39,398 bases of DNA. Origin: Bacilli bacterium. Lineage in GTDB: Bacteria; Bacillota_I; Bacilli_A; RFN20; CAG-826. Location: the NCBI GenBank assembly GCA_017454295.1, contig JAFTDF010000022.1:1-39398 (forward strand), read 5' to 3'. The translations under genes were made by a program, and so were the position numbers. Numbering within the stretch: the first letter of the stretch is position 1; every line of letters starts with the position of its first letter. Below, piece after piece: positions 1-39,398 of the stretch. Under the pieces are notes generated by a model. The model ran no database searches. It had not been told where the DNA came from and was given only the letters and a program-made list of their open reading frames with translations.

Positions 1-54
1 GAAGCGGCTGTCCAAAAAGGGAAGGAAGGTTCACGCTAATACCTACCAAAAATA
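1..54 (+). other. Possible 3' end of an upstream gene
   Basis: Two frames stay open from the left edge and end in stops at 37-39 and 52-54. Both give short basic peptides, the second ending in HANTYQK. The hairpin and terminator that follow fit the end of a transcript entering from the left. Which frame is coding, if either, cannot be decided from so short a piece. Confidence 0.2.
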
Positions 55-56
55 GG

Positions 57-141
57 AACATGCGAAGCATGTTGCGAAACCTCTCGAAGTATAGGAAAAG
101 GGCTGTCAATCAACCCATAGGTTTTTCAACAGCCCCTTTTT
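57..141 (+). terminator. Hairpin followed by a rho-independent terminator
   Basis: A perfect 7-bp hairpin (AACATGC, loop GAA, GCATGTT) lies at 57-73. It is followed by a terminator: GAAAAGGGCTGT at 95-106 pairs with ACAGCCCCTTTTT at 129-141 with one unpaired C, and ends in a T run. A perfect 16-bp palindrome centred on CTAG follows at 143-158. This probably ends a rightward transcript entering from outside the window. Confidence 0.6.
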
Positions 142-229
142 CGTTTTTCTAGAAAAACCGAATCCGTGACGCTTTTGTGACATGGGGTATGCTAGCATAA
201 GGCAACCGTAGAAAAGCGGAGGCTCGTTT

Positions 230-1861
230 ATGCCCTACAAATTCACCCCTGCAGAAAAAGAAGAATTGCGAAGAAAGTATCAGGAAAACATCAACACGAT
301 CAATTCCTATATCCCTGAACAATACGAGAACTATCGTCTCCAACCCAATTGGAAGGCATTCGACAAATTCGTCAACGATCCCCAAAAGGCATGGATGTAT
401 AAAAAAGGCATGGAGATCCGGGCCCGGGAACTCAAAAAGAAAGACATCCAAGAAGCCCTTGCCCGGAAATTCGACCACCTGAAAGATCCCAATAAGATCT
501 ATGGTTTAGGCCGCTTCTTCCACACCGAACTCATCCCGAGCGATGATCCGGAAGCCCAGGCCTATAACGAAGCCAAATATAAGATGTATATGGAGCATCC
601 CGAAGCCGTCGTTCAGCGCCGCATGCAGAAGGTCTTCAATGCCAGTGTCCAAGAGCTCGCCCAAATCGCCAAATGCAAAGACCGCGATGCCTTGATGCTT
701 GCCTGGGCAGAACGCAACTCCGATATCGTGGAATCCGCGTTTGAGGCCTTCGGTACCATCACCAAATGGCCCAATGACATGCTCACCCCGGCGATGCAAA
801 AGAATCTTAGCTCCGTCGTGCGCAACTACGAGCCCTTATTCGACGCTGCCGAAACCTATCGCCGTGTCAACGAAGGATTCCCCGTTCTCCACAACAGCAT
901 CGTCCAAGAGCAGGAATTCATCCTCGGTGGGACCGATTTCAGCCAAGAACACCCAGACCTCGATAAATGGATTAGTGGCAACGAGAAGATCAAAGCGGAT
1001 ATCGCCATGAAAGGAAAGATGCTCAGCGAATTCTTCGGTGCGTTAGAAAAAAACCACATCGACGTCAGCAAGCCGGGTGCCCTCGGCGAATGGACCGTCA
1101 AAACCAATAGCCAAAAAGAGCCGCAGATCTCTTTAAGCAGCTGGATTAAAGACAAGAAACCCGGCACCTTGGAGAAGCTAAGTCCCGAAGAAGCCGCCGA
1201 AACCAAGAAAATTTTTAATAGCGACTTCACCAAAGAAGAAGGGTATAAAGAACCGGAAATCCCCGCAAAATTCAAGGCGATCACCTTGGAAAAGGCCCGC
1301 GATGACCTCATCTATAAATATTGCATCGCCAATGACTTAAAGATCTCCGAGGTCGAAGATGGCGGTTTCTATAAGATCGCAGAATCCATCAAAGGCGGTG
1401 TCAAAGAACGCGTCTTCGGCACCACTTCCTTGGAATATAAGCATGTCATCCAAACCCTCAAGGATTACGATAACGAGAAACACGTGGCCCACCATAATCC
1501 CAAGCCCGTGAAAATCGCCGCCAACCAATATCTCATCCACAAAGGCGTCAAGGCCCGCGAAGAGGCCATGGCGCTCCCTTACCCCGCCAAAGAACGTTCT
1601 TTACTCTGCTTTGACTTAATCGAAGAGTTCCAGAAAGCGGAACCGGTCAATGAGGATAAGCTCATCCCAGGCACCAACGAAGTCGTAAAGGGTCCGCACA
1701 AGGAATGGCCGCCCGCGATCCATGACAAAAACGAAGTCGAGGACAACCTCATCCAGGACGAGCCCCAAAACAACGCGCCCCAAGTGGAAAAGAAGGCCGA
1801 AAAGAACATCGATGAGGCCAAAAAAGACGAGCCGGAAATCCAAGAGATCCAAGCCAACTAA
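230..1861 (+). CDS. Hypothetical protein, 543 aa, charged with an acidic/basic tail
   Basis: I do not recognise the family. The ATG at 230 has a strong ribosome site (GGAGG at 218-222, 7 bases away). The protein has no signal peptide and no membrane segment, so it is probably cytoplasmic. It is rich in Lys, Glu and Asp and looks largely helical in the first 250 residues. The last 50 or so residues are a low-complexity stretch of Glu, Lys, Asp, Asn and Gln that is probably disordered. It stands alone: a terminator lies upstream, and downstream it converges on the ABC exporter genes. A weak promoter can be proposed (TATGCT at 188-193). The coding assignment is firm because of codon pattern, length and ribosome site. 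The function is unknown. Confidence 0.85.
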   Translation: MPYKFTPAEKEELRRKYQENINTINSYIPEQYENYRLQPNWKAFDKFVNDPQKAWMYKKGMEIRARELKKKDIQEALARKFDHLKDPNKIYGLGRFFHTELIPSDDPEAQAYNEAKYKMYMEHPEAVVQRRMQKVFNASVQELAQIAKCKDRDALMLAWAERNSDIVESAFEAFGTITKWPNDMLTPAMQKNLSSVVRNYEPLFDAAETYRRVNEGFPVLHNSIVQEQEFILGGTDFSQEHPDLDKWISGNEKIKADIAMKGKMLSEFFGALEKNHIDVSKPGALGEWTVKTNSQKEPQISLSSWIKDKKPGTLEKLSPEEAAETKKIFNSDFTKEEGYKEPEIPAKFKAITLEKARDDLIYKYCIANDLKISEVEDGGFYKIAESIKGGVKERVFGTTSLEYKHVIQTLKDYDNEKHVAHHNPKPVKIAANQYLIHKGVKAREEAMALPYPAKERSLLCFDLIEEFQKAEPVNEDKLIPGTNEVVKGPHKEWPPAIHDKNEVEDNLIQDEPQNNAPQVEKKAEKNIDEAKKDEPEIQEIQAN

Positions 1862-1870
1862 TTGTGCCTT

Positions 1871-1960
1871 TTATATCTTGGATATAAGGTAAAGGATTTT
1901 ACATTTGTAAAGTCCTAAATGCAAATAAACCGCCAGATGACCCCCTGGCGGTTTTCTTGC
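1871..1960 (+). terminator. Three hairpins ending in a terminator between convergent genes
   Basis: Three inverted repeats follow the stop of the 543-aa gene. TTATATC/GATATAA lies at 1871-1887. AGGATTTTAC/GTAAAGTCCT lies at 1893-1916 with one G-T pair. The strongest is AACCGCCAG (1928-1936) with CTGGCGGTT (1945-1953), followed by TTCTT. The last is symmetric enough to serve the leftward ABC permease transcript as well. Confidence 0.75.
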
Positions 1961-2005
1961 TTTCCCATCAAAAAAGGCCCCGAATCGGAGCCAAAGAAGC
2001 AGGGA

Positions 2006-3613
2006 TTAGAGGTCCTCGATCGCCTCGATCTTGGTGGGGAAGATATGCCGCAGATGGAGATAGCAAGGGATGATGGCAATGACGATGGCAGAGAACACCG
2101 CGATATAACCCCATAAGGCGGTTCGGGTGAAAATCGGCATCACGATTAAGATCGCGCCCATGACGATGGTAAGGGCGAAATCAAGAAGCAAACCAATGAG
2201 AATCGCGGCCGAGTTCTTGACGACTTCGGCTTCGTTATTCCATTTGAGTTTGACGTGACGGAGATTGATCCATAGCCCGATGATGGTGTTAAGCACCACA
2301 TAAGCCAAGGGGATCAAGAAGGCGAAGATGATATCCTCGACATAGTTATGGAAGAAGATGACGGCAATCGTGGAAGTGAGTAGCGCCGCCGGAACGAAAA
2401 TCAGCAAAGGGAAGAGCAGCTTCACGTGCATATATTTCTTGTAATCGATGGGCAGGGATTTCATGATCCAGAAGCTTTTCCCTTCGATGGAGATACCGCT
2501 GGCGGCAGGGGAAGTGAGTCCTAAGATCATGCAGGAAATGGTGATCATGATCGGAATGACCATCAGGGAAATCAATTCCGCGGCCTCTGGGTTCTCAGGC
2601 GAGGCGTTATCCATCCCGTTTTTCATCGAGATGAGGAACACCACCGTCCCAACGATGGCCATAATCGCACCCATACAGGAATTGATGAAGTAAATACGGG
2701 AGGAGAGCAAACGCTTCGTCTCCAAAGAGAGTAAGAGCTTGGTTTCGTTTTTGTTTTTGCTGCTAGCGTGTACGGCTTTGGGCTTATAGGAAATCGAGGA
2801 CACCAAATCATGAAGCTTCTCATAGGATAAGGAGAAGAAGAGCACCGTGAAGATGACGGCTAGCACATTCACACCCATATAGGCAAAAAGGAAGAACCAA
2901 GAAATGGAAACGGATAACTCAATGAGCCCATAGGCGGGGTTCACCCATTTCAAGACGCCGCCAATCGCCCCAAAGCCGGCGGCGGCTTCGGCGGCTTGTT
3001 TATCCCGGGTCACGATTCCAAGAACGGCGATCGCCACGATAAAGGCGGTATAGAAGAGGGTGACGACGAGATTGGCATAACGGAAACGCGACGTCGCCAT
3101 CGTCACAAGCAAGGAGAACAGCACCGCGATTGCCACCGGGACAATCGGCAAAGTGACCGCTAAAAGCAAGCTCAGCAGCAATAATGGCACATGATGGGTC
3201 ATGATGATCAGCACCACGGCGTGCGGCAACATGATCATCGTCGAGAAGAGCAATTCCGTTAAATAGATGGTGATGATCTTCGAGGCCACGATATCCCGCC
3301 GTTTAATGGGCAAGGAAGTAAGCAAGTCATAGTCATCCCCGATATAGATGCCGCGGGCTTGGTTCATGGCCGACATAAACACGAATAAGGAGGCGACCCC
3401 CGCAAAGAAAGCCACCGCCCCCGCGGGATCGATCTTGGCTTCAACATAGGAATGAAGGATCAAAAACGAATAGCCCGCCGACATGGCCATCCCGAATAAA
3501 CCGACGAAAATCGCGATATAAAAGATGGGGGTATTGCGCTTTTTTCGCCCACTAGAGAAGGAAGAGAGGAACTTCCCGAATTCGATTTTGATGAGACTCT
3601 TGAGGTTATTCAT
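2006..3613 (-). CDS. ABC transporter permease, exporter type (535 aa)
   Basis: This is an integral membrane protein with about twelve hydrophobic segments, in two halves separated by a charged stretch around residues 280-310. It fits large bacterial ABC-2-like permeases that work with a separate ATPase. I chose the ATG at 3613: it overlaps the stop of the ATPase gene by 8 bases (ATG inside AATGAATAA) and has GGAG about 8 bases upstream. The open frame extends 23 codons further, but only into the ATPase gene. With the upstream ATPase it forms a two-gene operon. The substrate cannot be told from sequence; a peptide, drug or lipid exporter is the usual role of such pairs. Confidence 0.85.
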   Translation of the reverse strand: MNNLKSLIKIEFGKFLSSFSSGRKKRNTPIFYIAIFVGLFGMAMSAGYSFLILHSYVEAKIDPAGAVAFFAGVASLFVFMSAMNQARGIYIGDDYDLLTSLPIKRRDIVASKIITIYLTELLFSTMIMLPHAVVLIIMTHHVPLLLLSLLLAVTLPIVPVAIAVLFSLLVTMATSRFRYANLVVTLFYTAFIVAIAVLGIVTRDKQAAEAAAGFGAIGGVLKWVNPAYGLIELSVSISWFFLFAYMGVNVLAVIFTVLFFSLSYEKLHDLVSSISYKPKAVHASSKNKNETKLLLSLETKRLLSSRIYFINSCMGAIMAIVGTVVFLISMKNGMDNASPENPEAAELISLMVIPIMITISCMILGLTSPAASGISIEGKSFWIMKSLPIDYKKYMHVKLLFPLLIFVPAALLTSTIAVIFFHNYVEDIIFAFLIPLAYVVLNTIIGLWINLRHVKLKWNNEAEVVKNSAAILIGLLLDFALTIVMGAILIVMPIFTRTALWGYIAVFSAIVIAIIPCYLHLRHIFPTKIEAIEDL

Positions 3614-4316
3614 TGAATAGCTCCATAAAGCGCGCTTCCAAGGATTCGTTGCCACGGACCTCCTCGGTGGAACCCGAGGCAATCAACTTACCTTTTTTGA
3701 TGATGGCGATCTTATTGCAGAATTTCTCCACCACTTCGAGGACGTGACTGGAGAAAAGGATCATCGTCCCATGGGCGCAGAGGTCTTTCATGATTTCCTT
3801 CAAATCGAAAGCGGCCTTGGGGTCTAACCCGACGAAAGGTTCGTCGAGCACCATGAGTTTGGGTTGATGCAAAATCGCGGCGATGATTTGGATTTTCTGC
3901 TTCATGCCGTGGCTATAGTTCTTAATGGGGCTGCCCAAATCGTTTTCGATGCCGAATTGTTTGGCGTATTTTTGGATGAGCTCACCCCGCTCCTTGCCGA
4001 TGCGGAAGGTATTGGCGATGAAATCCAAATAGGCCATGCCCGTCATGAACTCATATAAATCGGGATTATCGGGAACATAGGCAAGTTGGCTTTTGAAGGC
4101 ATAGGGATCTTCTTTCAGATCGATACCATTGAAGACGATTTCGCCTTCTTCATAGCCATGGATCCCGACGATGCACTTGATGGTCGTGGATTTGCCGGCG
4201 CCGTTAGGACCGATGAAACCATAGATGTCACCATCCTCGATTTCGAGGTTGATGTCGTCGATGGCTTTGGCTTTGCCGTTACGATAGGTTTTGGATAAAT
4301 GGGATACGCGGAGCAT
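3606..4316 (-). CDS. ABC transporter ATP-binding protein (236 aa)
   Basis: A single ABC ATPase domain fills the protein. Visible motifs are Walker A GPNGAGKST near residues 37-45, a signature-like YSHGMKQK near 140, Walker B LMVLDEP and the H-loop SSH. The signature reads SHGMKQK rather than the classical LSGGQ, which is common in ABC-2 type exporters of the CcmA/YhaQ kind. The length is normal for this family. ATG at 4316 is preceded by AGGAGG (4331-4326). It energises the membrane partner encoded immediately downstream, and the two genes overlap, so they are translationally coupled. Confidence 0.93.
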   Translation of the reverse strand: MLRVSHLSKTYRNGKAKAIDDINLEIEDGDIYGFIGPNGAGKSTTIKCIVGIHGYEEGEIVFNGIDLKEDPYAFKSQLAYVPDNPDLYEFMTGMAYLDFIANTFRIGKERGELIQKYAKQFGIENDLGSPIKNYSHGMKQKIQIIAAILHQPKLMVLDEPFVGLDPKAAFDLKEIMKDLCAHGTMILFSSHVLEVVEKFCNKIAIIKKGKLIASGSTEEVRGNESLEARFMELFNE

Positions 4317-4339
4317 GGATGGTTGCCTCCTAGGGAGAA

Positions 4340-4368
4340 ATCATAATCTTCCCCCGCCTCCCTTACAA
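4340..4368 (-). promoter_or_regulatory. Promoter of the ABC exporter operon
   Basis: On the minus strand TTGTAA (4368-4363) and TATGAT (4345-4340) are exactly 17 bases apart. Transcription would start near 4333, just before the AGGAGG ribosome site at 4331-4326. The element lies in a 124-base divergent gap shared with the esterase gene. Confidence 0.6.
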
Positions 4369-4406
4369 TAAGGCCCAAGGGTTTTTCCTAAGAAAAGCAA
4401 AAGGCT

Positions 4407-4435
4407 TTGCACTTCATTGAAACGCCCCATAATAA
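4407..4435 (+). promoter_or_regulatory. Promoter of the esterase-GtrA pair
   Basis: TTGCAC (4407-4412) and TAATAA (4430-4435) are 17 bases apart. The ATG at 4441 lies five bases after the -10 box, so the transcript would begin at or within a base or two of the start codon, as in a leaderless mRNA. Confidence 0.45.
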
Positions 4436-4440
4436 AAGGC

Positions 4441-5373
4441 ATGAAAAAGAAGAGGTATCCCATCAAAAAGGAATTCTTCCCCTACACGGTGTTTTCGGCG
4501 CCCTTGAATCGGCTCTTCCTTCGCTTTGCCCGGACCTTCATGAAACCACCGCGGCGTTTCTTTCATGATCCCGCTATCGAAACCAAGACCATTGCCTTAA
4601 AAGGCAAAGAAGGCGAGTCTTTCTCGCTATATCTACTTTCCCCAAAAAGCGAACAAGGGCCCTTACCTTGCCTATATTTCGTCCACGGAGGCGGCTTTAT
4701 TTACCCTGGCACCACTTCCCATTACTGGATGGCCATGGAATATGTCAAACGCTTGCACGTCCGCCTTGTTTATCTCGAATATGGCCTCGCCCCGGAATAT
4801 CCCTTCCCCTATCCCCAAGAGCAAAGCTATCAAGCCACCCAATATCTATTCGATCACGCCGAAGAGCTTGGCATCGATCCTTCCCGCATCGGGATGGTTG
4901 GAGACTCCGCCGGAGCCACCTTATGCGTCTCTTCGATTCTATTAGGGCAGCAACGCCAGACCCCGATTCATCCTGCCTTCGCTATCTTGCTATATCCTTG
5001 GCTGGATGGGCGGGGCAATTCGGAATCCTCGAAGCGTTTCGTGGATACGCCTTTGTGGAACGCAAACAAGACCAAGAAAGCCGGCACCTATACCAATCCA
5101 GGCAAACGCTCCTTCCCACCGAGCATGGTCTCGGCTTGCGAGATCGAAGATTTATCCATCATGCCACCTTGCTATATCGAAGTGGCCGAATTCGATGCCC
5201 TCCATGACGATGGCGTCCTCTTTGCCTCCCGGCTAAAAGAAAACGGCGTCGAAGCGCGTCTCTATGAAACCTTAGGGGCGATGCACGGCTACGATTGCAA
5301 ATATAAGGCCCCCACCGTCGTCGAAGCGTTTGCAAGACGCCTCGACTATGTGAAAGAGAAATTCGGTTTATGA
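4441..5373 (+). CDS. Alpha/beta hydrolase, HSL-type acetyl esterase/lipase
   Basis: The protein (310 aa) has the motifs of the hormone-sensitive-lipase family (alpha/beta hydrolase fold 3). These are the oxyanion-hole HGGG at residues 82-85, the nucleophile elbow GDSAG at 154-158 (Ser156), a likely acid Asp252 in AEFDALHDD and the catalytic His282 in GAMHGYD. It should hydrolyse short-chain esters in the cytoplasm. No signal peptide is seen. A TTG 24 bases upstream (4417) is an alternative start, but it would fall between the -35 and -10 boxes of the best promoter. Neither start has a convincing ribosome site. The stop overlaps the next ATG (ATGA), so it is coupled to the GtrA-family gene. 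The true substrate is unknown. Confidence 0.88.
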   Translation: MKKKRYPIKKEFFPYTVFSAPLNRLFLRFARTFMKPPRRFFHDPAIETKTIALKGKEGESFSLYLLSPKSEQGPLPCLYFVHGGGFIYPGTTSHYWMAMEYVKRLHVRLVYLEYGLAPEYPFPYPQEQSYQATQYLFDHAEELGIDPSRIGMVGDSAGATLCVSSILLGQQRQTPIHPAFAILLYPWLDGRGNSESSKRFVDTPLWNANKTKKAGTYTNPGKRSFPPSMVSACEIEDLSIMPPCYIEVAEFDALHDDGVLFASRLKENGVEARLYETLGAMHGYDCKYKAPTVVEAFARRLDYVKEKFGL

Positions 5374-5912
5374 GATTTAACGAATGGTTAAGGCGCGTCG
5401 ATGAAAAAGCTGAGGAACGGGGTCATAAAACCCTATGGCAGTTTGTAAAATTCCTCGTCGTGTCTTTGCTCACGACCGGGGTGCAACTGCTTTTGGTCAA
5501 TTTGCTTTATTTCTTCCTCAAAGGATGGGTGGATCCCTTGCCGGGGCTATTAGGTCAAATCTTCAATGAGGCCACCCTCGGGGAAGGCCACGCCAGCTGG
5601 GGTTATCTCTTGCCCTTCTTCTTATCCAACCTCATCGCCAATACGATCGGCTATTTCCTCAACCGCAGCAAAACCTTCCGCAGCGATGCCCCTTGGTGGC
5701 ATTATGCCCTCTATCTCATCGTCTTACTCTTGCTGATCGTTTTCTCCACTTGGCTCCAAGGTGTGATCGTCAATGGCCTCATCCAAGTGGGTTGGGAAGG
5801 GGCGGCCCCCACCATTGCCGCGATGGTCGCGGGTGGGTTCCAATTCTTGGCCTTGTTCCCATTACAAAAATTCGTCTTTTTACGGGAAAAGAAGGCGGAA
5901 TTGCAGAAATAA
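5370..5912 (+). CDS. GtrA-family membrane protein (180 aa)
   Basis: This small protein has four hydrophobic segments (about residues 24-50, 78-95, 112-132 and 148-168) and carries the GtrA-like motif FLNRSKTF between segments 2 and 3. GtrA-family proteins are thought to help move lipid-linked sugars across the membrane for cell-surface polysaccharide or teichoic acid decoration. It overlaps the esterase gene by four bases, suggesting a joint role such as processing of an acylated surface glycan, though that is only inference. The loop between segments 1 and 2 is longer than usual. It converges on the 5'-nucleotidase gene with only 19 bases between stops. Confidence 0.85.
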   Translation: MRFNEWLRRVDEKAEERGHKTLWQFVKFLVVSLLTTGVQLLLVNLLYFFLKGWVDPLPGLLGQIFNEATLGEGHASWGYLLPFFLSNLIANTIGYFLNRSKTFRSDAPWWHYALYLIVLLLLIVFSTWLQGVIVNGLIQVGWEGAAPTIAAMVAGGFQFLALFPLQKFVFLREKKAELQK

Positions 5913-5931
5913 ACGCCGAATTTTCGAGCTT

Positions 5932-7569
5932 TTAGATCATGGTGATTCTGCCTTCTGGGGCGGAATATTTGTCTTTTAATTTGCCTTGGCAGACATCGAC
6001 GATGTAATCGATGACGACCTCATAATCAAAGGGCGTATCCCAAGGGATGCTCTCATCTTGCATATACATCGCGGCCCCGTCTCCGCCATTATCGAGGAGG
6101 AAGTCATGACTAGCGATGGTGTAGGTGGCATTTGGATCGAGATCCACATAGGCCCCGTTTTGAAGCACCTTCACGTCATAGACGCGGCGCGGCCCATCGA
6201 CGCGGACGAATTGCTCTTGCTCGTTTAAGACGACACCGCTGGGGATGGCGGTATTGATGGAATATTTCAGTCCTGAGACATGGACGAAGCCGCCGAATTC
6301 TCCGGTGAGCTCTCCTTGCTCGTTACGGGTGAGGTTTTTCACGCCGAGTTCCAAATGGTCGAGGATATGGGCGCCAGTGGTTTTTTTCTTTTTCAATAGA
6401 TTCCCAAAGGGATGGACATTCTTGATTTGGCGGTAGGTGACATCGCCTTTGGCAAGGCTTTCGCGGATGCCGCCTCCATTGACGACGCCGATATCGGATT
6501 CGGCCATAGAACGGTAAGCATCAGCGATCATATTGCCAATGGGTGTCTCCTTCATCCGGACGGGGCGATGGCCTTTTTCCCCACTGGCATCGAGATCGAC
6601 GTCGATATGGGCCACCACTTTGTTGCCTTCCTCCTCCACCTTCTGGTTGATCTCAGCGAGGAAGGCATCCATCTTTTCGGATTTGCCAGTGTAATCGTTC
6701 ACGAATTTAAAGGAGATATTCCCGTCTTTCCCTAAGGTCAGGGTCGCAAAGTCATTGAGCTTATAACCCGTATCGACGAGTAAGGTGTCCTCGCCTTTGC
6801 CGTTTTTGACGGTAGTCCAAGGCAAATCGACGTGGGCGTGGCCATCCAGCGCGGCAATGGCCCCACTGGTATTGGCGATCACCTCTTTTGAAGAATAAGG
6901 CGTATAAGAGGCCGGGCTTCCTAGGTGACTCAGCAAAATCACATAATCGGCCCCATCGCGTTTGCACGCATCGATATTGGTTTGGATAAGTTCGTAGAAT
7001 TGGGAGGCCGTTTCGGCGCTGAAATCATAGGCCTGCTTCCCATCTTCCATAAAATTCTTCGGCGAGGATTCGACGATCGTATGAGGGGTGGTGATGCCGA
7101 CATACCCCACTTTCTTCGTCCCATAGGTTTTGATGACATAGGGTTTGACCGCGGAGAGCTTATTTTCATGGCTACCGATATAACGGACATTAGCGGAGAC
7201 GATATCGCCTTTGAATTCGGCGATGCGTTGCTTGAGTTCGTCCATGCCATAGTCGAATTCGTGGTTGCCTAAGGCCGCCACTTCATAACCGGCCTCATTC
7301 ATGACATCGATCAGGTATTTGCCATTGGAGACCGCTCCGACATAATCCCCTTGTAGGAAATCCCCGGCATCCACCAAAGAGACGTAGCCGGTTTTTGCGA
7401 GTTCTTCCTTGTAGGAAACGATGCCACTATAACCAAGATGGTCGGTGAGCCCGCAATGGACGTCGGTGGTATAGAGGATATGGATGTCTTTGGCTTCGGG
7501 GGTATGGCAACCCACCAAAGAAAGAGGCAGCAATAAACCAAAGAATAAGGTAAGGCGATTGCGTTTCAT
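5932..7569 (-). CDS. 5'-nucleotidase/metallophosphatase lipoprotein (UshA-type)
   Basis: The N-terminus has basic residues, a hydrophobic core and the lipobox LVGC (Cys21), so the protein is lipid-anchored outside the membrane. The metallophosphatase domain shows DxH (TTDVHC), DAGDF, GNHEFDYG, LSHLG and GHAHVD, the metal ligands of the calcineurin-like/UshA family. The C-terminal 5'-nucleotidase domain carries NGGGIR and GDGAAM. It should release nucleosides from nucleotides outside the cell. I chose ATG at 7569. A TTG at 7578 is an alternative that would overlap the stop of the nucleosidase gene. No good ribosome site precedes either, consistent with coupling to that gene. Confidence 0.93.
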   Translation of the reverse strand: MKRNRLTLFFGLLLPLSLVGCHTPEAKDIHILYTTDVHCGLTDHLGYSGIVSYKEELAKTGYVSLVDAGDFLQGDYVGAVSNGKYLIDVMNEAGYEVAALGNHEFDYGMDELKQRIAEFKGDIVSANVRYIGSHENKLSAVKPYVIKTYGTKKVGYVGITTPHTIVESSPKNFMEDGKQAYDFSAETASQFYELIQTNIDACKRDGADYVILLSHLGSPASYTPYSSKEVIANTSGAIAALDGHAHVDLPWTTVKNGKGEDTLLVDTGYKLNDFATLTLGKDGNISFKFVNDYTGKSEKMDAFLAEINQKVEEEGNKVVAHIDVDLDASGEKGHRPVRMKETPIGNMIADAYRSMAESDIGVVNGGGIRESLAKGDVTYRQIKNVHPFGNLLKKKKTTGAHILDHLELGVKNLTRNEQGELTGEFGGFVHVSGLKYSINTAIPSGVVLNEQEQFVRVDGPRRVYDVKVLQNGAYVDLDPNATYTIASHDFLLDNGGDGAAMYMQDESIPWDTPFDYEVVIDYIVDVCQGKLKDKYSAPEGRITMI

Positions 7570-7574
7570 AATCT

Positions 7575-8288
7575 TCAATGGGTAAGCATATATTCCACCG
7601 CTTTGGCGCCTTTAACGGCGGCATCTTTGGCAAAGGTTTCGAAATCGGCGATGACGCTCCCATCGGGTTTATCGGAGATACAACGTATAATGACGAAGGG
7701 CGTATGGCTTAAGTAGCAAACCTGGGCCACCGCGGCGCCTTCCATTTCGCAGCAAAGCCCCCCAAAGCGAGCCACGATGGATTCCTTTTGGGCGATTTGG
7801 TTGATGAATTGGTCGCCAGAGCAAATCCGTCCTTCATAGACTTTCGCGCCTTCGCAAGTGGCAGCAACCGCCGCTAGGGCCTCTTCCCGTAGCTTCAGAT
7901 CCGCGGGGAAGGCGACTTTCTTGGTAAAGGGGATCTCGCCTGGGCGGAAGCCAATCGGCGAGACGTCGAAATCATGTTGGACCGCATCGACGCAGATGAC
8001 GAAGTCCCCGATATCTAGGGTATGATCCAAAGAGCCGGCCACGCCGGTATTGATGATTTCGGTGCACCGGAAATGATGGATCAAGGTATGGGCGCATATC
8101 GCGGCATTGACTTTCCCCATGCCGCATTGGACGATGACGACGTCCCGCCCATCGAGACTACCTTCGCAGAATTCCATGGCCGCGATTGTGGCGCAGGAAC
8201 GGATTTCCGTTTTCTTCTTCAGCAAAGCAACTTCGGCCGCCATGGCGCCGATGATGCCAATTTTTTGTTTTTGGGTACTCATTTTCAT
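7575..8288 (-). CDS. mtnN: 5'-methylthioadenosine/S-adenosylhomocysteine nucleosidase
   Basis: The protein (237 aa) matches the MTA/SAH nucleosidase family throughout. It has IGIIGAMAAE near the N-terminus (catalytic Glu19), the nucleoside-binding NTGVAGSL, CEMEGAAVAQ and the catalytic Asp in CISDKPDG. It splits adenine from MTA and SAH, recycling methionine and purines and supplying the precursor of AI-2. The length is normal. The first ATG (8288) lies seven bases after a TACAAT box and has no ribosome site; a second ATG at 8282 is possible. The open frame reaches 12 codons further but into the terminator region. It is followed 5 bases later by the surface 5'-nucleotidase, so the two probably form a purine salvage operon. 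Confidence 0.94.
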   Translation of the reverse strand: MKMSTQKQKIGIIGAMAAEVALLKKKTEIRSCATIAAMEFCEGSLDGRDVVIVQCGMGKVNAAICAHTLIHHFRCTEIINTGVAGSLDHTLDIGDFVICVDAVQHDFDVSPIGFRPGEIPFTKKVAFPADLKLREEALAAVAATCEGAKVYEGRICSGDQFINQIAQKESIVARFGGLCCEMEGAAVAQVCYLSHTPFVIIRCISDKPDGSVIADFETFAKDAAVKGAKAVEYMLTH

Positions 8289-8295
8289 AGGGACA

Positions 8296-8301
8296 ATTGT
8301 A
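8296..8301 (-). promoter_or_regulatory. -10 box of mtnN
   Basis: TACAAT on the minus strand, seven bases before the first ATG of mtnN and just beyond the terminator of the S41 gene. No matching -35 at 16-18 bases is evident. The position suggests a leaderless transcript. Confidence 0.35.
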
Positions 8302-8325
8302 AGAGAAAAAGGGCGTTTTCGCACG

Positions 8326-8352
8326 AAAAAACGGCACCTTTCCGGATGCCGC
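8326..8352 (-). terminator. Terminator of the S41 peptidase gene
   Basis: On the minus strand CGGCA (8351-8347) pairs with TGCCG (8336-8332), followed by six T. It lies 12 bases after the stop of the S41 gene. Confidence 0.8.
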
Positions 8353-8363
8353 TTCCTCGTTTC

Positions 8364-10133
8364 TTACTTTTTGTAAGCGCCGATGAGGGTTCCCACCTTC
8401 GTCGGATCGAACATCGAATCTTTGGCAATGGCGACATCGGCAGTCACACCACCATCGACATCGACGAGTTGGTCACCCTTCTTCGAGCAGATTTGAGTCA
8501 GCCCAGAGAGGGTATAGGTTTGGCCAATCGGATCCATGGAGGTGCGAAGCACGCAAGCGCCACCCCCACTCTTTTCACCGGCGGTGATGATATTGGGATT
8601 GTTATCTTTGGCAATCGCGGGTAAGGCATTGCCGCAGGAGAAGGTGTATTCGCTGCTTAAGACGCCTACGCGGTAACCCATCTCCACCAAGCCCTTATCC
8701 GCATCGTCAATTTGACCATCGCGGTTTAAGTCGGCGGCAAAGACCGTTTCGTTTTCGGCACCGCTAACCGGGTTTTTGGTGTGGGTGGTGACCTTCCCTA
8801 AAATGGTGCAAAGGGCATACATCAAGGAATCGGCGGAACCACCATCATTGGTGGATAAGTCCACGACGACCTGCTTGACGGAAGTTTTCGCTTCGGCGGA
8901 GGAGAGATAATCATAAGCCATCGCGAATTGATAGGCGGTATCGGAATCGATCGAGGCGCCATCGGGTAATTCTTCCCTGCCATAGAGGGTGTTCTCATTA
9001 ATCTCGTGGAAGGAATCAAAGGCGATGGTATAGGTGCCGGAGGTCGTATCGAAGTGATTACCTAAGGGCGAAGCGGAGCCTTTCCGGCTCTTTTGGAATT
9101 GATTGCCATCGAGTTCCCATTTCTTCTGGGTCGGGTTATAACGGCTGTCATCTTCCTTGGCTTCACCCCAAGGGATGAAGAAGGATTGTATGCTAAGTCC
9201 GGTATGGCCATCGTTAAGATGAGTCAAAGCAAGACGCAGCGAGGAATCCACCACATAGGGATCGGAGCTAGTGAAATCGCCCTTAAAGCCCTTCTCTTCC
9301 ACAAAGGAGGCGAAGGAAGCGAGGTTCTTATTCTTCTTCAAGCCATAGAAGTTATCGAAGTTGAGGCTTAATTCCTGGAGGTTGAAGTTGATGATTTCTT
9401 CGGAGAGCGTTTTCCGCTGGGGAACGTTATAGAAGGCTTCCCCAAAGGAAGAGAGCATCGTCGTCCCAAACAAGGTGACGGTCAAGCTTTCATTGGGAAT
9501 CCAATAGACGTCTTTGTAGTTATAGGCCAAATTGGCGTTTTCGAAGACGTTGTAGAAGAGATCGTTGAACGTATCCAAAGGCAGATAACCTTTGCCCTCA
9601 TGGGTGTATAAATCGATGCTGGCATAGGGTTTTAGATCGACGGTCACGGCTTGTCCCTTTTTGAAATTCGAGGAGACGAACTTCAAGGATTTGGCCGTGG
9701 GTTGGATTCCGATGAGGTTTAAGGGCTTGTAATTATTGGCCTGGAAAGAGAGGAAGTTATCGAAATCGGTGTAGGTGATGGTTTGATTGGCCACATCGAA
9801 GGTCACTTTGTTGTCGGCTTCGTCAACTGCGACATAAGTCTCGCCCTCTTTTTTGAGGTGGAAGTAGTATTTCTCGTTCTTCGCATCGTTTATGCGGGCC
9901 GCTTTGATGGCGTTAAGGAAGGCAAAGCCTTCTTCGATGGAGACATAGGGAATCTCGCTATCTTTCTTAAACAGCAGATGGAACCCATCCCCGGTCCGCT
10001 TGGCCTCACCTTTGTCATCGACGGTGACGAGGGAGACGGAGCGGATGGTGGGGCCATTATTGCCGCAGGAAGCAAGGCTAGCGGATAATCCGAAGCAAGA
10101 GAGCAATAGAAGCAAAGATTGTTTGGTTTTCAT
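8364..10133 (-). CDS. S41-family (C-terminal processing-like) peptidase, lipoprotein
   Basis: This is a 589-aa lipoprotein: the signal peptide ends in the lipobox LASC (Cys23). The N-terminal 250 residues are not recognised. The C-terminal half resembles the S41 tail-specific protease domain. It has LTHLNDGHTGL near residue 310, the strand-turn VVVDLSTNDGGS near 425 and the likely nucleophile Ser499 in YTFSCGNALP, with GEKSGGGAC after it. A 12-residue EF-hand/dockerin-like calcium loop (DLNRDGQIDDAD, 468-479) is inserted inside the catalytic domain. ATG at 10133 has AAAGGAG 8 bases upstream. It lies 14 bases after a frameshifted small lipoprotein gene and probably shares its promoter. It should cleave proteins at the cell surface; the substrate is unknown. 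Confidence 0.82.
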   Translation of the reverse strand: MKTKQSLLLLLSCFGLSASLASCGNNGPTIRSVSLVTVDDKGEAKRTGDGFHLLFKKDSEIPYVSIEEGFAFLNAIKAARINDAKNEKYYFHLKKEGETYVAVDEADNKVTFDVANQTITYTDFDNFLSFQANNYKPLNLIGIQPTAKSLKFVSSNFKKGQAVTVDLKPYASIDLYTHEGKGYLPLDTFNDLFYNVFENANLAYNYKDVYWIPNESLTVTLFGTTMLSSFGEAFYNVPQRKTLSEEIINFNLQELSLNFDNFYGLKKNKNLASFASFVEEKGFKGDFTSSDPYVVDSSLRLALTHLNDGHTGLSIQSFFIPWGEAKEDDSRYNPTQKKWELDGNQFQKSRKGSASPLGNHFDTTSGTYTIAFDSFHEINENTLYGREELPDGASIDSDTAYQFAMAYDYLSSAEAKTSVKQVVVDLSTNDGGSADSLMYALCTILGKVTTHTKNPVSGAENETVFAADLNRDGQIDDADKGLVEMGYRVGVLSSEYTFSCGNALPAIAKDNNPNIITAGEKSGGGACVLRTSMDPIGQTYTLSGLTQICSKKGDQLVDVDGGVTADVAIAKDSMFDPTKVGTLIGAYKK

Positions 10134-10147
10134 GAGGTAACTCCTTT

Positions 10148-10314
10148 TTAACGATGAGACGTCACGAAGGCGTCGAGTTTGGCTAAATCATACCAAGGGC
10201 ATAATGACGAGCCGCGAATCGGCGTCATAGAGGGTGATGGTCGCTTGATCTTGGTGGCAACTGACGAGTCCACAGAGGAGCAAGGGCGATAGGATGAGAA
10301 GTGCTTTTTTTCAT
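10148..10314 (-). pseudogene. Frameshifted small lipoprotein gene
   Basis: ATG at 10314 has a textbook ribosome site (AGGAGG, 10329-10324, 9 bases away). It is followed by seven A. Read straight through, the product ends after 29 residues without any signal. If one A is skipped, the next codons give a perfect lipoprotein signal (MKKALLILSPLLLCGLVSC), then a short mature part ending in RLVIMPLV and a stop. A third frame continues sensibly (YDLAKLDAFVTSHR) to TAA at 10150-10148. So either a small lipoprotein gene has decayed by two frameshifts, or the A run is a slippery or phase-variable site. It lies directly upstream of the S41 lipoprotein gene and shares its direction. Sequencing error in the homopolymer is also possible. 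Confidence 0.6.
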
Positions 10315-10338
10315 ACAGGAATACCTCCTGCGCCGGAA

Positions 10339-10344
10339 ACTATA
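10339..10344 (-). promoter_or_regulatory. Extended -10 promoter for the lipoprotein/S41 operon
   Basis: On the minus strand TATAGT is preceded by TGG, the extended -10 form. Transcription would start near 10332, just before the AGGAGG at 10329-10324. Two dyads lie upstream: ATATG/CATAT at 10351-10362 and AATATC/GATATT at 10373-10387. Confidence 0.45.
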
Positions 10345-10512
10345 CCACTTATATGCACATATCGCGCATGCAAATATCAAAGATATTGCGAGAAACCGTT
10401 TACACCCGAAAAACGGTGGATTCCCTTCCCCCGACAAAGGCCCGTTTTACGTCGCGAAAACGCATTTGTGTCAATTTGTGTCAATTTACGTCAAGTTATG
10501 TCAATTTGTGTT
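10345..10512. promoter_or_regulatory. Divergent control region with dyads and 10-bp iterons
   Basis: The region between the leftward lipoprotein/S41 genes and the rightward ATPase gene holds several perfect dyads: AATATC/GATATT (10373-10387), ACCGTTT/AAACGGT (10395-10417) and CGTTTT/AAAACG (10443-10462). Then come four tandem 10-base units at 10464-10503 with the pattern ATTTGTGTCA, and a partial fifth. One unit per helical turn next to a promoter suggests cooperative binding of a regulator. No other function is visible. Confidence 0.5.
10464..10510 (+). repeat. Four and a half tandem 10-bp iterons
   Basis: The units begin at 10464, 10474, 10484, 10494 and 10504. They read ATTTGTGTCA, ATTTGTGTCA, ATTTACGTCA, AGTTATGTCA and partial ATTTGTG. 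They end immediately upstream of the -35 region of the ATPase promoter. Confidence 0.85.
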
Positions 10513-10541
10513 TTCAATCGTGATTTGTGTTTTGCTATAAT
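10513..10541 (+). promoter_or_regulatory. Promoter of the first ATPase gene
   Basis: TTCAAT (10513-10518) and TATAAT (10536-10541) are 17 bases apart, and TGC directly precedes the -10 box, giving an extended -10. The ribosome site GGAGGT (10548-10553) follows. Confidence 0.7.
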
Positions 10542-10560
10542 TTGGTTGGAGGTGCTCAAG

Positions 10561-11613
10561 ATGAACCAGCCAAATCCATTCACCTTATCTTTTGGAAAAG
10601 AACCGAAAGAATACATTCGCAGAACCGCCGAATACCATGAGATCATCGGAGACTTCGAAAAAGAGAACCCCGCTTCTTGCGTCTACATCATCACCGGTGT
10701 CCGTGGTTCTGGGAAGACCGTCTTATTATCCAGTCTCTACAAATATTTCGACGAAGCGGAAAAATGCATCGCCGTGGATTTGAACACGAACACGAACATG
10801 CTTGAGGATCTAGCCGCGGCCCTTTATGACAAAGCACCGATCAAGCACCGTTTCCTAAAAGGGGAGTTTAGCTTCTCCTTCTCCGGCTTATCGATTTCCC
10901 TCAAAGGGGAAAACCCGGTTACCAGCATTTCCCAATTACTGGAAAAAATGCTGACCGCTTTAAAAGCCAAGGGCATGAAGGTCATCGTCACCGTCGATGA
11001 CGTCGATACCGGCACGCAGATGAAGGCCTTTGTCAAAGAGTTCCAATCCCTCTTCCGCAAAGACCTGCCGATTTTACTGGTCGTCACCGGCCTTTTCAGC
11101 ACGGTCGGCACCCTCGAAAAACAAGAAGGGTTAACCTTCCTCCAGCGGGGAAAGAGGCTCTATCTTGGCCCGCTGAACATCCGCTATATCGCCTCTTCCT
11201 ACAAAGACATCTTCCGTTTGGATGATGGAAAGGCGTTGCAATTGGCGTTGCTGACAAAAGGATATGCCTTCGGCTATCAAGCCCTTGGCTATTTATTGTT
11301 CGAAAAAGGCGCCTCCCAGGTAGATGAAGATATCCTAAGAAACTATGACTATTACCTCGAGGAATACGTTTATAGACGAGTCTATAACGACCTCCCCGAA
11401 AAGGAAAAAGCCATTTTACGGGCCATGGCATTCCAAGGCATTACCACCAATAAAGGACTCGTTGAAGCCAGGGTGATCACGAATAACGAAATCAAACGTT
11501 ATAAGGATAAGCTGACGAAGAAAGGCATCTGTGCCACGCCAAACAGAGGGGAAATCGTGATTATCCTTCCCCGATTCGCCGAATATATCCGATTCGTGGA
11601 AAGCGTTTATTAA
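10561..11613 (+). CDS. P-loop ATPase with a C-terminal winged-helix-like region (350 aa)
   Basis: Walker A is GVRGSGKT (residues 46-53), Walker B is VIVTVDDVD (141-149), and a sensor-like VVTGLFS lies near 174-180. These fit the STAND/ATPase_2-like AAA proteins found in many copies in gut bacteria. The last 100 residues resemble a winged helix (KEKAILRAMAFQGITTNKGL...), so DNA or partner binding is likely. The ATG at 10561 has GGAGGT 7 bases upstream and a good promoter. The frame is open further upstream but only through the iterons. It probably forms a unit with the next ATPase gene, 118 bases downstream. The cellular role of this family is not established. Confidence 0.8.
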   Translation: MNQPNPFTLSFGKEPKEYIRRTAEYHEIIGDFEKENPASCVYIITGVRGSGKTVLLSSLYKYFDEAEKCIAVDLNTNTNMLEDLAAALYDKAPIKHRFLKGEFSFSFSGLSISLKGENPVTSISQLLEKMLTALKAKGMKVIVTVDDVDTGTQMKAFVKEFQSLFRKDLPILLVVTGLFSTVGTLEKQEGLTFLQRGKRLYLGPLNIRYIASSYKDIFRLDDGKALQLALLTKGYAFGYQALGYLLFEKGASQVDEDILRNYDYYLEEYVYRRVYNDLPEKEKAILRAMAFQGITTNKGLVEARVITNNEIKRYKDKLTKKGICATPNRGEIVIILPRFAEYIRFVESVY

Positions 11614-11632
11614 GCGCACCCCGTCTCCAGAT

Positions 11633-11731
11633 ATTGGAAAAACCGATATTTTGGGCCTCCAAAACATTGGAAAAGCCGGTTTTTTATGGTCGTAAAGTAT
11701 TGGAAAAACCGATTTCGCGAGGTGATAAACT
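11633..11731 (+). repeat. Three tandem 33-bp units before the second ATPase gene
   Basis: Units start at 11633, 11666 and 11699, each exactly 33 bases, and the third ends at the base before the ATG at 11732. Each begins ATTGGAAAA(A/G)CCG(A/G)T. Read from the TTG in each unit they also encode 11-residue repeats starting LEKP(I/V). The third contains the ribosome site GAGGTGAT. The first also contains the hairpin TTTTGG/CCAAAA (11649-11664). Confidence 0.8.
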
Positions 11732-13048
11732 ATGTTTAAAAGAAAGATTCAAACAAAACTCCAAGCGTATTACGAAGATAAGAACGATCCGAAGATCATG
11801 GTCGTATATGGCGCGAGGCAAATCGGCAAGAGCTATATCATCCGGGAAACCGCGAGACCCCATTTCAAGCACTATGCCGAAATCGATTTGAAAAGCGATT
11901 ACGAAGGGGAACGCCTCTTTGAAAATGTCCGAACCACCAAGGACTTTTATCTCCAAGTCGGATCCATGTTCGATGGTTTGAATACCTATGACGACACGAT
12001 CATCTTTTTGGACGAGATCCAGTTCTATCCCCACTTGATGACGCTGCTCAAACCATTGAAGGCGGAAAAACGATATCGCTATATCGTCAGTGGTTCCCTT
12101 TCGGGAATCACATTTCGGCACTCCTTCATCCCAATGGGGGCCATCACGGAAGAAAGGATGTTCCCCATGGATTTCGAGGAATTCCTTTGGGCCAACCACT
12201 ATAGCGTTGAGACCATTGATTATCTGCGGGAATGCTATCTCCATCAAACCCCGATTAACGATGGCATTCACCAATATACCTTACGGCTATTCCAAGACTA
12301 CCTCTTAAGCGGAGGTTTGCCAGATGCGGTAACCCAATACGTGGTGAACCGAAACGTTTCCAAGATGCGACAAGTCCACGAAGAAACCTTCTCTTATTAC
12401 AAAGACGACTGCTCGAAATATGATAAGGAACACAAACTGAAAATCCGCAAGGTCTATGATCTGCTCTCTTCGAATATGGCCAACAAAGTCAAACGGATTC
12501 AGTTTAAGGCCATCGAAGGCAAGGCGGATTCGAATCTGGAAAAATACGAAGACGAGTTCGATTATCTCGTCGATGCCGGCATCGCCTTGCCCTCCAGGGC
12601 CGTTTCCAATCCCGTGTTCCCGTTATTAGAGAGCAGGAGCAAAAACTTGCTCAAGTTTTATTACAACGACGTCGGCTTACTGACCAATCTCTTGTATAGA
12701 AATAAAATCGATGCCGTCCTCGACAAAGATTCCGGCGTCAACCTCGGCTCCGTCTACGAAACCGCGGTGGCGATGGAACTGTCCGCCCATGGGCATGAAC
12801 TTTATTATTTCGATAGCAAAAAAGTCGGCGAGGTCGATTTCTTACTCAATGATTACGATGGATTAAACGTCCTTCCCGTGGAGATCAAATCGGGAAAGGA
12901 CCAAGCCAATTTCCGAGCCATACCAAAACTCGTCGATCCTAGCGGCAATTACAAAATGCCCCTAGGCTATATCTTCGGGAATAAAAACTTAATGGAGAAA
13001 AACGGGAATCTTATCACGATGCCGATTTATCTCGTGATGTTCCTATGA
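11732..13048 (+). CDS. AAA ATPase with C-terminal DUF4143-type nuclease-like domain
   Basis: The protein has 438 aa. The N-terminal AAA domain has Walker A GARQIGKS (residues 27-34), Walker B IIFLDEIQ (90-97) and sensor VSGSLSG near 119-125. The C-terminal domain matches the DUF4143 pattern. It carries a PD-(D/E)xK-like set (Glu343 in YETA, GEVDFLL at 366-372 and VEIKSGK at 383-389), so a nuclease-like fold with plausible acidic and Lys residues is present. The family is widespread and multicopy in gut Bacteroidota and Bacillota; its function is not established. The ribosome site GAGGTGAT lies in the last of three 33-bp repeats. Its stop overlaps the start of the esterase gene. Confidence 0.9.
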   Translation: MFKRKIQTKLQAYYEDKNDPKIMVVYGARQIGKSYIIRETARPHFKHYAEIDLKSDYEGERLFENVRTTKDFYLQVGSMFDGLNTYDDTIIFLDEIQFYPHLMTLLKPLKAEKRYRYIVSGSLSGITFRHSFIPMGAITEERMFPMDFEEFLWANHYSVETIDYLRECYLHQTPINDGIHQYTLRLFQDYLLSGGLPDAVTQYVVNRNVSKMRQVHEETFSYYKDDCSKYDKEHKLKIRKVYDLLSSNMANKVKRIQFKAIEGKADSNLEKYEDEFDYLVDAGIALPSRAVSNPVFPLLESRSKNLLKFYYNDVGLLTNLLYRNKIDAVLDKDSGVNLGSVYETAVAMELSAHGHELYYFDSKKVGEVDFLLNDYDGLNVLPVEIKSGKDQANFRAIPKLVDPSGNYKMPLGYIFGNKNLMEKNGNLITMPIYLVMFL

Positions 13049-13803
13049 TGAGGCAAACGACCATGCAATACGAACAAGTCACCTGGTATTCGGAGCGCGT
13101 TGGCCGCGATATGACGGTCCGCATCTATGGTCATTATGGCTATCCCGTCATTGCTTTCCCTTGCCAGAATAAGCAAAGCGACGATTTCTATAATTTCGGG
13201 ATGATCGACGCTTTAGCCCCACTTATCGAAAGTGGGCGGATGAAACTCTACTGCGTCGACGCTAACGACGAACAAACCGTTTCCGCAGGAGGCTATAACC
13301 CCGGCCATGCCGCATATCTCTTAGATCAATACCACGAATATCTCATCCATGAATTGCTTCCTTTTGTCTATGACAAACAGCATGGGTATTGTTGGCCTTA
13401 TCTTGTCGGTGCATCCATGGGTGGCACCCATGCCGCGAATCATTTCTTTCGGAGACCTGAATTATTCTCGGGATTCATCTCCATCAGTGCTTCTTACGAT
13501 ATCACCCGTTTCTTCCCGGGCTATATGGATGAGAAGGTCTATCGGAATTCTCCAGTCCAATATCTTGGGGATATGCCTTATGACCATCCTTATATCGAGA
13601 CCTATAACCAGAAGACAATGATCGTGAATGTCGGGGATGGGGACTTCGAATATCTAGTCAAATACACAGTGGATTGGCTCAAATCCATCACCGATGCAAA
13701 AGGCATCCATATCGATTATCAATATTGGGATGGCAATTCCGTCCATGATTGGCGGAGCTGGCGTTATTCCCTACCCTACTTCTTGAATCGGATACTTCCA
13801 TAA
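13045..13803 (+). CDS. Esterase D/Fes-like alpha/beta hydrolase (putative esterase)
   Basis: The protein has 252 aa and belongs to the putative esterase family. The nucleophile elbow is GASMGG (Ser124), the likely catalytic His is His234 in NSVHDWRSW, and Asp198 or Asp200 in VNVGDGD is the likely acid. There is no signal peptide. It overlaps the ATPase stop by four bases (ATGA). Internal ATGs at codons 2 and 7 are possible starts, and no clear ribosome site is seen, which fits coupling. A strong terminator follows. The substrate is unknown; relatives cleave short acyl or glutathione esters. Confidence 0.85.
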   Translation: MMRQTTMQYEQVTWYSERVGRDMTVRIYGHYGYPVIAFPCQNKQSDDFYNFGMIDALAPLIESGRMKLYCVDANDEQTVSAGGYNPGHAAYLLDQYHEYLIHELLPFVYDKQHGYCWPYLVGASMGGTHAANHFFRRPELFSGFISISASYDITRFFPGYMDEKVYRNSPVQYLGDMPYDHPYIETYNQKTMIVNVGDGDFEYLVKYTVDWLKSITDAKGIHIDYQYWDGNSVHDWRSWRYSLPYFLNRILP

Positions 13804-13821
13804 TCAAGGAAAAAGTATGCA

Positions 13822-13860
13822 AAAAGCCCACTTCTTGGGGAAAGAGTGGGCTTTTGTTGT
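13822..13860 (+). terminator. Terminator of the ATPase-esterase unit
   Basis: AAAAGCCCACT (13822-13832) pairs with AGTGGGCTTTT (13845-13855), an 11-bp stem ending in a T run. Confidence 0.9.
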
Positions 13861-13883
13861 GGTTTTGAAGACAATAAAACGCG

Positions 13884-13910
13884 AAGAAAAAGGCTCGGAT
13901 GAACCGAGCC
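13884..13910 (-). terminator. Terminator of the leftward giant gene
   Basis: On the minus strand GGCTCGG (13910-13904) pairs with CCGAGCC (13898-13892), followed by five T and CTTC. It lies about 20 bases after the stop. Confidence 0.9.
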
Positions 13911-13929
13911 CATATGTCTTAAGAAGGAA

Positions 13930-16900
13930 TCAAGACGGACTAACCTGGGTTAGGGTTAACGAGATGGTGAAGCCGTTGGAGTCTTTTAGCTGCGGCGCCG
14001 TAGTGAGCTTATCGTAACGATAGTCGATCATGATATAGACCACATAGGTAGTATCGGCGGCGAAGCTCGTCGATCCGGTGGTATAGGTGGCCGTGCCGTT
14101 ATACCAAGTGCCGGAATCATAACGAGCACTATCACGCATATAATCCAACGGGTTGGTATAGACGCCAAGTTCCGCATCAATGGTAGAGACCGTGAAGCAG
14201 ATATAATCGCGGATCGCCGAGGTGGCATTGAGACTAACGCCGAAGGTAACGGGCTTAGCAGCAGTGACTTCGAAGGAAATGGCTAGAACCATTGAAGTCT
14301 TATACTGCTTAACATCAGCTTGAGAGCTACCATTGGCGGCCGCATTGATCTGGTTCAGGTTCTTGAACTCGCTATCGATTTCGGAACCTCGAGTGGACGT
14401 GGCATAGACCTTGCCCGTTTTAATATAGAAGGAATAATAGCCATCCTCGTTGATGGTAATAACGTTGGTACCAACGCTTGTGGGCGCGTTTGTATAAATG
14501 TCGTCGGTATGGTCTTCTGGTTGAGCGGGATCGCCATCGGTCCACCATGAATCCGCCAGATCATAAATCCGTTGCACGCCGTCGAGATAAGAGACGAGGC
14601 GCAATTTGGTACCCGCCGTAGCATAGAAGCCGAAGTAGCGGGCAGCATTGGTGTTGGCGCTATCCGAGATATAGTTACCGGAACCATCTTTTAGACGGTT
14701 CATCTTTGTGGCTTCGTTGTAATTGAAATACTTCGGACTGGTGCCTTGCTCCAATTGAATATAGTAGCCTGCGCCTTTAACAGGAATCGGCGCGACCGCC
14801 AAGGTCATATTGCCGCCTTCGTTGACGACATAGAAGGCGAAGGTTCCGCCTTCTAAGAAGGTAAATGTGTTAGACGTGACACTGATATAAGCGGTCGAAC
14901 CACTATTAACGGCATTAACGGGAGTGGCCGCGCCACCGCGATAGGAATAACTGACGGTAAACGAGGCCCCTTCTTCTACATCAACCCCCGCTTCATAAAT
15001 CAAGTAATCATCACCATCGCCAACACCCATGGAAACCGGGTCATTCTCCCCAACGGTTAAAGTGCCGGTGTATCCGCCATAAGGAACGGCCGATAAGTAA
15101 TAGCTCGAGCTGTTGTCTGCATATAGATAGAGGTTATAGGCATCACCAGTAGTCGTGGTGATATTGCTGACACCACCGCCTCCGAGTCTGCTATTCGTTC
15201 CATCCACAGTGGACAAGGTGATGCTGAGCCAATGCACCGACGAGGAAGCAAGAGATGGATTGCCGTCCAACCAAACGATACGGAAGACGGACGTGCCCGC
15301 AGTAAGTGAGAAATTCGCAACTTCGGCAAGGTTGAAGTTGTATTCATTCGCCGCCAAAGCGGATGAGGTGAGCTTATAACCTGTGGAGAGCTTCCATTGA
15401 TCAGCTGCGGCCGTGGTTCCGGTGAAACCAGCACCGACAAGGTAATAGTCTTTGCCGCTCCCAGTCGGAGAGGTCAACGGGCCGCTATAATCGAGGGCAA
15501 TAGCCACGTTTCGAACCGTGTACGTATCATCCAAAACGGTACTCGCCAAGATGCTCATCATATTATGATTCTCGGCCACAACATCAGATAAAGCTGTCGT
15601 TTTGACACGCGAATTACTCGGGTTGCCGTTAATCGCGTCCCAGTCTTTGTAGGCATTACCGCCGTTGTTAATAATCACGGAAGCGGAGGATGGAGCTGAG
15701 AACGAATAATAGTTTGCGAACTCATGATGGAGCACCAAATCACAAGGATTGGGCATTGCATATCCGGAAACGAATAGATAAGCGTAAAGCTCATAGGAGT
15801 TTACACCTATGGCTAAGCGTGACGCCGGGCTATCCTCAACATAATAAGTGGAGTTGGTTCTCTGCGTAAACTTCAAGTATAGGGTCATATTTGCAGAAAT
15901 CGCCGAATTATAACGCGTGCCAGTGCCGACATTGGCAACGCTGGAATAGAGATAGTGGTTAGAATCTTGGTCATACACATTCCAAGCGGATCCCAAAACG
16001 ACGCCATAGATCCCCTCACCATAAGTGTAAGTCGGCAAAGTAGATCCCTTATCAAGGGTTTGCGGTACACCTAAATCACCAATATCCACCGTGGTGGCGC
16101 CTTTAACGGTAACCACTACAGTTTCACGCCAATAGATGGCATATAAGTTAGCAGGGACACCAGAGGCGACATTCATACCAAGTGCGGCGTTGCCTTCTTT
16201 TGCGATGGCAGTCGCATAATGATGGAATTCGAAGTTAGTAGCCGCGGTTGCTCCTGTAGGCGGGGTAATGGAGTCGATGGTTGGATTCGTGAAATTCGTA
16301 AGATTCACCGTCACATCAAAACTGGCTTTATCGCCGCTAGCATCCGCGCTAGACGAAGCTCCGGAATAACCTTTCCCGGTCGCAGCATCGGCATAAGAGA
16401 TGATATGGATGATGATTTGAGAACTATTGTTGAGGTAAATATTCGCTGTGAAAGCACGGATTGCTTTGATGTTGCCGGAAGAAGAAGTGATGAAACCCGA
16501 GGAAATATAGTGGGTCTCGTGATCGGAACCAATCCAAATATTAGGAACGACACCTTGCACATGGACGATTTTGAATTCGTCGTTTGCGGCAAATGTGATC
16601 GTGGTCCACTTGGCCAAATCTGTTCCAGTCGGGCTTTCAGAAGCGATCATTTCACGTGTCGTGTCATACGGGTTATCCGTGTCCATTCGCCAATCAATCA
16701 CCCAGGTTGCAGAATCATAACTTGCGCCGGTGCCAATCAAATACCAGCCCGTGCCACGGTTCGTGATATTGGACCATTCACCTGAGGAATAGGTATAGCA
16801 AATTAACGATCCAGCGGCTCGGAAGAGGTTGGCGGTTTGCTCGGCTTTCTTGTTCCAGTTGGCTTCGTCGGTTCCGGAGACAAAGTCTGGGGCATTCGCG

Positions 16901-19900
16901 GATGTCCAACGGACAAAGATCACGCCCGCCCAAGTACCCGTGCCGGTATTGCCTGTGAAATAAGTAGTAGAATCAACGCGCGATAATTGAACAAACTTAG
17001 AAGCGGTTCCACCGAAGAGCCACATCGCGTAGATGTCAGAGGCCGGCGCGCCAAATGTATTGGCATCTAAATAGACGTCTTCATCCGAAATGAATTCTTT
17101 CACATATTCGCCTGTGGAGGCAGTGCCACTACCAGCCGTTGCGGATGTGACACGATAAGTATGGCCGCCGTTAAATGCCGACCATGCAGCGCCCGTTTTT
17201 ACGGTATCGGGACTCTTGCCAATAACATTGGCCCAATTGCTGGGATTCGGGGTGGCGTTTTTCGTCACGGCGACAAATACGATATTGGTATAGATGCCGG
17301 CGGGCACGGTATAAGTGTATGCGCCATAACTGGCGACCATTTTGCTGCCGAAACCATAATCGGCGCTGGGCCCGTTACAGGGCCAAGCATAATAATCGTT
17401 GGTATCCTCGCCCCAGTCACCGGGAACGAAGCAATAGACCTCACCAGTGTAGAAATAATCGGCTTTTGCGTAATAACGGGCATACAGCGTGAGGCTATTG
17501 CTAGCGGTGTCACTCGTCTTTACGGTTCCATCGGGATAATAATACTGGGTAACAAAGTTACCGTTATTCTTTGTCCAATAGCCGCCGAAGAGGTAATCGG
17601 AACTGGCGGGAGTGGGCAATTCGCTAGAACCAGCAAGGGGCGTAAAGGCATCGCCAGAATCAAGTTGCAACGAAGTAACGGAACCCGCGGTACCGCCATT
17701 CTCGTCCAATGTAATCACGACTTTCTTGGTAAAACACAATTCATAGTCGTTGTTGAAATACACATAGAACGTACCCGCAGAGATACATCTAGCGTTATTG
17801 TTAGCTCCTTGCATGCCATTGAACCAAGAAGTCGAACCGCTGTTGACTTTCCCGTCCATATAAACGATTTCTTCGGAACTATTTACATAGATAGCTTTGA
17901 ACCCTTGATCATTGCCGGTTCCATAAGAGGCGCTTAATCCAATATAGACCACCAGATCATTTCTCCAAGAGGCTTGGTTGTTGGAAGAATCATAGGTACT
18001 GGCATCGGCGGCGATTGCCTCATCGAAATCCCAACTGGTGGTATAGGAAGACCCATCGCGGCTCAAACCGGTACCCATCAAATAATAGCCAGAAGTCTTC
18101 GTCCAATGAGCGTGAAGCGTGGTTGTGCTATTGGCCTGGTCCCAAACATGGGCACTCGATCCATCGGCATTGTAGTATTTCGTGCCACTGCCTCCAGAAG
18201 AAGCATAGTAACCGGCAAAGGTATAGTTGGTGCGCGTCGGCAAAGTGATAGACGGCATGGCCGCACCGAATTTTGCAGTAACCGAAGAAGAGCCACCACT
18301 GCCGGATTCAAAATCAAACGATACGGTATAGTCGTTGGCGATCCACCTTGCATATAAGGTGTAAGTGGAATCCGTTTTGTTCCAGGTCCTAGCCGATCCC
18401 AGCTGAGCCGTGTAATACTGGGTTCCACCGCTACTGGCCGAGGTATCGTACCATCCGCCAAAGGTGTAACCGCTCCTCGTAGGCGCGGCTTGGTTTAAAG
18501 GAGTGGGCATATTGCTATCGTAAGTTGCGGTCACCGCGCTTGGGACCGTCCCACTGCCACTGTTGAGACTAAAGGAAACGGTAGTTGTTTTTGCCGTCCA
18601 AGAGGCACGGACCGTAATCGCACCATAGGCATTGGCGGAAAGATTCAATGTTGTACTGGACGTAACCGATGCGGTCCCGGATGTTGGCCCAGAAGTAACG
18701 GACCACCCGCCAAAGTTATAGCCCGTCCGTGTAGGAGTGGCCAAAGTCTTCGTTCCGTCGGAAGCGGATATTGTGTAGGAAGTATTCGATATCGAAGTGC
18801 CTCCATTTACGTTATACGTAATCGTATAAGACACAGCCTTAGCGGAAATGCTGCCAAAGTTATAAGCGGCATCGCCTAAGTTATAAGTTCCAACGCGATA
18901 ATCGTTGGTTTCGCCGATTTGGACCCAACCATCTTGCTTAGCCCAGCCGGCCCTTAGCGTTGCATAGGCATATACAGTCGTATTGTAGTTATAGGATGTG
19001 CCAGAAGAATCGCCGCTTGCGCTGCCTGTATTATTGGCAGTAGAAAGATAAACTCCCGTTACACCGCTGCCAGCCGAAATGGTAACTGCATGGCTATTGA
19101 TCGTCCACTTGGCATACAGGGTTTTGGTGGCATCGGTGATGTCCCATTTTTTCGCAGAGCTGCCGTCAGCATTGTAATATTTTGTCCCCGATCCGTTCGT
19201 TTCAGTGAAATAACCACCAAAGGTGTATCCGGTTCTCGTCGGCATCGTTGCGGAAGGCATGGCCGAATCATAGGTGGCGGTAACCGGGGAACTTCCATTT
19301 AAGCCGCTTTGCATATCCAAGGTAACAGTCGTGGTCTTGGCGGTCCACTTGGCATAGAGGTTGACGGTGCCGCTGGTCGCGTAGTTAGGCGTGGTCAGCG
19401 TCGCCCCGGCAGCTCCAGCAGACTGCGTGCATGCGTCGTCTTTGTACCATCCGCCGAAGGTCCAACCGGTCAAAGACGGGGCACTTCCGAGGGTGGCATT
19501 CGAGTCGTAGGTCCAGGTCTGGCTGGAGGGTACCCCGGTGACGGATGCCGTGGCCCCCACCGGCTTGTTGGCGTTGTAAACAACGCTGTAGGTATTCGCG
19601 ACCCACTTCGGGTAAATATCGATAGATTCACCAGAGCCAAGTTCCAGGGCATAGGTCTCGCCGGCTTGGTAAGTGTTGGTTCCGTCGGTCCATTCCTCGT
19701 CCGATACAATGTGATATCCCGTCTTGGTATAAGACATCGCTGGCATGGTCACGTTTCCGCCAACCGCAACATAAACTGGATTATCTTCAGGGGCGGAACC
19801 TCCATCGCTCCCATCTCCGTTAAAGGCTACCGAATAGCATTCAATCCAATATGCATATAAGGTTTTGGTTGCATCGGTGATATCCCATTTCTTTGCCGAG

Positions 19901-22326
19901 CTACCATCGCCATTGTAATACTTGGTACCGGAACCTTCGGTTTCAGTGAAGTAGCCCGCAAAGGTGTAGCCGCTTCTGGTCGGCATCGACGCGGAAGGCA
20001 TCGCCGAATCATAGGTGGCAGTGACGGAATCGGAACCGCCCGTGCCACTTTGCTTATTTAAAGTCACGGTCGTGGTCTTGGCGGTCCACTTGGCATAGAG
20101 ATTGTAGGTACCACTGGTGGCATAGTTGGGCTTGGTCAGCGTATCGCCGGCATCGCCCGACTTGTTCGTGCAACCGGCCTCCTTGTACCATCCGCCAAAG
20201 GTCCAGCCGGTCAAAGACGGGGCGCTGCCTAATGTGGCATTGGAGTCGTAGGTCCAGGTCGCGTCGGAAGGCACTCCGGTGACTGAGCCTGTGGCCCCCG
20301 CCGGTTTGCTGGCGTTGTAGGCGACGGTGTAGGTCTTGGCCGTCCATTTTGCATAGAGATTGACGGTGCCGCCGGTGGCATAGTTGGGCTTGGTCAGGGT
20401 GTCGCCTGCATCACCCGCCTTGGTCGAGCACCCGGCCTCCTTGTACCATCCTCCGAAGGTCCAGCCGATGAGGGACGGGGCGCTACCGAGCGTGGCGTTG
20501 GAGTCGTAGGTCCAAGTGTCATCGGAAGGCACACCGGTGACGGAGCCCGTGGCTCCCGCGGGTTTGTTGGCGTTGTAGGCGACGGTATAGGTGTTGGCGG
20601 TCCACTTGGCGTAAAGAGTCTGGGTTGTCCCAGTAAGATTCCAAGTCCGGTTTGATGTTCCGTCTGCTTTGTAATACTGGGTTCCACTACCACCAGTCTC
20701 GGACCAATAGCCTCCAAAGGTATAACCTGTCTTTGCCGGTAAATTTGCAGCAATAGAAGGCATATTGGATCCATATACTGCAGTTACCGAACCAGCACCA
20801 GCCGTCGTGGCAGACTGATTATTCAAAGTAACAGTGGTCTTTTCGGTAAAGGTGTATGTATAGGTTGAATCGTTGGTGAAGGAAAAGGAGAAATTGGCGT
20901 TAAAAGCTCGATTGGCGACGATGTCTTTGGTGCCGGTAGTTTGGGCAGTCACCATCCCACTGCTTGGAGACGCGCTAGTATGACTTCCCGGATCAAACCA
21001 GGTGTCGACATCGGAATAGGGGTCACCAAATGAAAACAGTCGTTTTTTTACATTGCGATAAACTTTGAAAGTCGCATCTTCGGCAAAGGATAGCGAATAA
21101 GAAGTCCCGGTTGTGATTTCTGTAGCACTACCATCTTTGTAATAATAGAACGCCGTGGTGGTGGAAACGCTCGCGGCCTCGTCCTTAATGGTATCCGCTT
21201 GGACCGAGCCCCATCCCGTCAGTTTATATTGGTTATTGGATAAGTTGAAATTGCATTGTGCAGCATTCCATTTTATCCCGTCGTTATACATGTTCGAAAT
21301 CGTTCCAGAACTAGACGTTCTTACAAATTCGATTTTTGTTGGGGTCCACGAAGTTATAGACGAAATCGATGTACGCCATACCGCATATCTTCCAGACCCA
21401 GACAGCCAGGTTACCGAAACATCGGCGGTATGCGAAGAGTCGTCCCAAATGTGCGCAAAAATCTTTGCATCGGAAGAGGACCAGTTGTTTCCGTCATCAC
21501 CGACACCACCTAGGTAAAGATAAATGTACTGAGAACTATAAGAAGCACCGTCTACGGTGGTAGAGCGTTTCGGTCCCTGCCCCGGCATTTTGCCGACAGA
21601 GTTGCCGCTCTTTTGAATTGCGGCAGGCTCTTCTTCCAGCGCCACTTCCTCGACGAGGGATGGCTTCGATGCCGATGCGTTGCCATTGCGAACCAAAGCA
21701 ATTTTGTTGGTATCGCTATTGAGGATGATGTCGTAGTTACCATCCTGGTGAATTTGGATGTTATTACCAGCGATGGTTGCCAACGAACTGTAAGAGGAAT
21801 CGATTGTGACAGTAACCCAGTCATTAACAGTTGACGAGTTGGCAAAAGAATACTTCTTGACGCGGAGTTCCTCGTTGTTGTAGAGATCAATGCCATCTAA
21901 GTAAGCTTTGTTCTTACCACCAGAATCGGTCATTCTTTGACCGCCGGCGTATTTCCACTCATCCGCCGAGGTCTTGCCGTTCGTTAAGGCCCAGGTTGAA
22001 TCGCCTAATAGGTAATAGCCGGCACTGCTTGGAGCATCCAGGGTATAAGAGATAGTATCTTGGTCAAAATTATCCGTTGCCTCCGAATAATCATGCATCG
22101 CTTCATAATCCGCACCGTCTTGGCTGCTGAACTTGTAAGTCTTGACTCCAGTGGCGTTGATATCGGTTGTGCCGCTTTCCACTCCGCCGGTAAGAGACGG
22201 ATTTAAATGGGAGAACCACGCCATGGTGGAAACGGTCGTGGCAACAAGAGCGCTTAAAGTGACCAGGCCGGTCGCCATGATCACCATGATTCTTTTGCTC
22301 TTCTTCAAGAACTTGAATAGTTTCAT
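13930..22326 (-). CDS. Giant secreted InlB-repeat protein, intact copy (2798 aa)
   Basis: This is the only one of the three giants with a proper 5' end. ATG at 22326 is followed by a basic N-terminus, a long hydrophobic stretch and MAWFS, the look of SipW/TasA-type exported proteins. Order of parts: N-terminal domain (about residues 45-220), acidic linker ending in KMPGQGPKR (about 245-255), a beta module, eleven InlB/Listeria-Bacteroides repeats of 75-90 aa, several beta modules opening with GYYLxGxG, one more InlB-type repeat, and a C-terminal domain shared with the other giants. No LPXTG, sorting signal or C-terminal membrane segment is seen, so anchoring is unclear. The frame opens 52 codons further upstream, without the signal. 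The start has no clear ribosome site. An adhesin or glycan-binding role is likely but inferred. Confidence 0.9.
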   Translation of the reverse strand: MKLFKFLKKSKRIMVIMATGLVTLSALVATTVSTMAWFSHLNPSLTGGVESGTTDINATGVKTYKFSSQDGADYEAMHDYSEATDNFDQDTISYTLDAPSSAGYYLLGDSTWALTNGKTSADEWKYAGGQRMTDSGGKNKAYLDGIDLYNNEELRVKKYSFANSSTVNDWVTVTIDSSYSSLATIAGNNIQIHQDGNYDIILNSDTNKIALVRNGNASASKPSLVEEVALEEEPAAIQKSGNSVGKMPGQGPKRSTTVDGASYSSQYIYLYLGGVGDDGNNWSSSDAKIFAHIWDDSSHTADVSVTWLSGSGRYAVWRTSISSITSWTPTKIEFVRTSSSGTISNMYNDGIKWNAAQCNFNLSNNQYKLTGWGSVQADTIKDEAASVSTTTAFYYYKDGSATEITTGTSYSLSFAEDATFKVYRNVKKRLFSFGDPYSDVDTWFDPGSHTSASPSSGMVTAQTTGTKDIVANRAFNANFSFSFTNDSTYTYTFTEKTTVTLNNQSATTAGAGSVTAVYGSNMPSIAANLPAKTGYTFGGYWSETGGSGTQYYKADGTSNRTWNLTGTTQTLYAKWTANTYTVAYNANKPAGATGSVTGVPSDDTWTYDSNATLGSAPSLIGWTFGGWYKEAGCSTKAGDAGDTLTKPNYATGGTVNLYAKWTAKTYTVAYNASKPAGATGSVTGVPSDATWTYDSNATLGSAPSLTGWTFGGWYKEAGCTNKSGDAGDTLTKPNYATSGTYNLYAKWTAKTTTVTLNKQSGTGGSDSVTATYDSAMPSASMPTRSGYTFAGYFTETEGSGTKYYNGDGSSAKKWDITDATKTLYAYWIECYSVAFNGDGSDGGSAPEDNPVYVAVGGNVTMPAMSYTKTGYHIVSDEEWTDGTNTYQAGETYALELGSGESIDIYPKWVANTYSVVYNANKPVGATASVTGVPSSQTWTYDSNATLGSAPSLTGWTFGGWYKDDACTQSAGAAGATLTTPNYATSGTVNLYAKWTAKTTTVTLDMQSGLNGSSPVTATYDSAMPSATMPTRTGYTFGGYFTETNGSGTKYYNADGSSAKKWDITDATKTLYAKWTINSHAVTISAGSGVTGVYLSTANNTGSASGDSSGTSYNYNTTVYAYATLRAGWAKQDGWVQIGETNDYRVGTYNLGDAAYNFGSISAKAVSYTITYNVNGGTSISNTSYTISASDGTKTLATPTRTGYNFGGWSVTSGPTSGTASVTSSTTLNLSANAYGAITVRASWTAKTTTVSFSLNSGSGTVPSAVTATYDSNMPTPLNQAAPTRSGYTFGGWYDTSASSGGTQYYTAQLGSARTWNKTDSTYTLYARWIANDYTVSFDFESGSGGSSSVTAKFGAAMPSITLPTRTNYTFAGYYASSGGSGTKYYNADGSSAHVWDQANSTTTLHAHWTKTSGYYLMGTGLSRDGSSYTTSWDFDEAIAADASTYDSSNNQASWRNDLVVYIGLSASYGTGNDQGFKAIYVNSSEEIVYMDGKVNSGSTSWFNGMQGANNNARCISAGTFYVYFNNDYELCFTKKVVITLDENGGTAGSVTSLQLDSGDAFTPLAGSSELPTPASSDYLFGGYWTKNNGNFVTQYYYPDGTVKTSDTASNSLTLYARYYAKADYFYTGEVYCFVPGDWGEDTNDYYAWPCNGPSADYGFGSKMVASYGAYTYTVPAGIYTNIVFVAVTKNATPNPSNWANVIGKSPDTVKTGAAWSAFNGGHTYRVTSATAGSGTASTGEYVKEFISDEDVYLDANTFGAPASDIYAMWLFGGTASKFVQLSRVDSTTYFTGNTGTGTWAGVIFVRWTSANAPDFVSGTDEANWNKKAEQTANLFRAAGSLICYTYSSGEWSNITNRGTGWYLIGTGASYDSATWVIDWRMDTDNPYDTTREMIASESPTGTDLAKWTTITFAANDEFKIVHVQGVVPNIWIGSDHETHYISSGFITSSSGNIKAIRAFTANIYLNNSSQIIIHIISYADAATGKGYSGASSSADASGDKASFDVTVNLTNFTNPTIDSITPPTGATAATNFEFHHYATAIAKEGNAALGMNVASGVPANLYAIYWRETVVVTVKGATTVDIGDLGVPQTLDKGSTLPTYTYGEGIYGVVLGSAWNVYDQDSNHYLYSSVANVGTGTRYNSAISANMTLYLKFTQRTNSTYYVEDSPASRLAIGVNSYELYAYLFVSGYAMPNPCDLVLHHEFANYYSFSAPSSASVIINNGGNAYKDWDAINGNPSNSRVKTTALSDVVAENHNMMSILASTVLDDTYTVRNVAIALDYSGPLTSPTGSGKDYYLVGAGFTGTTAAADQWKLSTGYKLTSSALAANEYNFNLAEVANFSLTAGTSVFRIVWLDGNPSLASSSVHWLSITLSTVDGTNSRLGGGGVSNITTTTGDAYNLYLYADNSSSYYLSAVPYGGYTGTLTVGENDPVSMGVGDGDDYLIYEAGVDVEEGASFTVSYSYRGGAATPVNAVNSGSTAYISVTSNTFTFLEGGTFAFYVVNEGGNMTLAVAPIPVKGAGYYIQLEQGTSPKYFNYNEATKMNRLKDGSGNYISDSANTNAARYFGFYATAGTKLRLVSYLDGVQRIYDLADSWWTDGDPAQPEDHTDDIYTNAPTSVGTNVITINEDGYYSFYIKTGKVYATSTRGSEIDSEFKNLNQINAAANGSSQADVKQYKTSMVLAISFEVTAAKPVTFGVSLNATSAIRDYICFTVSTIDAELGVYTNPLDYMRDSARYDSGTWYNGTATYTTGSTSFAADTTYVVYIMIDYRYDKLTTAPQLKDSNGFTISLTLTQVSPS
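18100..20840 (-). repeat. Eleven InlB-type repeats in the intact giant
   Basis: Units of 75-90 aa each carry GYTFxGW/GYF... and end in LYAKWT or a variant. Repeats 2, 3 and 6 form a close subfamily (KPxGAT, WTYDSNATLGSAPSL, GGWYK), and repeats 4 and 7 another (SGTKYYN, WDITDATKTLYA). The eighth is degenerate. Repeats 2 and 3 are adjacent 258-bp units, very similar at DNA level, implying recent duplication. Confidence 0.9.
22172..22198 (-). other. Shared junction box in the intact giant gene
   Basis: On the minus strand this holds GTCTCTTACCGGCGGAGT followed by GGAAAGCGG, encoding the first residues after the signal peptide (SLTGGVESG). The core CCGGCGGAGT recurs in the same reading frame at the first homologous residues of the two 5'-less giants (CCGGCGAAGT in the first of them). 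Confidence 0.6.
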
Positions 22327-22595
22327 AGTCGTATGTGCAGGTTTTTCTTTATGAAAGCCCTTACATTGTAATCCATTCCCCCTAATAGGGGAACAACAAA
22401 TTTCGTGCCTCAATAGCTTTGTGGACCATTTTACCCTCAATTTTAGATATGATTTTGCCTCGAAAAACAGCGCGGTTTCCAACTAAAACCCAAGCCAAAA
22501 TCCGAGCCTGTTTTCGCTGTTTTTCGAGAGCTGTTTTTGAGCCAAAAAACAAGGTGAGCAATACGCGTTGTTTCACTCATCGTGAATCACACTAA
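22327..22595. promoter_or_regulatory. Control region between the intact giant and the first 5'-less giant
   Basis: This gap holds no gene. For the leftward giant a -10 candidate TACAAT lies at 22370-22365, with a TTCCCC/GGGGAA dyad (22376-22393) upstream and no clear -35. A perfect 14-bp inverted repeat and three near-tandem GCTGTTTT units lie at 22459-22540. A TTCAC/GTGAA dyad lies at 22572-22586. No convincing rightward promoter was found. Confidence 0.45.
22459..22528. repeat. Perfect 14-bp inverted repeat with 42-bp spacer
   Basis: CTCGAAAAACAGCG at 22459-22472 and its exact reverse complement at 22515-22528. Partial extra copies of the right arm flank it, at about 22506-22514 (CCTGTTTTC) and 22530-22540 (GCTGTTTTTGA). 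Confidence 0.9.
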
Positions 22596-22604
22596 GTAAG
22601 ATTC

Positions 22605-25600
22605 GTGTGTCATTCGCTTTCTTCTAAAAACCAAAAGATTCCCAAGCACTTTTCTATTCATGCTAGCTTTGCTAGAAAGCAAAAGAATCAGGCAGCCCTT
22701 TGGTGTAACTGGTGTGTTCCCGGCGAAGTGACTGCGGGGAACACGGACCTCTCCATCGTAAGTGTGACCGGAAGCAAATTTTCCTATGATGATGTGAACT
22801 CGACTACCGTGGATTATAACCATGGGACATCCATCTCTTACACCTCGTCTGGAACCCGCCCGGTGGACAATTATAGCGTCGGGGAACTGGCGGAAGATTT
22901 CGACACCCCGGCAGGCGGAGTTGGTTATTACATCACCGGGGATGCCACTTGGGTAGGATCCCTGCAAGAACATTCTGGGAAAACAAGCGCTCAAAAAGAA
23001 GAATTGGCCGGGAAATACAACGCTTCGAGGAAACTGACCGCGAAAGGCAAACTGACGGATAAAACCTTTTATCTCGAAGGGGTTTCGATCAAAGCGGTGA
23101 ATGAAAAAATTCAGATTCGCCGTCATTATTTCGTGGAAAGCGGCGGAAAGACATCCACCAAAGACGGTTTCGTTACCCTAAGCCTGGATTCCAGCGCCTC
23201 TTCTTACGCCTCCATTGAATCGAATGCCCTAAAGTTCTCGTCTACCGGCACATATACCATTTGGTTCAATGAGACCTATGAAGACACCACCGGCAGCAAA
23301 AGAAACGAGGGAACCATCGGTTTAATCAAGACCTCTTCTTCCACACCCGACAACCCAACTCCTGCTAATTTGATGGAAGAGATAGACCAAAAGCAGCAGC
23401 CTTCAAAAGGGCAAGCCAAGCCCTCTTTAGGTAGCGGACCTTCCGAAGCGAAAAAGCCCGATAGTGGACCGAAAAGAGCAGAACACGACAATTCCAATTA
23501 TTATTTGGTCGGAAGTGGTTCTTTCGAAAGCGGAACTGATTGGTCAACCGAAACGGGATTAAGGATGAGAAATGGCGGAGGCAACAACGCCGGTGCCCTT
23601 TTTGGAGTTTACCTAACTGCAGGTGATGTTTTTCAAATCAAATATGTCAACGGAAATGCGGAAACTTGGTATGGATGGAGTTCTCTGAAGAATTCAGGCG
23701 CTTATTCGAGTTTCAGGCCTGCTTATTATGATTATTATAATAACTGGACTTGGGAAAACTGGGGTGGAGGAAACGGTGATATCACTGCCGACGGAGCTCA
23801 CGATTACTATGTAAATAACAATGACAATTATTGGGGTATGGGGAGATGGTCTGGCACGGTTGGATGGACAACTTTTAATGGCCTTTGGCAAGGCGGAAAT
23901 CTCTATAAATATACAAACGGGCGACAAGTTGGAGACACGGTTGCGACCGGTTTTAAAATCTATGGCACAGACATCTCTAGTGGCGATTTGACTTATCAAA
24001 CGAATGGTAACATCGTTGTTTCCACCACTGGTTATTACAACATTTATTACAATTCCTCAGAAAACAAGGTTGTCATAGACGGGATGACAATGCCGGTTTT
24101 GATTGGTTCAATTAACAACACCAGAAATGGAAGCCGTTCTTCATACACCGAATCCACGAGCACTTTTGCTTTCTCTAGAAATGCATCCACCGGTTATCTA
24201 GAGTTATCTTCTTTCCTGCTTCATAAAGATGATACCGTGAAAATCTATGGCACAAAGAACGGAAGCGGCAAATACGCCAGTTATAACTCCAACCTCTCTT
24301 CAAACTATTTCGCCTTAAGCGATTCTGAGAAGTATATCAAAATCAAGAAAACTGGTTTGTACACATTCAGTCTTTGGAAAGATATATGGGAAGAGACAAA
24401 TCCTCATGATGATAGTTTCAAATCAGGCAATCTTTCGTCTATATCTTTTGGCTATTTGACTACCGCTGTTACTTTAAACCAACAAAGCGGATCCGGAGGG
24501 AGCGACTCGGTAACGGCATCTTATGATGCGGCAATGCCATCCGCAACCATGCCGACAAGAAGCGGCTACACATTCAGCGGTTATTACACAGGAACCGGTG
24601 GGTCCGGGACGAAGTATTACAACGCGGATGGCTCTTCGGCAAAGGCATGGGATTTCGAAGACGCGACGAAAACGCTCTATGCCTATTGGAGGGCCGTTTA
24701 TGTGGTTCATTATGACGGAAACGGTAACACCGGTGGAACCGCTCCCTCCGATAGCGAGGAAACGGCTTCGGGCGATAACGTCACCGTTGCCGATATCGGC
24801 ACCTTGGTCAAAATCGGATATATATTTGACCATTGGGACACTAAGGACGATGGCAGCGGCACCGATTATTTGCCCGGCGATGAGCATAATTTCGACAACA
24901 ATACGACCCTTTATGCGATTTGGACACCAATCACCTATTCCGTGAGGTTTAACAAAAACGATGGTTCGGGAACGACTTCTACCCAAGATGGCACCTTCAC
25001 CTATGGAACCGGCAAAACATTAAGCACGATTGCCAGTTTATCGTGGAGCAAAACGGGTTATTCCTTCCTTGGATGGGCTTATACCAGCGACGGCGCGAAA
25101 GCCATAAACAACGGGGCTTCTTTATCCACCCCGAGCGATGACTACGTCCCGGCAAATAACGGAACATTGGATCTGTATGCCAAATGGCAGGCGATTTCCA
25201 CCGATGTTACCTTGGATAACGATGGTGGATCGACCAATAAAACCATCGTCGCTACTTATGATTCGGCAATGCCGTTAACCGTAAAAGGTGGAGGCGCATT
25301 AAGCGCACCGACCAAAACCGGTTATCTTTTCGGCGGTTATTTCACAGCGAAAAACGGGGGCGGAACCCAGTATTACACCTATTCCAATAGCACGCTTTCC
25401 TCCACCAGGAATTGGGCGGAAACCAGTGTGACCACCCTCTATGCGAAGTGGACCGCGATTACCTACGAAGTAAAATACAATGCGAACGGTGGATCAGACA
25501 GTATGTCCAACTCCACTCACACCTACGGCACCGCAAAAACCCTCACCGCGAATGCGTTCACCAGAACCGGCTATTCCTTTGCGGGCTGGGCCACTACTTC

Positions 25601-27248
25601 CGATGGAGCAGAGGTGTACAACGACGAACAAAGCGTTACTAACCTAGCGAACACGCAAGGAGCGATCTTTAATCTTTATGCCGTTTGGTCTCCTGATGGC
25701 CACACCATCACCTTAAATGGCAACGGCGGCACGCCAAGCAGCTCTTCCTTCACCCATTATTACGATACTCCGGAAAGCTTATCCGGTTATACGGCCACAA
25801 GAGACGGCTATACCTTCGTGGGTTGGTTCGAAGCCACGACTGGGACCGACCATGTCACAGCCGTTCCTTCGAGTCTCAATGAGGCAGACACTTATTACGC
25901 CCATTGGGTGCAGAATACCTCGGTGGTCTTAGACGTTAGCAATGTCGGTTGGGGCACCGTTTATTTGAAATCATGGATTACCGTCGATGGGGTATATCTT
26001 GAAAACGAAACAACCGCTACTCAAATCATTGGCAGCAAATTATTTATCAAATCCTTCCCATCCGGGGCAAGCTTCCTGGTGGAAAACGCCGCAAACGCCA
26101 CGGGCAGTGACCGCACAGCGAACATTACCGATATCAGTACGAATGGTACTGGTTACTTGGTTGTCCACTCCTCCACCGTCGATTACTCTAATCGCAAGTG
26201 GAATTGGCAAAGCGATTTGGATGAAGGCAGCGCCGCCATCACGGTTGATAGCGATATTGCCGCTTCCGATGGCGACCATCGGATGGGCTACGCCATTTGG
26301 TGGGGGCTTGACAGTAACCCAAATGATTATGTTTTAGAGACTGGACTCGTACTGAATGCGGGAGATACATTCTATTTGACGGTGAACGGGGTGAAGAAAA
26401 CCACCTTGGACAGCGATTATCACGCGACCAGCGACGGTACAAAATGCACCATCAAACGAGATGGACGGTACATCTTCTTCTATACCACGGGTGGGAATAT
26501 CGCCTTGGTCGAAGTCCCATTATTGGGAAATGGCTATCACATCATGAAAACCAGCGGATCTAGCAGCGATTCCTTCGAAGGCGGCGTGAAGATGCACGAG
26601 ATTTATGAGGCCGATGCAGTTAACATCGCCACCTACAAGTTCTTCAAGGTCACCGCGGAAGACGTGACCAACGGAACCAACAAGATTTATATCCGTAGCT
26701 ATGTGGATAACGAACAGGAAACTTTCGCACCGCAAGGCACGCCTACCGTCGGCACCAAGAGCGGGAATTTCGTCCAAGGTTTGGCGGCCGGTTATTACAA
26801 CATCTATCTCTACGAATCCGGCGGCAACACAATCTTCGATGTCACGACATCCGGTGTTGGAGATTTCTTCACGTTCAACTATTTGGATTCTTCCAAATCC
26901 GGTTCCTCCGCCACCATTCAAGCCCAAAATACGACCTTCGTTCTTGAAGTGTGCTTTTCCACGGTCAGCCAGCAAGCGTTGGCGGTGAGTATCATACCCA
27001 CCAACCCATTCTCCACTTTCATCGACGTGAAGTATTACATCACCGACGAAAAGCAAGAAGATCCCTACGTCTATGGACGGGAGCGGTATTATGCCGATTC
27101 CAATTCCAGCGAAGGGATTACAACCACGGCAAATCAGCCAGCAAAGTTATACTTTGCTTATATCGTCATGGAATACTCGACTTGGTATGTGATGAGAGAG
27201 TGTCCACAAGGATCCTTATCGTTTGTAATACAGGGGGTGCAGGCATGA
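22605..27248 (+). CDS. Giant InlB-repeat protein lacking its 5' end (silent copy 1)
   Basis: The frame is open from 22596 to 27248, but the only start before the homologous part is GTG at 22605 with no ribosome site, and no signal peptide follows. Homology to the intact giant begins at the junction box (22712-22730): PGEVTAGNTD here, TGGVESGTTD there. The order of parts is the same: N-terminal domain with GVGYYITG, linker ending in DSGPKRAE (near 23475), beta modules, six InlB repeats (24462-25913), beta modules and the shared C-terminal domain (from about 26920). A vestige ASFARKQ near 22664 resembles the end of the signal in the small partner proteins. About 1510 homologous codons remain open, so selection has acted. 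The stop overlaps the next start. It may be a silent cassette, a recent truncation, or an assembly artefact. Confidence 0.75.
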   Translation: MCHSLSSKNQKIPKHFSIHASFARKQKNQAALWCNWCVPGEVTAGNTDLSIVSVTGSKFSYDDVNSTTVDYNHGTSISYTSSGTRPVDNYSVGELAEDFDTPAGGVGYYITGDATWVGSLQEHSGKTSAQKEELAGKYNASRKLTAKGKLTDKTFYLEGVSIKAVNEKIQIRRHYFVESGGKTSTKDGFVTLSLDSSASSYASIESNALKFSSTGTYTIWFNETYEDTTGSKRNEGTIGLIKTSSSTPDNPTPANLMEEIDQKQQPSKGQAKPSLGSGPSEAKKPDSGPKRAEHDNSNYYLVGSGSFESGTDWSTETGLRMRNGGGNNAGALFGVYLTAGDVFQIKYVNGNAETWYGWSSLKNSGAYSSFRPAYYDYYNNWTWENWGGGNGDITADGAHDYYVNNNDNYWGMGRWSGTVGWTTFNGLWQGGNLYKYTNGRQVGDTVATGFKIYGTDISSGDLTYQTNGNIVVSTTGYYNIYYNSSENKVVIDGMTMPVLIGSINNTRNGSRSSYTESTSTFAFSRNASTGYLELSSFLLHKDDTVKIYGTKNGSGKYASYNSNLSSNYFALSDSEKYIKIKKTGLYTFSLWKDIWEETNPHDDSFKSGNLSSISFGYLTTAVTLNQQSGSGGSDSVTASYDAAMPSATMPTRSGYTFSGYYTGTGGSGTKYYNADGSSAKAWDFEDATKTLYAYWRAVYVVHYDGNGNTGGTAPSDSEETASGDNVTVADIGTLVKIGYIFDHWDTKDDGSGTDYLPGDEHNFDNNTTLYAIWTPITYSVRFNKNDGSGTTSTQDGTFTYGTGKTLSTIASLSWSKTGYSFLGWAYTSDGAKAINNGASLSTPSDDYVPANNGTLDLYAKWQAISTDVTLDNDGGSTNKTIVATYDSAMPLTVKGGGALSAPTKTGYLFGGYFTAKNGGGTQYYTYSNSTLSSTRNWAETSVTTLYAKWTAITYEVKYNANGGSDSMSNSTHTYGTAKTLTANAFTRTGYSFAGWATTSDGAEVYNDEQSVTNLANTQGAIFNLYAVWSPDGHTITLNGNGGTPSSSSFTHYYDTPESLSGYTATRDGYTFVGWFEATTGTDHVTAVPSSLNEADTYYAHWVQNTSVVLDVSNVGWGTVYLKSWITVDGVYLENETTATQIIGSKLFIKSFPSGASFLVENAANATGSDRTANITDISTNGTGYLVVHSSTVDYSNRKWNWQSDLDEGSAAITVDSDIAASDGDHRMGYAIWWGLDSNPNDYVLETGLVLNAGDTFYLTVNGVKKTTLDSDYHATSDGTKCTIKRDGRYIFFYTTGGNIALVEVPLLGNGYHIMKTSGSSSDSFEGGVKMHEIYEADAVNIATYKFFKVTAEDVTNGTNKIYIRSYVDNEQETFAPQGTPTVGTKSGNFVQGLAAGYYNIYLYESGGNTIFDVTTSGVGDFFTFNYLDSSKSGSSATIQAQNTTFVLEVCFSTVSQQALAVSIIPTNPFSTFIDVKYYITDEKQEDPYVYGRERYYADSNSSEGITTTANQPAKLYFAYIVMEYSTWYVMRECPQGSLSFVIQGVQA
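22712..22730 (+). other. Shared junction box of silent copy 1
   Basis: GTGTGTTCCCGGCGAAGTG. It faces the box of the intact gene (22198-22172) in inverted orientation, 513 bases away, and has the same reading frame through GGC G. Confidence 0.55.
24462..25913 (+). repeat. Six InlB-type repeats in silent copy 1
   Basis: Six units, each ending in YAxW. The first closely matches repeats 4 and 7 of the intact giant (SGTKYYNADGSSAK, ATKTLYAYW). Confidence 0.88.
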
Positions 27249-27754
27249 ATTTAAAGCGAAACATTCTTGCCATCGGTGCGTTGGCCTCCATTACCATCGC
27301 AATGGGTGCCATCGGTGGGGTAACGTATGCCTCATTTAAGAGAAACCAAACAATTAGCGAAACGATCCCCCTCTCTTATTTATATCTAAGGCCAACCGGA
27401 ATATGGGAATATGATAGCCCCGGCTTTGCTTTGTACTATTTCAAATCAAGCGACAACTCCGATCACGGCACCATCACTCCAGTCGGAAACAAACTCGATG
27501 CGGATGGCACCCATCACATCTATTGGTTCGAATGGCCAGCGGCAAAATACGACCGTTTCGTTTTCTTGCGCGTCAACCCTTCCACCTGGAGTACCTACGA
27601 TCCGTTTGGAACGGGGTTTTGGACGCAGACTCTCGACTTAAACTTCTACGCAAAGTGCAACGCGTTTGAAATCACGGTTTTGAATCAAGATAACAGCGGG
27701 AAATCGAACGGATCTTGGAAAATCTATAGTGATTCCCGATTCAGAGATCCTTGA
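27245..27754 (+). CDS. Small secreted partner protein 1 (169 aa)
   Basis: ATG at 27245 overlaps the stop of the giant gene (ATGA) and has AGGGGG at 27232-27237. The N-terminus has Lys and Arg, a hydrophobic stretch, and ends in TYASFKRNQ, the pattern of SipW-dependent or TasA-like exported proteins. The mature part (about 130 aa) looks like one beta module of the giants. It shows YLRPTG, a central YDRFVFLRVNPSTW, then W.QTLDL, a short strand and GKSNGSWKIY. It is probably secreted with, or as a subunit of, the giant protein. The family is not named. The carbohydrate-binding-module resemblance is inferred from the pattern of Trp and Tyr and the module copies in the giants. A terminator follows. 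Confidence 0.8.
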   Translation: MNLKRNILAIGALASITIAMGAIGGVTYASFKRNQTISETIPLSYLYLRPTGIWEYDSPGFALYYFKSSDNSDHGTITPVGNKLDADGTHHIYWFEWPAAKYDRFVFLRVNPSTWSTYDPFGTGFWTQTLDLNFYAKCNAFEITVLNQDNSGKSNGSWKIYSDSRFRDP

Positions 27755-27774
27755 TTCTAAGTGTCGTTCTTTAT

Positions 27775-27795
27775 GCGGGTTTTAGCCCGCTTTTT
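27775..27795 (+). terminator. Terminator after partner protein 1
   Basis: GCGGG (27775-27779) pairs with CCCGC (27786-27790), followed by five T. It sits only about 10 bases before the junction box of the next giant, so that gene cannot be read efficiently from upstream. Confidence 0.8.
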
Positions 27796-27803
27796 GGCCA
27801 TTA

Positions 27804-27830
27804 GTGTTTTCCCGGCGGAGTAGAAAGCGG
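27804..27830 (+). other. Shared junction box of silent copy 2
   Basis: GTGTTTTCCCGGCGGAGT followed by AGAAAGCGG. It matches the box of the intact gene at 18 of 20 bases over its last 20. The codon before its homologous part is a TAG stop (27802-27804). Confidence 0.6.
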
Positions 27831-27840
27831 ATCACCAGAA

Positions 27841-30800
27841 TTGACGGTCCAAGGAATCACCGGATACAAGAATGTTTTGCCCAACGACGAAAGCGGTGCA
27901 ATTGACTATAGTACGGAAAACATCCAACACTACGATGCGGGAACCGGGACTTCGGAACGTATTAACACCGATATCTCCGGAGAAGACGAAAACTTTGATA
28001 TCCCCGATGAAGGCGTTGGTTACTATGTGATCAAAGGCCACAACGGTTCTTTTAGTGCCGCCGATTCGAGCTATGTCTATAAACTCACCCAATATGAGGA
28101 AGGGGACAATCGGGTCAAGCGGGCCTACTCCACTTCCAACATTACTCTATCGGCGAATGATGTTTTACGTTTCAAATATTATGGTTTTTCCGATGGCCAC
28201 ACCACTTATGAAACGCTACCAATAACCACATCCGGTAATTCTAAAACCGAAATTAATGAATCTGGTGACGTAAAAGTTGTTTCTGGTTCAAGTGTTTCAT
28301 ACAAAGTATGGCTCGATTACGACACCACATCCGGAAGAACAGCATGGTTGGAGACCGTTGGGTCGTTTGTGGAAGAAGTCGAAGAAGAACAAGTCAGCAC
28401 GATTCGTTCTAACACCCCAAAAATGCCCGGGCATGGGCCAAAGAGGGCAACATTCAGTGGCGGCACCAGGGTTTTCGTCGAGTATTCCGCCGTATCATCC
28501 TGGTGGACCAATCCTTTCATTTACGTTTGGAACGGGAGCACTACTGCGAAAAAGGCCATGACAACCGGCGATAATAACTATCTTTGGGTCGATTTGCCCG
28601 ATGGAAACTGGACTAATTGCATTTTCTATCGAGCTGAGAAAATAGATTCGACTTGGTGGAACCAGACTACCGATCAATCTTTTGCAACAAGTAAAAACGT
28701 ATTCACATTTGATGGAAACGGCGGAGATAAGAGCAAAACCGGTTCTTGGTCAACAGGGTCGTTTTTAAGCGGAACTTATTATGTCAAAGACCCAACTAAT
28801 AATTGGGCAGCTGACGGAGCACGCCTATCCGCAAATCTATGTAATGGCCCTTCCGCAAATTCGTGGATAAATCTAACAAGGGTTGGAACCTCTCAGTATT
28901 ATATCGCTACGCTTCCTGAAGGTTATTGGAACAATATTATTTTCTGTAGGATGGACCCCAATGGGTCAAATCAATGGTCGAGCCGATGGAATCAAACCGA
29001 GAATCAATCCAAGCCCTCTGACTCTAAAAAGTGCTTCACCTTACCGTCTGCGCCTGAAGGGCAGACTACATCGGGAGGATCCTGGGGCAGCCACACCTTC
29101 ACTTTGACTGTCAGTGCAGGGAGCAATGGAACAGTTTCTGGTGGGGGAGACATAACTATAGGCGGTTCATCCACTATTTCAGCCACTGCCAATTCTGGTT
29201 ATCACTTTGCAAAATGGGATGACAATAACACGAACGCTTCCCGCTCTTTGTCTAATCTCGCCCCTGATTCCAAGATAAGCTACACGGCTTCGTTTGCAGC
29301 CAATACTCTAACGGTTAAATACAACGCCAACGGTGGATCCGGCTCTGCCATGTCCGATTCCTCTTTGACCTATGGGGCATCTGGCTGGGACACCCTCCGA
29401 ACCAACACCTACACCAAGGGAGGATACACCTTTGCTGGGTGGGCAACTTCGGAAGACGGTTCGGTCGCATATGCTGATGGAGGCCCTTTAACTGTTTCCG
29501 ATTTCTCCGCCGCTTCAGGAACTTTGAATCTATATGCTAAATGGACCGCCAACAAATATAGTGTGTCTTTCTACGGAAACTATCCAAACGACGCAACCTC
29601 TACCTCTTCGCTAATCGAGACTAAAACAAACCAAACTTACAACACAAATTACACTTTGCCATCCTCGAATCCTTCCTATACAGGTTGGACCTTTGCTGGT
29701 TGGTACGATGCGGCAACCGGTGGGAGCGAAATCACCGGTTCCACTCTCATCACTACAGCGGGAAACCACAACATCTACGCTCACTGGACGGCAAACACCT
29801 ATACAGTTCGGTTCCATAGCAACCATGATTCCGATGTAACCGTCGATCAAGATTTTACCTATGATGCAGCAGCAGCTGCGCTAACTTCCACAGCCACCTT
29901 GTTCAATACGGCTAACTTCGAGAAATCTGGCTGGGTATTTGATGAATGGACAGCAAATGCTGACGGAACCGGAACCTCCTATACCGATGGCCAGTCGGTT
30001 CGAAATCTAACTGCTACTGTAAACGGTGTTTATCACATCTATGCCCAATGGAAACAAACTTATAACGTAATCTATAACGCTAACGAAGCCACCGGAGGAA
30101 GCGTTCCTACCAGCCACTCGAATATCGATTTCGGAACCGGAATCACCGTGAAAGGCAACACGGGTTCATTGTATAAAAACGGCTATGTCTTTAATGGTTG
30201 GAATACGGCGGACGATGGAAATGGAACCCATTATGCCGTTGACGCTACTCCGGCAGCCTTCAATGCGAATACCACCCTCTTTGCTGAGTGGGTGGCCGAC
30301 ATCTATACAATCGTTCTCGATAACGACAGTGCGACTAGCGCCGGCACCACTTCAATCTACGAAAAATATGGAGTCGGTTACTATCTAGATAGCGCCGCTT
30401 CCTCCCAGCAAATGACGGCATCTTCCAACCCAATTACAAAGCCAACAAAAAACGGCTATGTTTTCGGCGGCTATTGGACCGTGGATGGCGGAAGCGGAAC
30501 CAAATACATCGATGAAAACGGCAAACTAACCTCCAGCGCGGTCACCACCACTTTCCATCAAAATTCCGGCACCCTGAAGCTTTATGCCAAATGGACATTA
30601 GGGGTTTATGAAATCCAACTCGATAACGACAGTGCGACTAGCGCCGGCGCCACATCGATCTATGAAAAATATAACACCGGCTACTACCTCAACTATTCAG
30701 CAGAAGCGGTCAGCAACCAGATGTCTCCTTCTTCCAACCCAATCGATGTTCCGAGAAAAACCGGTTACACCTTTGGCGGTTATTACACCGAAGAGAATGG

Positions 30801-33800
30801 AAACGGCACCCAATACATCGACACCAACGGCAACCTGACCTCCAGCGCGGTCACCACCACTTTCTATGATGGAATCACGCTCAAACTCTATGCGAAATGG
30901 ACCGCTAATAAATATACCGTTACCTTAAATAATGAAGATGCGGATGCACTTACGCCTGGGGCTGACTCTGTTACTGCGACCTATAATGATGCCCTCCCTT
31001 CCATCGCCGCAAACAAACCTGTTCGTTCCGGCTATACCTTTGGTGGTTATTGGACCGTGGCGGGCGGTGGCGGCTCTATGTATATCAAAGCCGATGGCAC
31101 CTCCAATATCGACCACTACCTCATCGATGGCACGACAACTCTCTATGCTAAGTGGTCACGCACCGTCAGCTTGGATGGCTATTCTGTCGATAACACAAGC
31201 ACTCAAAACTTCACATTAATTTGGCATGCCGTTGCTAGTGGAAACATCACCGCTCCCAGCAAAACCGGTTACACCTTTGGTGGCTACTTCACCGGAACTA
31301 GCGGATCGGGAACAAAGATATTTAACGCAAACGGCACCCCCGCAAACGCTTGGAATGTTGCCGGCGATACGCTGCATGCCCTTTGGACCGCCAATACCTA
31401 TTCGGTCACGTTGAACGGGAATGACGGAACTCCGGCCAGCCAAAGCATCACCGCAACTTACGATGCCGCAATGCCAGGAACCAATACCTCAAGTGCCGCT
31501 TTGACCATTCCCACTCGAACCGGTTATACGTTTGGGGGTTATTGGACTAGTTCCAATAGTGGAACCACCTTGGTCACCCAGTATTACAACGACGATCTCA
31601 CTTCCACAAAGTCTTGGGTTGAAACCGATGTCACTGTGCTCTATGCGAAATGGACAATCAAAACAACGAGAATTACGTTTAATGGAAACGGAAATGACAG
31701 CGGAAGCGTTCCTAACTCAATCGACGTTAACTATGGTTCTGTCCCATCCTCTCTAGGGGCAACCGCGTTGGTGAAAGCCGGATATCACTTTGGCGGTTAT
31801 TGGTACAGTTCTAACGGTGGATCGACTCTATCGAAACGGTATTTCGCACCAGCCGGGTCATTCTCTCAGGTAAATTGGGATAGGGAAGAAGCATCTATCA
31901 CGCTTTATGCACAATGGATTGCGAACGATTATAAAGTTCGTTTCTATTCGAACGGTGGAACCGGCGGGCCAACCACTCAGACCTTTACTTATGATGCCGC
32001 TGCCCAAGCTCTCACCTCCTTTGACTCTTTAAGTTTTGCCAACACCGGCATGCATTTCGTGAAATGGAACACTCAAAGCAATGGTGAAGGCACCGATTAC
32101 TCCGATGGGCAATCAGTACGTAACCTAACGACGGCACTCAATGGCTATTTCGATTTATATGCCGTTTGGGCATATAACGAATACAGCGTTGCCTTTGACA
32201 AGAACGACGGTGGAGGGTCTAACGGCTCTCAATCCGGATTCGTCTACAACACCTCTAAAGCCCTCACGGCTTTTGAATCGCTAAGCATTACGGCCCCCAC
32301 TGGAATGCATTTCGTCGGATGGGCCACCAGTAGCGAAGGATCCAAAGCTTACGACGATGGGGATTCTCTCGTCACGCCAACCCCCACTCCAAGTCATAAT
32401 GGAACATTCACGCTTTATGCCCTTTGGGAATATAACACCTATACCGTCACTTTGGATCCGAGCAAAAATGGAGTCACGGTTCTAACAAACGGCGATACCT
32501 CAACTACTGCCACATTTAACTCCGCAATGCGTTCCATTACCGTTCCGACTGCGGATGGCTATGTCTTCCGCGGATATTACACCGGAGCGGATGGAGCAGG
32601 AACCAAATACTATAATCAAGACGGCAGCTCTGCCAATACATGGAATCTCACTTCCGACACCACTTTGCATGCTAAGTGGGAACTCAAAACCAAATTTGAA
32701 CAAGGAGATGTTATCTATTACGTCCCCAGTGATGCGTGGCTGGCTTCTCCCGAAGGCAAGACCACTTATACCGCTGCTTACTTTTATACCTCCTCCGCGC
32801 CCTACTACAGATGGTGGGTCAAATTCAGCGACTTCACGACAGTCGAAACTTCTCCAAGAACGCTCTTTAGCGTAACCGTTCCAGGGAACTCCACCATCTC
32901 CACATGGGATGGAATGCAGTTCTGCCGTTACGATTCCACCAAGGATGGCAACATTAACATTAACGCTGGGCCGGATGACAATACATCAAACCTTTGGAAT
33001 TACACCAGCCCGTTCACTTATACGGCTGGGAAAGACCTCTTATATGGCGTCGAGGACAGCAACTGTTCGGGATCCAACACGAGTTGGAAGATTTACCGCG
33101 CAACCATGCCTAGCGCCGATAGGACCTACTACTATTTCGATAACACCAACACCTTCACCGGAGGTGGGAAAGTTCCGACCGCATATATTTGGAGCAGCAA
33201 CTATTACGTCAAGAGTTATGGCATCCAGTATTCAGCATGGCCTGGAACAGCAATGACCCAGCCGGATTCGACGATAACACGTCACGAAAATGTGCCGATC
33301 GAATATGTTTGGTACATTACAATTCCATCAATCTATGATCATATTATCTTCGATAAAGGCCCAGGAGCAGGCAGCAGCGATCCTGCTTCCCAAACCGCAA
33401 ACTTGACCTTAGGTACGGGGGAGAACCAAGGACAACCCAACTGGTTCTTTGTCGTAACCGGCGAGCAAGACAACAACAATAACTGGACCGGCCGTTGGGC
33501 TGAAGCAATCTACCCCGTCATTCTCCATGGCGTCTATTTCCTTGATAGCACGCAAATCACGACTAATATAGTAGAAACGGGATACTCATTCGGGATCGAA
33601 CCATATAGGCCCACCGGGGATTATGATGATGGCTACTTCTATTTTGGAAACGGCACAACTGGAGTAGGCTACCGCTTCTATTCTGGCGCCACCGCTTCTT
33701 ATTACACCGCGGCTACTTGTGCCAACAATGAAAGGTTCGTCATTGGTACAAATGCCGTTGATGGTCTGACGTTCTCCGAAGGTTCTTATCATCTTTATGT

Positions 33801-35292
33801 TAAGTACACCAGCTCCTCAGAAGACTACAAAACGGTTTATATTGACGCTCGCGCCTCCGGGAATCGCAATGATCCCAATTCGTATTGGACCGGCATCCAT
33901 GTCACCGTTTGGACGGATGCATCTACCCGCATCGATCTGTTCGAGGCCGGATCCAGTAGCGTCTACTATCTCACGGATTTCTTCTACAAAGTCACGCTAC
34001 ACGAGGGCCTGGTCTTTGCCATCGATAACGGCATTACTCCGTTTAGTGGAAGCCATTCGACCGTAAAGAACATCACCGTAGATGCCGATACGGACTATCT
34101 CTTCATCTACGAAAACAACGCCGGTCAAAACTGCACCATAGGATGGTTCGATAAAATCGTCCACAACATCGGAACCGCTACGATTTATACCTCGACTAAC
34201 AGTGGATCCACTTGGACTCCCCAAGGCACGATGGGCATTGGCGATCTAACACAGAATTTCTTCATCTTTGAGCGTGGCGTCAAGATTGCCAAGAACACTT
34301 GGGTCAAAATCACCATTTCCGGTTCTACCAACCTAAGCCTTCCCGATGGTGACTATGTCTATGCCAACCTCACCAGCGGCGACAATGGAAAAACCGCTGC
34401 CTATTTAACCAGCGAAAGTGGCAACATCAAGATCAACGTTGATAATGGCCGCTTCACCTTCTATCTAACCGCTTCTTCGGAAATTGCGATTGCCAAAGTT
34501 CCTTACAAAGGAAATGGCTTCTATATCATGCCCACCACGACCAGTGGTAATACCGACGGCTACGACAACTACATCAAGATGCTCACCAAGAGTGAAGACA
34601 AAGGCACCTACGAAGGGTTCAACATCGTCATAGAAAACGAAACACCGCTTTACTATTATGTCCGTTCCTACATGAATGCCCACGATGTCCTCTACACCTC
34701 CATTAGCTTGACTCCCGGCATCGTTAGTGACGTAATCCTTGAAAAAGACGGCGAGAGCAAGAATACCGGCATCATCAAGTTTACGAAGAGCGGCACCTAT
34801 ACTTTTGTGGTAAAAGGATCCACGTTAACCATCAGCGAATTCGCGATTAACGACTTCTTCAAACTAAATGGTTTGGATAAAAATGCAATTGATAGCCAAA
34901 ACGCGATCAAAGACCAAAAAACCAGCCTTGTCCTCGAAGTCAAACTTGCCGCCAATAACAACGCCGCCATCAAGCTTAAAGTCACGCCTCGTACCAATAC
35001 CTTAACGCCTTATGTCGGCTTCTCGGTTTTCGCCACCACCAAGAGCTACGACGACCTTCATACCGAGGATAGCACCACTTATGCGGAAAATGATGTCTAT
35101 CACTATATGAGAGAAAATTGTTATAGCCTAGGAACATTTGCTCAAACGGCCACAACCGTCATCCCAGCCAAAACCAGTGGATCCGTGTATCTATATATTC
35201 TGGTGGATTATCTCTACAGCGCATCGTTAAGCGACATGCCTTACAACATTTCAGGGCTACTCAACTTCACGGTGTCCATCGTGCAACAATGA
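27841..35292 (+). CDS. Giant InlB-repeat protein lacking its 5' end (silent copy 2)
   Basis: About 2480 codons are open. The in-frame stop at 27802-27804 is followed directly by CFPGGVESG, homologous to the residues right after the signal peptide of the intact giant. The only nearby start is a TTG at 27841 with no ribosome site, inside the homologous part. Parts: N-terminal domain (GVGYYVIKG), linker with EEVEEEQ and KMPGHGPKRAT (to about 28450), two beta modules like the small partner proteins, one FxKW-type repeat and thirteen InlB repeats, a module with a CBM26-like pattern (AYIW..., AWPGTAMT, DHIIFDKG; 33121-33420), further modules with GNGFYIM, and the shared C-terminal domain from about 34900. 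No sorting signal is seen. It is followed by a small secreted partner. The silent-cassette reading is inference. Confidence 0.8.
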   Translation: MTVQGITGYKNVLPNDESGAIDYSTENIQHYDAGTGTSERINTDISGEDENFDIPDEGVGYYVIKGHNGSFSAADSSYVYKLTQYEEGDNRVKRAYSTSNITLSANDVLRFKYYGFSDGHTTYETLPITTSGNSKTEINESGDVKVVSGSSVSYKVWLDYDTTSGRTAWLETVGSFVEEVEEEQVSTIRSNTPKMPGHGPKRATFSGGTRVFVEYSAVSSWWTNPFIYVWNGSTTAKKAMTTGDNNYLWVDLPDGNWTNCIFYRAEKIDSTWWNQTTDQSFATSKNVFTFDGNGGDKSKTGSWSTGSFLSGTYYVKDPTNNWAADGARLSANLCNGPSANSWINLTRVGTSQYYIATLPEGYWNNIIFCRMDPNGSNQWSSRWNQTENQSKPSDSKKCFTLPSAPEGQTTSGGSWGSHTFTLTVSAGSNGTVSGGGDITIGGSSTISATANSGYHFAKWDDNNTNASRSLSNLAPDSKISYTASFAANTLTVKYNANGGSGSAMSDSSLTYGASGWDTLRTNTYTKGGYTFAGWATSEDGSVAYADGGPLTVSDFSAASGTLNLYAKWTANKYSVSFYGNYPNDATSTSSLIETKTNQTYNTNYTLPSSNPSYTGWTFAGWYDAATGGSEITGSTLITTAGNHNIYAHWTANTYTVRFHSNHDSDVTVDQDFTYDAAAAALTSTATLFNTANFEKSGWVFDEWTANADGTGTSYTDGQSVRNLTATVNGVYHIYAQWKQTYNVIYNANEATGGSVPTSHSNIDFGTGITVKGNTGSLYKNGYVFNGWNTADDGNGTHYAVDATPAAFNANTTLFAEWVADIYTIVLDNDSATSAGTTSIYEKYGVGYYLDSAASSQQMTASSNPITKPTKNGYVFGGYWTVDGGSGTKYIDENGKLTSSAVTTTFHQNSGTLKLYAKWTLGVYEIQLDNDSATSAGATSIYEKYNTGYYLNYSAEAVSNQMSPSSNPIDVPRKTGYTFGGYYTEENGNGTQYIDTNGNLTSSAVTTTFYDGITLKLYAKWTANKYTVTLNNEDADALTPGADSVTATYNDALPSIAANKPVRSGYTFGGYWTVAGGGGSMYIKADGTSNIDHYLIDGTTTLYAKWSRTVSLDGYSVDNTSTQNFTLIWHAVASGNITAPSKTGYTFGGYFTGTSGSGTKIFNANGTPANAWNVAGDTLHALWTANTYSVTLNGNDGTPASQSITATYDAAMPGTNTSSAALTIPTRTGYTFGGYWTSSNSGTTLVTQYYNDDLTSTKSWVETDVTVLYAKWTIKTTRITFNGNGNDSGSVPNSIDVNYGSVPSSLGATALVKAGYHFGGYWYSSNGGSTLSKRYFAPAGSFSQVNWDREEASITLYAQWIANDYKVRFYSNGGTGGPTTQTFTYDAAAQALTSFDSLSFANTGMHFVKWNTQSNGEGTDYSDGQSVRNLTTALNGYFDLYAVWAYNEYSVAFDKNDGGGSNGSQSGFVYNTSKALTAFESLSITAPTGMHFVGWATSSEGSKAYDDGDSLVTPTPTPSHNGTFTLYALWEYNTYTVTLDPSKNGVTVLTNGDTSTTATFNSAMRSITVPTADGYVFRGYYTGADGAGTKYYNQDGSSANTWNLTSDTTLHAKWELKTKFEQGDVIYYVPSDAWLASPEGKTTYTAAYFYTSSAPYYRWWVKFSDFTTVETSPRTLFSVTVPGNSTISTWDGMQFCRYDSTKDGNININAGPDDNTSNLWNYTSPFTYTAGKDLLYGVEDSNCSGSNTSWKIYRATMPSADRTYYYFDNTNTFTGGGKVPTAYIWSSNYYVKSYGIQYSAWPGTAMTQPDSTITRHENVPIEYVWYITIPSIYDHIIFDKGPGAGSSDPASQTANLTLGTGENQGQPNWFFVVTGEQDNNNNWTGRWAEAIYPVILHGVYFLDSTQITTNIVETGYSFGIEPYRPTGDYDDGYFYFGNGTTGVGYRFYSGATASYYTAATCANNERFVIGTNAVDGLTFSEGSYHLYVKYTSSSEDYKTVYIDARASGNRNDPNSYWTGIHVTVWTDASTRIDLFEAGSSSVYYLTDFFYKVTLHEGLVFAIDNGITPFSGSHSTVKNITVDADTDYLFIYENNAGQNCTIGWFDKIVHNIGTATIYTSTNSGSTWTPQGTMGIGDLTQNFFIFERGVKIAKNTWVKITISGSTNLSLPDGDYVYANLTSGDNGKTAAYLTSESGNIKINVDNGRFTFYLTASSEIAIAKVPYKGNGFYIMPTTTSGNTDGYDNYIKMLTKSEDKGTYEGFNIVIENETPLYYYVRSYMNAHDVLYTSISLTPGIVSDVILEKDGESKNTGIIKFTKSGTYTFVVKGSTLTISEFAINDFFKLNGLDKNAIDSQNAIKDQKTSLVLEVKLAANNNAAIKLKVTPRTNTLTPYVGFSVFATTKSYDDLHTEDSTTYAENDVYHYMRENCYSLGTFAQTATTVIPAKTSGSVYLYILVDYLYSASLSDMPYNISGLLNFTVSIVQQ
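29095..32690 (+). repeat. FxKW-type repeat and thirteen InlB-type repeats in silent copy 2
   Basis: The array starts with a shorter unit (YHFAKWDDNN) and then has thirteen units ending in YAKW, YAQW, YALW or variants. Units 5 and 6 (30301-30600 and 30601-30903) are near duplicates at DNA level, sharing CTCGATAACGACAGTGCGAC and CTCCAGCGCGGTCACCACCA. Confidence 0.88.
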
Positions 35293-35303
35293 GAGGTGGA
35301 ACA

Positions 35304-35822
35304 ATGAAAAAGCGAACTCTATTCTTAGCAACATCCTTGATTCTTGCCTCCCTTGCCGTTGCTACTGCAAGTGCGTTTACTTATGCAAGCTTTGTCAAAT
35401 CGGCAGACATCAACCAAGACATCGGTTCGGCGGGTTGGAAACAAGATACGATCTTCCTCGATGGGACGCCAAGCGATAACTCCGGTGATTGGAATAACGA
35501 CAATGCCATCGTTTGTGTCTTTGCGATGGACAAGAACAATAATGACTCCGAATACGATTATTGGATCGAGAGCGATGGCGTCAACGCCAGTGGATATTAT
35601 TACTTCCGCCTGCCTTTAGCCGCATACACGCACATCTTATTTGCCCGCATCAAACCGGATCATGGAAACCCAATCACTTTCTCTAACGACGTTTGGAATC
35701 TGACCAACGACCTAAGTATCAGTGACAAGGGGGCCAACAACCTCTATTCGTTATCAACTTACGGAAATGGTGTTTATCCTGGTTGGACGAAAGCGACTGG
35801 AAGTTGGTCGGTTCTTTCTTAA
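35304..35822 (+). CDS. Small secreted partner protein 2 (172 aa)
   Basis: I chose ATG at 35304, which has GAGGTGG about 5-6 bases upstream and lies 11 bases after the stop of the giant gene. A start at 35289 overlapping that stop is possible but adds five residues before the basic signal. The signal peptide ends in AFTYASFVKSADI, nearly the same pattern as partner 1. The mature part contains YTHILFARIKP, VWNLTNDL and a terminal GSWSV, again one beta module like those in the giants. It is likely exported with the giant protein upstream. The function is unknown; a glycan-binding subunit is a guess from the module resemblance. Confidence 0.8.
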   Translation: MKKRTLFLATSLILASLAVATASAFTYASFVKSADINQDIGSAGWKQDTIFLDGTPSDNSGDWNNDNAIVCVFAMDKNNNDSEYDYWIESDGVNASGYYYFRLPLAAYTHILFARIKPDHGNPITFSNDVWNLTNDLSISDKGANNLYSLSTYGNGVYPGWTKATGSWSVLS

Positions 35823-35838
35823 GCATTTATCAATTTAT

Positions 35839-35868
35839 CTTGTCGATTTTCCTCGTAGCAAGTTTTTT
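35839..35868 (+). terminator. Weak terminator after partner protein 2
   Basis: CTTG (35839-35842) pairs with CAAG (35859-35862), with an inner CGA/TCG, followed by six T. The stem is short, so confidence is modest. The rest of 35869-35970 holds nothing I can name. Confidence 0.4.
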
Positions 35869-35970
35869 GAGATGCGCAAAGTAAATTGCCCTTCATTGAA
35901 ACGAGAGTTTTGGTTTAACGTAGAATTATTTGAAAAGAAATTGGTGTTTTTGCCTCGAATAGCAGGAATC

Positions 35971-36648
35971 TTATTTCTTATCCGTTAATGCAAAGCTGCG
36001 ATCAATTAAGGAAAACACCACCTGATCCACCACTTCGTCGTTGAGGACCACGCTGATCCAGTTCTTCTTATTCATGTGGTAGGCGGAATAAATACCCTTA
36101 ATGCCTAAGAGCTTAAAGATATCATCGGGATCAATCTTCACATTTAAGACATCGACGATGGCCTTGCCTTGGCCTTTGAGTTTGCCAATCTCGATATTCA
36201 TGATGATCCCAAACCACTTCTTGGTGTCGTTATGACGGAATACATAGAAGGAAGAATCCTCCCATAAATATTCCCGTTCCACTTGATAGGTAGAGGCGAT
36301 ATATTTCCGGACTCTTCTAGCTTGTTCTCCGCCTTGGGAAACATCGTTATAGCAACTCGCTTTGATGCGAAGCAGTAATTCCTTATAGGCTTCGCCGACA
36401 TGATAGGCAAAGCCCGTGCCCACATCGCCCCGGAAAGAGGTATATTCCTCCCCTAGATCATCTTCGATGACTTGCCCGGATAAAATCCCGTCTTGGATGA
36501 GAATCGTCGCGGAGAAGCCATTGACGCTTAAAGGGGCATGATAGACATAACCCCATGCCTCTTTGGCAAAGCCAAAAGGAACGAGCGCTTCCTCTTTCAA
36601 GGAGGCGTTGCCTAGGATTTCTGCTTCAAAAGGAGGTAAGGTAGCCAT
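35971..36648 (-). CDS. MmcQ/YjbR-like protein (225 aa)
   Basis: The C-terminal half (from about residue 105) matches the MmcQ/YjbR family. It runs RKYIASTYQVEREYLWEDSSFYVFRHNDTKKWF..., then a KxxG stretch, a proline-like turn replaced by KIDPDDIF, and NKKNWISVVLNDEV near the end. The family folds like a CyaY/double-wing DNA-binding domain and its role is poorly known. The N-terminal 100 residues form a separate domain I do not recognise. I chose ATG at 36648; a TTG at 36657 would add three residues. No ribosome site is seen, and a GATAAT box lies 8 bases upstream. The gene stands alone. Confidence 0.75.
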   Translation of the reverse strand: MATLPPFEAEILGNASLKEEALVPFGFAKEAWGYVYHAPLSVNGFSATILIQDGILSGQVIEDDLGEEYTSFRGDVGTGFAYHVGEAYKELLLRIKASCYNDVSQGGEQARRVRKYIASTYQVEREYLWEDSSFYVFRHNDTKKWFGIIMNIEIGKLKGQGKAIVDVLNVKIDPDDIFKLLGIKGIYSAYHMNKKNWISVVLNDEVVDQVVFSLIDRSFALTDKK

Positions 36649-36751
36649 ATCAAACAATTATCATAAACCAAAAACATCAAAAACGAATAGCACCCGCATT
36701 GTACTTGCGATAAAGATGGGCCTCCCCAAAACTGGCGTGATGTTCTTTCAC

Positions 36752-36874
36752 TATAACAAGCGACTCAAACGGCCTTGTTTTAGCGGGATTAAAAGCCTAA
36801 TATTCTCACGACAGGCCGGATGCTCTCGTTGCTCCGGACAAAGGCAGGTAGATGCGTCTCCTGCCTTTTTCTTT
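36752..36874 (+). ncRNA. Possible small structured RNA ending in a strong terminator
   Basis: A TATAAC box (36752-36757) is followed by about 100 bases with nested pairings and no gene. CGGCCTTGT (36770-36778) pairs with ACAGGCCG (36811-36818) with one bulge, and CCGGA (36816-36820) pairs with TCCGG (36833-36837), which overlaps and so would compete. A strong terminator follows. No -35 box is clear, and the terminator may simply belong to the leftward lipoprotein gene. Confidence 0.2.
36840..36874. terminator. Bidirectional terminator
   Basis: AAAGGCAGG (36840-36848) pairs with CCTGCCTTT (36860-36868). The T run is stronger on the plus strand (TTTTTCTTT) than on the minus strand (TTTG). It lies 18 bases after the stop of the leftward LRR lipoprotein. 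Confidence 0.75.
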
Positions 36875-36885
36875 GCCTCGTTGTC

Positions 36886-38724
36886 TTAGTCCACGAAGCG
36901 GACATTCGGCATCGAGATATTACCCAGCCAACCATCGGCTTTGACAATGGAATTCCACTCCGTCTCCGTGCCATGGAAGATAATCTCCTGGAGTGAAGTG
37001 CAGTTAGAAAGCGCATTGGCGCCGATATAGGTCACCGCATTGGTGATCTCTAAAGTCTCGATACCATCGGGTTCCTTGGTGGCAAAGGCGTTGTCGTCAA
37101 TCCGGTTAGCCGTGGTGCTTATATAACGTAAGCTGGCGGGGTAAGTATTCATATAATTGTCGGCAGAGGAATAATAATACCCGTTGAATAATGAGCCGAA
37201 CATCGGATAGGTACTCCCCTTCGCATATAACGACGGTGTGATAAAGCGCTCCATTGCATCGCATTCAGAGAAAGCTTGTACACCGACGCTTACCACCGAT
37301 TCGGGGATCACCACTTCGGGCAGTTTGTCGCATTTCTCAAAGCAATTCTTGCCGATGGTGGTTAGCGAAGAAGCGGATTCGAAGACAAGCGATTCCAGAT
37401 TGGGGCAACCTCCGAATGCATATTCGCCGAGTCCCGTCACGTGGGAAGGAATCGTCAATTCCTTCAAACTCTTGCAACCACGAAGCATATAATCGGGCAC
37501 GACAGTCATCCCCTGGGAAATCGTCAAAGACTCTAGTACATCGTACTTCTTCCCATCATAACTGACCTTTCCGGAAGTCGGATTCGAGTAATAAAGGTTG
37601 TAACGGTTTTTGTAGGCCTTCACCGTTGATGTCGCCGGATCATAGGTCTCATAGTCGAAGTAAAAATATTTCCCCGGCGTAAAGGCCAGTGCCGCCTCTT
37701 TCGATGAGCCGACGTAGATGTGTTCCATCTTACAATTTGACGAAAATGCAGCGGAGCCCAGACTCGTTAAGGTCGTAGGATCCTCGAACACGATAGTCTC
37801 AAGGTTCTCGCAATTTAAGAAGGCGCGGTCCTCAATCGTGGTAACCGAACTAGGAATGATTAGCTCCTTTAAACTGGAACATCCCGCCATCACCAAAGAA
37901 GGCAAGGTGGTCATTCCTTCGGGAATCCGTAAGGTTTCCAAAACGGAATAACGTTTTCCCTTGTGTTCAACGGTCCCGTTCGGATCAAGCAAATATAAGG
38001 TGGAACCGCTTTGCAAAAGATTCGACCAACTGCCAGCATACGTGTTGCTGGTTTCGATTTGGAGGAATTCCTCGATGGTTCCGTTGTAATAAACGGATTT
38101 GAGGTTCTTGCAAGAGAACCCAACGGGGCCAATCGTCTTTAAATTCGGACCGACGGTCAAAGAACTCATAGTCGATCCTTGGAATCCGTTATCCATAACG
38201 CCCACCACTTTCTTGCCACCGTAGGTATCGGGAATAACGACATCGCTCAGTTTCGTGGAATAGCCCGCACCAACGAGGTAATTGCCATCATCGAGCAAAT
38301 AGAAAGACAAACCCTGGGGATTCTCCTCGGAGTAGTTCAAACCGTGGTCCCCTTGGGCACCTTTATCGCCTTGACCGCCTTTGATATTGCCATGGATCAC
38401 CCAGGTATTGCCCTCTTTGACGTAGATATCCCAAGTGGTGACATTCAAATAGATATCCTTGTTCTTGCCTAGAGATGGTGAGGGGACATCAAAGCCAGAT
38501 AGAATCCCATTCCCATCCTGACCGGGTTCGCCATCCTCCCCGCGGATCGAGGCCAACCACTCTTCGTAGGTTTGGGTGCCACCACGGGCGAGATATAGGT
38601 TATAGATCGTGACAATTTGGGGATTGCGTTCCTCCGTCTGCGAACTCACCTGATAAGATGGACCGCAAGAAGCGAGCAACAGCAAACTGCACAGGGATAG
38701 GAATCCGACTTTGGTCTTTTTCAT
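36886..38724 (-). CDS. Lipoprotein with collagen-like segments and BspA-type leucine-rich repeats
   Basis: The 612-aa protein starts with a lipoprotein signal (lipobox LASC, Cys20). Around residues 45-70 there is the motif YEEWLASIRG and then a short collagen-like run (GEDGEPGQDGNG), with a second run (GGQGDKGAQGDHG) near 117-129. From about residue 160 on there are BspA-type repeats (LRR_5): xxLxxVxxIGxxAFxxCxxLxxIxIPxSV. ATG at 38724 has GAGGT 7 bases upstream. It should be a surface-exposed binding protein, and BspA-like proteins are known to bind host proteins. It stands alone, with a promoter upstream and a terminator downstream. Confidence 0.88.
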   Translation of the reverse strand: MKKTKVGFLSLCSLLLLASCGPSYQVSSQTEERNPQIVTIYNLYLARGGTQTYEEWLASIRGEDGEPGQDGNGILSGFDVPSPSLGKNKDIYLNVTTWDIYVKEGNTWVIHGNIKGGQGDKGAQGDHGLNYSEENPQGLSFYLLDDGNYLVGAGYSTKLSDVVIPDTYGGKKVVGVMDNGFQGSTMSSLTVGPNLKTIGPVGFSCKNLKSVYYNGTIEEFLQIETSNTYAGSWSNLLQSGSTLYLLDPNGTVEHKGKRYSVLETLRIPEGMTTLPSLVMAGCSSLKELIIPSSVTTIEDRAFLNCENLETIVFEDPTTLTSLGSAAFSSNCKMEHIYVGSSKEAALAFTPGKYFYFDYETYDPATSTVKAYKNRYNLYYSNPTSGKVSYDGKKYDVLESLTISQGMTVVPDYMLRGCKSLKELTIPSHVTGLGEYAFGGCPNLESLVFESASSLTTIGKNCFEKCDKLPEVVIPESVVSVGVQAFSECDAMERFITPSLYAKGSTYPMFGSLFNGYYYSSADNYMNTYPASLRYISTTANRIDDNAFATKEPDGIETLEITNAVTYIGANALSNCTSLQEIIFHGTETEWNSIVKADGWLGNISMPNVRFVD

Positions 38725-38745
38725 AGGCGTTACCTCAATAGGTAG

Positions 38746-38774
38746 ATTTTACCATAGGGATCATGAAGCCAAAA
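38746..38774 (-). promoter_or_regulatory. Promoter of the LRR lipoprotein
   Basis: On the minus strand TTTTGG (38774-38769) and TAAAAT (38751-38746) are 17 bases apart, and TGG precedes the -10 (extended form). The ribosome site is at 38736-38732. Confidence 0.5.
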
Positions 38775-38828
38775 ACCATTAAAAAGGTGTAAAAACCGCG
38801 TATAGAAAACCTATTTTCCGTGAAAAAG

Positions 38829-38870
38829 GCGCACGGGATGCATGTTTTTACGATGCACTATAAGCGTGCC
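38829..38870. promoter_or_regulatory. Nested dyad upstream of the glutaredoxin-like gene
   Basis: GCACG (38831-38835) pairs with CGTGC (38865-38869), and inside it TGCAT (38839-38843) pairs with ATGCA (38853-38857). A -10-like TATAAG lies at 38859-38864 within the right arm. It may be an operator; nothing more can be said. Confidence 0.3.
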
Positions 38871-38951
38871 TTCTAACCGCTTATGAATCATATCCCTTGG
38901 CGGATTCCCTCTCCGCCTCTATCCTTACGGAGAAAGGATCTATCTACCACT

Positions 38952-39245
38952 ATGATTAAAATCTACGGAATGCCTTCTTGCCCCTATTGCTCCTATCTAT
39001 TCCCCCAAATCGAAGGAAACGATCAATTCGTCTTCATCGATATTGGGGCTAATGTCTCCTATATGCATGAGTTCATGGATCTAAGAGACCATAACCCCGT
39101 CTTCATCCCCTATAAGGAAGAAGGCGATATCGGCATCCCCTGCTTCGTATTAGAAGATGGCACCGTCACCTTAGAACCTAGCGATGTCGGTCTCCACTCC
39201 TACAGTGAAACCAAAGCCTGCCGAATTGATGGCAAAGGGTGCTAG
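38952..39245 (+). CDS. Glutaredoxin-like protein with CPYC motif (97 aa)
   Basis: The protein opens MIKIYGMPSCPYCSYL. The beta strand, redox-active CPYC (residues 10-13) and following helix are the start of a glutaredoxin or thioredoxin fold. The conserved cis-proline step is GIPCFV near residue 65, after a loop (NPVFIPYKEEGD). The length is normal for a small glutaredoxin. It would act as a cytoplasmic thiol-disulfide reductant. The ATG at 38883 in the same frame would add 23 residues (MNHIPWRIPS...) that do not look like protein-fold sequence; the chosen ATG has AAAGGA about 13 bases upstream, which is far. No terminator follows. Confidence 0.82.
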   Translation: MIKIYGMPSCPYCSYLFPQIEGNDQFVFIDIGANVSYMHEFMDLRDHNPVFIPYKEEGDIGIPCFVLEDGTVTLEPSDVGLHSYSETKACRIDGKGC

Positions 39246-39260
39246 GTTTACTGTTCTTAA

Positions 39261-39398
39261 GTAAGTTCTAGTGCTTTCGCCTGGTTTCAAGTACAAGCTC
39301 AAGTCAATGGTCAAGCTAATAACACTAGCGAAAATAGGTTAGTTGCAGTTGGTTTCAATGGCCCTGCAGATGCTTCAACACAAATCGACTACACCATC
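39261..39398 (+). CDS. 5'-less secreted-protein gene running off the right edge (silent copy 3)
   Basis: A TAA stop at 39258-39260 is followed by an open frame to the window end with no start codon. It begins VSSSAFAWFQVQAQVNGQ. The AFAWF matches the end of the signal peptide of the intact giant (STMAWFS), and the next residues fit the same spacing. So the frame begins within the last residues of a SipW-type signal peptide whose first part is missing. It could be another silent cassette. Only 46 codons are visible, and homology beyond the signal end is weak. Confidence 0.5.

Follow-up and report, generated by a model that had tools for sequence, protein, structure and literature searches.

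We identified a locus at which DNA inversion is likely to switch the expression of three giant genes for secreted, adhesin-like proteins. The window analysed here, 39,398 nucleotides in length, is contig C7 of a 1.63-Mb genome, which is assembled in 47 contigs and estimated to be 89.8% complete; outside the window, selected parts of this genome were read. Next to the giant locus lies an array of small cassettes, and here, though not at the giant locus, alternative junctions directly document recombination at CGCCTGG boxes. Flipping of the giant locus itself is what we infer from its architecture.

Giant genes and their heads

Two giant open reading frames diverge near 22.2 kb, and a third lies on the same strand as the second. 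Giant 1 (13930–22326, minus strand) is 2798 residues long and currently bears a head with a signal peptide: its start, MKLFKFLKKSKRIMVIMATGLVTLSALVATTVSTMAWFS from the ATG at 22326, is signal-peptide-like, and no other giant of the three has a signal peptide. The coding head (22194–22326, minus strand) consists of the signal peptide and the first mature residues and ends at the box described below, while the upstream portion of the putative invertible segment (22327–22716, minus strand) is presumed to be a 5′ control region. Giant 2 (22719–27248, plus strand) is headless and about 1508 residues long counted from the box. It begins CCC GGC GAA GTG and has no signal peptide; the sole listed in-frame upstream start, the GTG at 22605, adds 38 residues that are not signal-like. 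For these two genes the original prediction, of an intact leftward giant facing a rightward one that lacks a signal peptide, was borne out. Giant 3 (27811–35292, plus strand) is also headless. An in-frame TAG at 27802–27804 stands 4 bp before the box, the frame opens at 27805 and the gene begins two codons after the stop; it has no start codon or signal peptide, yet it is open for 2495 codons. A terminator-like hairpin with a T tract (27775–27795, plus strand) lies about 15 bp upstream of giant 3 and its box.

All three giants contain List_Bact_rpt/Flg_new repeats (PF09479) above the curated cut-off. They resemble one another at their C-terminal ends and over the part that follows the box; the box is where the pairwise similarities begin (residues 42/35, 47/4 and 37/1). 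Giants 2 and 3 are each followed by a small secreted partner on the plus strand, of 169 residues at 27245–27754 and of 177 residues at 35289–35822, and each partner gene overlaps its giant by ATGA. The partners are homologous (E 4e-10), and in both the signal peptide is followed by TYASF. No small secreted partner gene accompanies giant 1.

Three further open frames were noted in the genome. A BspA-type leucine-rich-repeat protein (36886–38724, minus strand) lies between the giant locus and the cassette array. In the first 14,000 positions of contig C27, at about 5734–9909, there is a further List_Bact_rpt giant whose repeat frame is broken by a TAA, and which is possibly broken or headless. 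In the first 20,000 positions of contig C4, a 3219-residue open frame (122–9778) begins near the end of the contig, and no signal peptide is visible; a head could be hidden by the contig break.

The box at the starts of the giants

A common box, TTNCCGGCGRAGTR, is found at the starts of all three giants in one codon phase. Box 1 (22180–22193, minus strand, TTACCGGCGGAGTG) is the junction of the head and giant 1, box 2 (22717–22730, plus strand, TTCCCGGCGAAGTG) is the start of giant 2, and box 3 (27809–27822, plus strand, TTCCCGGCGGAGTA) is the start of giant 3. The original prediction had named a box in inverted orientation at which the leftward and rightward giants share a codon phase; both copies, CCGGCGGAGTG at 22180–22190 (minus strand) and CCGGCGAAGTG at 22720–22730 (plus strand), are present, the phase is as claimed, and this 11-bp box extends to 14 nt. 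With up to two mismatches allowed, the 11-bp box has 17 matches in the window against 19 expected, and is as frequent as in shuffled sequence. The 11-bp inverted pair by itself is weak evidence.

Three sites in the 1.63-Mb genome, and no others, match the 14-nt pattern, and all of them are starts of giants; this rarity is partly built in, as the pattern was derived from these three sites. Across the three genes, 11 of the 14 box columns are identical, the corresponding share being 8% in the upstream flank and 13% in the downstream flank; none of 200,000 random triples reached 11 identical columns. Independent support comes from where the third site lies and from its phase, on a giant that has no head. 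It is because the third giant starts at a third copy of the box, in the same phase, that the case for the box is strong.

Predicted fusions at the giant locus

In the mechanism that we propose, the head would comprise the upstream region, the start codon, the signal peptide and about 10 following residues (22194–22716), lying between inverted boxes. A crossover at the box would join this head, in frame, to a single one of the headless cassettes (giant 1, 2 or 3), and the giants without the head would stay silent. Inversion of 22194–22716 would take the signal peptide off giant 1 and place it on giant 2; inversion of 22194–27808 would place it on giant 3 instead. Inversion in silico of the first segment joined the head in frame to giant 2 (...NPSLPGEVTAGN...), as had been predicted for the rightward gene, and inversion of the second joined it in frame to giant 3. 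The switch logic originally proposed holds in this respect, and the toggle between two genes gives way to a switch that is at least three-way.

The invertible segment had been expected to carry both a promoter and a signal peptide. The signal peptide is there; a consensus scan of 22100–22800 found no promoter, with 0.8 matches expected by chance, and we infer that the promoter is carried on the head segment. The expected inverted junction, of the head with the rightward giant at the box, was not found: the assembly holds three giant boxes only, all in one arrangement, and no alternative junction at any of them.

The FAW cassette array

A search for the head led to contig C35, whose array of cassettes borders the right end of the window, about 4 kb from the end of the giants' locus. 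This array comprises a single head with a signal peptide and 12 cassettes that are headless, about 200 residues long and each preceded by a CGCCTGG box. The head gene (9896–10669, plus strand) is 257 residues long, and its signal peptide ends in STFAWF. The 12 further open reading frames, of 178–236 residues, are on the minus strand in nine cases and on the plus strand in three, and all begin at CGCCTGG in the phase of the head, without a start codon or signal peptide. Most are preceded by a GC-rich hairpin and by TTTTCCTTTCGCCTGG or a near variant of it. As in the window, the upstream and signal-peptide segment is flanked by an inverted box (9588, minus strand) and by the head box (9976, plus strand). 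Apart from the box the cassettes have little in common, their identity to the expressed one being only about 15–25%, and conservation in the silent cassettes reaches upstream of FAW (TTTTCC), where no head exists. There is a promoter-like TTGAAA-17-TAATAT at 9761–9789 before the head, such matches being at chance level in the region.

The array also has what look like decayed FAW cassettes, at 5378 (minus strand) and 10718 (plus strand), where CGCCTGT and CGCCTGA follow the usual TTTCCTTT. At 13537 (minus strand), a box, GTGCCTTCGCCTGGATT, is followed by just 13 open codons; the flank upstream of it is similar to border X (see below) and to the head flank (TAGTGC), and this site may mark the array's other border.

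By the same mechanism, the head of this array would link directly to minus-strand cassettes, and plus-strand cassettes would be reached after a prior flip within the array. The hairpins ahead of silent cassettes would block read-through.

Alternative junctions at the FAW box

The border flank of the array, X, occupies 39207–39277 of the window (plus strand) and is identical over 71 nt to C35:1–71. At the FAW box TTCGCCTGGT (39276–39285, plus strand), X is joined to different cassettes on the two contigs: to cassette A on C35, and on C7 to the start of headless cassette B (39279–39398, plus strand), which runs to the contig end and matches the C35 minus strand from 3938 with 1 mismatch in 121. 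The X–A and X–B arrangements are related as the exact product of one inversion, between the plus-strand box at C35:72 and the minus-strand box at C35:3938, and the pair would exemplify the prior flip proposed above for plus-strand cassettes. The only sequence common to the two arrangements at the junction is CTTTCGCCTGGT, and these 12 nt are too short for a k-mer chimera, making an assembly chimera unlikely. Both arrangements are most likely present in the sequenced population. They could possibly stem from two co-occurring strains and not from ongoing switching; in either case the recombination event is recent, since the joined pieces are nearly identical.

Recombinase candidates

The search of the genome for a recombinase found three tyrosine recombinases, a XerD-like enzyme on C33, a XerC-like enzyme on C17 and a 380-residue enzyme on C25, and no serine recombinase or invertase. 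None lies beside the locus; the original prediction had proposed a search near similar boxes. The C25 enzyme has integrase-like relatives and is solitary, lying between rubrerythrin-like and glgB-like genes both here and in two sister species. It diverges faster than its neighbours, with about 62–66% identity against 81–90%. Switching would probably be driven by a site-specific tyrosine recombinase, and the lone C25 enzyme is the best candidate. No box arrays were found near C25-type recombinases in 14 neighbourhoods in relatives. In one sister species, an apparent N-terminal fragment of a second recombinase (G001:C38, 8070–8548, minus strand) lies beside the C25-type gene.

The giant box reversed (CTYCGCCGG) resembles the FAW box TTCGCCTGG, at a marginal p of about 0.05. 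This likeness in sequence hints that one enzyme may serve both, and is not used here as evidence. It may be that a single tyrosine recombinase resident in the genome drives two head-swapping systems, adjacent but separate and each with its own box, one for three giant adhesin units and one for 13 small surface proteins; we give this proposal somewhat less than an even chance.

Occurrence in relatives and viruses

Across 116 genomes, a profile of the C35 cassettes matched only C35 itself and the final 120 bases of the window. In a search of 31 genomes from the genus, the FAW box was found in its own genome only, except for a single chance-like match in G001. Matches to the giant box in the 116 relatives were rejected, as they lie in unrelated places, and FAW box matches in viral contigs (6) and genome contigs (49) are single copies without cassettes. 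The head and the giant box were not found together in viral contigs. Matches to the N-terminal part of giant 1 in relatives lie mostly within internal domains, and there are no arrays in the two genomes with signal-peptide look-alikes (G006 and G066). Neither an array nor a linkage of recombinase and array was found in the relatives searched.

Discussion

Several other explanations of these loci need to be considered. Giants 2 and 3 could be headless leftovers of old rearrangements or duplications that are no longer switched on, in keeping with an assembly in which the inverted form of the giant locus is not found. Such a frozen remnant is nevertheless unlikely: the two reading frames remain uninterrupted for 4.5 and 7.5 kb and still have their overlapping partner genes, the boxes have been kept though the neighbouring DNA has diverged, and recent recombination is seen in a similarly organised array 4 kb away. 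We think it very improbable that silent cassettes are copied into one expression site by RecA-type gene conversion, as in pilE or vlsE. C35 does have one expressed gene and many silent cassettes without 5′ ends, but gene conversion requires long shared sequence, which cassettes with about 15–25% identity and little but the box in common do not offer; the boxes, moreover, flank the head as inverted repeats, and X–A and X–B differ by exactly one inversion.

The odd junctions might also be chimeras, this being a draft metagenome-type assembly of 47 contigs in which the X–B junction falls at a contig end. The chance of this appears slight, given the mere 12 nt that X–A and X–B share at the junction, the position of the giant locus well inside its contig, and a headless architecture that is seen at two loci independently of the junction. 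Finally, the boxes are translated (as xGGV or xGEV, and as FAW) near the end of the signal peptide, and might be a mere conserved coding motif with no role as recombination sites. This is hardly credible when silent C35 cassettes conserve TTTTCC upstream of FAW with no head to process, and when the junctions of X–A and X–B switch exactly at the box. We favour an inversion switch.

The closest parallel is the vsa locus of Mycoplasma pulmonis, where site-specific inversion by the HvsR tyrosine recombinase puts the promoter, the ribosome-binding site and the first 714 nt of coding DNA upstream of the 3′ portion of a silent gene (PMC2268961; PMC4534519). As expected of a vsa-type system, the giant locus and C35 each have a single head with a signal peptide, silent copies without a 5′ end, and a shared box at the border of head and cassette in one codon phase. 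The 714-nt vsa head contrasts with the short signal-peptide heads here, and the present system also differs from vsa in its giants of 1500–2800 residues, in its pair of neighbouring loci whose boxes differ, in the terminator-like hairpins ahead of silent cassettes and in having no recombinase beside the locus. The likeness would be one of mechanism and logic, and we do not claim membership of the vsa family. The vpma locus of M. agalactiae (with Xer1) and the vsp locus of M. bovis are multigene surface-protein loci with site-specific inversion around one active promoter (PMC2268961). They link whole open reading frames to the promoter through sites in 5′ untranslated DNA, whereas here the crossover would be inside the coding frame. 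The S-layer gene BT1927 of Bacteroides thetaiotaomicron is phase variable by inversion between inverted repeats (PMC12548429). In that case the promoter alone is inverted, whereas here a coding head would be exchanged between cassettes.

In shufflons of the R64 type, a tyrosine recombinase rearranges cassettes that follow a short box and lie in both orientations. The several cassettes, their two orientations and the short box are alike, but the shufflon swaps C-terminal ends of one gene, and here the N-terminal head would be shared and nearly the whole protein swapped. The literature searched yielded no system of this kind beyond the mycoplasmas, although this does not prove that none exists.

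The model predicts exact junctions, which can be searched for in existing reads, and it would explain both the breaks of draft genomes at such loci and the pseudogene look of 'headless' genes. If it is true, mycoplasma-type exchange of a coding head, going beyond the promoter alone, is used by another, uncultured bacterium, in which it would serve adhesin-like proteins of 1500–2800 residues together with small secreted proteins, a dozen in number. Two head-swapping systems under one recombinase would amount to shuffling of coding heads in the manner of vsa beyond the mycoplasmas, with headless cassettes that are insulated by terminators.
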